Assembly (NCBI GenBank): GCA_963922205.1
Contig: CAWUHX010000166.1
Location: 248,001-312,000, forward strand
Source: Romanomermis culicivorax
Lineage: Eukaryota; Nematoda; Enoplea; Mermithida; Mermithidae
DNA: 64,000 bases
Direction of reading: 5' to 3'
In this document: positions 1 to 64,000 of the stretch, piece after piece
Layout: each line of letters opens with the position of its first letter
How positions within the stretch are numbered: position 1 is the stretch's first letter
The notes under the pieces: model-generated
Database searches by the model: none
Told to the model about the DNA's origin: nothing
Seen by the model: the letters and a program-made list of their open reading frames with translations, nothing else
Position numbers and translations under genes: made by a program

Positions 1-143
1 TTATATCTGTAAAATGTCAAATTTTGTAGATTTCATCCTAAAAATTTGACTGTTTCTGCTTTTTAGAGCCTAAAAATGTTTTCTCGAATGCATTGCAATG
101 CCAGGTTCAATAGGACTATACATTTGTTTCACAAAATTTCTAG

Positions 144-404
144 CGAAACGAAAACTCTAGTGACGAAGAGTATTGCGAGAGTGGCGCCGAAACAGACGAC
201 GAAGCCGAGGACGAGGAAGAAAATATTGAGAGTGATGAGGAATCTGGAAATACCAAAATGTCGTGCTTCGGCAGATTTTGCAAAAACGCAAGATTTTATC
301 AAGCGAAAATTAAAGCTTTCGTCGATGGCGACCATTTTACACGAGGAATTTTGATTGCAATTCTTATCAATACGTTGAGCATGGGTGTTGAACATCATAA
401 TCAA
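144..404 (+). CDS. Cav3 exon: acidic end of I-II linker and domain II S1
   Basis: The exon opens after an acceptor ending TTTCTAG; the same frame has a stop immediately before, so the exon cannot start earlier in this frame. The first 36 or so residues are about half Glu/Asp, followed by a basic stretch ([19 protein letters not shown]) and S1, [18 protein letters not shown]. The GVEHHNQ ending matches the GIEYHEQ of vertebrate domain II. It ends CAA before donor GTCAGT in phase 0. The codons from 258 on are the safest part; the acidic part depends on the chosen acceptor. Confidence 0.85.
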
Positions 405-863
405 GTCAGTTATTTTTTGTGCTATATTAAAATAGGATTGGTGTTTGAAAAACTTTTGCTTCAATTCTACTTCCTTGGGAACGTTTGAACAAATCAAATG
501 TTTAATCTCTGAGAAATAATCAAAATAGTCGTATTGGAAAGACGATTGGGGACGAGTTTCTCGCTTATTGTCACACTCACGTCTGTTTCACTTAAAAAAA
601 TTTTCAGATAGGAAAATTATTTCCCTGAGGAGCATCCCAGAGGCGACACTTTTTTTCTGTATGAGATTTCAATTTCTGAATTCGAAGATGTAGTAGTATA
701 TCATCGGTACCATGCAGAAAGGTGATAAATCCACTTTTTATTGTTTTGAGAATATAGTGATTCAAAGTTGAAAATCTGACCAAGAATCGAAATTATATAT
801 ATATATATATATATATAAATTATATATGTATATATATATATATATATATATGTAAATATGTAA

Positions 864-914
<51 letters not shown>

Positions 915-3900
915 GTAAATATATAACCTTCTTACATATGAAAGAGCTGTGCAGGTATACCTCGAAAATAGTCATAACTCCAACTTTGTGAAAACTAGAC
1001 TTATCATGCTTCTGCATGGTACCGACGATATTTCCAGCCACAAAGTTTGCTTCATTAAAACATCTAAAATATAACGTCTCTTCAGCTCATAACATTTTAT
1101 CATTGTTTTTTCGAAGCAAATTCCTACGAGAAGTGTTTGGGTTAATGTGGTCTTTCTGGTATAGTTGCTGCTCTTTCGGATTATAAAATTCCTTTGCTGA
1201 TGATAATGTTACGATTGTTGGTTCTAACGTTTTTTAAACGCCCAATAATTTTTATTCGTATTTTTCATTTTAGCCACAGGTATTGACTGAAGTTTTGGAT
1301 TACAGTAACTATTTCTTCACCGGATTATTCGCTTTCGAAATGACCCTAAAATTAGTTGCCGAAGGCTTTTTCGGGTATTTTAGCGACGGCTTTAACGTTT
1401 TTGATGGGGGCATTGTCGTGTTAAGGTTTGCAACGTTTTTTCTTGTTGTTGAGTATTTCCTGTTTTACATAGATTCTTATTGATTTATTCTTCATTGTTT
1501 ATTTTTTAATTTGTAGCGTTGGAGAAATAATTATACTGAACTGGCACGCTATTGCTACAAAAAACACTATGCAGTATATAGATTTTCTTTGTGTTTATGC
1601 GTAATAATCCCAAATAGCTTTGAGATAATGCCTTTTTTAAATTTTATGTCTTGAACAGATTCCAACTTGAATGATATGGTGCTGCTCTGTTTTAATCATC
1701 TAAGATTGTTTAGTAAGCATTGGAAGAATATGCACAATGACATCGAACAATTGTTTCAAAATTACAAGAGCATATTATGTACATGCAATACCTCGATCAG
1801 GTTGGATGGAGTGGGATAACATCCGACCTTATACTGGGAGAGGATCCGATGAGTTAGAATTGTTTTTAAAATCCATTTATCGATGCTTAGATATTTTTCA
1901 GTATTTAAACCATTTTGAGTGAATCCAAAATTTGGGTGGGCGAGTTCATACTATCCTATCTATTACACGTATGGAGCATATGCTATATAAAATTGACTAG
2001 GCAAATTTAGAAGTCAAATTCTATTCGAGCATTTTACTGATATATATACAGGATGAGCCATAAAAAGGCGACCGGTGCTGACTTCGATAACTTTTGAACG
2101 GATGAAGCTCTCTTCTAATGCGGATTGCTGCATTAAAATGCCCTGTTTATCTTTGTTATAGAGACCAAATTTCATGCTCCTAGCGTTTATAGTTACTGTA
2201 CAAACAGAAATTTAGTAAATGTGGTCATTTTTCCAAAAACAAAATTGGTGAAATCAGAGTAAGAGTTGTCCTATTGTGAAAAAAGTTTTCTGAAGCTTTT
2301 TATACACAATAATACTTTAAAAGCCACCCAGCTTTGCAAGTTACACGTAATTTAAAGTCATCGACTTCTTGTTTCAATATGGGGCAAAATTTCGCCATAA
2401 TCAAGAGTTTTTGTTTTGAAATTGGAAAAAAAATCAAAATCAAAATCAAAATAAAATCAATCTGTCATTGACCAGATCGAAAAACGATTGAAATTATTGG
2501 TGAAACAGAAAGTAGGATGCTCTAAAATGGTTCTCTTGTAGTTTCCAGCATTTATATGGTTCTCATGATTGGATCTATTGTACTTTTCTGTTGTAAAACA
2601 TATTGATTTGATTTGTGTGGGTCAGAAGGTTTATCCTCTACTGGCAGCCCACACATACAATGTAGTTGTGGTGGTATCGGTTACACTGGCGGATTAGCAC
2701 AATTTATTCGTAGACAATACAACCCTAAAGAAAGATGGAAAGAAGGCGATGAGAGACGAGTGAATAGTTGGCCAAAGGCCCAAGTAACAAAAACGTGGGC
2801 ATAATTTGCATGCCCAAAAAGTATATGCACGTGCACCAGCATAATGTGCACGTGCAAACACATAACTGTCCCCTTCTTGAAAGGTCTTCAACAGTGCCGA
2901 AATTGTCAGGGAGCATGGCTGTGGGTTGAACGTCTGGAGCCTCATAATTCGGGAATCTGTCCAGGGTTATCATCAGCTGAAATGTTCAATACTATCGGTG
3001 GATAATATTTTCGCATGTGTCGCGCATTCCAGATGTTGCTGTCAGAAAGTTTGAAAATGTAATCACTGATGACGTTGATAACATTGATGACATTGGAGTA
3101 AGCTGACTCCCACTTCTTTATAAGGCTGGCTGGTCATTAGACGTGACTTTGTCACCAATATGGAACAATGGATTTTGATGACCAGGTTCTTGTTGCTTTG
3201 GCTGACGTTTTTCCTCAAAGCAAACGTTTCGTTTCAGCTTTTTGGGTTGTAGCCCAGCAGGTTCACTGATGCTATGACATGGTTCAAATGGTAGACGGGC
3301 ATGTCCATTGAACATTATTTCTGTTGGTGACAATGTTTCGAGATTCAGGTGTTCTGCACCAAATCGAGCCAACAGTTCAGTTATCGCTGCAGCAAAAGGC
3401 GTATTCAAGGTAGCTGTTGCCTGCGCATGGAACTTTAGTGAGCAATTGAACACTTTGACTCTGCCATTTGACTGTGGGTGGTAAACCGGCATTGCATGAT
3501 GCTGTACCTCATGCTTGTAGAGGAATTCGGTGAATGTGTCTGATTGATATTCCGGCCCATTGTCTGAAACAAGAAGGGCAGGATTACCATAGCAGGCAAA
3601 AAGTTCAGCTAGGAATTTGATCGTCCTTTCAGCAGTGTGGTCAGCACACAATCAAACTTGGGGGAAACTGGAGAGATAATTGATGACAACAATCACAAAT
3701 CGATTTTGATATGGTGCTGTTGCAAATGATCCAGTGATGTCAATAACAATTTTTTCCCAGGCAGCTTTCAAAAGCAGCAATGGATCAGTTCGAATCATCA
3801 ATCGTGGATTTGACTTACTGGAGTCTTGACAACCTTGACAATGGCCAATCGTCTCTTCCATGTCAGCAGCAATACCAGGTCACCAAAACAATTCATGTAA

Positions 3901-6900
3901 CTTGATTTTGGCTCTGACAATGCTGGGATGTCCTTTGTGTGCTTTATTCATGAGTTGTCTGTGTAACTTTGATTGCATGACAATTTGATCAGTTTTGAGC
4001 AGTAATCCTTGATCCACTGCTAAATTGTTTCGAACAACATCATACGGGGTCAGGTTGTTATCCTGGTGATGGTTGGCCTTTCAGCCACATTCATTGACCA
4101 ATTTGATTATGAGGCACAAGAGGTCATCCCTGGAGGTATCCATTCAAAATGTCTTGAGTGGGAAGTTTTCAGCAGCAATCAAATTGACTTTTTTAAGCAT
4201 ACATGTAACGAAGCCCCGAAGTCTGGGGGGGGGGGGATTGGGCGACTTTTTTTGGGGGGGGGTCAGTAATTCCCAAAATTTTGGGGCGAGGGGTCTCTCA
4301 AGGAAAAAAATTCGATTTTTTTACAAAAAAAGTCCGAAAAATTGTTCTAAAAATAGTAATTTTCCCTGAAAAGACCGAAAAAATGTATCCATGGCGCGAA
4401 GCACCAAGAAAATTCACATTTTTTACAATTTTTCATTCAAAATTTGACATTTTTAATCAAAAAATTGACATTTTTCAGTATTTTTTTGACCAAAAGCATG
4501 GGGGTCCCTAGGGCTACCATATGGCTAGCCATTGGATTGGAAAATCCTGGGGGGTGGTCGCCCAATGGCTAGCCATATGGTTGAAGATTTCTGGAGGGGG
4601 TCCAATAGCACTTCCCCTCCCCAATTACATGTATGTTTGTAAGTAGTGGTAATGGCAACCAGGATAGAATGTCGGGTATGATGTTGTCCAACCCTGGCTT
4701 GTGTTGAATCTGGTAGTAAAACTCAGCTAGTCAGGCACCCCATCCATCAAATTTGTGGGCTTTGTGTCTACTGTCGGATTGCACCAATATCAAAACTAGG
4801 GCTTGATGATCTGTGATCAGCGTAAACTTTCAGCCTAGCAAAAAGTTAGAAAAATGTTCACAAGCCCAAACACAACTTAGAGCTTTGTGTTCATTCATGG
4901 TGTAAACTTGTTCATGGTTGGTAAGCGTCTTGCTGGTGAACCCAATTGGCACTAATGGTCCTCAAGCTATCTGTGACAAGCAGGCACCGAGACCAATGTT
5001 GGACATGTCAGTGGCTAAAATAGTGTGATGATTGGGATCAAAAATCAGGAGTTGTAAATTGTTGGTCAGCAGTGATATCAATTTGTTCAAGGCCATCGTA
5101 TATTCATCGCTCCATTTAGATTTGGTTTGCTCAGATGTACAGGTCAAATGCTGGAGCGGCTCAGCATGATCCGCAAGATGCAGCAAAAATTCACCCACGT
5201 AGCTGATAGTTCCAAAAAAACTGCAAATGTGGGTGATCCATTGCGGGATTGGCACATTTTGGATCATATCAATGGTTCCTCGGGTCAGTCTTGATGCTGT
5301 CCCTTGATATGGAATGTCCTAAGAATGGAACATCAGTGATGGGGAGTTGACATTTTGTGAAGTTTAGATGAAAATCTTTGTCACTGAGGAATTGCAGCAT
5401 GGCTCGTAGTCATTCATTGTGTTGCATGGCCGTGGAACCAAACACCAATATGTTGTCAAGGTAGCTGATGCACCCTTCACATCCCACAAGCCTTTGTGAG
5501 ACAAGGCACTGGAACATAGAGGCCGTGTCTATCAATCTCATAGGCAAGCATTTGTACTGGAACAAACCATATGGTGTAATTGTCATCGTAAGTAGATGAG
5601 ACTGGAGCACCGATGTGATGTGGAAATACCCCTTCAACAAGTCCAACTTGATGAACGTCGTGGCTCCTTGCAACTGCATATACAAATCATTGATTCGTAG
5701 CAGCAGATGGCGTTCTGGAAAAACAAAATTATTAAGAAGTGAGAAATCCATCGTAAATCGAATTCGGCCATTGGGCTTTGGAACTGTAACGAGGTTGAGG
5801 GCCCATGCACTGAATGTAGTAACTCGTTCCCAAATGTCATCAGTGACCATTTGTTCGACCTCTTTCTCAACTGCAGCATGGCGAGCAAGCAGTACTTGTC
5901 TGACTGGTCGGGCTACAGGAATGGCGTTGTTCGTGAGCATAATGCAATACTCAAACTCTGGAAACTTTTCCATGCCATCAGATGTGTCTCGAGAAGTTGC
6001 GGGCAATATCACTGAGATATCTGTGACTTTCGGCAGGCATACTTTGCACCGGCTGGACTGCAGCAGTTGGTGGCATCAAATCAATGGTTTGGACAAAGTT
6101 GATTTGTCACATGGCTCCATCAATGACCAATTGTAGCACCTTGATTGTATTAGTACCCCAGGTAGCAAGTTTGATCGTATCTAGAACAAGTAGAGTTATC
6201 ATGGCTAAGCGACCATTGTGTTGGATGATTGTTGTAAACTGTCCTCTAAGATTGACAATTTCCATATTATTGAAGCTGAACAATTGAGAGTTTTATTTGC
6301 TGAGCGGCGTGCCAATCCATTTCATGTAACAATGACGCTTCAGCTCCTGAATCAACAATACCACTGGTGAAACAAACTTTTCCATTTGGATGGATAACAT
6401 GAAATGTACATTCGTAGGAGGCAGTGGCACTATGCGTAACCATTCGTAAGTGGATGGTCTTGACGGCTGTTTCCTCATCACTCCATCCATTTGACTTGCC
6501 TTGACATCACTCACAATACTTTACAAAATGTCCCTTACGACCACCACAATCGATGCACTTGCTGTCCTTCCCTTTGCAATTGAGTGATAAATATGTATGA
6601 TGTGTCGAACCACAGCCCCGGCAATGCTTTGACCTCGTAGGTGATTGCCGGTGCTTCGATTGATTCAGCGATTGATCTCAACTACGATTGAGGTATTGGT
6701 CACTGTCGTGACGACTAATATTGGGGATGGCTTGGACACTTTTGGAATCCCCCCCCTAATGGCAGCAGATGAACTTTCAGCACTTTCCGCAGCCTGCATG
6801 ATGTTAATGTAAACATCCAGCATGGCAGCATGTCATGAAAATAATCATTTCTGAGTGTCCTGCGAGTAACAATTTTGAGCAAGCATGTAGACCAGGTTGC

Positions 6901-9900
6901 CATTGGCATTGAAGGAATCTGCTCTTAAAGTTTATAGCTGGCTAAGGAATTCCAATGTTGATTCATCCCTGCATTGTTTGCAAGTTCAAAACTGGTAAGA
7001 TGTGATGGGTTGCAGAATTGGCTGCTCAAAGATCCTGATGATAGCATTGAAAAACTTGCTGTGTGGCATCCTTGGAATCTGATCCATGGCCAGTGAGTGT
7101 TTGAACCATTGGATGGCCTCAGCTCCCAGATGTGGGCACATGATCTGGTTCTTTTTGGCATCCTTGAGTTGCTTGTCGACTGGGCATTGGGCATAGGTCA
7201 AGTCGTACATGTTGTCGAGTTGCTGCTTCCATGTTGATAGCATCGAATTTGGATGGATGGGTGCTCCCACAGTGGTGTAACTGCTAGGATCAGGATGGTG
7301 GCCATTTTGCGTCAAATTCACCAAAAGTTCACAATTTTTCGTAAAATTTCAAAAATTCGCAAATTCGACCTTTTTCAGATGTCGAATGTCAAAATTCAGA
7401 TGCAGTGTCAAATTTTATTCCAGGCAAGTTGGCGTATAGTGTGACGTACTGTTGGGGGTCAATCCTACCTTCGGAGGTATACTGTAGCCATTGGCCTACT
7501 GTAGCATTCCATGAGCGTAATGTAGCATTCCATCGGCCTACTGTAGCATTCGGTCGACAAACTTTCTGTGCCAATTTGTTGTGTGGGTCAGTAGGTTTAT
7601 CCTCTACTGGGCAGCCCGCACATACACTGTAGTTGTAGAGGTATTGGTTACACTGGCCGACTAGCATAATTTATTTGTAGACAATAGGATGGTAAAGAAA
7701 GACGAAAAGAAGGCGATAAGAGACGAATGAATAGTTGGCCAAAGGCCCAACTATTTATACATGAAATAAGACGTGCATATAAATTTACATAGCTGGGCAT
7801 AATTTGCATGCCCAAAAAGTATATGCACGTGCACCAGTATGATGTGCATGTGCAAACTCATCAATTTTGTCAATTTTTCAAAATTTATTTGCAAAAAAAC
7901 CGACGTTTAGTATTTTTGATTCTAGTCAGTCAATATTGGAGTAGTCTGGCTGAAATTTTGCACTTTTTATGCCAGATGTTTTATCTATCGACGATAGAAA
8001 ACGCATTAAAAAGGCTTCAGCCATTTGAAAACTATGAAAGTCAGTACCGGTCGCCTTTTTTCGCACCCTGTATCCGTACTGATAATTCCATAAGTTACTT
8101 TACTAGATATCAGAAAATCTCAACCAAATTCTGATGCAATATGCTCTGTCAAAAAATTTATTTAAAAGTACATCTGTCTCTATTTTTTCCATAAAAAGAT
8201 TCCAGAGTGTAAAATTTTGATAACAGCTTCTTCTCTCCAATTACTTTTTCTTATTCGTAGATCATACATCAGTTGATCGTGAACTTTGTAGAACTTTGCA
8301 GCTTCGTTAAATGTTGCTGCAATTTGACCTTTGTGCTTTTAATATGCTTTCATGTAAATGCATGTATGTCGGTCACCTACTTGTATACGAAGTCAGCACG
8401 GTTACATATCAATTGCACTGTTAACTAGCTACGAACCGCTGCTTAACACATCAATTATCGCATTCGAAGTTGACTAATGCAGCTAGCATACTTGTAACTG
8501 GGATGCGGACTACGGAGATGCTTCTTTTAATCATACTATATCCTGCAGTAACTTGTAGGGGATTCCTCAGTTACTCCTGACAGAAATTGTCTTTAATTTA
8601 AGTTTTTTTAATAGAATTGTCCCAAACCCCTGCACCTGAACGGCTGTTGCGACCTCATGCAACGAGTACTCGAACTCGAATAACGAGTGCGCGAACGGGA
8701 ATAAGAACTACTCTAGCCTTTTTTGACTTATCGAACTCGAAAAAATAGAGAATTGAAAACTTGTAGAAGTCATACACTTTCTGTTTGAGCTTTTGTAGAT
8801 ATTTATTAGCTTTAGTATGCTTGTAAAATCCCCAGATAATTTCAAGACGTCACTTTGCTTCTCGCACCAAAATCATATTTATCGGGATTAAGTCTTAGCT
8901 ATTTTAAACGAGAAAATTATTTGTTATCTCTTTGTATGTATGGATACAAAAACGCCCAAGTCATTATTTTACTGACCAGTTTGCCAACATTCTAGGATGC
9001 TGAATAACCGTTTGCCCACTTATTCGCCTACAAGTAGTTCTTGGAATTGCACAAATATTAACTTCCTATTTTTCGAACTGAATTTTGGAAAGCTAAATAT
9101 ACTTGGGTTAAAAAGTAGAAATTTTTCATCACAAGTGAACAGAGTTTGATTCACTTATCCCATTATTAGTGATCGACCGGGTGACCCGGCCCGAGCCCGG
9201 TGAGAAAATGGCCGGGCTTTCTCTTCGTTTATATGGAAGGATGAATATCACACATCAACAAAATTCTAAGTTTCTTCAGGAGATAATTCCGTAGTAGACC
9301 GTGCAGCCGATCTAAGCCCAAAAAACGGTTTAAAAAATAATAATTTTTGTCTGAAAAACTGTAAAAAATGTATTCATGACGCGAAGCGCCGAGAAAATTT
9401 ATACTTTTCAGTATTTTTCTCACCAAAAGTATGGGGATCCCTATGGCTACCTAAAATTGGCAAATCCTGTGGGGGCTAGCCATATGGCCGACGATCTCTG
9501 GGGGAATCTATAGCACTTCGCCCCACTTGCATGTATATTTTTAACAGTTAATCCCAGAAGTTTAGACAGAGATGAACTCTAATTTTTATTCGTCTATTGA
9601 ATATGAAACATAGGAAAATACTTTTGAATTTGTATGTTAGAAGCTCACCAAAAATACAATTCAGTCCTTAGTATGTCTTGCAATTAATATATTACGATGC
9701 GTAATTACGAACTTATCTGCAATCATTTATCAGGAATTCAACTGGGTTCATGTTTAACGCATGATCTCAATATTTGTTATACACTCCGGACTGATATTCT
9801 AGGGGAATAATTATTAATTTGTCATTACACTTCACTGAAATAAGCAAAAATAGCACGATTATGGTTAGAATAGAGTAAATTCCATGATTTTTAACGCATG

Positions 9901-12900
9901 CTAGAAAACAAAATCAACTTATTTCGTCCTCGCATTTCAGGTGGTCGGGGGGTATTCAAGAGATGAGTATCAAACATAATAACCACTGCAGTAATACCAG
10001 TTTCATATCAGTTTGAAAATAAACGTACAGTCGTCGTAAGCATTGTATTGTGAAAGTGGCGGTACCAGTTGATTTTGTTCTTTGAGATTTTACACAACTT
10101 CCCTTTTTTTAGCACTCAAGTTTTATATGGTGAGTTTATATAATGTTACTGTCATGCGCGAGTAATACCTCGTGTTTTTGCCATTTGAGATATAGTGTAT
10201 GCTTTCATTTTAAACAACTTTTAAAAGTAATATTCAAAATCAATCACTGACTGAGCAACACTGCAGGATCCTTAGGGTGTACTGATATACAACGCTGATT
10301 GGTCTACTTACTCACACTATCTATATTCGAGGCAACCTGAAAGCTCAACAAACAGCACCGGAAAATGTGGAGAACTCGTTCTGATTTATGTCGCATTCAC
10401 AAGTAAGCTGGTGACCAGGTGGTCACTAGCTCCAATAATCGCTCAATACGTAACTAGTTCTGGATAATAATATTTTATTTCGAGTTTTAATGCATTCCTG
10501 ACATTGTTTTTCGCTATTCTTAGGCATAATTATAATCATTATATATCATTAAAATATAGACCCGGGGCCGGTTTCATCAAAGCGACTTAAGCTCCAGCTG
10601 AGCTGCAGCTTAACTCTATATGTTATACCATTGTCTTTAAGCTGCAGCTCAGCTGTAGCTTAGCTCGTACACAATACATGTCGAGAAAGTTAAGCTACAG
10701 CTGAGCTGCACCTTAACGGCAACGCTGTATCATATAGAGTTAAGCTACAGCTTAAGCTGCAGCTTAACTTTCTCGATATGATTTGTGTACGTGTTAAGCT
10801 GCAGCTGAGCTGCACCTAAACTTTTCGTATAAAGAAATGCTTCCATGGCGCATTGCGCGGACTTTACCCGAAAATTTTTCATTCGATTATGGATTTTTTC
10901 AAGCGACTAGAAAAAATTTCGGCTTTTTTGGAACTTCGCCGGTATTGGCAAAGTTCCGGGATGAGCGTTTTAGCACTTCTTTAGTTCGTTCGTTTTGTTT
11001 TGTCCATTTTGACATATAGACATAAATAATAGTTTAACAAACTTCCAAAACTGCCTACGCAAGCTACTGGCAAAGTTCCAACAAAGCAGAATTTTTTCTA
11101 GTCGATAAACCACTACTGAAAAAAATCGATAATCGAACGAAAAATTTTCGGATAAAATCCGGGTAATGCGCCATGGAAACATTTTCTTCACACGAAAAGT
11201 TCCTACACAAAACATATCGGGAAAGTTGAGCTGTAGCTTAAGCTGTAACTTAACTCTATATGTTATGCCATTGCCGTCAAGGTGCAGCTCAGCTGTAGCT
11301 TAACTTTCTCGACATGTTTTGTGTACGCGTTAAGCTGCAGCTGAGCTATAGAGTTAAGCTGCAGCTGAGCTGGAGCTTAAGTCGCTTTGATGAAATCGGC
11401 CTCCGGTGTTTAAGACCCGACGCTTGCCCGGTGTAAAATCTGGGCCCGGTCGGTCACTACTCATTATCCCAGGCCGACACCCCCCCTACCCAACGTGGCG
11501 GGGGTATTACAAGTCTGACCATCCTAGAATAGATACGACTATTTAGGGGCGACTTTGCGCATCCAGCACAGTAGTCAGGCATGTCCGAATTCTGAATCTT
11601 CAGACAAGTTATCGTATCTGATTTCGTGTTGAGCATCAAACGTTACTTTATTTTTCTATGTTAGGCGTGTACGTACGGTGTGGTCTAAACAAATACGACC
11701 CGCTCGAAAAGCATGTTGTACCTCGGCCATTGAAGCTAGAGTTCTGTTGTCCAGGTAGCCTATCAACCCCAGTTTCTACTTTCTTGATTTGAAATTTCAC
11801 TATTGTAGCTACAGTAAACCCTTTATATTCACTAGGAACAAAACATTACTTTTGTATTAATGTTCACTCCATTCCAAAATTAAGTGAACAACAATGTTTG
11901 GCTTGTAAACATTAGATGTATGATAGGAGAATGATTGTATAGAATGCAGAAACCGAAACTTCGGATGTGCTCCGTTTACTGTAATTTATAGTCTGTTTTT
12001 TATAAAATGCTTCCAAATGGAAAACTGACACAAAGCAGTACCGTCGTCAAAATCGTTTACATAGAGCTCTTACTGCAAAATTTTTCACTAGAAAAATTGT
12101 TAAACATTAGGTCAGTATGTTCACAAATTTCCAGTCCTACATGCTATATCGTTTATCGGAAAATCGCAAAAATCTGAAATACTACTTGCTTTCCACTTTC
12201 ATTATTTGTAAACATTTCAAGAAGAACAGACTATAGATCTTTTAAGCGGTCTATTTTTTGAACTAAATTGTTTTTAGAATAAAGGTGGACCGGAATTTGC
12301 ATAAAGTGGCGAAAAGACTTACTCGGGTGGTTTTTTGTTAAAATTTCAGAACTCCCGAATCATTGTCAATTGGCATGAACCTACTGCCCACATCACGTTG
12401 TGTACGCATCTTGTTTCCCTCGTCCTATTCTCGTGGCATGTCATATAGTTGCCATGATTATAAATTGTTCTAATGATAGTCGTTTTTAGTTTGTGGGAAA
12501 TAGCCGAAGGAGGCGGCGGAAGCTTATCAGTTTTGAGAACATTTCGCCTCCTGCGAATATTAAAGCTAGTCCGTTTTATGCCTGCCTTACGATATCAGTT
12601 GGTCGTTATGCTCAGGACAATGGACAATGTTACTGTATTTTTCGGTTTACTGTGCCTATTCATATTCATATTCAGGTATTGTCATTGATTTGTTTTTTAT
12701 CAGAACATAATTCGAGGGTTCTGTGGTTCAGCGTTTTAGCCACTGTGTCAATTCAGCCACCTGTCTTGATTCAGTGGGCCCGTGTCGATCGTTCCACCGA
12801 ATTTTAAGTACATGTATCGATTGTTGCCCAATGTAATAATAGAGTGTCACATAAAAATGTCATGCACACAAGTTTTTAATGATCGATAAATGCACGGCAA

Positions 12901-15900
12901 AAATTTTTCAGTTGGGGAGTCCTTTAACTTTTCTTGAGCGGATCATTGAGCAAAAACAAAAGGAAAGCTCCATAAGCATTATTATATATAGTATTTGGAA
13001 AGTTACCAGAAAAATATTCCTCAAAGCAGTCCAGGTGAGCGCATCTGACGGTTGTTTCAGGCCAGATGAGCATACCTGGACAATAGGTTCAACTGGATTC
13101 AACTCGGTACCAGATGAGGCGACTTCGGTACCAGATGACTCAATTCTCAGCGCCAGGTGTGGAAACCAATTTTAATTGCAAAAGCGAGATGGAGGACTTG
13201 GAGATAGACCATCATACATGTAATTGGGGGTGAAATGCTGTGGGAACCCCCCCTCCCAGAAATCGTCAACCATATGGCTAGTCATTGGGCGACCGCTCCT
13301 CCCCTCAGGATTTTCCAATCCTATGGCTATCCATATGATAACCGTTGGGACTCCCATACTTTGGTCGAAAAAATACTGAAAATGTCATTTTTTGAACAAA
13401 AAGTGGTCAAAAATGTGAATTTTATTGGCGCTTCGCGCCATGAATACATTTCTTCGGTCTTTTTAGAAAAAATATTATTTTTTGAACGATTTTTCGGACT
13501 TTTTTCTTGAAAAAATCGAATTTTTTTTACTCGAGACCCTTCCCTCCAAAACTTTGGGAATTACCGACCCCCGGCCCAAAAAAAGTCACCCAACTCCCCC
13601 CCCCAGACCTCTGGGCCCCGTTACATGTATGTAGACTATCAGCTACTAAAAATTAGATAATCAACGAAATAGAAAATCAACCAGCCAACTTATCATGGAA
13701 CAATGTATCAATGAAATAAACAAAACCCGTAAATCGACCAGCGAAAGAATCAAAGAAACAACCAACTAACCGATGAATTAACCAACCAACCATTCACCAG
13801 GAAATCAACCAACCACCAACCATTAACCAAAGAATCAACCAGCCAACCATTAACTGGGTAATCAAACAATCAATGAACCGACCATTGAATCAGAGAATCA
13901 ACCAGCCAAACAGGGAATCGGCGAATCAACCGACAAATAAGGGAATCAATGAATGAGCCATCCAGGAAATCAACCGGCCAATCAGAGAATCGGCCAACTA
14001 ATCAAGAAATCAACTAATGATTCAATTCATTCAGGGAATAAACTAATCGAGGAATCAATGAATGTGTTGCGTAGAAAAATTTTTAGAGACCCTCTAAAAC
14101 GCACCAGAGTGTACTTTTTCAAATTCTCTGACTTTTCGTGGTTCCAGGCATAATTTTTACCTCTGACCTGACAGTTTTTTCAGGCTTGCTTGATACACTG
14201 GCACGTCCTAAAAAGTATGTAGATTCTGAAATAAGTTTGAAAAACATCTTTGATTGCATTCTGTCTATCTTGTACAGGATAAATGAAGTATACATTTGGT
14301 TCCCTATCCCTACCTCTGTTTGGCTTGATAACCACCCAACAACCAACCAAATTTTTGGACTGGCTGGTACCAGATGAACCGATAGGACTTTGCCAGGTAT
14401 GCAGGTGAGGGTTTCCGGAGTCTGAGCTACAGGGGTTGACCCCCGCCCATTACGTGTGTCTATGTTTAACAGTAGTGATTCTCTGCGAATTAGATATTAA
14501 CTGATCAGTTTTACTATCCGAATAGTTCGATTATTTAAACTTTGAAAATATAGTGCGAAATTTCGCATTGATTTTTGAATCAGCACGGGAGGAGGTATGG
14601 ATGTGCGGTTTCGTTTTTTAGTCACGGAATTCAATTCCCCAAGGCGTTGCCATTTACTGTCCTTGTGATTCTTGAAGTTCGGATGGTATTTAGGGCAGTG
14701 AGATATCTATTGTGAAATTCAAAGCATGATAGCAATTAACTCCTATCTATCGCAATTGGATCAACAGGAACATGGTTCTTAGCAGGTACAAGTGATCATT
14801 CCCAAATTACTACACAGGTATACGGGCCTGAGACAATTTCAGCTCAAAATTCTTTAGAAAAGTTAAAAACAAGAAATGATATTCGTTTTTTCAGAATCTG
14901 ATAAATTCGTCAAATTGATAATTAATCTAACTTATGATAAAAACAGTTGAGTTACAGACAATCCCATACTGATGTTTACATCTCAACTTGGACAATAGAT
15001 TTTCCGTGCATATAAACTAGCGAGCTTCTTGCTTCAAAATTTCAGATTTAAAGTTCTGAGTCTTCCTATTTTAATCAATTAAGCTAATTATTACACAATA
15101 ATCGTTGTTTCGAAAAAGTAACACGGTAGGAAAATTGATGCACAATCGTATATTCGAATACCTAATCAGCATGCAAATTTTAAAAGTCCCTTCAGAATGC
15201 AATTCGAATGACGTATAGGCCTTGTTTCAAAATAATTTCCTCATTTCTTCCATCTGAGCTTGTTTAATTTCCGATCATCGTAATTCACGATGTTTAGTGT
15301 AGTCAAGTCTGTAGCCAGGAATTTTTTCATAGAGGCGCCACACATTTTTTTCACTTAATTTGCCGTATGAGTGGCATTTCTGACTTGACTTTTTCTTGAA
15401 GAAAAAACCAAAGGTCACACGACCTCTGCTTTTTTTAACACTTGCAACATTTCGGGAGACCATGGCCCCCCCAACCCCCCTGCGTACAGTCCCTCAGGTT
15501 ACTTATATACATATTTATATATCTATATTTGATGGACTGACTAAATGGACTCAGTAGCTGATTTAACACGGTGAACTTTATGTGAAAAACGGTGGCTGAA
15601 TAGACACAATATCGTCCAAAGAAGAGTCTGAGAATGTATTAATAGGCTTAGATAGTCATGCCTTATTAAATAGAATTATCGTTTCTGAGCACGCTTTTCG
15701 AGCATTGTTGACACTTTTGTCTCAAGTCATACACTTGCTTTAATGATTGTCTGACTGAGTGCCAGCCGTACGCTTTTTTTGTGTTCATGTTTGTTTTACA
15801 GGGTTGAGCATAACCTTTTCCTAGGGGGTCACAGCGAGAACGGCAGTAGTTTACAACTTTCATAAAACCTCCTTTTAATCGAAAAGGTATTTGAATGAGC

Positions 15901-18900
15901 TATTATATGTCAAAATTGCTCAAAATGAGTGGAAAATTCGATTCGGGAAAGCAATCGGTCATTGACAGAGTAAAATTCATCGCCCGTTGGAGCAACATTT
16001 ATTGATCAAAAATGGATTGCAAACATATTGAATCGGCATCAGACACGCACGGCAAGAATTTTCCAGGTAGAGGGTTCTCGGACTTTTTATCGAGAGGGTG
16101 GGGGTGGCCGCGAGAAAAGAAAAAAAAAGTTCCGCAAGCATGTTTTTCATACAGAATATGCATCAAAATCATCAAGAAAACTGTATTGGAAAAAGTTCAG
16201 GGGGGGTGTTTGACGATTTTTTCCAGTCCAGGGACTAATATAGAAGAGTTTAACGATTTTTTCCAGGCCAGGCAGACGATTTTTTCTAGTCCAGGATCTC
16301 ATATAGTAGAGTTTACCCCCTCCCATGTGCACGTATGATCAGCATCCCAATTGGGTTACTGATCATTGGAAGATATATCGATTATTAGCGCAGTTGTTAC
16401 AAGTGTTACTGTGAGCCCTGGAAAAAGGTTATGAACCACTCTGTACTTCAATTTGATGCTTGGAGTTGTGTCATGAAAAGAGAATCAAAAATATGCCTCG
16501 TCTGCTAAAATTAAATTAAATCGCATAATTTTGTGCACATATCTTTGATTGGCTATTAATTATGCATGTTACAACTATTGATGGTTCGACGTCGACGTTT
16601 TCGCCGTTACACTAGAAACTTTTTAAAATCGATGTGTTTCGAAAAATGAGAGATTGAAAAACTGAACTGCTATGACATAGAGAGAAATGTAAGCAGCGAG
16701 AAAATTTGCATGTGATAAGCATACATCGGCAGCGAGAAAAATCTGGGGCAGGTCAACCAAATTTTAATCCAACTTTAACCAACCGTAACTCCCTCGAAAA
16801 GAGCATACATCATCGTTAAGTGAATATTATCTTTTTTGTAATCAAGATGCACTTGATTACTTTTTTGTAACCGAGGTGCAACTTGATTTCTCGTGCGTTA
16901 AATCTTGAAATCGTGTGTGCGATTTTAAATTGATTTTTTCGTCGCAATTTTGAGTATTGTGATACACAACTTGATTTATCGTGTGCAATTTTCAATGAGT
17001 CAGGAAGAACTTTCAACATGTTTTTCAGGTTATCGAACTCGTTTTTCAAGTTGTGACAAAAAAATCGAACCTTCTCGTATTCCGTAGTTTATTTTACTTT
17101 TTTCAATAAGCCATTTGGAATATATTTTGGATTTTCAAATCAGATTTTCATTGTCCAAATTTTATATGCGTTGTTGCCATACCCGTGCATGATCAGTCAG
17201 CCTGAGGGGGTGGACTGGGATTTGTCAGGGTAGTAAATGGTTTTGACTAAGCACACCCAAGCAGAGAAAGCTTAAATGGCGAAATCCTTTAGTAGTAACT
17301 AGGCTCCCGTCAAAAATGTACTACTAAAGTGGCTTCCCAGACGGTAAATCAAAAAATAATGGATAGTAAATGAGCATGCGACAGGCCTGGTAGGGTAATA
17401 CCGCTACCGTACCCCAACCAATGCACAGGTATTGTTGGTGGATATTTGTTTTGTTCTGGATCATTATGACTGTGTTTAGTGAACAATATTTATTTAATAT
17501 TTGTTTTTTTTGCCTTCACGCTACAAATTTGTTGTAGCATACTTGGCATGAATCTGTTCGGCTGTAAATTTTGCAAAGAGAAAGATAATTTCGACGGTAC
17601 AAAAAAGAAGGATTGCGAAAGGAAAAACTTCGACACTTTGCTTTGGGCCTTACTAACGGTGTTTCAGGTATATATAATATCTAGTAGAGTTTTGAATGAA
17701 TGCTCGTTTTATGAATAATTAAACAGTCAAGGTTGACCTTTACGTGTTCGAGAAATTAGCTTGCTTTTGCATGGTTTATGTATGTTTTCTCTGCTTGCAT
17801 TGTCACCTTACCTAGCGGAGGCCCTGCTCTCTCCTTAGGTTAGTTTTTTGCCATTTGTTTACTGTTTTTGCATCTCCTCTGTTATAATCTTAGCTTATTG
17901 GGAATGGTGATTTTTGGCGGTCGATTTTGCATCAATAAAAGCGACGGCTCCCAATGCACTTGCAAAGATCTGCGTGATCCCAAAATTACATGCATATGCG
18001 CCAGAAAAAATTTCGACAATTTTTTACATTCGAGCTTAACGGTTTTTCAAGTAAGTGATCGGAATTAAAGATTGAGAATAGCAAATTTCCCCTGCTTCAT
18101 GCTAGTTTTAGATTTGCTGGGCCTATTTGTGATGATTTTTTCGATTTCAGATGTCTGTGCTTGGAACAGAAATCGTGAGCTGTCCGATATTCCTTTTGGG
18201 TTGAAGTTAGGTATCGCTTACGAGAACAACAAAAGTTAATAATTTCTCAGTAAATCAAATCTAGTTCATGAATTCAAAATTTCAGATTTTGCTTCATTTT
18301 TTCAGATCATTTTTGAATATTTTTCCACCAAATAAAAAAACATGAAATTGCATCGCATGCTCAAATTATATTTACGTCAGTCTGAAATGATTTTTTACTC
18401 CATCCTATGCACAGGCGTATACATAATATATTTTACTAATCCACGTTCCGCTGCTCATTTCGCAGTGCATGCTTTACTTTGCCTCCTAGCCCCAAGGTCA
18501 ACCTTATTCGAATTAGTTTTTTCCTCCGATATTTCATTCGCCATTTCTCATTTCTTGCCTATGTTGTTCATTTCTAGCTCGCGAAATTCAGAATACAAAT
18601 TAGATTTTGGATGAAACAAATCCACTCACTGCAATAATCTGTTTGGTTTATTTTTCTGCTACACATATGAGCAGTCATCAGTCATATTCATTTGTCGTGG
18701 ATCATTTCGATTTTAGATCCTTACGCAAGAAGATTGGAATGTTGTCCTATTCAATGGAATGGCACACACATCACCTTGGGCAGCTCTTTACTTCGTAGCA
18801 CTCATGACATTTGGAAATTATGTCCTCTTCAACTTACTTGTCGCAATTTTGGTTGAGGGCTTTCAAGAAAGCAAAGAAGTTAGTATTAAATAATTTATTC

Positions 18901-21900
18901 GCTATCGAATAGCTCCCAAAATTTTAGCTTTTGTACTTTGCAATTCGTGGTGTTAGTTAAAATTATATTTGCGTCATTTTTTTGATGTTCCCTTCATTCT
19001 TCAATGACTCTAGAAGTGATACTCTTATCCATAGGAAAAAGGTTGTCAATGTCACTAGGTAAGCATTTCCGTTGCACTATATTTTTATTCATTTCAATTT
19101 ATTCTATGGGTTCATGATAGTGCGATACATTTTTAGCCAAAAAGTGAACTACTTCAAGCTGTCTTATATGTCTCTGCCCATTTTAGCTTCTTTAGCTTCC
19201 ATAAATGATCAGGCAATAAGACGCCGATGAAAATTAGATAACATGATGGTTATATTTTTTCGACAGCATTTTGACTCATGAAACTTTTTCAGACCCTAAA
19301 TTTCTGTTATTCACGGTTCTTTATTCAGGAAGAAAGACGTTTACTGGAAGAAGAAGAGAAGAAAAAAGCTGAAGAAGTTGAAGAAAACAGAAAAAAAGAG
19401 GAAGAATATATGCTTTATAAGACCCCAAGTCAAAATGCTATCATCTATCCGCTTATCGAGGGTGACGATTCAGGCGAGCCTATATGCACTTGCTCTTATA
19501 GATCAGCAGCTGACAGAGGTATATTTGTTTTTTTCGGTAAGAAGAAATTTTCCTCAGACTATGTCGTTTGATTTTGAATATGAATATTGATAATCTTTGG
19601 TCAATTTTTGACCGCAATAAATTTAGATCGCTCCAAAGATATTAAGCATAAGAATAGTAAGTTCATAAAAGAAATTCTTTTTGTTCTGAAAGACACCATT
19701 ATGCTGTGTCTTGGGAGTTAAATTTGGCTGCTACTCACTCATTTGGACAAAAAATAAACGCTTTTGCATCAATCATTAAAAAAATCTCAATAATTTTGGA
19801 CTGCTAAAATTGTCACAAACTTTTAGATCGACTGCTTTCACTGCCCGCTGTGCTTTATTCATCACCCTTGCAACTGCAACAACCATTACTCGTTCACCCG
19901 GTTGGCGGCAGCGGTGTTGATAACGACGACAAAGGGGCAAACCGCAGTGACGCGTTCATGCAAGTGCCGCCGCATATCATACAAACAGCACCCACGCCGC
20001 AACATTCTCCCCATTGTTTGGCAAGAACATTGGATAATGGCTTGACTTTTGCTCATTGCACAGATGATCACAGCTCATCACCCGCCGGCGAGTCTCATTT
20101 AGATGGTCTAGAGTCAAATTCTTCGGTAAGTATTACGGATAAAACGGTAATTTCGATTTTCTTGGAAACAAGATGCTGAAGTTTAATTTTTCGATATTGA
20201 ATTTCGCGTCGAGTAACACAGGTGAGTATAGATGACAATATTGATCATTAAAAGAGAACTGATCATTAATATTATTTGCGCTTTTTGTGAACTTAATAAT
20301 ATCGGACTACGTTATGAGAAAACTTACAGTCATATACAGGATAGTCCAAAAAATGGCCCAAAAAGTATGTCGTGCCTTAGCCAGTCGCACTAAGATGTTC
20401 GTGTTTTTCCAATTCTAGTCCATAAAATTTCAAATCCGTATCTACAGTATATCGAGCTGTATTCATTTACATTAACCCTCTGCTTTTGGTGTTGAATTTT
20501 TCATCTTTTTTCGAGTCAAATAATCGAAAGTTATTTTGCAGTTGCCGAGTTAACTGCATACATGTGACGGAGCCTTGAGCTCTGGGGCCGCCAAGCGACT
20601 TTTTGACGCGGACAGTCATTGGTTGCCCAAAATGTTAAGGGGTCTCTGAAGTAAGGTTTTTCTGCACAGTGCAGACTTTTTTGGACTATGCGAAAAAATT
20701 TTGGGTTTTTCCAGCACAGAACTAAAATTTTTGTACGTTTCTACTACTGGCGTTTGTCGTATGCCAAAAGGCATGTGGCCGGCGCGTCAGAAAAATGATG
20801 ATCGGTGAGGAGCTCGTACGCCCAACCTTCTGCACATAGGGCAGACGTGGTACCAACTGTGCTAACCGAGCCACCTGGATGATTCGCAAATTGTGGTGGT
20901 AGTGGTGAGTGCGGGGCACGTCGCGTAATAAACAGCCGGACGCACCACTACAACAAATTGATGAAAATGTCCATTATGGTGCGATTGAGAAGATCCAGAT
21001 TTTCAGATAACCGGATAGGAAAAAATATCCACTAAGTAACACTAAATACTAAGGAGCACTAAATAGATTCGTTAAACAGGCGATAATGAAATCAGACCAA
21101 ACTAATTTGGACATAAATGCGAAGTGATCAAGTAAAAAAGTTCATAGCTAATGATAAACATGTTATGCTTTTATTGACGAACTTGTTTGTTCAGGTCTTA
21201 TTTTTTGGTTTATCCTCTCATGTAATTGACATTTTCTGCTTCTTTTTAGGTTATTCTGGTATCTGATTTCTGCAATAACATTACCATTTCTGAGGTGAAA
21301 TTAATTACACAAAGAATTTGTATTTGTAAATTTTTTTTCAATGTCCATCTTTGAGGACTCTTCAGAATTTACCCAATTTCCTGTTGTAGTGGTGCGTCTA
21401 GCTTTATTTCCAAAGTCCTTTGTTCTTAAAGTAGGTTCACTTCACGTTAGGTAAACAAATCTTTCACAATGGTTTGTGCTATACTATTTTTGGTATCAAA
21501 AAACAAATGGATGAAGAAGTTTTGCATAACATTTGTAAAATTTTTAGATTTGTGCGCCATTTTCCTTTTCTCGTGGGCGGTGACGATTAGTCACTTGTGT
21601 TGTATACGTGTGGTGCACTCCACCGACGACGGTTTCTTTCTTAACGTTCACTTATTATCTAGAAGTTCAGTTTTTGATGGGCATTCTTTGGTGTCCGTCA
21701 GTGTGTGACCCCTTTCTGGTATAGTCTTTGCCATTTATTTTTGGTAGGGTGTTTTGGAACCACGTGGCCCGGTACCGGGTTGTCGGTTACTCATTTGTGC
21801 CGACCTTGGTGTATTTTCCCATTGTGAATTTTGGGTTCTAACTTATGTTTCTTGTTTTGTTCAATAATAATTTCAATTGTTCCACATTTGGTCAGTTTAC

Positions 21901-24900
21901 CCACTGCTTCTGTAACTTTATCTCGCCCAGTTAGCATTAGGGGAAGGATCACGTTAGGAGTCTCCCAAGAACGGAAGGAGGGTTGCCCAGGGTATACAAG
22001 CCACATATTACCACAGAGGGTTTGAGTTCCTCATTGAGCATTATTTTTCTGACGCGCCAGCTATGTGGATTTGGGCATACGACATTGATGACCGTACCAG
22101 AGGCCCTCCCTCCTCAAAGGGGAGGGGTGTTGTAGTGGTGCATCTGGCTATTCATTACGCGGCATGTCCCGCACTCACCACCACCACTAAACCCACAATT
22201 TTGGAACTATCCACGTGGCTCAGTTAGCGCAGTTGAATAGCGCGTCTGCCTTGTATGCAGAAGGTCGAGAGTTCGAGCCCCTCATCGAGCGTTATTTTTC
22301 TGACGCGCCGGTTACGTGAATATGGGCATACGACATTCCAAACGAAAAACAGTCTGCTGTGTAGGTAATAAATTTCCAGCACATTCAGTTCAAAATGTAA
22401 ATAAATTCTTATTATGTTAGTTCTTATACATATTATTAGATTGCACTTAAAATTTTCGATAAAAACTCGGATTAACAAATGGGTCGTTTGCCAATCACAG
22501 AATACAAATTTCCTCTATAATTTACTCTATTTACTTTATCAGATTTTTGTAAACTTCCTGCGATTATATTCTTTTCCCTTTTTAATCAATTTTTTCATCG
22601 ACCTACCCGGCACATAATTTACTTTGAAATTTATAAATTAATTTTTCTACCATTGCATGGACGCCAAAGTAAAATAAAAGGCACTAAGTTACGACAGGCG
22701 CTTTTGTTGTGATACAATCGACTGGACATACTAAACACAGGCATAATTTTTTTCCTATTTACACCTGTCGAAAAAAGGATTTGAGATTTTTCTACAAATG
22801 CGGAAAAAAAATTCGGCCGTCAAGAACAAAAAGGTGTCTCTTAGTGCGTCTTAGAAATTAAAATCTGTGAATTTCACAGCGCTTCACGGTGGTGTTAGAC
22901 ATAATTTGAATTTGGCTCAAGAGCGGCTTTCACGAAGTCAAGTACAGTTTTTCAATCACTAACACAATCACAATGAATAATGTTAACCAACAATTAATAT
23001 TCGACATTGAGTGCAAAACTTGTAAAATCTATCATCATCGTCATCATCAGTGATGATATCAAGAAACATTTTAGAAGCTTAGTTCTAATAAGATTTAAAA
23101 TCAGTGAACAAGTCGATTTGGTCACATTTTTATGACTTGATATCCGGATATCCGAACTCTCTAAAAACCCGGATATGCGAGGAACATCACTAATATTCAC
23201 TGAACATTATGCTAGAGCACAGACAAAAAGAAGTTTAGATTTATTTCTTAGTTATCCTTAATTGTTTCCATGAATCCGCTATGTCACTACTAGAGCGAGT
23301 AAAACTCGACCATTTCTCTCTGAAAATATTGTGAGAATTGAAATTTTCGTGATGAATATGAATTTTTTAATTTTTCTCACATTTCTTCATACGTTTGTTA
23401 AATACAATCATTTTTCTAGTGAAAATCTAAACCGAGAGTATTACAAATTATTTCCAGAACACATGTTCCAACATTTCGGAGGCTCTTTTGTTCAAAAATT
23501 CTTCGGTGCTACGCACCGGAAAAGTTGAACATGTATGGTTTTCATGATTTATGGTTCCTCATCTCATTTATCAATCGGTAGTCTTCAGTATTCAACCCAT
23601 ATTCACTGACAAATACATTGCAATCGAGTTTCTTTCGCTTATTTTCTTATTGTATTTCTGATTCTGATTTCCGCAATTTTCTCTCTGAAGAGTCATTCAT
23701 GCCTAACCAATCAAAGTCGTCCGATCAATGGAACAGTATCACAAATGAATTCACCGAAAAGTCGTCACCCCGAGTTACCTACGGGTCAACAAGGGTCTCT
23801 CTTAGTTTCCAGTCGATTAACAACCTTAATGCCGACGCCAGTTTTGCGCCATGTTCAGGGTTCGGCCTGCAGTTCTCCATGTTCGAGGTATAGTCCTCAA
23901 TCTTCCTTATGTTCTTGCAAGATTGTTATTTTGAATCGCCTATAATAAAATTCTTCATTTAAAATCAAAAATGCCGCATTTCTACACTTTTTGAAAAAAT
24001 GTGACCAATTGTTTTAAAATGTATGGCTTTACAACATGTCTTCATTATTGCTCCAAAGAAAGAAATGTACTTAGTATTAAAATGACAAGTGTCACGTCGA
24101 GATTTGCGGTTTATTCAATTAATGGTTAGTAGCATAATAAAAAGCGATTCGGTAAATGAAATTAAAAACTTTACTGGCACAAAAAAATAAGTTATCGTAC
24201 TTTGTGCCCAAGTTTAAGACGGGCTCATTATATTAATCATTAGGATGGTAAAGTTTTAGCTAGCTCTTTATCACCTATACCATCAAAGTGAACTTTTCAC
24301 CATTTCCTGTCTTAAAATATTTGACTCAAACGTTGAAAAAATCGTTCAAAAAAGTCGTACTTTTGGTTTAAAAGTCCATAAAAAAATTTGTATCTATGCG
24401 TCGATGCGACAAAAAAATTGACATTTTTGATCATTTTTGCTAAAAGACTATAATTTTCTACCGAAAAAATTGACATTTTTCAGCGTTTAAGAATCAAAAT
24501 TATAAAATATAGCATCCTTTCACCTCCTCCCACTTGCATGCATGCTTCAGTGATGCCCAGCGTATCACAGAGCAGTGCTATCTAAATTATTCTCGAACCA
24601 CTTGCTCAAATCACTTCCTCGCTTGCATGTGTCATTATACTCCCGAAAGTATACCTCTCATTATATCCCTCAATGTTTACGCTGATACTGTCGCACAGAA
24701 CATCATTGCACGAACGCCGTTTGGCCAGACGTCATGGTTCTTTGACACCTATGCGATTCCACACATCATGCTATTATCCACACCTATCGTACAACATATC
24801 ACCGAACCCAAATTTGCTGACTGTCGCAGTTCCATTGCAATTCCCTAGCATCACTTCGCTTTCAAGAACTTCCATTTCCGGACCACTTTCGGAATATAAC

Positions 24901-27900
24901 GAGCCTGGAGAAGGTGACGATAGCGAGAAATATATTCTGGGAAATTCTGATCGTCCATTCGACAATGATGTCGAATCATTGTTAGTCGAGTCACAGCAAG
25001 ATCGAGAAGCTAGCGCTTATGTGTCCGCTTCGAAATTACCTTGCACGCCTTTAATCACTACAGATTCCGAAGTCTCATCAAGTCGTTTATCCAGGTTTGT
25101 TTCCATAATATTTTGATTTCTTTTTAATAAGTTAAGTAAAAGACCAGCTTAAAAAGTGTGTAGTCGCTTTATCAGCCAAGCTAAGATGCACATATACATT
25201 TCATTTTTTAGATGTTCTCTGTTGTGTATTACACGTTAGAATAATTTCTAACGCACTGTTTGATAAAAAGGTTATCGAAAGCTTATCGAAACAATTAGCT
25301 ATTCAACTTTTGTGATGACCGCTTGAAAATTTCTGTTACAATAATCTAAAGTTATCAGATTGTGATTTATATATGTCCGATGTCAATAGCTTTGTGACTA
25401 CTTTCTTACATCATTTTAATTCCGAAGATTCGTCGGGTGTAAACTTCAACGGGAAGTTTACTTGCATTAAAATCCCTTGATAAAATCATTAATCTCGATA
25501 TGTATCATACATCTACAAGGTCTTTAATTTTGTCAGTAATAAATCGATGATTTTGGCATAGTCTTGTAGAGTAGAGTCAGTAGTCTTTTTCTTGGTCAGC
25601 GGCATGTGCCACGAGGGGTGTTCCAGCACACTATAATTGTCAAACATGTCCTCTCATTTGCCCAGGTTTACTAACCAGGGTGTCCAGCAACCTGGAAAAG
25701 TAAATGAAAAAAGTTGTACCTGGAAAAGTCATGGAATTTTGATCAGGATGATCTAGTTGTTTTTATTACAAGATAAGCTCGAATTAATACATGATAAGCA
25801 GAATCTGCATTATTGAAGTGCGAAACCTCTCAATTTTCTGGCGCTTCTCGCCGCTTTTAAGCATTAGTATCATAATTTATGTAAGTTTGGCTAAAATGCG
25901 GTTCTTAGAAAGTCCGGTAACAGTATTCAATTAAAATTTAGCTCTTTTAGTGCATCTGTAGTTCTATTTCGTCTCCAATCATTAATATTCAACGTTTTTT
26001 GAAGGTTAATAGGGATTTCAACTTTTCTATTGAGGTATGTTTGCCAACTTGATGATCGTCATAACGTTATCAGTGATGAATATCAAGATTTATTTTAAAA
26101 GCTTACTTCTAATTATGATGTCAAGATGCTGAGAGCTGGTGACGCAGTGAGATTTACTGCTCTGATCGAAGAACAGGTAGAGCATAATACTCTTATGAAA
26201 GATACTTTGTATAACATTTATTTCTTTGTAAATGTTGAAATTCAAAGAATTTCAGAAAATTCTATTATCCTTTGTTTTCTAGTTTCAAGTTCAAATCAGT
26301 TTTTTGAGAAAATATTTTATATTAGTTTCAAGTTGTTTTGTGATCTGTTGATCGACTGCATGATGGTCATCCAAGTTCAAATCAGTTTTTTCAGAAGATA
26401 TTTTATATAGCATGACAATATTGTTTCGTATTCTCCTTTTTTGAAAAGTCAAACATTTTTAAGAATAGCTAGTCTGAGGATAATAATAATCCGGGACACT
26501 TAACCATTTCAATATTAGCTTGTGAATGGGATGATCATACAGTTTTTGTGTATTCAAGTAAGGTCTCACATGAACTTTACATGCTTCAGTTGAGCAGGGA
26601 AATATTGTTACTAACAAAACTTCTGGAAATATGATGAAGTCCAGAATAAGTATATTTTACTGACATTTCATTAAATTTCTGATAACATTACACTCAAATC
26701 TTTGATACAATTGTCTGTTTTGAGCAGAAGTTCATCATTAATCCTGTGTCCATATTTTGAATTATTACTGCCGAAGTGCAGTTGAAGACAGATTTAGTGG
26801 AAATTCTGATGGCCATTTAGTCACTGAATTCATATGACCTTATATTTCAGATTAGAGTTTTTTGATTAGCACAAGTCCCATTAGCACGGCCGCTAATTCG
26901 TATTACTCTTTCTTAGCCCGACTAAAATTTTCATTAGCACCGTGCTAAAAAAAGAACCATGTTTCAGATACATAAAATTTATGTGGAGAAGGAATAAAAC
27001 ATGTCCTAAAACCCTCCTTGAGGTTCATATAGTACACGACTCTAAAAATAATGTCATTACAATAAGTATTAATTATTCTAACTTGCATACAAACAGCAGC
27101 TTAGCTTTTTTGAGGAGTTTTTTGAAAAAAATTTTCTTATTTGGGAAAATTTTGAGTGGCTTATACACATGTGGAATGAAACTTGAAACAGCAAACATCA
27201 CTTTTTCCACAAAAAAAATTTCATAGATGAAACCGTTTTCAACTCATAAAAACGTGTACACAACGGCTGAAATCTGGAGTAAAATGTGCATCTAAATACA
27301 CATATCCCACGATTATGCTGCGAGTGGTAAAAAGCGGCTACTTTTGCCACAAAGAAGTTATCGAAGAGTTGAAACATAATAACTTATAGAAAAATAGACA
27401 GCTACTGAAACGAAGAAATGTGGCACTTTAAATATGATTGTTGGAAGATAAACACTGTAAAATTAAATAAAATTTTTTCAGAAAGAAATGTTGGTCTTAC
27501 AAATAGCCGAATTAAAAAATGTGACTCTGTAAATGTGTGTGTGACTCTGTAAATGTGTGTAAAAAATGTGACTTAAAAAAATATAATTTTTTATAATCAT
27601 GTCTGCTTTAATAATGTTATACATGTTTACAGCCTTTGGTCAGTATTGAAGCTCTTGCTAGTCGGAGAATATCTATTTCTGGTTGGTTGCCTACAGGGTT
27701 TTTCTGCATGGTGCTAATGAAGTAGGACCTGTGGCAATGAAAACTTGAGTCGTGCTAAGAAAAAGTAATACAAACTAAGGGAATTGGCTGTGCTAATGCG
27801 ACTTTTGCTAAATAACTCTGGTTGCCTGATTTCTGAAGTTTGCGTGATTTCTGTTGTTTTGACCAAATTTATGAAAAATGGTTGATTTCTAGCTGATGTT

Positions 27901-30900
27901 TTTGGTTTTCTAGTTTGTTGACTGCATTATCTAGCCGATTGAAAATATCAGCCTATTGCTCAGTTCTCCCTATGTCACATTTTTACCATTTTATGTAGCA
28001 ATTTTAATTTTTTTCCAGAAAACCAGGACAAACTACCTGGAAAATCTGAAAAAGTCAAGGAATTTCATTTCGGGAAACCGCTAGATACTCTGTACTACAG
28101 TGCAGTCAATTGACTACAAAACACAATAGTTACGTACAAATCAACCGTTGTTTTCCCTAAGTTCGCACAAAACAGCACAGATTATACGGATTTCAAGCAG
28201 TCAAACTGATATTTCATAACTAAGGAAACCAACCAGCAATATTGTTTACTTTCACTATGTTTTTTTTGCCCAGCTGATTTCTTTTTTCCTAATATGTTTT
28301 TTTAATGATAACCGTCGACGATGAAAACTGTGCAATATCGCTTAGTGCATTGAACTGCACCCTAAATCGGGTTTTCTTACACCGTTTTTCTAGAAATTTG
28401 ACCACCTAGTGCACTATTTCTACCTGGAAGTAAATGTTTTTCCAGGCCTCCGGTAGGGGTCATATGTTGGTGTGTTGTTTGTATATGGCTTTGATCAGAC
28501 TGTCAATCAATTTTGAAAAATGAAATATTGACCGTAATAGTTGTCTAATCGCTAGTTAGTCAAATCCCTAGTGATTACAATCACATCCATCCTATAAACT
28601 TGTTTGAACGTTAACGTCTTCAGTGCAAGCAGTGTTCCTCCGCAAGCAACTGGAGATCATAGTAGATGCAATGGAAATTTATCTACTCAGCCGAATGATT
28701 CAACTAGGCTATTGACGAGCCGACAGTCGTTTGATTATGGCCAAGATCTTACACGGTTAGATTTGCGTTTTAGGTCAGAAAGTGCTTTTTTAACATGATG
28801 CAAGAAAATTATACTTTATAGGAAGCCCGTTTTTCGCCAAGCATCTCTTTGCCTGCCAGCTGAAACTGAACAATCCTCATCGCAAATGTGTCAAATGTCC
28901 AATCAACTTTATCAAAACGCCATGTTCAGAAATCGTTTGAATAGTTGGGCCGGTCGTTATTACGGAAAACGAGCCGGCTTCAACCCATATTGTCGTGTGC
29001 ACGGTCGGAAAGCCATGCTTGAAGCATATGCTAAAACTTTCATGCAAGCTAAACAGCAGTTAGTCGAAGAAGCTAAACAACTGGAGAAGAAGACTGTAAG
29101 TTTCATTTTTTTGGTTAAACTATCATGAATGCCTAACTTGAGAAACGTTTGAGTTCTTACACAAACAATTTCCTTTTTTCTGACTCCCAGTTCTTAATTT
29201 GCAGTTATCTGGGCTTTTTCGAAATTGGTACAACACAAGTTGGTTCGGACACCACGGTGACTATAGTCTTTATTTGTTTTCGTCGAAAAATAAATTTCGA
29301 CAACGTTGCACTTGGCTTTGTGGTAAAAAATGGTTCGACTTCATCATTTTGGCATTTATTGGCCTAAATTGCCTCACTTTGGCTTTGGAAAGGCCTGACA
29401 TTGAACCGGGATCAATAGTAAGAAACTTCGTCATCATGAGCTGTAAAATAACATCCTGAAACGTTTGACAAATAGAAAATTTCTCAAGATTTTTTTAACG
29501 TTTTTGGAAAGTTAATATGTCTATTTTACATAGATGTACAGGATTTTGTTTGCTGAAGATTATTTTTGGTTACATGTATTTACATCCAAAAACGCATTTT
29601 TTCTCCATTCACAACCTTATGGCTAATAGGCATGGTGTTCTTTTCAGCATAAGAAAATAGAAAATTTCTCAAGTAGAAGAATATAATGAACTTTCCTTTT
29701 TAGGAACGCGTTATCTTAAACATCAGTAATTATGTATTTACCGTAATATTTACAATCGAAATGGCTGTTAAAATTGTGGCCAAAGGCTGCATTCTGGGGC
29801 CGACGACATATTTTCGAGATGGATGGTGCCAGTTGGATGGAACTTTGGTCATTATTAACTTGGTCAGCATTTTTTTCGAACTTTTCCTGGATGGAGCACC
29901 GAAAATATTTGGTGTCATGAGGGTCTTACGATTGCTGAGAGCTTTGAGGCCACTTCGGTAAGTTTTATGTCTCTCAAAGTTTTAAAATTGAGAGAAAAAG
30001 CGTTTGTCATTTGCGATTTTAGTGATATTTTTGTATTCTAGATCAAAATGGAAAAAATCGGAACTTGGTTTGATGCTTTTTAGATTCTTCAGGAAGTACA
30101 GTCTTTATGAACATTCTATTATTCATTGTTTGAAGCATGGAGAACTATTTTTCCTTAACAAAGTTCCAAAATTTTTAGTATACTAAAGTTTTCATGCGCT
30201 TGAATCATTGATTGGTATTCTAATGGTTCATTTATGAGTACGTCTGTTTCGAAAATCATGCAAACGTTTGAAGTATAGGGGTGTAGCCAATTGCGCTTTT
30301 TTCATATGCGTTGCCCTTTCTATGATGAATGAAAACACCAAGGCGCATTTGCTAAAAGCGCAATTGCAGTTGGCGCATTATACACATGGCGCAAATGCAT
30401 AGGGCGCATATAAAAATGGCGCACTTGAAAATCGGCGCAATTGGCTAGGGCGCAAATGGGAAAACGCAATTGACATTGGCGCATATGGCTACAAACCGTT
30501 TGCTTTTTTCTTCTAGTTTTGAGTCATTGAATAGTTTTTGAGAAATTTGAAATCTATCTGGGGATCTACAAAAAGAACTTTCAGCATTCTCCCGTTATTG
30601 ATTGAGTATAAAGCCGCATTTAGACTTCACAGCACAGCCACGGTGGCCGTTAACAATCACATTGTGCCGCTAAAAATTAACATCAAGTATGATTGACCTC
30701 GTGTCACGTACACTTAGATTTGATTGGTCACAGCTGCTGTGGCCGTGCCCTAAAGCATAAATGTGGCTTTAAGTAGGTCTTGATTACTGTATGACGCTCT
30801 GACCTTTGAGTTTATACTAAAGAGGATTAAGGAGGTCTAAGACACACCTAACAATAATATAAACTAATAATTCTCCAACCGAATTCACAGTGACTTAGCC

Positions 30901-33900
30901 TGGAAACTCTTTCAGCCTACAGTACAACGTGAAGTTAGCTAGGAGTTGCCTACCCTCGTCTCCACTTCTATCTTAATCTCCTACCATTACGTTCACAAAA
31001 CAATGCAAGTTATCGTGTTGAGCGTATATTGTGGCCGGCCAATAGATAACATACAAATAATAAAAATATACCCCAAAAACTTGGTGGTCACCATCGAAGA
31101 ATCTCCTCTTCCATTAAACGGAAACACAATCAAAAATGAATGATCAAAAAATGAAAGATGAGTCATACATAGAATGACGAGACACGTAAATTTATCACTT
31201 GCCCATTTCCTATCTTTTGCTCGCTCCACGGCGCACCGGCGCCAGAAGTAAAGTTGATTAGTATTCAGTGATCCCAGGTGAGTCGTGATAACATATATTT
31301 TTGGTCTAATTGGTATGTTTGCAACGAAGATTCGCGAAGAGTCTTTATAATTACTTTTCCTTATTTAGGGTTATAAATCGCGCTCCAGGCGTCAAACTCG
31401 TTGTCCAGACTTTAATATCTTCGTTAGCTCCTATCGGAAACATTGTCCTCATTTGCTGTACATTCTTCATCATATTCGGTATTTTGGGTGTTCAGTTGTT
31501 CAAAGGAACTATGTGGTATTGCCGATCATCAATAGGCCACGATATGTCGCATATTAAAACTAAAAATGATTGCGATATTGAGCCAAACGCCCAATGGGAC
31601 AATCAACGATATAATTTTGATAATTTGGGCCAAGCTCTGATGGCGTTGTTCGTTGTGGCCAGTAAAGATGGTTGGGTAGCGATAATGTACCAAGGCATAG
31701 ACGCAGTAGGAGTAGATAAGCAGGTATATGACTTATGCTACTCATACACGTAACGGAGCCCCGAGGTCTGGGGAGAGGGTTGGGCCACTTTTTTGGAGCT
31801 GGGGGTCAGTAATTCCCAAAATTTTGGGGGGGAGGGGTCTTTCAAGGAAAAAAATCGATTTTTTCACGAAAAAAGTCCAAAAAGTAGTTCAAAAATAGTA
31901 ATTTTTCCCTAAAAAGACCGAAAAAATGTATCCATGGCGCGGAGCGCCAAGAAAATTCACATTTTTTATCATTTTTCGTCCAAAAATTGATATTTTTAAT
32001 CAAAAAATTGACATTTTTCAGTATTTTTCCGACCAAAAGTATGGGGGTCCTAACGGCTACCATATGGCTAGCCATTGGATTGGAAAATCCTGGGGGGGGC
32101 GGTCGCCCAATGGCTCGCCATATGGTCGACGATTTCTGGGGGGTTCCCATAGCACTTCCCCCCCCCCCCAATTACATGTATGATGCTACTCTACAGTAAC
32201 ATTGATTCAGCGAATAAATTAATAAATTACAGTAGTGATAGTCCAAAATACAATGTTCAATCGATTGTTGCGTTGGACACGTTCTTGTTCTTTATTTCAA
32301 TGGAAAATCAGGAATGTTGAGGACTTTTAACTCTACCCTTGCAACAGAAGTCAAGCCTTGTATTTCATATGCTAATCAAATTTTAGCCAATAACCAATTA
32401 CAACGAATGGCGCATCGTCTATTTCATCAGCTTTTTACTATTAGTCGGATTTTTCGTTTTGAATATGTTCGTTGGTGTCGTGGTGGAAAATTTCCACAAA
32501 TGCAAAGAGGCCTTGGAAAAAGAAATGCTTGAAAAAGAAGCGAAAAAAAAACTAGAGAAAAGGTTGAGGAAACAAATGAGTCGCGCCCAACTCCTGGAGA
32601 AAAGTTAGTCATTTGATTCTGTTCAGTTATTATGCCTTTCATTTCCTGCGAAAGTTTGTTTGAATTAATCTACTGAATTTTTTGTTATCATTACAACTAG
32701 TCCTACAATATGAGAAAGTTCTCTGAAACTTAAACAACGTTTTCTTGGTTGTGTTGAGGTGAAAAATATAAAGTTAATAACCACCTAAAGCAGGTTTTGT
32801 GTTTTTCAAATTGCTGAAATTTTGCAGAAGCTCGCGAATTACCGTACTGGTATCATTATGGACCAAATCGTATGTATTTACATACAATAATAATGAGTAA
32901 ATATTTCGACCTTGCTATCGCGGCCGTCATCGGGGTCAATGTTCTTACCATGGCCATGGAATTTTATGCCATGCCCAAAGAACTGGAATATGCTTTGGAC
33001 GTTTTCAACTTCTTTTTTACGGCAGTTTTCACTCTTGAAGCCATTATGAAAGTAGTTGTTATGGGACTTAAGCCGTATTTTTCTGACAGGTAAATTTTTT
33101 CATTTTTCATTACTCGTGATTCTGGTAAATTTTTTTAGCATGGCGCCGTTACTCATTAATTAAGATTCTGTGAATCAAGAATAGTTAATCAATTTTTTAT
33201 TTGACCTCGTTGATCTCTTTGGAGGTTTTCACGAATTGCTAACAGTTTACATTAAAAACGAAGTAGTTGTCATCATTTGTTTTGTTAAAACACAAAAAAT
33301 GATCATGATCAAGAAATTTTATGATATTCACCCAACTAGATGTTGCTTGAAAAGAACTTTGCCACTCTTGAAAATTATCCTTTGCTTTCATGTCTGTGAT
33401 ATACTCCTATTTTTCCAATATCATGCTTTTCAGATGGAATCAGCTAGATGTTGGTATTGTCTTCCTGTCGATAGCTGGCATAATAATGGAAAAAATGCAC
33501 ACCGGTCTCATACCTATCAATCCAACAATAATTAGGGTGATGAGAGTCCTTAGAATTGCCAGAGGTAAACTTTAGATAATTATTGCTCAATTATAGGCGC
33601 ACAGAAGGGTAGGGAGTAAATCCCTCTGGAGAATCTTCCCCTTGGCTGAAAAAAATTTCCAACCTCCATGAAATTCCGTTTTGAGCTCAAATTAGGGTAT
33701 TTTTCCATTTTTGTCATTTTCCTCAATTTTTTGCCATTTTGGTCTGACCCTCGCATGTCTCGGAACCACTCCCTTATGACACTCTGCAGGCTTTTTTTGG
33801 TTTGAAAACCAGGAGCCAAATGACTCCTAGGCCTAAATTTTTAGGGGCCAAATTGAAATTTTGGGAGCCAAAAATTTTTAATTGAAGAATGTAAAACGGG

Positions 33901-36900
33901 CATGTAACACACTGTAGAACGTACTATTTAAATAAATTATATAGATATTCAATCAGTTGATACGTTTGAAAAAAATTACTGTTCAAAATTTGATTTCCAA
34001 CCAGCGTTTTCGGTTACAGGCTTCTTTCTACGTGTGCAAAGATCGGCCGAGAAATCATTGTGCAAAGAAAATTTTTTATGCAAAAAAGCACGATATTTCG
34101 TTTATTTTTGCACATACCTTCTTCCAAGGTAGCACTTCAGTTCAATTCCCTCTGACTCTAAAGTAGGGGTTTTGAAAATGCAGCTTCTGTTCTTATTGTT
34201 CTGTTGTTTTCTATATCCTTCCGGCGCTATGCAACGGAATTTTTTTTAGATTTCGACACTCTAAAATGCTGGAAAGTCAATTTAAGGATAGCTTATTCAA
34301 TAAACATACAAGGTTCGAGTACATGTATATATCATTTTACAAATTAAAAATATGCTTATACTTTCATGAGTTTTAAAAAATTCAAATTAAACTTGAAATT
34401 TATGAAAATCACCTCCATTATGATTATTAATTCAAACTTGGCTCCACATTTGAAATTATAGTTGCAAAAAGGTTGAAATTGAGATTTTGACCTCTTAAAT
34501 GCACCAAATATTCATTTTTTCGTTGTCTTACTAGTTAGTAGTGTTTTTTCTGCACGGTGCAGACTTTTCAGGCTTGATGCAAATTTTTTTTTGTGATTTC
34601 CGTGCTGATGCATAATTTTTTGAATCATGTGTTTGATCACATATATTCTTCTATAATGTGTCAGTCAATGATTTTAAACTTTTAAAATCAATTATTTCAA
34701 GACTTTAAAATATCGCACTTCTGATATCAATTATATTTAATTTGTTTTTTTTATTATATTCACTATTATTGTATTGTAACAGGAGAAAACAGCAATGCAG
34801 AGACTTTTTTGGCTTTTCTGCACTGTGCACAAAGTCGGTGCATAAAAAACACTGTGTCGAACCCCCATATTTTTTCCTTTTTTCGAAAACTTTTTCCTCA
34901 AAAAGTTTGATTCATGGATAAACAGTGAATAGGTCAAAAATCATAGAATAAAATCCGGTGCGAAGCACCGGTAAATTTTCGGTGTTTTATGATTTAAGAG
35001 CCTGTAAACACTTACTTTAAATCTAAAATTGAATAAAAATAACTTTAATCACTCAAATATAAATAAATGAGTCAAAATTTTAGGAGCCAGAATGGCTCCT
35101 AGACCCAAAATTTTAGGAGCCATTTCCAAATTTTTAGGGGCCCGGGCCCCTAAAATGACTAAAAAAAGCCTGCACTCTTGTCGTGCAAGTCTGCTCAACT
35201 GGGTAACATCTAACTCATATCCTTTACAGTCTTGAAATTACTAAAGATGGCCAAAGGTATACGATCCCTATTGGATACAGTAGCGCAGGCTTTACCGCAA
35301 GTCGGAAATCTGGGATTATTATTTTTCCTGCTATTTTTCATCTTCGCAGCGCTCGGTGTGGAATTGTTCGGAAGAATAGGTAAATGTGTGCATTGAAGTC
35401 TAGTGCAATGAAAAACTGCAGAAAGTTCCCCTGCCATAATGCAACATTTCTCCCGTAGGACTGATGCTTCATCCAGTCCACGGGTTCTTAACCCGGCCAA
35501 GTTTTTAACCCAACCCCTGGTCCCGATGGACGTAGCCATCTCCATTCTAGACACTTGTGTTAACAACCGCGGGTGCTCTTGCCCGAAATTCAGGTTTTTC
35601 GGGACGAGGTCTGGGTCGGGGTTTAGGTCGGCGTTTTTAACTAGTTCGGGTTTTTGCGGGGGTTTTGGTTATATCGGTTTTGGCGGTGCATTATCTCAAA
35701 ACTTTCGAAAATTTTTTTATAATAATCTTTTCTTGCTATAATGCAGCTCGGGCGCGGCCGTTAGCATGTCCAATTCACTTACTAATTGACATTTAATAGT
35801 TGTCAACACCTTCCCAGAATGTCCCTTCTCTATGTTCAATCTATGATCCTTAATATTACGTCTTAGTACTTGACGAAAATCAATATTTTTTCGATTATTT
35901 TTACAAAATCGTTTTAAGGTCTTCAAAGGTATCCGAATTTTGTGAACCTAATCTTTCTGCATTTAGCTCGTGATTAAAACAGTTTGAGACAGTGACAGAA
36001 GTTTTTGCTGGTTGAACAATCCAAGTTTTTAGTTGCTAGTCTGATTTTTTAATTTTAGTTGCACGCTTTCAATCTAATTTTTACATTTTTTCCTTCTTAG
36101 TAGGGAGACTTATTAAATTTACTGCAAAATTAGACCGCTTGTTTAGAAAATTAATGTTAAAAGATTGTTCATTACTTTAGTCTGAACATCATTCTTGACT
36201 GAAAAATTAAACCTTAGATCCCGTAATTTAGTCTTGGAACGATTATTTTTGTAGCGTTCTAGAGCAAAAAATTCTGAAAATTTTTCTGACGCTTCGCAGC
36301 GAAAGCAAGGATACATCCAATGCAGTTCATAATTCTTTACTTTGGCTGATGAAAATGATACCAGCAGTGGAGTTTCTAGGCAATTCAGAATTTCTTGCTG
36401 CAGGGGCCGGTTGCATAAAAAAATCGAGCTCACGATTGACTGATGCTCAGGTTTAAGTCCGAGCTCGCGATTATCTCGACCTTCCAGGAAGAAAAATCGC
36501 CCATAAGTTAGGCTACGTACATTTAAAAATACAAAGTAAACGAAAGTTGGGGAAAAAACACTGTGTCAAACATTGTTTGTGTTTCTGTTTGCTGTTCCTA
36601 CGTCTTTTGTTTCCGCTTAACTTATGTGTATTTCCAAAGGAAAAACACATTCGAAAGTGAACATCTACACTTTGAGAGAAAATTGCTGGAATATCGATTA
36701 GTTTTGGATTCCGAACATAGAAATGCTGATGATATGATCAAATAGAAGGACAACGGGCCGGTTTCATCAAAGAGATCTAGACTCCAGCCGTTGTCTTTAA
36801 ACTACAGCTCAGCTGCATCTGAACCTTCTCGATATGTTTTGTGTGCAGGATGAAAGCTGCAGCTGAGCTGTGTCTTAACGACAATGGTATAATATATAGA

Positions 36901-39900
36901 GTTAAGCTACAGCTTAAGCTGCAGCTCAGCTGGAGCTCAAGTATCTTTGATGAAACCAGCCCCACGTCTGGAAAATAATCGAAGCCGATGTCAATGCACA
37001 CAATCCTATTGTCCATAGCCCAAGAAAAATTCGAATTCGAAAAATCGGAATTCTCAGTTGTACAACGTTAAATACAGGCCGAAACCAAATATTTCTTGTT
37101 GAAATGTTGAAAAATTCGATCTCGATGGCGATTATTTAGTCGATAACGCAAAAAATTCATTGTGACAAGTATAAAAACAACAAATTTCTCAGACTTGAAC
37201 CTACTACCGATGACGATTAACGTATGTGTACAACTGAAACCGACCTCACGATCAGAATTAGACTAGAAAATTTATTGCAACCGCACTGCTTGAGCTCTGG
37301 TTTAAGTCCGAGCTCGAGATAATTGCGACGTCGGGATCATCCCCAGGTTATTGCAACCGCCGATCACGATCCCGGAATAATTTTGCTGGAGATAATCGCG
37401 AACTCGGACTTAAACTCGAATATTGCAACTGGCCCCAGGTTTTTTGCTTCTTTGCTATTATTAATTTTGCTATATTGTTATCACTATCTGACCCAAAACT
37501 CAAAAATTTTGTTCGTTTTTTACTTAGTGACTGCACAAGCATGTAATGAGGTCAAAAAATATAATTAGGCATGTGTGTGCGTTTTTTTGTTAGTAATTAT
37601 TCCATGCATATTTTGTGACCCAGAAATTTCGTGTTTTTCCGAAATCGGGGTTTTTCGAGGTTTTACGTACGGAGAGGTTAGCAACACTGGGTAGTATAGC
37701 TCTGGCATCACCTATGAAGCTCTTCAATCCATCCGAATTTTTTTGTGAGGAAGACTATACGATTTTTGATAAATTTTAAAACAAACTGTTTTCGCCGGAA
37801 AATCGGTCAATTTGTTCATCATTATGGCTGCAGAATGTTCATTTTTAGAGTGTTCCGTCGAACACCCCTGCGATGGATTAGGTGAACATGCTCATTTCAA
37901 AGACTTTGGCATGGCGTTTTTAACGTTATTTAGAATAGCTACTGGCGATAATTGGAACGGTATAATGAAAGTAAGATTTTTTAGCATCGTTGACTATAAA
38001 GTTTATCACGGTAACTGAACAGAGTTCACTCACGTCTGAAATCCTATGACATAATTGAAAAGAGTGTTCATTTCACATACAGTCTATTTTTCAAGGATGC
38101 TTTACGCGAAGACTGCGATTCTAAAGATCATTGTCAAAGAAATTGTTGCGTATCGCCAATTATCGCCCCGATTTATTTCGTTATTTTCGTGCTGATGGCG
38201 CAAGTAAAAATTTGTAGAATCAGTTTCAGTGTGAATTTAAATTATGATTTTCCTTGCCCATAGTTCGTTCTTGTCAATGTCGTCGTAGCCGTTTTGATGA
38301 AACATTTGGAGGAAAGCAACAAGAAAATGGCTGACACCGGTAGTGAAGCCGGTGCCACGACTCCCGGCGGCACTGACACAGAAGGAAATTATCGAACTGA
38401 TGATACGGAAGAAGCGGGCGGTAGAGAAGACGAGGTTAGTAGATGCTTCTCCGTCCGTTATAATTTCGCCTTATATCGTATATGAGATTACGAATTTTTC
38501 AAATCTGATGACTGAGCTTTTTGAATTTAGCAGTTTCTAATAATAAGAACTTAAATCTGCGAAGAAAAAATATTTAGTATGTCATCCTGATCAACAATAG
38601 GTAGGAATGGCACCAATATCCGGATCCGATCAACATATCTTACCTATTTTCTAGTGATGGGCCGGGTATCTGTATCCGGATCCGCGGATATTCGCCTAAA
38701 CTTATGGATGCGGGTCCGCTGAACCAAATTTTTTGGATCCGGATTCGCTGTCTTCAAAAAAGTGGATCTGGTCCATGCCTACTATTTTCCGGATCGATGA
38801 AACCTATTTTCTGGTTCCGGATCCGATGACACAATTTTTTAGATCCAAATCCAATGCGGTTAAAAAACTGTATTCGCCCCATCTCTAAAAATTGGTATAT
38901 AAGAATCGTACGTGTCACAGAGCCCCGAGGTCTGGGGGGTAAAGCAGCTTTTTGTGGGCGAAGTCATCGATCGTCCAAAATTTTACGGGATGTCATTGAA
39001 GAGAAAAATATTTGTTTTTCCACCTAATAGGTCAGAAAAATGGTTCAAAAAATATTAATATTTTATCTAAAAACCACAAAAATATGTATTTATGGCGCGC
39101 AGCGCCGAAAAATTTCACATTTTCCGCCGTTTTTTGTTCAAAATTGACCATTTTCTATTAAAAAGTTGACATTTTTCAATTTTTCCCAACAAAAGGACAA
39201 AAAGGCGGGGTTATTATGGCTAGCTTATTTCAATCATATGACCGAAAAATCTTGGGGCTTCACAACATGGCTAGCCATATGGTCGACGAATTCTGGGGGT
39301 TTTTGTGGCGCTTCCCTCAGTTACATACACGATTCTAATATTCAAAATCCAGAATCTCTTGTTGGAAGTCACTCTCTTGAAATTTTAAACTCAAGTCTAC
39401 TAGAATTTTTTGACCGTCTTAAAAAGTGCTTATGAAAAATTATATTTGGTGAGGACAAACAATTCAAGAATTTGAAATTTTTCAATTTCAGAAACCGCGT
39501 TCAAAGCTCAAGAATTTCTTTATAATATATCAAGTTAAATTTAGGACTTAATCATGTTAAACTTCAGGTGTCCGTGTTCGAAGACAGAGAGAAAATTGTC
39601 GAAACGATCGAAAATACTCGGAAAACAGACAAGGACAATGCAGAAATCAAAGAACAAAATCGAAGCAATGCTCAAACAAACGATTTGTACAAATTTCAAC
39701 GACATGCGCTTTTAAGGCATACGGTCGAAGCCCCAAAGGGAACTGTACCACCGAGATTACCACCCCCGTCGGTTCGCGTCAAGTTAAGTCTTCCGGAACT
39801 GAGTCATACAACATCGCAAAACGAACGGGATTTAATCGACTTCGGTTCCAGTACTCCTGCTCATATCAAGGTATGGAAATTTCCAAGAATTTTGGAAAAA

Positions 39901-40676
39901 TTCGTAAAAGCTTAGCATTTAGGCTTTTTAGACATTATAAAAACTATTTTAATTGTTGTTAAAAAACTTAAGATTCTATTCTACTGCAACAGGACGTTAC
40001 AAACGAAGATCAACGCCTCCTTCCAAAACGAGTCTTTTCGGCATCTGCGCGAGAAAGGCCTCGGCCTGGCGATTATTTCAGTCGTCAAAATGAAATGAAA
40101 TCGGCGTTCAAAGCTGGCTCAGATCAGAAAACAGCGACATTTTTACAAGCCGAAACAGAACCGCTCAAGCGACGTAACGATTCTTCGAAATTAAACGGAC
40201 AAAAAGTTAGCAGAGCCGAGTAAGAATTTACATCAAGTTGCGCGATAAATAAAATGTTTTTCACAGAAAATTTTCAATTGATCCGAAACCTTTTGGTGGG
40301 TGAAAGTTCAGAAATCTGAAAATCTTTTTTGGGCCAAAAAATAGACGCAAGCAAGCGAAAAAGAACGGGTCGACAGTTACTGTAGCAACGTTCCGTTTCC
40401 TGTACGCTTCATAGACAATCCTGTGTTTCTTTTGGATGACCTTCGTTCATAGTTTCTCAATTTTCTTGGCTGTAAATTTCCAACTTCTTCGAGGTAGCCA
40501 TAGTATCAAATTTTTGGGAATTAGATTTGACTGAAGAAAACATTGAAGAAGTTTTTATTTCTCGTCCTGTATTGATATTTTGTTCTTTAAGACCTGGAGA
40601 TCGAAATGGGATACATTCGTCAGTGAAGTTACCGGCATATACTTCCAAATCATGCTTCAAAGAGTCAGCTCTGTGA
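144..40676 (+). CDS. T-type (Cav3) voltage-gated calcium channel alpha-1 subunit, domains II-IV, spliced, 5' end outside window
   Basis: This is the pore-forming subunit of a low-voltage-activated calcium channel in the plasma membrane of excitable cells. The translated exons give, in order: an acidic end of the I-II linker, domain II S1-S6, a long II-III linker, domain III S1-S6, a short charged III-IV linker, domain IV S1-S6 and a cytoplasmic tail. Arginine-rich S4 segments are seen in all three domains ([49 protein letters not shown]). The pore loops read TQEDWN, ASKDGW and TGDNWN, giving E, D, D. This and the motifs GMNLFGCKF and [18 protein letters not shown] mark Cav3 rather than Cav1/Cav2 or NALCN. 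Every predicted junction is GT...AG with matching phase, and the exons sum to 1,670 codons including a stop. Domain I and the gating-brake part of the I-II linker are not in the window. The 3' end is uncertain (see the last three exons). It may be an orthologue of invertebrate Cav3 genes such as nematode cca-1, but I cannot fix the species. Confidence 0.96.
405..1273 (+). other. Intron with a TA microsatellite
   Basis: GTCAGT...TTTTAG intron between the S1 and S2 exons. It holds a TA dinucleotide tract (separate entry). I see nothing else in it. Confidence 0.85.
797..915. repeat. TA-rich microsatellite
   Basis: Two runs of alternating TA are separated by a short stretch of AAATATG-like sequence, for about 120 bases in all. 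The minus-strand open frame across it (poly Tyr-Ile) is an artefact of the repeat. Confidence 0.95.
1274..1425 (+). CDS. Cav3 exon: domain II S2 and start of S3
   Basis: The acceptor is CATTTTAG and the donor AG|GTTTGC. The peptide begins [17 protein letters not shown], continues with S2 ([19 protein letters not shown]), and ends [10 protein letters not shown]. It aligns with the vertebrate segment from the S1-S2 loop to NIFDG in S3. The exon runs from phase 0 to phase 2; the last two bases AG join T of the next exon to give Ser (IVVL-S-LWEI). Confidence 0.93.
2614..2862 (-). repeat. 3' LTR of the gypsy element
   Basis: Direct repeat of 7580-7860. On the minus strand it starts TGTGTTTGCACGTGC and ends CCCACACA, the usual TG...CA. 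It is about 30 bases shorter than the partner because a stretch around ATTTATACATGAAATAAG is missing. Confidence 0.88.
3118..3900 (-). pseudogene. gypsy integrase, broken
   Basis: The minus-strand translation shows a His/Cys zinc-binding N terminus (HKGHPSIV... HCQGCQ, reaching about 3960), then the catalytic core with IDITGSF and VSDNGPEY carrying the first two Asp. The third catalytic residue is gone: [12 protein letters not shown] has Lys where the family has Glu. In-frame TGA codons interrupt the protein just before [11 protein letters not shown] and after SSFPQV, and the C-terminal part runs to 3118. The first TGA sits where gypsy integrases have the second Trp of WWPG. The core is clear; the protein cannot be active. 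Confidence 0.88.
4198..4635 (+). mobile_element. hAT-like MITE, family A (CATACATGTAAC ends), inserted in the gypsy element
   Basis: It starts CATACATGTAAC and ends TTACATGTATG. The flanks are TTTTTAAG and TTTGTAAG, an 8-base duplication with one mismatch. The body has G-runs (AGTCTGGGGGGGG), poly-A/T stretches and a palindromic CCATATGGCTAGCCATTGG. Full or partial copies occur at 13213, 31743, 38907, 20557, 9230 and 24340. It encodes nothing and separates RNase H from integrase of the host retrotransposon. Confidence 0.85.
4640..5300 (-). pseudogene. gypsy RNase H, broken
   Basis: The minus-strand frame contains [15 protein letters not shown], matching the first catalytic Asp block of Ty3 RNase H, and further on [14 protein letters not shown], matching the FTLxTDHxAL block. 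TGA stops fall after SQIA and just before KFTLITD. The N-terminal part joins the reverse transcriptase through a connection domain ([18 protein letters not shown]) containing frame breaks. Confidence 0.85.
5410..6012 (-). pseudogene. gypsy reverse transcriptase, catalytic motif altered
   Basis: An open 200-codon frame has the Ty3/gypsy RT blocks in order: [49 protein letters not shown] (first catalytic Asp present), [14 protein letters not shown] and [10 protein letters not shown]. The last is the YxDD box, but the second Asp is Asn (codon AAC), which would abolish catalysis. [13 protein letters not shown] is a degraded form of the usual LPFGLxNAPATFQ. Confidence 0.92.
6290..6445 (-). pseudogene. 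gypsy aspartic protease fragment
   Basis: The minus-strand reading gives [15 protein letters not shown] followed by [19 protein letters not shown] with a following hydrophobic Ser/Leu stretch is the retropepsin active-site loop. It lies between the zinc knuckle (6507 up) and the RT, as expected. The frame differs from the longest open frame here, so frameshifts flank it. Confidence 0.72.
6507..7324 (-). pseudogene. gypsy gag with zinc knuckles, frameshifted
   Basis: The minus-strand frame from about 7324 gives a capsid-like region ([20 protein letters not shown], then [18 protein letters not shown]), which is then broken by frame changes. Near the 3' end (6507-6635) there are two Cys/His clusters, [17 protein letters not shown] and [16 protein letters not shown]. 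The second is a zinc knuckle with five instead of four residues before His. The frame then ends in TGA at 6507. Confidence 0.75.
7580..7860 (-). repeat. 5' LTR of the gypsy element
   Basis: Direct repeat of 2614-2862, with the same TG...CA ends on the minus strand. Immediately inside it on the minus strand lies TGGCACAGAAAG, which starts with the TGG typical of a tRNA primer binding site. Confidence 0.87.
8074..9158. other. Intronic stretch without recognised feature
   Basis: AT-rich sequence with no long open frame, no clear inverted repeat and no exon-like segment that I can see. Confidence 0.5.
9230..9540 (+). repeat. Family A MITE, 5'-truncated copy
   Basis: It shares ATGTATTCATGACGCGAAGC, the TTTTTCTCACCAAAAGTATG stretch, GGCTAGCCATATGGCCGACG and the 3' end CCCCACTTGCATGTATA with the copies at 4198 and 31743. 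The CATACATG left end is missing. Confidence 0.75.
10564..11403. mobile_element. AGCTGCAGCTTAA foldback element (family F), long copy
   Basis: The ends are GGGGCCGGTTTCATCAAAG and CTTTGATGAAATCGGCCTC, an inverted pair. Both arms are built from repeats of AGCTGAGCTGCAGCTTAA-like units broken by CTCTATATGTTAT and TTCTCGACATG. The loop contains another palindrome (10836-11190). Shorter copies lie at 36755 and 44726. Confidence 0.85.
10836..11190. repeat. Inner palindrome inside the foldback
   Basis: The left arm has CCATGGCGCATTGCGCGGAC, ACCCGAAAATTTTTCATTCG and GCAAAGTTCC. The right arm has the complements in reverse order (GGCAAAGTTCCAACAAAG, CGAACGAAAAATTTTCGG, GGGTAATGCGCCATGG). It interrupts the foldback and has no coding potential. 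Confidence 0.8.
12490..12675 (+). CDS. Cav3 exon: domain II S3 end, S4 voltage sensor, S5
   Basis: The acceptor is GTTTTTAG and the donor AG|GTATTG. The peptide reads [18 protein letters not shown], then [20 protein letters not shown] (S4 and S4-S5 linker), then [18 protein letters not shown], then IFIF (S5). Arg/Lys at every third position marks the voltage sensor. The exon runs phase 2 to phase 2, so the terminal AG can join C of either turret exon downstream to give Ser. Confidence 0.95.
13213..13631 (-). mobile_element. Family A hAT-like MITE, reverse orientation
   Basis: It begins CATACATGTAATTGGGGG and ends GTTACATGTATG. The flanks TAGACCAT (13205-13212) and TAGACTAT (13632-13639) are an 8-base duplication with one mismatch. 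The body is the reverse complement of the copy at 31743, including CCATATGGCTAGTCATTGG. Confidence 0.88.
13640..14065. repeat. Degenerate AATCAACCAACC minisatellite
   Basis: About 425 bases are built from AATCAACC, GAATCAACCAGCCAA and CAACCATTAACC-like units with a 4-base underlying period and many substitutions. The open frames across it are low-complexity artefacts. Confidence 0.85.
16031..16337 (+). repeat. Family B repeat (GCACGGCAAGAATTTTCCAG...CATGTGCACGTATG)
   Basis: It shares CACGGCAAGAATTTTCCAG, AAGTTCCGCAAGCATGTTTT and the CCCCCTCCCATGTGCACGTATG-type end with copies at 45955, 46208 and, inverted, at about 48600-48745. An internal TTTTTCCAG-like unit is repeated three times (16214-16300). 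It encodes nothing. Confidence 0.75.
17538..17667 (+). CDS. Cav3 alternative exon 'a': domain II S5 end, tri-cysteine turret, pore helix
   Basis: The acceptor is TTGTTGTAG and the donor CAG|GTATAT; phase 2 to phase 0. The peptide starts [20 protein letters not shown] and ends [21 protein letters not shown], feeding directly into ILTQEDWN of the next constitutive exon. The extracellular turret between S5 and the pore helix has three cysteines. Like the exon at 17894 it is 1 mod 3 in length, so only one of the two can be included. It corresponds to exon 12a/12b of snail Cav3, where the choice changes sodium permeability (family knowledge). Confidence 0.93.
17894..18050 (+). CDS. Cav3 alternative exon 'b': domain II S5 end, penta-cysteine turret, pore helix
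   Basis: The acceptor is AATCTTAG and the donor CAA|GTAAGT; phase 2 to phase 0, the same as the exon at 17538. The peptide starts [20 protein letters not shown], continues [20 protein letters not shown] and ends [12 protein letters not shown]. It has five turret cysteines and is nine codons longer. The first Cys of version 'a' (FGCKF) is Gly here (FGGRF). If spliced after exon 'a' it would be read out of frame and stop at the 15th codon. The two versions share only the S5 end, KNFD and LTVFQ, so the duplication is old. Confidence 0.92.
18151..18716 (+). other. Intron remainder before the domain II filter exon
   Basis: No feature is supported. A 24-base exon-like segment at 18151-18174 is discussed under rejected items. 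An open frame at 18342-18614 has no similarity I recognise. Confidence 0.5.
18717..18878 (+). CDS. Cav3 exon: domain II selectivity filter and S6
   Basis: The acceptor is CGATTTTAG and the donor GAA|GTTAGT; phase 0 to 0. The peptide starts [20 protein letters not shown] and contains S6, [19 protein letters not shown]. Glu in TQEDWN is the domain II filter residue. This exon is shared by both turret versions. Confidence 0.96.
19329..19518 (+). CDS. Cav3 exon: charged start of the II-III linker
   Basis: The acceptor is TTATTCAG and the donor GAG|GTATAT; phase 0 to 1. About 25 residues are almost only Glu, Lys and Arg ([20 protein letters not shown]), a likely helix continuing from S6, then [20 protein letters not shown] and a Cys/Ser tail. 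Confidence 0.85.
19627..19656 (+). CDS. Candidate 30-base cassette microexon in the II-III linker
   Basis: An AAATTTAG acceptor and an A|GTAAGT donor enclose 30 bases. In the phase left by the previous exon they read [10 protein letters not shown] with no stop and return phase 1 for the exon at 19827. A length divisible by three would make inclusion optional. The pyrimidine tract upstream is weak. Confidence 0.5.
19827..20125 (+). CDS. Cav3 exon: II-III linker
   Basis: The acceptor is ACTTTTAG and the donor TCG|GTAAGT; phase 1 to 0. It encodes [20 protein letters not shown] followed by a Pro/His/Gln/Ser-rich cytoplasmic stretch ([18 protein letters not shown]) and ends [11 protein letters not shown]. 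Linker sequence is poorly conserved, so the assignment rests on splice sites, phase and position. Confidence 0.8.
20557..20690 (+). repeat. Family A MITE, 3'-truncated copy
   Basis: It starts CATACATGTGACGGAGCC and continues with the CTGGGGC and AAGGGGTCTCTGAAG parts of the family, then diverges into a TTTTTCTGCACAGTGCAG motif that recurs at 34541 and 63505. Confidence 0.65.
20736..20962 (-). repeat. tRNA-related SINE-like copy
   Basis: On the minus strand it starts GTTGTAGTGGTGCGTCCGG, passes TGCCCCGCACTCACCACTAC, then a tRNA-like block (GGTGGCTCGGTTAGCACAG...GTCTGCCCTATGTGCAG) and ends TCTGACGCGCCGGCCACATG. It has the same layout as 22128-22333. Confidence 0.8.
21250..21294 (+). CDS. Candidate 45-base cassette exon in the II-III linker
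   Basis: A strong acceptor (TTTTCTGCTTCTTTTTAG) and a GAG|GTGAAA donor enclose 45 bases that read [15 protein letters not shown] in phase 0, the phase on both sides of this intron. It has no stop and is divisible by three, so it could be optional. The hydrophobic content is unusual for this linker, so it may be chance. Confidence 0.3.
22018..22083 (+). repeat. 3' fragment of the SINE-like element
   Basis: GGGTTTGAGTTCCTCATTGA, then GCATTATTTTTCTGACGCGC, then CAGCTATGTGGATTTGGGC match the 3' part of 22128-22333. The first half is missing. Confidence 0.75.
22128..22333 (+). repeat. tRNA-related SINE-like element, best copy
   Basis: A leader (TTGTAGTGGTGCATCTGGC...CCCGCACTCACCACCACCAC) of about 90 bases precedes a tRNA-like block: D-arm/A-box TGGCTCAGTTAGCGCAGTTG, a perfect 5-bp anticodon stem TCTGC/GCAGA with loop CTTGTAT (anticodon UGU), and T-arm/B-box GAGAGTTCGAGCCCCTC. 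A tail TTTTTCTGACGCGCCGG follows. The acceptor stem does not pair, so it is not a working tRNA. Related copies are at 20736 (minus), 50585 (minus) and 22018. Confidence 0.82.
23691..23887 (+). CDS. Cav3 exon: II-III linker, Ser/Pro-rich
   Basis: The acceptor is CTCTCTGAAG and the donor AG|GTATAG; phase 0 to 2. It encodes [39 protein letters not shown] and ends [11 protein letters not shown] after splicing. A second open frame overlaps it, but only this frame fits the phases on both sides. Confidence 0.72.
24340..24545 (+). repeat. Family A MITE, 5'-truncated copy
   Basis: It shows the AAAAATTGACATTTTTCAG motif and the terminal CTCCCACTTGCATGCATG typical of the family; the left part is missing. 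Confidence 0.6.
24699..25094 (+). CDS. Cav3 exon: II-III linker
   Basis: The acceptor is CTGTCGCACAG and the donor AG|GTTTGT; phase 2 to 2. It is the only upstream AG that fits both the phase and the absence of stops. The peptide starts [20 protein letters not shown] and later has an acidic stretch ([20 protein letters not shown]) and a Ser-rich end ([13 protein letters not shown]). The exact start is less certain than the end. Confidence 0.75.
25676..28092. mobile_element. 2.4-kb hAT-like TIR element
   Basis: The left end CAGGGTGTCCAGCAACCTGG, followed by TACCTGGAAAAGTCATGG, mirrors the right end (GTCAAGGAATTTCATTTCGG...GATACTCTG). CAGGG ends with CCTGGAAAAGTC are typical of animal hAT elements. 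No transposase frame is left. The flanks TTACTAAC and TACTACAG do not give a clean duplication. Confidence 0.65.
26869..27814. mobile_element. MITE with about 95-bp TIRs, nested in the hAT-like element
   Basis: TGATTAGCACAAGTCCCATT, GTATTACTCTTTCTTAGCCC and TTTTCATTAGCACCGTGC on the left reappear inverted at 27710-27814 (ATGGTGCTAATGAAGTAGG, GTGCTAAGAAAAAGTAATAC, GTGCTAATGCGACTTTTGC). The interior includes a short tandem duplication, ATGTGACTCTGTAAATGTGT (27528-27565). Confidence 0.75.
28624..28773 (+). CDS. Cav3 exon: II-III linker
   Basis: The acceptor is AACGTCTTCAG and the donor AG|GTCAGA; phase 2 to 2. It encodes [20 protein letters not shown] and ends [17 protein letters not shown]. 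Its position and phase fit the linker; it has no known domain. Confidence 0.78.
28774..28821 (+). other. 48-base mini-intron
   Basis: GTCAGA...CTTTATAG. Its length is divisible by three, but the retained reading has an in-frame TGA, so it must be removed. It is the shortest intron of the gene. Confidence 0.8.
28822..29095 (+). CDS. Cav3 exon: end of the II-III linker
   Basis: The donor is ACT|GTAAGT; phase 2 to 0. It encodes [20 protein letters not shown], then a basic block ([19 protein letters not shown]) and a helical Gln/Glu/Lys stretch ([18 protein letters not shown]) leading to domain III. Confidence 0.88.
29205..29417 (+). CDS. Cav3 exon: pre-S1 region and S1 of domain III
   Basis: The acceptor is TTAATTTGCAG and the donor ATA|GTAAGA; phase 0 to 0. 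It encodes [20 protein letters not shown], a basic stretch ([16 protein letters not shown]) and S1, [29 protein letters not shown] matches AMERPKIDP of vertebrate Cav3. Confidence 0.94.
29704..29957 (+). CDS. Cav3 exon: domain III S2, S3 and S4
   Basis: The acceptor is CCTTTTTAG and the donor CG|GTAAGT; phase 0 to 2. S2 is [20 protein letters not shown], then a loop, S3 ([18 protein letters not shown]) and S4 ([15 protein letters not shown]). Confidence 0.96.
29958..31368 (+). other. Intron with a GCGCAAATG-rich element
   Basis: It contains the repeat element at 30277-30500. The rest shows no feature I can support; open frames at 30946-31229 are not recognisable. Confidence 0.7.
30277..30500. 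repeat. MITE made of repeated GCGCAWWTG units
   Basis: The ends GTGTAGCCAATTGCGC and GGCGCATATGGCTACA are inverted copies. Between them a nine-base unit of the form GCGCAATTG, GCGCATTTG or GCGCAAATG recurs about ten times at 10-25 base spacing. No coding potential. Confidence 0.75.
31369..31723 (+). CDS. Cav3 exon: domain III S4-S5 linker, S5, turret and pore loop
   Basis: The acceptor is CTTATTTAG and the donor CAG|GTATAT; phase 2 to 0. It encodes [21 protein letters not shown]5 ([20 protein letters not shown]) and the pore loop ending [20 protein letters not shown]. Asp in SKDGW is the domain III filter residue. It is the longest exon of the transmembrane part. A MITE starts 19 bases after the donor. 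Confidence 0.97.
31743..32182 (+). mobile_element. Family A hAT-like MITE with a perfect 8-bp duplication
   Basis: The ends are CATACACGTAACGGAGCCCC and CCCAATTACATGTATG. Both flanks are ATGCTACT (31735-31742 and 32183-32190). This exact duplication defines the 440-base element and points to hAT-type transposition. The body has GGTCTGGGG, TTTTCGGTCTTTTTAGGG-type and CCATATGGCTAGCCATTGG segments. Confidence 0.93.
32387..32603 (+). CDS. Cav3 exon: domain III S6 and III-IV linker
   Basis: The acceptor is CAAATTTTAG and the donor A|GTTAGT; phase 0 to 1. It encodes [20 protein letters not shown], then [20 protein letters not shown] and a highly charged helix ([19 protein letters not shown]). It aligns with the vertebrate stretch from NHNPWMLLYF to LRRLEKKRR. 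Confidence 0.96.
32828..33089 (+). CDS. Cav3 exon: domain IV S1 and S2
   Basis: The acceptor is ATTTTGCAG and the donor AG|GTAAAT; phase 1 to 2. It encodes [21 protein letters not shown]1 ([20 protein letters not shown]) and S2 ([20 protein letters not shown]). [10 protein letters not shown] corresponds to TMAMEHYQQP in vertebrates. Confidence 0.96.
33434..33564 (+). CDS. Cav3 exon: domain IV S3 and first half of S4
   Basis: The acceptor is TGCTTTTCAG and the donor G|GTAAAC; phase 2 to 1. It encodes [20 protein letters not shown] and [16 protein letters not shown], nearly identical to the vertebrate [18 protein letters not shown]. Confidence 0.97.
33786..35173. mobile_element. 1.39-kb TIR element with 5-bp ACTCT duplication
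   Basis: The ends GCAGGCTTTTTTTGGTTTG and ATGACTAAAAAAAGCCTGC are inverted copies, followed inward by repeated AGGAGCCAAAATTTTTAGG-like units on both sides. The flanks are ACTCT at 33781-33785 and 35174-35178. No transposase frame is visible. It fills most of the intron between the two halves of domain IV S4. The superfamily is undecided. Confidence 0.8.
34540..34852. repeat. GTGTTTTTTCTGCAC MITE nested in the 1.39-kb element
   Basis: GTGTTTTTTCTGCACGGTGC on the left is mirrored by GGTGCATAAAAAACAC on the right, with AGACTTTT and GCACTGTGCA also inverted. Related fragments occur at 20655 and 63505-63620. Confidence 0.65.
35230..35379 (+). CDS. Cav3 exon: domain IV S4 end, S4-S5 linker and S5
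   Basis: The acceptor is ATCCTTTACAG and the donor G|GTAAAT; phase 1 to 1. It encodes [20 protein letters not shown], then [20 protein letters not shown] and [10 protein letters not shown]. It aligns almost gap-free with vertebrate Cav3. Confidence 0.97.
36403..37436. mobile_element. GGGGCCGGTTGCATA TIR element, 1.0 kb
   Basis: The ends GGGGCCGGTTGCATAAAA and TATTGCAACTGGCCCC are inverted, followed inward by GTTTAAGTCCGAGCTCGCGA on the left and its inverted counterpart (CGCGAACTCGGACTTAAAC) on the right. It holds the short foldback at 36755-36963. No coding frame; target duplication unclear. Confidence 0.72.
36755..36963. mobile_element. AGCTGCAGCTTAA foldback (family F), short copy
   Basis: The ends are GGGCCGGTTTCATCAAAG and CTTTGATGAAACCAGCCC. 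The inner arms are CAGCTCAGCTGCATCTGAAC and GCTTAAGCTGCAGCTCAGC. It is a compact version of the copy at 10564. Confidence 0.83.
37834..37970 (+). CDS. Cav3 exon: domain IV pore loop with filter Asp
   Basis: The acceptor is TATGGCTGCAG and the donor AAA|GTAAGA; phase 1 to 0. It encodes [20 protein letters not shown], then [20 protein letters not shown], then NGIMK. Asp in TGDNW is the domain IV filter residue. [14 protein letters not shown] parallels the vertebrate CDETHPCEGLGRHA. Confidence 0.97.
38096..38203 (+). CDS. Cav3 exon: domain IV post-pore loop and start of S6
   Basis: The acceptor is CTATTTTTCAAG and the donor CAA|GTAAAA; phase 0 to 0. It encodes [20 protein letters not shown], then [16 protein letters not shown]. 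The cysteine-rich loop matches the vertebrate DTLRDCDQESTCY region but with more cysteines. Confidence 0.95.
38264..38434 (+). CDS. Cav3 exon: domain IV S6 and start of the C-tail
   Basis: The acceptor is TTGCCCATAG and the donor GAG|GTTAGT; phase 0 to 0. It encodes [20 protein letters not shown], then a Gly/Thr/Glu-rich tail ([20 protein letters not shown]). The [17 protein letters not shown] block is the hallmark end of Cav3 domain IV. Confidence 0.97.
38652..38887. mobile_element. Short hAT-like MITE
   Basis: TAGTGATGGGCCGGGTATC on the left and GTATTCGCCCCATCTCTA on the right form imperfect inverted ends of hAT type. The interior has repeated GGATCCGGATCC-like units. It lies directly beside the family A copy at 38907. 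Confidence 0.6.
38907..39331 (+). mobile_element. Family A hAT-like MITE, diverged copy
   Basis: It starts CGTACGTGTCACAGAGCCCC and ends CAGTTACATACACG. The body has AGGTCTGGGGG, ATGGCGCGCAGCGCCG and GGCTAGCCATATGGTCGACG. The flanks no longer show a duplication, so it is older than the copy at 31743. Confidence 0.8.
39568..39870 (+). CDS. Cav3 exon: C-terminal tail
   Basis: The acceptor is TTAAACTTCAG and the donor AAG|GTATGG; phase 0 to 0. It encodes [20 protein letters not shown], a polar charged stretch, [20 protein letters not shown], a proline block ([18 protein letters not shown]), and ends [13 protein letters not shown]. No named domain. Confidence 0.88.
39993..40219 (+). CDS. Cav3 exon: C-terminal tail, with an optional stop at its donor
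   Basis: The acceptor is CTACTGCAACAG. It encodes [20 protein letters not shown], then [20 protein letters not shown], and ends NGQKVSRA plus GA. The donor GA|GTAAGA is canonical. If it is not used, the frame reads GAG TAA and ends at 40223, and an AATAAA lies at 40248-40253. The exon can therefore be internal or terminal. Confidence 0.85.
40248..40253 (+). terminator. Possible intronic polyadenylation signal AATAAA
   Basis: It lies 25 bases after the TAA formed by reading through the donor of the exon at 39993. It could support a short C-terminal isoform. AATAAA is common by chance in such AT-rich DNA. Confidence 0.3.
40592..40676 (+). CDS. Cav3 exon: C-terminal tail, last or next-to-last
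   Basis: A strong acceptor (GATATTTTGTTCTTTAAG) is followed, in the phase left by GA, by [20 protein letters not shown] and SCFKESAL with TGA at 40674-40676. The TGA overlaps a good donor, CT|GTGAGC at 40673, so the exon may instead end at 40672 and continue to 44557 in matching phase 2. The plus-strand frame from 40580 is a different reading of the same bases and does not fit the phase. Confidence 0.65.
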
Positions 40677-41094
40677 GCATTGTACAAATTACGAATTCGA
40701 TTCTCGCTCGTGCACGCAAGGCTACACCAGCCCCTGTGAGAATAGGGGAAAATTCGGCGATGTTCCCCAATAAGAGATTAACTATATACGTCTCCAACGT
40801 ACAAAAAAAGACTGCTTTATTATTGGTTTACGAGTACGGATTTTTGATTCGTAACTTCGATGACAATAGCGCGTCAAACCATGAAAAAATGTTGCTGAGA
40901 AGATCACATTTTTCGTTTTTTCGTGATATATAAAATGTACGATAGGTACTCGGCGACGGTAAAAGAAAAGCTCTTAATTTTTTTATTTAAAACGGCTAAC
41001 TTAGAAGAAAATGAACATATCGACCCGTAATTACGACCTAATTTTTTCACAGTTTGATCAGTACGACAATTGATGATTTCGCCATGGAGTAGTT

Positions 41095-41512
41095 TTGGGT
41101 CTTTTTAACAATTTTACCCCCACCGTTTTTCTGTTTTCACGCTTTTCCTGTTCTTTGTGTACACTGAGAGTAATTGTAAGTATTTTTTGCTTTCATTCAG
41201 TTCGCTTAGGCTTAGGCTTAATTTTCTTAAGTTTCTGTCCTTCCTTAAGGCCCTGTCATACTTTTTTACTTTTGGATTTTGCTCTTCTCAAAAAATGTGT
41301 ATTGGTTTAGTTGAAACCTGATGGGGCGCCGCGCGGCGCCGCAAAAATTACAAAAACCTATTCATACTTCAAAGGCGATACCGCGCGGCCCCGGCCGGCG
41401 CCGCTTTTTAGTATGAATAGAACAACCGGCGCCAGTATGACAGGGCCTTTACACAGGAAAAGCGTGAAAAACAAAAAAAAACGGTGGGGGTAAAATTGTT
41501 AAAAAGGTCCGT
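41095..41512. mobile_element. Palindromic TIR element with GTAGTTTT duplication
   Basis: GGGTCTTTTTAACAATTTTA, then CCCCCACCGTTTTTCTG, then TTTTCACGCTTTTCCTG on the left are mirrored at 41453-41512 (CAGGAAAAGCGTGAAAAAC and so on, to AAATTGTTAAAAAGGTCC). GTAGTTTT flanks both sides, an 8-base duplication. The middle is occupied by another element (41248-41448). Confidence 0.85.
41248..41448. mobile_element. GC-rich Harbinger-like MITE nested in the palindrome
   Basis: The ends AGGCCCTGTCATACT and AGTATGACAGGGCCT are perfect inverted repeats flanked by TTA on both sides (41245-41247, 41449-41451), the TWA duplication of PIF/Harbinger elements. The core is very GC-rich (GGGGCGCCGCGCGGCGCCGC) compared with the surrounding sequence. 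Confidence 0.82.
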
Positions 41513-41519
41513 AGTTTTT

Positions 41520-44500
41520 TATTTTTATATAACATCGAAGTTATGAAAAATAACCATCTTATTTACGATTCAGAAGAAACTGATGTTTTGGCTATATTAT
41601 CGTTCAAGCGGTTGGGTATTTAGAATAGATGCTTTGAAAAATTACCGAAATTCGAGCCATTTTCGCCAAGCATCGCGTACGCCAGTGCCAACGTATAGAT
41701 AAGCATTCCGTTGCGTAATTTTTTGGGGATATTCGTCTTTTTCTACTTTTTATTCCCTCAATATGCAAGCTAACGATGTGTATAGGTATGAGAAATCAAA
41801 TCATCGTCTGGTGATTCCATACGATTATTATAATTATGCAATATTTCTATCTTGTGTATATGTTTATTGACTTGGTTGCTTATGGAGCTTGTTAATGGAG
41901 TCCTCGATCACCTATGTATAAATTTTTTACACTTTTTCACCTTTGTAACCTGTCGCTGTATTTTGTCCAACGTTCACCGTTTTTTCCCCAAAATTCAATA
42001 AAAACATGTACGAATAGCTTCTGAAAAATTGGGAAAATTTCCGAAATGCATATGTTAAAGTTTCAAACATGTGATACCTCTGTTAGCTTTACGAGAAGTT
42101 GATTGTTTTGCTACTCCAGTTTTAATGATACATCGACGTGGTGTGTTTGACCCACGAGGTAATTTTCGAAAGCGCTTTTTATTTCAGTGGTCTGGTGAAT
42201 TTTACGCATGATCATCGCGTCGAAAACAGCATAATTTTGAGAAAATATGTGCTACCAGAATGAAAAAACTGTTTTGGGGATCATGCCAGTTCAAAATGTG
42301 CAAAAGTTTCTATCACCATAAGGTGACTGATGAAAGTGCACATTGTGCATTTTCATCGCAAAAGCTTAGTGAAAGGTGACCATGCATTGTGTATTACTAC
42401 CACATAAGCTTACATGTGACATGCTAACATGGAATCTTGCACTGTCACTTTTCCCAAACGTGCATTGTCGAATGATATAAAAGTGTGACAAGTCTGCCAT
42501 CATGTCACTGTGTCAATTTATAGAGATGTATCGAGTTCGAAATTTTTACAATATCGGGTCCGGGTCCTTACATTTTTCGGAGAGATTTGACTTACTGCTC
42601 TATTGACCCACTGTAGCGTGTGTCGCACCGAGTGGTAACGGTGGGCTACCACCAACTGCACAGCCCTGCAAAGCCTGAGCGAGCGCAGCAGCAACTGGAA
42701 GAAATGTCCAGGTGTGGGGGAGTCACTTGAGAGTGAAACATCAAGTCTACGGGTTCAGAAGAAAATGCACGATGGCAGCATGTGCGCATCGAGTTGAAAG
42801 TTGAAAATCAATTCGAAAATGAGATATTTAGAGCGATTTTACATGCTGAGTATTGTGACAGCATTCATCCGGCGCCAAAGTCAAAATTCGCATACCTACA
42901 GTACTCCAAAAGTTGGAAGTTATACATTTTTTGGAATTTTTCAGTCTCTATGCGTGTTTCGAAATATACACCTCCAAATGTTCATTATATACAGGAGGTA
43001 TGAAAGAAATTTTCTGACATCGTATTTTTCACTTTTTATCTCATGTCAAAAATGAAGTCTAAATAATTTGAAAGCGTCATTTGAAGCCATTTTTTGGCAC
43101 CCTCATATTAGATGCTGCGGAATTTTTCTTTATTTCTGTAGCAACTTTTGTCCAACACATTGTAAGAGTAGTGTACCGTTTTGAGAGCTGTAGATGTCTG
43201 CACATTTTAAAAATTTATACAAAAATGCTGTGTGATACCACCAAATAGACGATCAACGGTATGCAGGAAACATTTAAAACGTTCAGATTGGACAAATAAA
43301 AAGAAAAGATGTTTGTCGAATCACTGGGACAATTTCATCAATCTATTTTATAATGCTTATGCAACAGGGTGTTTCGGAAGAGATGCAGCAGAAATTCTTT
43401 TTTTCCGTAATTAAATTGAAAAAAGTCGAACCTGCGATGAAAAATGTTACAAAGTAAATGACGTCTGTCTGACTCTGGCCAATGTTATAAGCTGTGAGAA
43501 ACCTCTCTACAGTAGAACGCATCCCGTTTCACACCACTTGAGGTTAGCCACATGAAAATAACTGAAATGATTGTCGATTGCAGTGCCTTTCGAATACAAC
43601 AAAGTGCATTGCGTTCTCCTGTAAAGAAACGTCGGAGTGACTCGATTTCTGGAATTTAATAAAAAATTTTAAAATTTTTAATTTTTTTGAAGCATGTCGC
43701 TCCGCACTTGTCAAAGCTAGATAAATCAAAATTTATCATGACTTCAAGCCACATTTTTTCTTCTAATTCATTATATAGGTAATGACGAACCCTGTTTTCT
43801 CAGTACACTATTGGTTGGAGTTTTATTCAGATTGAGAAGGATATTTGATTGGCGGTGAAGTGTGTGCCAATTGCTTCAACTTCGGTTTCCAGCTTCGACT
43901 TCCACACTCAGAAAGCCGTTTTTTATATGATTCATTTTCAACTTATCATATTCAAGCTCGGACTTCTCAACTAATACATCTTAAAATAGGTGGAAAGAGA
44001 CAACATCATGTCGAAATATGGTTTGGTTGAGACACAATATCAATTCGAGTCAATTGTGACTAAGCATCTCTATAATTTCATTTTTGATCCTTATTATTCA
44101 TAAACATCAAGATTGAAAAGACGATGACTACAGGGAAAATGGCCGGAAAACTATTTGTAAAATATAACGTGGTTGCTGTAGATTTCAAATCTAAGTCAGT
44201 CTCAAAATGATCTAAGCAACACAGTGTTGATTTGTTACTTTTCATATTTCAATAATTAATGGATGCGTCATCACATCTTCAACATGGGTATTTTTCTCAG
44301 CTGAATGACTATGTTATACATCAGACACAAATCAGAATCGCGACTTTCCTCGTAATTTAGAAATTCTATGCAATTTCTAGGTTAGGAGGAATCAATCTAC
44401 ATAATCATTCATTTTAAGCCTTCTGTCTCTCTTTACATTAATGATAAACTAAACTATCCGAACGGTCGAAGTAATTAACGTCCCTTACAATCTATCGGAA

Positions 44501-44556
44501 GTGAACTGTGCAGCTAATGTGTCATTAAAAGCTCGTGTGTATGACGTTTCATTTAG
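41520..44556. other. Stretch without recognised gene
   Basis: An AATAAA occurs at 41997-42002 and could serve an mRNA ending at 40676. A GC-rich patch at 42605-42720 stands out but has no convincing frame. If the gene continues to 44557, this is an intron. Confidence 0.45.
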
Positions 44557-44659
44557 GAATTATCGAGTTATGAGCGAAGATATTTTAGCAAGTCTTAGAA
44601 AATGCCGATCCAGCCATATTTCCCAAAGCGAAGCGGCCACGTCAGCTCAAGGCTCTCAA
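44557..44659 (+). CDS. Candidate further exon, possibly Cav3 C-tail
   Basis: The acceptor GACGTTTCATTTAG and the donor CAA|GTGAGA enclose 103 bases. In phase 2 they give G completing the previous codon, then NYRVMSEDILASLRKCRSSH and ISQSEAATSAQGSQ, ending in phase 0. Phase 2 is exactly what both upstream tail exons leave (40219 or 40672). The composition looks coding and Ser-rich, like a cytoplasmic tail. It could also belong to another gene whose other exons lie outside the window; no later exon was found. Confidence 0.45.
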
Positions 44660-44725
44660 GTGAGATCGTTGTTTTTTAAAACGAATTCCTGCTCATTCTA
44701 CCATGAAAATAAAAATACCTTGAGT

Positions 44726-45116
44726 AGGTTTCATCAGAAGGACTCAGGTTCAGCTGAGCTGCAGCTTAAGCTGTAGTCTAAGTCTGTTGCCGTTGAAATG
44801 CAGCTCAGCTGCAGCTTATTTCATAGACAGGAAATATATCGAAAAACTTAAGCTGTAGCTTATTTCGATATTCTATAAAATTGCCGCTAAGGTGCAGCTC
44901 AGTTGCAGCTTAGCTTTCTCGATTTGTTCCGTGTGTGAGTTAAGCTGCAGCTGACCTGGCTATGGTATAACATAAAGAGTTGAGCCCAATTCAGAAAATC
45001 TGTCGCCGATTGTCGGCGACAAAAATCCTAGGAATTTTTACTGCTGAATAGAGCTTTAAGCTACAGCTTGAGCTGCAGCTCAGTTCAAGCTAAGCTTCTT
45101 TGAAGAAACCGGGCCC
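44726..45116. mobile_element. AGCTGCAGCTTAA foldback (family F), third copy
   Basis: The left end GTTTCATCAGAAGGACTC and the right end CTTTGAAGAAACCGGGCCC flank blocks of CAGCTGAGCTGCAGCTTAAG and its inversions. It is more diverged than the copies at 10564 and 36755. Confidence 0.78.
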
Positions 45117-45267
45117 TGCACCGTAAGTCGATATATTTTTCACAAGTTGACTGTAGCGCTCACCTAAAGGAAAATGCTTAGTTGTTAAACTCGATGGCGC
45201 TGCAGTTTTTCTTATTGCATCTTAAGTTTTACGACGTCGCCAAGACAATAATAGATAGTGGGCTGTA

Positions 45268-45579
45268 GGATCATTTACACTTGCCTTTTCCGACGGAACG
45301 AGATGCAATCTACGGAACGTAACTGAACGAAAGGGAAATTTCGTTCCGTTCGGTCGGAAGTTACCGTCGGTAGAAAGGATAACATTGCTGTTATCCTTTC
45401 CGACCGAACGTGGATTTTCAGGCTGAATGTTTCAAGCTTAACTTGAGCGACGGCTAGCGACAGTTCAGAAATTTCGATTCAATCGAAATTGACAACCGGC
45501 GCCGGCCGTCTTCGAAAAGACGAAGTATAGCAGCTCGAAACTGGCGCCAGCCGGCGTCGGCTACGAGCTGCTATACTTC
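45268..45579. repeat. Diverged end of the giant foldback family plus a GC-rich hairpin
   Basis: GGATCATTTACACTTGCC and CGACGGAACG repeat, in altered form, the terminus of the element at 45583. A hairpin follows: GAAGTATAGCAGCTCG at about 45523 pairs with CGAGCTGCTATACTTC at about 45564 around a GGCGCCAGCCGGCG loop. Confidence 0.6.
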
Positions 45580-45954
45580 TAAAGGGTCATTTATACTTGC
45601 CTTTTTCGGCGGAACGGAACGGAATGCAATCGGAGAAACGTAACGGAACGGAACCGAAATTTCCGTTCTGTTCGGTTCGGTTGGAGCTTCCCATCGGTTG
45701 TTCTCCGCAAAATCCTACTTATACTTTCCGATCGAAAGTGGAAATTGAAACAAACAAAAATTGCGCAATTTTATTAATTTCTGCGTACAAAAATTTTTCT
45801 TGCATCCATCATTAAATTTAATTTGAGATTGATATATCGACAGCCCCGCAAAAAATTGGATTCCGTTTTCGGGCTGGTTTTTCTCGATTCTGACCGTTGT
45901 TGCTTTTTGAGGGGAAAAATTTGAAAGAGTAAATGAATTTTGGCGCTATGATAT

Positions 45955-46420
45955 GACACACACTGCAAGAATTTTTCAGGGGTGTCCTCAGACTTTTCAT
46001 CGAGGGGGGATAAGGGGTGGGTGGGCAAAGAAACAAAAAAAGTTCCGCAAGCATGTTTTTTTCTACAAAATATGCATAAAAATCATCAAAAAAACCATAT
46101 TGTAAAATGTTCAGGAAGGGCTGTTTTTTTCGGGACATGTGGTGCTCAGGGTCTCAGGTAGGAGGGTATACTCCCTACCTCCTCTATGTGCATGTATGAC
46201 AAGGATCAGACATGCACGGCAAGAATTTTCCAGCGGGGAGGGGGATGGGTGAGCAAAAAAACAAAAAAAAATTCTGCAAGCCTCTTTTTCATACAAAATA
46301 TGCACAAAAATCATCAAAAAAGCTGTCTTGTTTGACGATTTTTTTTTGGTCAGTGGGGGTGGCCAGGGTCCCAGGTATGGGGGTTTACCCCCCTACCCCC
46401 TCCCATGTGCATGTATGGCA
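45955..46420 (+). repeat. Two family B repeat copies side by side
   Basis: The first runs to CATGTATG at about 46198. The second runs from CAGACATGCACGGCAAGAAT to CCATGTGCATGTATG and is flanked by ACAAGGAT and GCAAGGAT, an 8-base duplication with one mismatch. Both share GTTCCGCAAGC-like and ATGCATAAAAATCATCAAAA segments. Confidence 0.7.
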
Positions 46421-46424
46421 AGGA

Positions 46425-46760
46425 TATGGAACAGATGCATTTTGGCGAATTTTAGAGGGTCCAACTTTAAAAATTTTCTTTAATTTCTAGGACTTTAACG
46501 ATCATCATTATTTGTTACCCATCTAGGGCGCGGATTTCAGCACATTTTTCACAAAAATCAACACGTCAACTCTCTAAACTTTTTGGAACGATTGTTCCTT
46601 CCTTAGCGTAAATTGAATTCAATAGCTTTACAGAAGTAGTTGTCGGAATTGTACTCGTAGCTTTTCTAAATTTCTGGGACATAAATTTTTGAACAGAAAA
46701 TTTGAATCTAATTTTTGAAGTAAATTTCTGGAAAATCGATTTTTCAGCATCGCAGCACTG
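46425..46760 (+). repeat. Interspersed repeat, related to 63615-64000
   Basis: ATGCATTTTGGCGAATTTTA, CTAGGGCGCGGATTTCAGCA and TAAACTTTTTGGAACGATTG recur with changes at 63620, 63705 and 63885 in the same order, followed by TTACAGAAGTAGTTGTC-like sequence. Confidence 0.65.
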
Positions 46761-49299
46761 TTTTTTTTCTCGCCGGACTTTTCCCCAAATGAAGAAAGGG
46801 GTCTAAATTTTCCCCCATTCTCCTCAAGTCATTTTTTGCTTGAAAATGCCCATATACGCTTTATTCAAGTGTTTTTGAGCTTCTCGATGAGAAGTGAGAG
46901 GCTAAAAAACATGTTATGTTGCCCGAAAAATGTTTGGGTGTTAAACATTCTGCGGCGCTGGAAAATCAATTTTCCCAACACTTACGCATTCTAAGAATTA
47001 GATTCGAAATTTTTGTTCAAAAATCGTAATTTCTCGAAATTCATCATTTGAGAAATTTTTAAATCAGTTCTTTATTCGTAAACTTTCAAAAATTTGACCC
47101 GATAAGCTAAAATACTTTCACTAAGCTTTCGAATTCAATTTATCTTAAGAGGGAAACAATTGCTCCGAAAAGAATAGAAAGTTGTCGCGTTGACATTGAA
47201 CTAGTGAACAACAGATTGGTATTCAACAACAATTGAAATTGAAAACAAATATTCAACAACAATTGAAAGGAATGAAAGCATAATAATTTTCCATGAATTG
47301 AAGTGCCACTAACATTTCTGTGATTCAAGTTAAGAATATTGAAGTCAATTTATTTCTTGTTCCTGAACGCCGGAACAAATTTCGGAAGGCTGGAAAATGA
47401 GTTTTCGCAACATCTGAATGTAAATTTAAATCCGACTAATAGATTGTAAATAGCTTCTCATTTCGCCACGAAAATTTTCGAACTTTTATATTCTAAAACA
47501 CTGGAAAAAGGAATCTATGCAACAGACATTGCTGAATAGGAGCTTCAAACATACCTGTAAGAAGTCCCACCAGTTGGGGGGAGGGGTAAACCCGAAATTT
47601 TGGGGTGGGGGTTCCAAAACTTTCGAAATCTTCGGATTTTTTCGAGGTGTTTTAGGATTTTTGAGACTCCGCCGCGAAAGGCCAAAAATAGCTACTTTTT
47701 TGAAAATAAAAATATGAAATGGGATATTTCAATTGATAGAAACTGTTGTAGGTTAATTTGCTACGGCCGCATCTGATAGAAAACAACGACTATCATTCGC
47801 ATACCAGCGCTTGGCGCGGGAAAATTTTCACCAAAACGGATCTTCTCGTTTCTGAACTCCCAAAATTTTTCCTCAAAAGATCCCATTTGAGGGAAAACGG
47901 GTGCTTGGGGGGGGGGTAAACTCCAAATTTGGAGAGGGGTCGAAAGAAGTCGAAAACTTTCCTACAAAGGCAGATTTTTCCAAATTTTTTCCCATTTTGC
48001 GAATCTGGGGGGTTGAGAAAAGGGTTGGCCAAGTCGAAGGGGAGGTCACCCTCCATCCCCCCCACCAAATTACAGGTATATATGACTTTAAACTCGGAAC
48101 TTTCAATATTTTTCTTCGATTCAAATGAATTAACACCTCTTAAAATATCAGAATGTTCGAAAAAGCTCACAAACACTTGAATAAAGCGTAATTGAGCATT
48201 TATAAGCGAAAAAACGACTTGGGGAAAAATAGGGAAGCAAATTTCGGCCCCTTCCAGCGTTTGGGGAAAGATAGGCGGGAAAAAACCGTGATTGCGACGG
48301 AAAATTGCGTATGAGAACAAGAAAAGTAGTTCCGGCTCGTTAAATTTTCAAAAAAAAATTTTAAGGCATCAAAAAACATGCGAAATTCGCTCGAATATCG
48401 AAAATAAAAAATGAATTTTTCAGTCGGTGTACGCGTACAGACGGAGCATCCAAACCGAAATTTTTTTGCGCGACGTAATCGAAATGCTTCGGTTCGGTCG
48501 ACTTCATTTATACTTTTCATCATCCTCCTGCACGACGAGAACTGCTATACTCTCGAACGCGCGGAAAAACTGCTTCCGTTCCGTTCCGCCGAAAAAGGCA
48601 GCTTTTTTGATGATTTTTATACATATATTTTGTAGAAAAAACATGCTTGCGGAACTTTCTTTTGTTTCTTTGCTCACCCACCCCTTATCCCCCCTGAATG
48701 AAAAGTCCGAGGACACCCCTGGAAAATTCTTGCAGTGTGTGTCTGATCCTAGCGCCAAAATTTCTTTACTCTTCAAAATTTTTCCCCTCAAAAAGCAAGG
48801 TTTGGGGAAAAACAATGGTCAGAATCGAGAAAAACCAGCCCGAAAATGAATACCAATTTTATTGCGGGGGCTGTCGATATATCCATCTCAGATGAAATTT
48901 AAAGATGGACGCAAGAAAAATTTTTGTACGCAGAAATTAATAAAATTGCGCAATATTTGTTTGAGTTTCAATTTCCACTTTCGATCGGAAAGTACAAGAG
49001 CGATTTTGCGGAGATCAACCGATGGCAAGCTCTAACTGAACCAAACAGAACGGAAATTTCGGTTCCATTCCGTTATGTTCTGTCCATTGCATTCCGTTCC
49101 GTTCTCTTCCGCCGAAAAAAGCAAGTATAAATGACCCTTAAGTTGTATAAATAAATACGACCAGACAGTAGATTTCATACATTTTATTGATCTTGTACAT
49201 TATTCTGATTATTTTTTTGTTTTCGTTCACATTGCACATGTTTACATACATGCGTTTACATTATTTTGTTTAGGGTGTTTTTTGTTTATTTGTCATATT

Positions 49300-49575
49300 T
49301 TAATTCACCCTTAATTAATTTTTTTAATTTCAAATTTTAAAACTTTTCAGTTTTAAATTTTGTATTTTTTAAAATTGGTTTATTTTAAATCTTAAAATTT
49401 TTTAATTTTAAATTTTTTAATTTTAAATTTTTTAATTTTAAATTTTCTGATTTAAAAAGTTTTCAATTTAAAATGTTGAAATTTTCTAATTTTAAACTTC
49501 AATTTTTTTTAATTTCAAATTTTCAATATTTTCAATTTTAAATTATTTTAAATTAATAAAGTTTGACATTAAACT
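49300..49575. repeat. TTTTAAATT low-complexity tract
   Basis: About 270 bases almost only of T and A, with repeats of TTTTAAATTTTTTAATTTTA. No structure beyond the low complexity. Confidence 0.85.
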
Positions 49576-50160
49576 TAATTAATTTTTTAGAAAGTTGAGC
49601 TTTTAATAAGTAAAAACGCTGGAATCAATCAACAAAAGCCGCAAATCTGTCATTTTGTTGTAAAGAAACATGGCTACAGTATTACAACGCGCTGTAATTG
49701 CAAAGTATTGCACTTGCGTAAAGTGCGCAAATTTCACCAAAAAACATGAAAAATCTATTTCTTAGCTGACTATTCTATCTTATCTGGTAGCAAATTCTTA
49801 GTTTTTGCTAATTTCACTTCATTTTACATTCCAACTACCGGAAAATGTAACTAGGATTATGCACAGGCTGAAGCCGTTACGCATTTGATGAGTATTTACT
49901 GTAGCCTGTAGCTTTCCTGGTCCCTAAAAAGTATGGAAGGCTTGTACTTTGTTCCCGATGTCCGGAAAGCCATCCTTCCCCAATCAGGAAAACATCACGA
50001 ACACCTTTCCTTATCAGGTCAGGAATGCTGTCCCAATCCTGATTTCAGGATTACGGATTGTGTTATGATCGAAAATTTAGGGAACGAACTTTCCTGACTC
50101 AGGAAATGCCATTTAAGGATCAGGAGGACTATACATCGGCCTTAACTTTGAAAAATAGGA
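49576..50160. other. Stretch without recognised feature
   Basis: A short set of related CAGGAA/TTCCTG words at 49975-50125 may be an old repeat. No coding frame is supported. Confidence 0.4.
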
Positions 50161-50164
50161 TGTA

Positions 50165-50226
50165 GCTAGGAGTCAAACCTGGGTTACCAGCATTCCCTGC
50201 TGATGTCCTCACCACTAGACCACCAT
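50165..50226 (-). repeat. tRNA-like fragment (SINE remnant)
   Basis: On the minus strand TGGTCTAGTGGTGAGGACA resembles a D-arm/A-box, and GGTTTGACTCCTAG resembles a B-box, about 30 bases apart. The anticodon arm (CAGC...GCTG) has a loop lacking U33, so it is not a functional tRNA. A second similar B-box (GGTCGAATCCTGG) lies near 50890. Confidence 0.5.
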
Positions 50227-50584
50227 ATTTCAGATGCTCAAGGAATAAATATACTTCGATTGAATCAAAATCGCATAAATGTTAATAATAGCAGATGCAT
50301 TCATGGAAAATCTATCGTTAATATCCTTTCAACTGTTGTAGAATACCTATGACGCCTTCATTAGCTCAATGTGGCTTACCTGACTAGAATTTTCTGCACC
50401 AGAATGTTTGCATACACAGCAAAAATGTGGTAAAAAGTATTTGTGACCACATTACAAACGTTTTTAGAAATGTGGAAAATTTTTGGAAGATGAGGCGAAA
50501 AATTTTGGGTATCATTATAGGACCTGAATTTAAGCCCAAAAGCCCAGCCCAAAATATGGGCTCAGGGCTGTGGGAGAAAATTTT

Positions 50585-50775
50585 TGTGTTGTATGCCCAA
50601 ATCCACATGGTTGGCGCTTCAGAAAAATAATGCTCGGTGAGGGGCTCAAACCCTCTACCTTCTGCATACAAGGAAGATGCACCACCAACTGCACTAACAA
50701 ACCGGGTGACGTGATTGGTTCAGAAATTGTAGTTGTAGTGATAATGTTGAGTGCTGGGCATGCCACGTGTTGAAA
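50585..50775 (-). repeat. tRNA-related SINE-like copy
   Basis: On the minus strand it carries GGCATGCCCAGCACTCAAC, a tRNA-like part ending with TGTATGCAGAAGGTAGAGGG, TTTGAGCCCCTCACCGAGC and the tail TATTTTTCTGAAGCGCC. It has the same plan as 22128, with more changes. Confidence 0.72.
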
Positions 50776-50779
50776 AATA

Positions 50780-53455
50780 ATAAGATGGCGTTTTGAGTGC
50801 TCAGACTGATTTCTTGCCTCCCTAATCAGTGGGTTTGGAGGAAGGAGGTAAAATCAGTAGGAGTAATTGTTGGGCCCGAGAGATAGCCAGGATTCGACCT
50901 TAATGCCAGTGCTTCCCTGTGCCTGCCCTAAAGCTTGAAATGACTCCTCACTCAGGGGCGAGAAATCCAGAACAGAAATCTTACTTGCTCAAGAAAAGCC
51001 TTACTAAAATTAGCCAGACTAGATAAAACACCTCAAAACGAAAATAAAACAAGTTCTTACCAAAATATTTATTTATAAAACTTATCCTTAAGTCCCCCCC
51101 CCTTTCATAAACCTGACTTCTTACTATTATAAAAAATGACGGCTTATGTACAGGTGAAAAATGACAATAATAACATAAAAAGGAGTCACCAAAAATTCAC
51201 CAACTACTTCACAAAATTGTGTTCTACAGTAATCATTGCATTGGGCTAGGTGCAGCATGGTTGGACATGTTGTACTTGCAGGCATCTTCTAAAACTGACA
51301 GGAGTGTGTCAGATTTCACACTACAACACCCCTCCCCCTTGCGTTAGATCACCTTACATGATCATCCATGTTGGGGCAGGGAAGAGTCATCGATTTTAAA
51401 ATCCAAGGGTGAAGGCTTCTCACAGATCAGTCTACAATTAGTGAGACCAATAGTGCCTATTGACAACACTGTACCTCGAAACGTCACTCATCCATACCAT
51501 TTACCAAAGTGCACTAGCGTAAAAGATTTTGAAGATGTGTAGGGTGAAAACCTCCCAACTCAGTCTGCAATTAGCAATGCTGATGGTGCTCCATCAGCAA
51601 TGCCGCAGCCTGAACCATTGCTCCATCGTCACCAATATATGGGAGTGCATTAGCATACGAGTCCATGCAGATAAAAGGATAAGGCTGGCCACTACCTTTG
51701 GGAGATTCGAGAGCAAAGGTCCGACTAGTTCTGGGGGATGGAAGACAGGGAAAACATTACGTGGCAGATGAAAAGGACAAACTATCGTCGGCAACATCAG
51801 CTCGCAGTAGAACATTCCAGGATGAATTAGAAAGTTGTAGTGGGAAATCTGACTGGCGATGAAAACCAAGCAGTGGTGCTAGAGGAAGTTAAATATCCAT
51901 GGCAGAACCAGCTCAGTATGTTGTTCTGGCGTAAGGAAATCGAAAATCAAAGGCCGCAAAGCCAGCAGAGTATTCTGTGGTGGAGCTAGCCGAGTTGAAC
52001 ATCATTGTTGCACACTGTGATCGAGTGGGCGACCATCAAACATGGTTGAAATCAGAGATGACAATCGATACAAAATAAATGAACAAAGGAAAAAATATGT
52101 ACAGGAAAACAGTAAGAAAAATGAGTATATTACAGTGGATGGATGAAAATTTTTGAGGCGATTTAAAAGCTATATTTATATAGTGAACTTTGAACCAATA
52201 ATGAGGGTAGTTTTTGAAATGAAAATGTAATTTTTTGGGAAGACTAAACCCTAATTTGCTCTATGTTGCTGATTCTCCTCTTTCGTATGAGCATCAAATC
52301 AAATTTCGGTTTTGAGTGACATTCAACTTCACCTAGTGACATCCAAGCACCGGGGGGGATGCACGGCAAATCGAATCAATGACATGGATGTAGTAGTCTG
52401 TGACTGAGAAAGAAACCAACCAAGCTTCTCAAAAAGGATCAATCAGTCACAAAAAATTGTGCCTGAAGGAATATCAAACTGCCATGCATCAAATTGATCA
52501 TTGTTATCCAAACTGTTGTAGATAAAGAGCAGCAGGAACAGTCCGCAAAGAGGCCAAAAGCTCGAGCCAGCTCCGTAGTTGTATCAAAAATTGAGTGCAT
52601 TCTAGAAAGTAGAATAGTGGTGCAACACTATAGAAGGGAACTATGGGGTGGCCTTCGCACACACTAAGGAAATGAAATCTGGATTTTTAGTTTGAGAATA
52701 GAAAGAATATTTTTGGGCTGAAATGGAATGAAAAATTGTAAAAATTATATTCTCACTCAGGTGGCGGCAACATTGGGCATGAACTTCACCAAGACTGTGG
52801 GGGTCTTGCCATTTCCAAATGTCCCATCTGAGCAAGGCATCAAGAAAGAGGTGTAGTGCACCAGTCGAGGCAGCAGCAAACCATGGTGTCGGAAATTGCA
52901 TGAGCTAGGCCATGGGTTGAAATCGCGGCAGCTGACCACTGATCTTCCTGTTTGCAGCTATGGCAAGGATGAGTCGAGTGGGAAACCCAAGGTTACAGGT
53001 CAAGCAATAATGTGCATATATAATGAAAGGATAAATGAACAAAAATATGCATGCAAAAATATTTGAAATAAAAATTGTCCGTGGCGTCAGTGGCATGGCA
53101 GCATGGAATCAGCAGATGATTTATGTGGTGTTGTAGGATAGGACAGAATAAAGGACAATAATAAGGGAAAAGAAAAAAAATCCGGGGTCATCCCAACCAA
53201 AAGTAGATGCACTTGTAAGTCTGATAAATAGTAATGACAAGAAGGAATTAATTACACATAACAAAGCCGACAATGAGGACTTGACCTGCTTTTGGCAGTT
53301 CAAGATGCATACCCTGTGTGGTGGGAGCACCGCCACTGCCCCTGCAATTGGTTAAGACACTGATGGCAGTCAGTTGAAACCACTCAAATTTAGATAAGAG
53401 CAAGAAAATTGAAGACCAAAAAATTATGAAAAGAATTTGGGCCAGTATTTACAAA
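50780..53455. other. Stretch without recognised gene
   Basis: Several open frames of 60-90 codons (51529-51869, 52641-53096) have no motif I recognise and no splice context. The style is like the retroelement remnant that follows, so it may be more of the same, but I cannot show it. Confidence 0.35.
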
Positions 53456-53487
53456 ATAATTACAACAAAATTTGAAACTCATTACTG

Positions 53488-53721
53488 ATGCTGCTGCTGT
53501 GGCCTGGTACATTGCGGCTGTGGCAATTGTTTGGTGTTAGGGTGAGGGGCATTTTTGGTAATTCGGAGCAGCAAGTGTTTGTTTCCAATTTTGATAAATT
53601 TGTCTTTGAAATTGAGCACAGCATTGATTTCTGGATGGGTGGGGTAGTCAGTGTCATAGAGCCAGAAAGCTCTATCTGCATTTCTGCTGATTTTGAGTCG
53701 ACAATGCCACTATATTGTTGA
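53488..53721 (+). pseudogene. Retroelement-like fragment, opposite in direction to the next
   Basis: A 77-codon frame ends with VVSVIEPESSICISADFEST. The word EPESSI also ends the protease-like frame at 55392 on the other strand, and the bases GAGCCAGAAAGCTCTATCTG recur inverted at about 55396. So part of the same element is present twice, in opposite orientation. Confidence 0.35.
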
Positions 53722-55391
53722 AATTGTATTCTAACAATGCCAGAAGGCCCTATCTACGTTCCTATCTTGTATGATAACATATTCACTGTTCTTTTAAACG
53801 TTATCTGTGAATGACCCATTTGTGTCTATCTGCAGACAGACTCAGATAGCATTTTTTAGCAAAAAAAGTTTAGCGTTCAGTACACTATCTACCAGTTAGA
53901 GCTTTATGCAAAACTGAAGTGTTATTAAATTGTACATAGTTGATTATAAGTTATTGTTGATGATTAATAAAATTTTTATATTTATTTTGTTTTATTTAAC
54001 TCTAACTGGTAGAAATCTATCGTACATTGTAAAACATTTACTGATATTTTAATCATTCCATGTATGTATCCAGATGTTTACTGCTAGTCATTGCCTTGCA
54101 AGGTAATGTGTGGTTTGTCAGATGATGAGTATCCATGCACAGCATAGAAATTCTACTGGGGGGTCAGCCAGGACAGGGGGTGGAATACACATTTTTTCAT
54201 TCTTGATAACGAAAAGAAATGTCTTAGAAAAGTTTTCTAACATCCAAGCAGCATATTCTTCAACCTATATTAGTCAGATATATGAAATTATTTGCTTAGG
54301 CTGAACTTTTTGAGTTTTAATTTTACTTTTTTGGAATCAAGTATGCTTTGTTCATAAAAATTGTTGAACAACAGCATTATTCCCATTTTTATGGCTTTTT
54401 TCTTCTCTCTAGTTCATTTTCCTTCATCATCATCTCAATCATTGCCAGGGTAGTCAAATCTGCTGGGGGTCAGCAAGAATCTGCTTTGGGTCAAAACCCT
54501 CCACATGCATGTATGATGATGAGCCCGAGAATTTACCTGAGGAGAACACTGCAGGTGAGTCATTTTATTTCAGATTTTTGTTATTTCATTTCTTATGGTG
54601 ATATTTATAATGGCTTAATGCTGGCGAAACTTGACACATTCCAAAATACTATGGATGGCAATGGCATTGATAATGTCAATCCACTCAACAATAACCCACA
54701 TATCCAACTGTTGATAACTGGCAATCTGGGTAAATAAGTACTATAATTTATGATAATTTGATGAGAATAATCAATGTTTAAAAAAATAAATGCAGGTAAT
54801 GAAGCAGAAAGTTATAATGAGGATCAATGGCCACTATCATATTTCAAAAGTAAAAATTGATTAAGTATGGTAATGCACTGATGTCTAAAAATATAACATT
54901 TTCAAAAAGGCATCGAAAGCATGGTGGGCAAACTACCCAGTTCTTATGGACCTTAATGTTGTTGTCGAGAATATGAGGGAGAATGAAGATGAGGACCCAA
55001 CATATTCACCTAGTAACAACAGTTTTCAATCAATTATCTCCTTGTCATAATATAATGAATCTTGTCATATTGATTCTTGTCATAATGTAGGTACTGCATT
55101 TGATGAAAATTATTTGTCTTTTCACAAAAATTTGATAATGTAAAGTAAAAGATGTACAAGTACTTGTTTCTAGAGATGACCCTAAGTGCAAATTTACATG
55201 GTGAAGCATTGAGCCAGAACATTCTATCTGCAATAAGCTGAAAAGGAGCAGCTATACTTTGATCATACATGCATGCTTTGTTAGTCATTTAATGTATGCT
55301 ATTATGTCAAAATTTCAAGTTAAAATCTTGAATACTGAATTTTTTACAAAGGTTTTGCATTCATCTTCATTTTCCTCGAAAGGCATTTTTT

Positions 55392-55709
55392 TCAGATAGA
55401 GCTTTCTGGCTCTAAGCCCTCAAACTGATCTTGTGTATCATTGTCAAGGACAATGCATTTGGCTGGATAGTTGCTGAATTCAGATTCAATGTAAATGATA
55501 ACTGGACCACGGGCTTGGATGATGGTGCTGTCGCTGATTCTGATCTGCCCATAAACAGGCAGAGTCAGTGTTTTGTTGTCGAAGACATGTTTCATTAGGC
55601 TGGACAAGATGACGGAGCATTGGGGACTGGTGTCCATTAGAGCGTTCACATTGACGCTGCTGATTTTGACGGGAATATGGGAAGTGGTTACTCGGATATA
55701 TTTTCTCAA
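55392..55709 (-). pseudogene. Retropepsin-like fragment of a second retroelement
   Basis: The 105-codon minus-strand frame has VNALMDTSPQCSVILSSLMK near residue 24, laid out like the D-T/S-G-A-x-x-S-hydrophobic active-site loop of retropepsins but with SP instead of GA. It lies downstream of the gag-like frame in element order. Confidence 0.55.
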
Positions 55710-56486
55710 AGTGTCAGTAGCTGATGGATCTTCATTGATGTTGCAAATAGCAGGGCCAACAACCCAAGGCAGTTGACCTTGAGGTTAATGGAATCCCAGC
55801 CAACTATGCAAAGTGCCATTCTGGTGGCAACATTGGAAGTTTTGGGAGATGCAGTGACCATATTCCATGTAGGTGTTGGTTGGAAGGAAGCGGCAACATC
55901 TGACGAGTGGGCCGTGGTATCGGCAGCACTCCTTGGTGGGGCCAGAAATCCATAGAAGTGTTGTTCAAGTGGTAATGGAGGTGCAGTAGGGTTGAAACCT
56001 GGCGTTATGGTGTGGCAATCACGATTGTAGTAGCATCCACAATTGTGTCTTCATTTGTCTGTTGTTCAAACATGGTTGTTGAAGGCATTATTGTTGAAAT
56101 GGGCATTGGGGTTGTTGTTGTAGGGAACCATTTGTCAATCAGGATTTTTGTTGTAGTTTTGATACTGTTTGTTTATTTGTTTGAGCCTGATACAGTCCTT
56201 GGTATTGTAAGTGGGTGTTTTATAGGCATCACACCACATACTAGAGAACTGAGTCAGCGGAAACAAAGTGTGGTCGTGGATGGCTGGTCTATTGTATTGA
56301 TCATGAGATCAGTTGCGGCTTTATGATGCATCACAATTTTGGCATTCATAGTTGTCATTTCTGTTATGTGGCATCGACAAGCAGGATATTCTTTCTTCTT
56401 GTTCATCTATATGATCGAGTATCTTTTGTAAAAGAATGACGGTTTTATCCATTGCAGAGCCGCTACTTAATTTGACATGATTTCTA

Positions 56487-57272
56487 TCAGATCTGTAGGC
56501 TTTTCACCACTATGACAGTGTTCAAAACATCTAGTTGATCGAGGCGAGGAAGCAATGTCACAGCTTCTGAAGCCACCTGATTCACCTTAATTGGTTGGTC
56601 AAAAGTGTCGATCTCTGATTTTGTGGCATTGAGCATATTACAAGCTTCGATGATAGCTGTGGCCAGTTGTTGGATATTTGTGAAACTCTCTGCTTCTTTA
56701 TCAATAGTGATTTGATAGAAAAGTGGCATTTTAGTTAGAAAAATTTTAATGATTGTTTGGTGCCAAAAGATTTGATCTTTATGTTGGTAAAGAAGTTGCA
56801 CATAGGTTAGGAAAGTGGCAGGCTCTTCTCCAGCTTCAGGGGCAATTGCAGCTAATTCACGTTGGAGCGTCATTTCATTACAATCAGGAGCGAGTTGGAA
56901 CATGAGCAGATGTTTCACTTCATCATATTGGTTGACATCTTGAATCATATCACTGGGGGCACCGCACGTGAGATGGCGGAGGGTGCTCATTTTGATATGG
57001 TTGGATGTATCATAGCCAAATTCATTTATGAGATGGATGAAAAGTCACAAAAGTTGTTTATTCTTTGTCGAAGCATCAATAATGAGCAGGTTTATATTGT
57101 TAATGATCATCTTGATTGGGCTGTCATCTTCGCGGTGCAATGAAGTCCTTGTTTTATGGATTGGGTAGCTTTGAGCATAACAGTTGTTAGGCAGATAATC
57201 TGAAAAACCAAAAGAGCGCGCCAGCCCAGGCAGTTGATAATAAGCAGCTGCATGGCCAGCTTCACTGTCCAC
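56487..57272 (-). pseudogene. Gag-like region of a second LTR-type retroelement
   Basis: The minus-strand frame contains YDEVKHLLMFQLAPDCNEMT, then EEPATFLTYVQLLYQHKDQI and a Cys-poor tail. Helical, Gln/Glu-rich composition and the position before a protease-like frame suggest a retrotransposon capsid. The upstream frame (57045-57272) may be its N terminus after a frameshift. No reverse transcriptase was found nearby. Confidence 0.5.
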
Positions 57273-57889
57273 TAGCCTCGTTTTAAGTACTATTCAGTTT
57301 ACACATCTTTTACTTTTACCTGAAGTGAAAATTCATAGCTTTAAGATTGTTTTCATTATTTCTTTGATGTGAAGCTAGCCAAATTTAAAACTTCAATGTG
57401 ATTCTATGAAGGTTTTCATGCATGGTCAAGGCCCACTAAAAAGAGGTGGACTAGTTTATTGGAAAATGCCCTGATGGTGCAGCTTGCTTGGATAGTTGCC
57501 AAGTTAGAAAATGGAGCGGAGTAGATCTCTGAGAACTTGGGTTAAAGTTTGAAAAATCCACTATTGTAATATTTGATTTTCATTCTTTCTCATTAAAAAA
57601 TTTTTTGTGTCTGATGAAAAGTATATTCTGTAGCTGAGTGCATCAGCTCACTTACCAACTATTGATGCACATAGCATGGGGGAGTAAACCCTCTGAGGCT
57701 CTAGATACTCCTGGCTGGTCTCCTGAGAAAGTAAGTTGACTCTACCCGGAATTTTTCAAAATCTAAAATAATGTGAAAAAATTGGGTTTTTTGACAAGAA
57801 TAAGTAAAAATTTAAAATTTTTTTGAAAATTCATTTTTTGCTCTCTAACTACCCCTCAAAAGTTCTTCCCATGCATCTATACTTCCAAC

Positions 57890-58051
57890 CATACATGTGC
57901 AGCTCTGAAAATTAGAAGGAGGGTGGTTACAGAAGGATTGGACCCTAGTTTGTTGAGACAAAAATCCCAAAAATTTTTTTCATACAGAAAGACTTCCAAT
58001 TTCAAAACTCTGGTGGTACACACCCTCCATATCACCCCTCATGCATGTATT
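57890..58051. mobile_element. Short MITE with CATACATG ends and CTTCCAAS duplication
   Basis: The left end CATACATGTGCAGCTC and the right end CCCCTCATGCATGTATT are inverted. CTTCCAAC (57882-57889) and CTTCCAAG (58052-58059) are an 8-base duplication with one mismatch. The ends resemble family A, but the body differs and is only 162 bases. Confidence 0.7.
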
Positions 58052-58059
58052 CTTCCAAG

Positions 58060-58842
58060 TGCACTGAACTATTTTACTTAATTTAGTTTCAATTCAACAG
58101 GAATCAACTGTGGTTGATGCATAAAATTTAATTCAGATTTTTTAGAGAAAAAGCTACAGCATGAAGTCTTCTTACAAGTAGATCAATTGTATGCCAATCA
58201 GTAAAATTGTACAGATGAGGAAAAAATCTGAAATTCAAAAATAAGATTGGCATTCAACAGGCGCTATGTGTATAATTTTTGTTTAATGTGACATACAATT
58301 CAATACAATGATGAAAAAGGAAGACATTAAAATTTCATGGCACAGAGCAGAGCAAGTTTGTCCATCACATTAACAAAGATGGAGATGACAATAAGTGAAT
58401 AGTTTTTCATATGTGGCTGCCTGATAAAATTTCATTTCATGTAAGATTTAACATGTATCCATTGAGAGACATAAGTTTGGCCATGATAATTGTGTCGAAA
58501 CAGCATATGCATGGCTGATTCAAAAGCATTTTAAAAGCATTTTTGTATGCTTTATCCTGTTACCCTGTTTGCAGGTAGTGCGCAATGACTGTAACCAAGA
58601 CCTGATAATCTCGAACAAAAAAGCAATCACCTCAGTTTCAGCTGTTGCACTAACATGTTAATGATATCAAACGTTTGCTATTATCTCAATATCATCAGGA
58701 TTAGCCCGATCTCGAGCTGTTGGGTTGCACTATTTTCTCATAAATTTTTTTATTTCTAAATTGAAAGCTAACCCTAAGCCTGACGTGAGGATTGTTAGTT
58801 ATGCAAGAAAATAATCTTGACATTGTATCTGAAACTGATGCT
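58060..58842. other. Stretch without recognised feature
   Basis: AT-rich, no frame over 60 codons, no repeat that I recognise. Confidence 0.45.
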
Positions 58843-58847
58843 TAGTG

Positions 58848-59096
58848 CTTCACACTTTGAAAATCTTATGGCCTGGGTACCCAGTCTCCACAGTACTCAT
58901 GTTGCCAGGTATTGTGTATACTCAACCTGAGTGCTATATTTAGGTACTCGAACATTGGAATATTTAAGTGTTTTACCCATTCAATATCTTGTTAGAAATT
59001 CAGGTGAACAGGTCACTTGAATACCTAAGTAGAACTGAAGTTTCATTTTTGAAATTGACCTGGGTACCCAAAATACCTGGGTACCCAGTGTGAAGC
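58848..59096. repeat. GCTTCACACT...GGGTACCC MITE
   Basis: GCTTCACACT on the left is mirrored by AGTGTGAAGC on the right; just inside lie CCTGGGTACCCAG on the left and CCTGGGTACCCA (twice) on the right. The interior is pentamer-like GGTACT/AGGTGAA sequence. No coding frame; duplication unclear. Confidence 0.65.
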
Positions 59097-59100
59097 AAGG

Positions 59101-60046
59101 CTGTGGATCAGCAAATCAGTCAATAAATTCAGATTATTCTCAGATTGGGCTAGAGTAACCAACTCTATGTTCTTGTTGTCCCTAATGATGCTCTTTCAAG
59201 CACAGGCATAAGCTGAAAGAAATAAAATGACTATAATATGCCAATCCGTTGATTCGGATAAGTCAGGGCTTACAATCCTATATTGGTATTGGTTTACCAT
59301 TTCTCCACATTTGAGTGATGTCAACCATTAGGTTGCATATAATTTTCATCCAGAAAAATTTTACTGTGGTTGATACAATGCTATGGGATGACAAAATGCA
59401 CGGAGCATTACAAAAGCGGATTTTTCAAACTTTGCCCCAAGTTGTCAAAAGACTAGTCTACTCCTTTTTCTAACTTGGCAACTATCCAAGCAAGTATATT
59501 CTTTTTTCTGCCCCATCGGGGCATTTTCCAGGAAACTATAGTCTGTTTTTTTGAGATGCTTGTAACCGAAAAAAGATGAAATGAAGTACACAATGCTTGT
59601 TCAAGTACCGCCCGTCCGCACACTATACTGTATCATGGGAAAGATCACAGCAATTAAAATTTGACGAAATTGAAGGCTATTTGTTAAGAAAAAAGTTGAA
59701 AATAATAGAAAATTTGTTGAACATGATTCTCATTTCATGAGAAAAAATTGAGAGTTAAGATCGTGATACAATTGGTGTGCTTTGGAAAGTTGAAACTCAA
59801 AATCCCGCGCATTGTGCTGCAGCACTGGTCATCATTTGCTTAGCTATCTCTGTGCAGAGTGACTATTTTTTTAGCCGTGCGAAAATCTTTTTGGACATTT
59901 CTCGCACTGGACGGAAATTATTGTTAAAAGATTTATCAAGTTTAGTTAGGAGTTTAATCACAGTTTGTAGCCGGTTAATCCATTCCTAACATACAGTCAA
60001 CAATGATATTCTTGGCACGAAACTTGCATGACCAATGTTTTTTTTA
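59101..60046. other. Stretch without recognised feature
   Basis: A 70-codon plus-strand frame at 59777-59989 has no motif I recognise. Nothing else is supported. Confidence 0.4.
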
Positions 60047-60189
60047 ATGAATGAATGAGTGAATGAATGAATTTGTTTTGATGCTATAATGCAAAGTACA
60101 TTGATTCAATATAGTTAAACAAACACAACGTTAAAGAAAATACGAAAGATTAGTAAATACGATATAACATTCGGAGGCTAAATGGGCAG

Positions 60190-61330
60190 TTATGCTTTGG
60201 TGATAAGCCCCTGACACAATTGTTTCAGATCGTAAAGTTCAAGTCGTTTCTTGAACAAATTCAAATTATTGCACAATTTAATTTCACTTGGTAGCCTGTT
60301 CCAATTAGAGCAAGCTCGGTTGGAAAACCAATTTTTCCTGGTTTCAGTACTGGAATAGTTTATGTATAAGTCATTATTTGTGTTAAACTTTTTTAAACTG
60401 TATGAAAGTATTCCATTTTTTCCTAGATTCAATGATCGATCGTGTAAAATCTTATAAGTTTCAATGAGATCAATTTTTATTCTTCTTTTTTCTAAAGACT
60501 CGAGTTTGAGTAAAGAAAAACGATTTGGATAGTTAAGTTTTTCTCTGGTGTTGGAAAGAACATTTCTAGTAAAAAGTTTTTGAATTTTTTCTAAACAATT
60601 TATATCTTGAACAAAGTAAGGTGACCAAATGAGTGAACAGTATTCTAGAGATGGTCTAACGTAAGTAGTGTAAGCTCGAATTAACACAGAAGGATCCTTT
60701 GATTGAAAAATTTTAAAAATTTGTTGAATTTTATAATACAGAATCTTTGTTATATTCTGAATATGTTTAGAGAATTTTCCATCTTCTGACATTAAAACAC
60801 CCAAATCATAACAAGTTTCGACAGGAGTAATTGGAACATTATTCAAGAGATATATATGTTTAGCGTTAGAATGACCTAAGTGGAGAACATTGCGTTTTGG
60901 ATAGATAAATTCAATTGCCAGGTTGTAGATCAATCGAAAATATTATTGATTGCTTTCTGGAGACAATTTGCATCATTGTCGTTATTTATTTCTTTATAAA
61001 TTTTGAATCATCAGCAAACATCAAACTAGTGATATCATTTGTAACTGATGACGGAAGGTCGTTTACGAAAATCAAAAACAGTATGGGTCCAATAACGGAT
61101 CCTTGGGGAACTCCGCTAGTAACCGGTTTTAAATCAGAATAGGAATTTTCAATATTTACTCTTTGTAATCTTGAAGATAAAAAAGCTTTTATCCATTTTA
61201 ATAAGTCCCCTTTGATACCTAATGAATGTAGTTTTATAAACAGTTCATCATGAGAAACAGTGTCAAATGCTTTGGCAAAATCGAAATAAATCGACTCATT
61301 TTTTGGCATCCATAGATTTTGTCCAATCAT
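60190..61330 (-). pseudogene. LINE reverse transcriptase, main part
   Basis: The frame from 61330 has [60 protein letters not shown] and FADDSKF, the last carrying the catalytic Asp pair. A frameshift near 60940-60985 leads into the C-terminal part (VETCYDLGVLMSEDGKF, AYTTYVRPSLEYCSLIWSPY, LESLEKRRIKIDLIETYKIL). Catalytic residues are intact, but the frame is not. Confidence 0.92.
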
Positions 61331-61534
61331 CGGTACAGTTAAGTAGTTGCTTACAAGTTGATAAGTTTGATCTAAAAATCGTATAAATAATTCATCAATT
61401 TGAACTTGATAATCGGTTCCATAACTTCACAGGCAACACAAGTAAGCAAAATGGGCTGAATATTTTCAACGCGATTTTTTGGTTCTTTTTTATGTATTGC
61501 GATTACATTTGATTTCAACCAGATTTCTGGTAAG

Positions 61535-61882
61535 TTATGTGTTCTGAAAGAAACTTCGAATATGGTGGATAACGGTTGCTAATTTTCTAAAAAGTAAAGA
61601 AGGGAACCCATCTAGACCAGCTGATAAACTAGGTTTCAAGTTTTTTAATTCTTTTCTAACAATTTCAACTGAAAAAGTACACGATTTTAGTTTGAAATCG
61701 TGAATTAAAGCTGACTTGCAATCACCAGGTTTATCCTTTGTGAAAACAGAAGCAAAATAGTTATTAAAATGTTGGGCTTTAGAAACATTATCTTCTATAT
61801 TTTTACGATCGTTGTCAAGTAGATTGGGAATGCAGTTTTTTACTTTCAATTTGGAATTTACAAATTTAAAGAAATTAGTCAT
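61535..61882 (-). pseudogene. LINE reverse transcriptase, N-terminal part
   Basis: The minus-strand frame includes KAQHFNNYFASVFTKDK and LKNLKPSLSAGLDGFPSLLF, matching the fxxvFt and SxGxDGIP blocks that open CR1-type RT domains. The frame is lost just downstream, between 61330 and 61535. Confidence 0.85.
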
Positions 61883-62167
61883 GTTTTTATTATCCAGTAT
61901 TTTGCTTTCAGTATTAGGTTTTTGGCTATAAGTATATTGTTTAATATCACGTAAACATTAATTATATTTCTGCTCAACATCCCCTACGTTTTCTTTCCAT
62001 AACTTGCATTTTTTCTTTAAAAGCGGTATTAAGTTCTTTAGGCGGCTTTCTAGACTTACCATCAGCTGATAGAGGAACATAAGCTGTTATTAAATAATTT
62101 AAAATGTCCGAAAAAACAACCCAAAAATCATTGGTATTAGAGCAATCAGAAAATATGATTGGCCAAT

Positions 62168-62890
62168 CTAAACTATCAAGAAATGAAGACATAGCATTGT
62201 AGTTAGCTTTAACAAAATTTGATCATTTGGCGAGCTGTTTTTCGAGGAATTTAAGTTGAGAATAACACGAATAGAAGCATGATCACTATTTGAAAAAGGT
62301 TCTAAGATTGAGTTTTCATACATAAGTTCGGTATTTGATGCAAAAACTAAATCAAGAACATTTTGATTTCTAGTAGGTTCTACAATTACTTGTGTCAGGT
62401 CGTTTTGATACATAGCGTAAACTAAAGGGAGTTCGTTGGGATCTGGATCAAGCCAGTTTATATTCGGTTCATTAAAGTCGCCAAAAATGAAAGTAGGGTA
62501 ATCTGACGAGCAAATTTTTTCAAACAAATCATAAAAGTGTTTCTTTTAAAGCTGTTGTTAAGGAGGGAGGTGAATAAACACGTGCAGTAGATGCATTTAA
62601 GTTAATATTGAGACAAATAAAATCGAAATTTTCTAGATTTTCCGATAGTTCAATTTGAGTTCAAAATGCTTTTTAATGAAACAAGCGACTCCGCCACCTC
62701 TCTCCCCATTTAGCCTGTCATCGTGAACAACGGTATAATTAGTTTTATTACATAAAGTAAGGCGTTAGTAACTGAGACATTTAACCAGGTTTCTGTGACT
62801 AAGATTATATCATATTCGTCTGTATTGAGTAAAAAAGAAAATTCAACTGCAGGAATGAAAATAAAAGCTTTTACCGGGGGCTTAATGTCT
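62168..62890 (-). pseudogene. LINE APE-type endonuclease, frameshifted
   Basis: Minus-strand pieces in order: TDEYDIILVTETWLNVSV, then NYTVVHDDRLNGERGGGVAC, then YPTFIFGDFNEPNINW and later EPFSNSDHASIRVIL. TETWL, RGGGVA, GDFN and SDH are the endonuclease signature blocks. At least two frame changes separate them. Confidence 0.88.
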
Positions 62891-63036
62891 CAGGCAGAAA
62901 CATTGGGAGAATTTTTCGGTTTATAATTATAATTACGGGTGAAACTACTAACCTTAGCACAATGGTTTTAATCTATGTAAAGGTTACTTTCACTCTTGGC
63001 TAATCTTCCTTGCAATTCAGCCTGGAGCTCTCTGGA

Positions 63037-63474
63037 TCATTTTCTCTGGAGGTACGATAAATCGGGGCGCGCTCGTAAATGTTTGTCAATCGAATTTCGG
63101 TGATTTTCGTTGATTAATTTGATGAAGGCGGCTTTTGATTTACTATTATTGCAACATACCTTGAGAAAGTGAGGCTTGTCATCATAGGTCGGGCCGTCAC
63201 GAAAGACCCTGGTTATGTCTTCGGGTCCTACGTCTTCGTTATCCGCCTTTTCGACGATGGCGCAAACTGCGACAAGATCATCAATGGTGTTGTTGACCGG
63301 AAGTCCGAATAAAACAGCGTTGGCCTTTTTTGTCTCGACTTCAAGAGCATCCTTGATTAACGCTTGAAGGTCGGCTGTTGCGTAAAGTGAATGAACGGGG
63401 TTTGCACCACTAGGAAAAACGGGAAATTTTATATTGGGAAACGTATTAAATGTACCTGAAGTTGTATTATTATT
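63037..63474 (-). pseudogene. LINE ORF1 remnant
   Basis: About 145 minus-strand codons lie without interruption between stops: SLYATADLQALIKDALEVET, NAVLFGLPVNNTIDDLVAVC, EDVGPEDITRVFRDGP, HFLKVCCNNSKSKAAFIKLI and RARPDLSYLQRK before TGA at 63037. The order (coil end, VLFGLP, VxRxG, PxLKVxxxN, RxDLS) is that of ORF1 proteins with an RRM-like fold in CR1/L1-type elements. No ATG start is visible. Confidence 0.75.
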
Positions 63475-63489
63475 TTATATATTCTGTAT

Positions 63490-64000
63490 TATGTATGTAT
63501 TATGTATTCTGCACAGTTCATACTTTTTAGGCTCTGTGCAAAATTTTTTTTTTGTTGATTTCTGCACTGGTGCAGAATTTTTTGAGTCACGTGTTTGCTC
63601 ACATTAGATACAAAAAAGATGCATTTTGGTGCATTTTAGAAGGTCATAATCTCAAAATTTTCCGGCGCGTCGCGCTGGTCATAACTATCATTTGTTTCCT
63701 AGCTCGGGCGTGGTTTTCAGCATGTCTGCCTTCATTTATCACTCAATCTTTAATAGTTTACATCATCTTAAATGTATCATCTCATGTTTTAATGGTAATC
63801 TTCAGTATGTTATCCTAATATTCAATGAAGATTCACATTTTTTCCTTGACACATTTTTTGAGGAGGATCAATACGTCAAGTCCGTAAACTTTTTGAAGCG
63901 ATTATTCCTTTCTTAACGTAAAATCAATCCAAAAGCTTCATGGAAGTAGTTTTCAGAAATTTCTCTTCTTACTCGTATCTTTTTGGCCAAGTTCATGAGA
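63490..64000 (+). repeat. Interspersed repeat region
   Basis: TCTGCACAGTTCATACTTTTTAGG-like sequence and a TTGATTTCTGCACTGGTGCAG block resemble 34541-34650; from about 63615 it matches 46425-46760. No gene is supported; short plus-strand frames here are repeat artefacts. Confidence 0.55.

Follow-up and report, generated by a model that had tools for sequence, protein, structure and literature searches.

Introduction

Among cases in which splicing exchanges the ion that a channel passes, the alternative exons 12a and 12b of Cav3 (T-type) channel genes have been studied best. In the stretch of nematode DNA analysed here (64,000 nucleotides, hereafter the window), two neighbouring exons encode the same structural piece of a Cav3 channel. 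Hence, the question arises whether choosing between them would exchange sodium for calcium permeation, as in the snail Lymnaea, or whether the pair serves another function.

The Cav3 gene and its duplicated exon

The later part of a Cav3 gene lies on the forward strand, with domain II starting at about 258, domain III at about 29300 and domain IV extending from about 32830 to 38371, exon ends being placed by homology and GT-AG sites. Domain I is located outside the window, and the gene is recognised as Cav3 by the sequence of domains II to IV with the filters TQEDW, SKDGW and TGDNW. When compared with PDB chains, the first exon of the pair (exon A) retrieved Cav3 alpha-1G, 1I and 1H (E 3.7e-10 to 2.9e-08). 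The assignment to domain II of a T-type channel made in an earlier note on this DNA is right. The second exon (exon B) gave no Cav3 match among PDB chains up to E 10, just weak Cav1 and unrelated chains. In a large protein database, a search restricted to the words of exon B itself yielded 12 candidates and one match, Cav3 of Trichuris suis (E 2.8e-15, 55% identity), which is the closest 12b by sequence among the matches found.

Exons A and B (Table 1) are GT-AG exons of 130 and 157 nt that both encode the IIS5-turret-P1 piece, and both lengths are 1 mod 3. Exon A is bordered by GTTGTAG/CATACT on the acceptor side and TTTCAG/GTATAT on the donor side, exon B by ATCTTAG/CTTATT and TTTCAA/GTAAGT, respectively; GTAAGT is the donor consensus. 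Counting T in the 17 bases upstream of the acceptors gave six for 12a, the lowest value, and 7 to 11 for the other eight listed, which is too small a sample to weigh. With A alone, and likewise with B alone, the frame into the exon at 18717 is open. Joining A to B, in contrast, results in 14 out-of-frame residues from B followed by TAA as the 15th codon, and skipping of both exons leads to a stop as well. Exactly one exon of the pair thus keeps the frame open, as expected of a mutually exclusive pair.

Three turret cysteines are encoded by A (codons at 17563, 17572 and 17614) and five by B (17928, 17955, 17961, 17991 and 17997), and after a shared Ser codon the exons contribute 43 and 52 aa, respectively, a difference of 9 residues. 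Lengths, phases, the 226-nt spacing, the 3 versus 5 cysteines, the 9-residue difference, the TAA upon serial splicing and the resulting forced choice had all been put forward in the earlier note and were reproduced here. Using A as tblastn query over the 64-kb window, B was found along its full length (E 2.6e-07, 42% identity), and the domain III pore loop followed as next-best match (E 0.038). A third copy of the exon was not detected in the window.

Table 1 Features of the Cav3 gene and of mobile-element-like sequences in the window (a slash marks an exon border)
Feature	Position	Strand	Remark
Upstream constitutive exon ('exon 11' in snail numbering) with the end of IIS3, S4, S4-S5 and the larger part of IIS5	12490..12675	+	donor CAG/GTATTG, leaves phase AG/
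Exon 12a homologue (A), tri-Cys turret (CxxC...C), 130 nt	17538..17667	+	
Lys codon AAA at sodium/calcium switch site (RKNF), 12a	17623..17625	+	site as in PMC9694082
Intron between 12a and 12b, 226 nt	17668..17893	+	one TGCATG at 17768-17773
Exon 12b homologue (B), penta-Cys turret (C...CxC...CxC), 157 nt	17894..18050	+	
Lys codon AAA at switch site (ARKNF), 12b	18006..18008	+	
His codon in P1 helix of 12b	18027..18029	+	12a has Trp (17644-17646)
Downstream constitutive exon with the filter of domain II (TQEDW) and IIS6	18717..18878	+	
Asp codon after domain II filter Glu ('beacon' aspartate)	18732..18734	+	
Domain IV L6 loop exon, four Cys, non-vertebrate two-disulfide kind	38096..38203	+	
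Integrase core	3118-3651	-	Pfam rve, E 3.1e-08
Reverse transcriptase	5410-6075	-	E 9.5e-06, below Pfam's cut-off
Reverse transcriptase of LINE-like element	60986-61426	-	Pfam E 4.1e-18
Endonuclease of LINE-like element	62168-62545	-	Pfam E 1.2e-10

Assignment to the 12a/12b exons of protostomes

Protostome 12a exons are described as encoding 38-46 aa with a CxxC...C pattern, and 12b exons as encoding 48-55 aa with the penta-Cys pattern C...CxC...CxC (PMC7382465). Exon A (43 aa plus the shared Ser, CKFC...C, and RKNF with Lys at the switch site) falls into the former kind and exon B (52 aa plus the shared Ser, five Cys in C...CxC...CxC) into the latter. Since Cys patterns and lengths match those published (PMC7382465, PMC4436565), the pair is a member of a known, widespread kind; judged by sequence, it is the 12a/12b pair of protostome Cav3 genes and not a new system, and the homology to the snail exons suggested earlier holds. 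With LCav3 of Lymnaea (PMC9694082, PMC7382465), it shares the place at IIS5-turret-P1, the Cys patterns, the longer 12b, the mutual exclusivity and the Lys in 12a. The two differ in 12b, as the snail exon has Ala and the window exon Lys at the switch site, with Trp and His, respectively, in P1. The window gene also encodes the other published requirement for high sodium permeation, an L6 loop of domain IV with four Cys, which experiments on the snail channel and on chimeras have linked to such permeation (PMC9694082).

The switch residue

In the snail, the sodium/calcium difference between the isoforms was mapped to a single site (PMC9694082), at which 12a has Lys and 12b has Ala. The sodium effect in LCav3 amounted to 2.32-fold for wild-type 12b and 13.49-fold after exchange of Ala for Lys, compared to 15.62 to about 15.7 for wild-type 12a and 2.24 after exchange of Lys for Ala; the exchange is reported to explain the difference both ways without significant remainder (PMC9694082). 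The Lys was proposed to neutralise the 'beacon' aspartate of domain II (PMC9694082, PMC10120453). Published switch residues are K819/M826 in C. elegans and K1067/A1078 in the snail (PMC9694082). Their residue-number gaps of 7 and 11 equal the gaps in turret length between 12a and 12b (26 in the Caenorhabditis 12a of P0079 and 33 in the C. elegans 12b of P0013; 22 and 33 in the Lymnaea segments of P0050), and this agreement fixes the position of the site.

At this position, both window exons carry Lys. The rule 'Lys in 12a, neutral in 12b' for molluscs and nematodes hence does not hold in the window, and the statement that all nematode 12b exons are neutral here (PMC9694082) is contradicted by the translated 12b exons of the window gene (Lys) and of Trichinella and Trichuris (Arg). 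Aligned with 12a/12b of other invertebrates, as the earlier note had proposed, the Cys framework is canonical, while the Lys in both exons leaves the snail-like effect on sodium versus calcium permeability, which that note had suggested for the exon choice, without support. The pair probably does not swap the two ions in the manner of the snail.

Three observations limit what the Lys of 12b may be taken to do. First, it stands in the context C-A-R-K-N-F, with Ala before Arg where most 12b rows have an acidic residue, and since this acid is absent the Lys side chain may point elsewhere. Second, Lys in RKNF is also present in PDB chains for Cav3.1, 3.2 and 3.3, which we take to be human. Human Cav3.1 and Cav3.2 were calcium-selective in the same study as the snail mutants, and vertebrate channels are devoid of the extra turret and L6 disulfides. 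As both human channels have Lys yet prefer calcium, the residue would act only in a suitable context. Third, insect 12b rows among the matches listed have Lys in 15/15 cases, yet for the honeybee, whose turret lies outside this set, the T-type channel has been characterised as an ordinary calcium channel, the ratio of Na to Ba current being 0.46 (PMC5286435). As native insect data on a Lys-bearing 12b, the honeybee work offered no matching measurement, and a cockroach low-voltage current was dropped as insect evidence, being TTX-sensitive and untied to Cav3.

Survey of 12a and 12b segments

Database segments were compared in a sample of 133 proteins (P0003-P0135), comprising the best 120 of 5456 matches plus 13 further proteins and leaning to close relatives. 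A 12b-type segment was read in 74 rows, which were grouped by hand from listing names; the 59 other proteins gave no such segment by the same reading and were left uncounted. The 12b rows are not independent, with several per species and with partial, chimeric or fused models among them (e.g. P0003, P0043, P0054, P0056, P0064). In this sample, the switch site is neutral in 43/74 rows, namely in those listed from Chromadoria (17/17), Mollusca (17/17), Decapoda (5/5), Chelicerata plus Pycnogonida (2/9), Owenia and Macrostomum. It is basic in the other 31/74, with Arg in Trichinella/Trichuris (6/6), Lys in Chelicerata plus Pycnogonida (7/9) and Hexapoda (15/15), and Lys in single rows from Pollicipes (P0003), Capitella and P0034. 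Counting the rows listed from arthropods, annelids, the flatworm and P0034 together, 25/34 are basic. A discussion of the basic residue in 12b of arthropods, Trichinella or Trichuris was not found in the passages of the literature consulted; supplementary alignments may show such residues.

Matches to the 12a pattern numbered 52, of which 46 have Lys together with the P1 Trp (45 from the database and the window's own), the other six being FGCKFC-type 12b segments (P0011, P0013, P0019, P0021, P0028) and the chimeric model P0043. The Gly-for-Cys change FGCKF/FGGRF to which the earlier note had drawn attention is correct as sequence, but it is no peculiarity of the window gene. In the 12b rows listed from molluscs and arthropods, Gly is the usual residue at this place, and two Panagrolaimus rows have it too; Trichinella and Trichuris have FAG.

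Both segments occur within one protein in 19/133 gene models (P0003, P0006, P0007, P0010, P0012, P0014, P0018, P0019, P0020, P0024, P0031, P0038, P0047, P0049, P0050, P0054, P0056, P0064, P0071). As several of them carry intron-like sequence or cut segments between the two, these fused models are probably prediction errors, and they are a trap when Cav3 channels are modelled from databases.

Pore helix and tether cysteine

The P1 Trp is absent in 23/74 of the 12b rows (Chromadoria 16/17, Trichinellida 6/6, and Owenia) and present in 51. Hence, its loss from 12b is, among the rows listed, mainly a nematode trait. A word search found no occurrence of tryptophan in the main text of PMC9694082 and PMC7382465.

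For nematodes, a voltage-sensor tether Cys outside the intraturret pairs has been described in both exons (PMC10120453), and the FGC cysteine of 12a is modelled as a tether to voltage sensor I. The window 12b does not follow this rule, as FGGRFC offers no Cys ahead of the first turret pair, with the pairing taken from the models in those papers. Compared with Caenorhabditis cca-1 (12a taken from C. remanei P0079, 12b from C. elegans P0013), the window gene is likewise a nematode Cav3 with a much similar 12a (FGCKFCK...) and a 12b devoid of the P1 Trp. The C. elegans 12b, in contrast, has Met at the switch site, the presumed tether Cys in FGC and the pattern CxxC...C...CxC, where the window 12b has Lys, FGG and C...CxC...CxC. 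Closer to it are the 12b segments of Trichinella and Trichuris (P0007, P0008, P0009, P0035, P0012, P0031), which share the basic switch residue, the missing FGC Cys, the pattern C...CxC...CxC, the absent P1 Trp and the lack of an acid before Arg; they differ in having Arg and FAG instead of Lys and FGG, at 55% identity.

Place of the gene within Nematoda

In a tree of 31 Cav3 proteins (879 columns, exon 12 columns excluded), the window gene was placed inside Nematoda with a support of 100/100 (0.998 in a quicker first tree). In the 31-protein tree, the 11 Chromadoria rows (100/100) and the two Trichinellida rows (100/99) each form a branch without the window gene, which stands beside Chromadoria at only 87/73; joining it to Trichinellida was not rejected (AU p 0.336). 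As sampled, the gene is thus placed as a nematode one outside both groups. Mapping basic versus neutral residues at the 12b switch site onto the tree for 25 rows requires at least five changes, so gain is not distinguishable from loss.

Other features of the window

Five TGCATG motifs, presumably FOX-1/RBFOX sites, lie on the forward strand around and between the two exons (16563, 16707, 17186, 17768 and 18466) and were first spotted by eye. This compares with 0.95 expected in 16563-18466 (nominal P 0.003), and no other 2179-nt stretch of the window holds as many; a cluster of five that tight anywhere in the window has P 0.26, so the motifs are a lead only.

Retrotransposon-like open reading frames occupy 3118-7348 on the reverse strand inside the 11-kb domain II intron, and a LINE-like element is found at 60190-62545, also on the reverse strand, whose open reading frame 60190-60942 has no Pfam match. 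A dispersed repeat of about 440 nt is present in Cav3 introns in both orientations (4198-4635, 13213-13631 and 31743-32182, 79-88% alike). Another repeat of about 200 nt, likewise in both orientations, occurs at 20755-20955, 22128-22335 and 50587-50774 (76-79% alike). It contains tRNA-Thr calls at 22218-22291 (+) and 50631-50702 (-), only the former being seen by Rfam, and resembles a SINE derived from tRNA-Thr more than genuine tRNA genes.

Interpretation and alternatives

The reading that we favour, at a probability of roughly 60%, is that of a protostome 12a/12b pair in which the frame enforces the choice between two Lys-bearing, sodium-passing turrets, and in which this choice would mainly change gating and kinetics and not the sodium/calcium preference. 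Splicing factors would select the exon by tissue, and products of double inclusion or double skipping would be removed via their early stops. As inferred from the snail mutants, Lys in either turret would neutralise the aspartate of the domain II filter. Much sodium may then pass through either isoform, because each combines Lys with the additional turret Cys and the four-Cys L6 loop. What would differ between them is the place of the turret disulfide tether to voltage sensor I, and Trp to His in the P1 helix may alter pore-helix packing, both with consequences for gating and kinetics. Kinetic differences between 12a and 12b have been reported for the snail.

A snail-like division of labour, in which 12a is sodium-permeable and 12b calcium-selective, would have to operate here by turret length, disulfides or the P1 Trp-to-His change instead of the Lys. 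Canonical Cys framework and lengths suit such a division, removal of turret Cys alters sodium permeation in the snail (PMC9694082), and in human Cav3.1 and Cav3.2 the Lys is not enough to confer sodium permeability. Nevertheless, we consider it rather unlikely, as a single Lys/Ala exchange sufficed in the snail (PMC9694082) and the window exons both have Lys. Much less probable is that 12b is a decaying or unused copy, with functional channel made from 12a only. In its favour, 12b has lost the P1 Trp, which occurs in each of the 46 counted 12a segments of the Lys type, as well as the acidic residue preceding Arg, and some species are reported to possess just a single exon of the pair (PMC4436565); on the other hand, the open frame, both splice sites including the GTAAGT donor and all five Cys are intact. 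The Trp is missing from 16/17 Chromadoria and 6/6 Trichinellida 12b rows as well, which makes its loss a nematode trait and not decay, and a degenerate 12b was hence rejected as main reading. Least probable is that the exons are not strictly exclusive and that both-in or both-out transcripts serve to reduce the amount of channel, for although both products have early stops and a 60-nt intron elsewhere in the gene (inferred from protein homology) indicates that short introns are spliced, the pair is described as mutually exclusive (PMC7382465) and the 19/133 proteins with both segments look like prediction errors. Because of that 60-nt intron, the 226-nt spacing does not itself stop double inclusion, and steric exclusion by short spacing was not favoured.

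Implications for Cav3 channels of nematodes and other protostomes

The favoured reading, a choice between two Lys-bearing turrets, can be extended tentatively to the history of the pair, with the odds somewhat against the extension. In the ancestral pair of ecdysozoans, perhaps of protostomes, both turrets may have contained Lys, with gating and not ion choice as the function of the pair. The ion switch would then have arisen repeatedly where 12b lost its basic residue, in molluscs, Chromadoria nematodes, decapods and spiders, whereas deep nematodes and most of the sampled arthropods would retain the older state. If so, the animal of the window would be the natural counterpart of the snail mutant in which Ala of 12b was exchanged for Lys. 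Should many animals indeed have a basic residue in both exons, the ion swap would not be the general purpose of the pair. As the nematode rule fails in the window worm, Trichinella and Trichuris, the role of the Lys can be tested in natural channels. C. elegans is reported to be devoid of sodium-channel genes (PMC9694082), and if a basic residue in both exons is widespread, nematode physiology as deduced from C. elegans would not carry over to early-branching worms.
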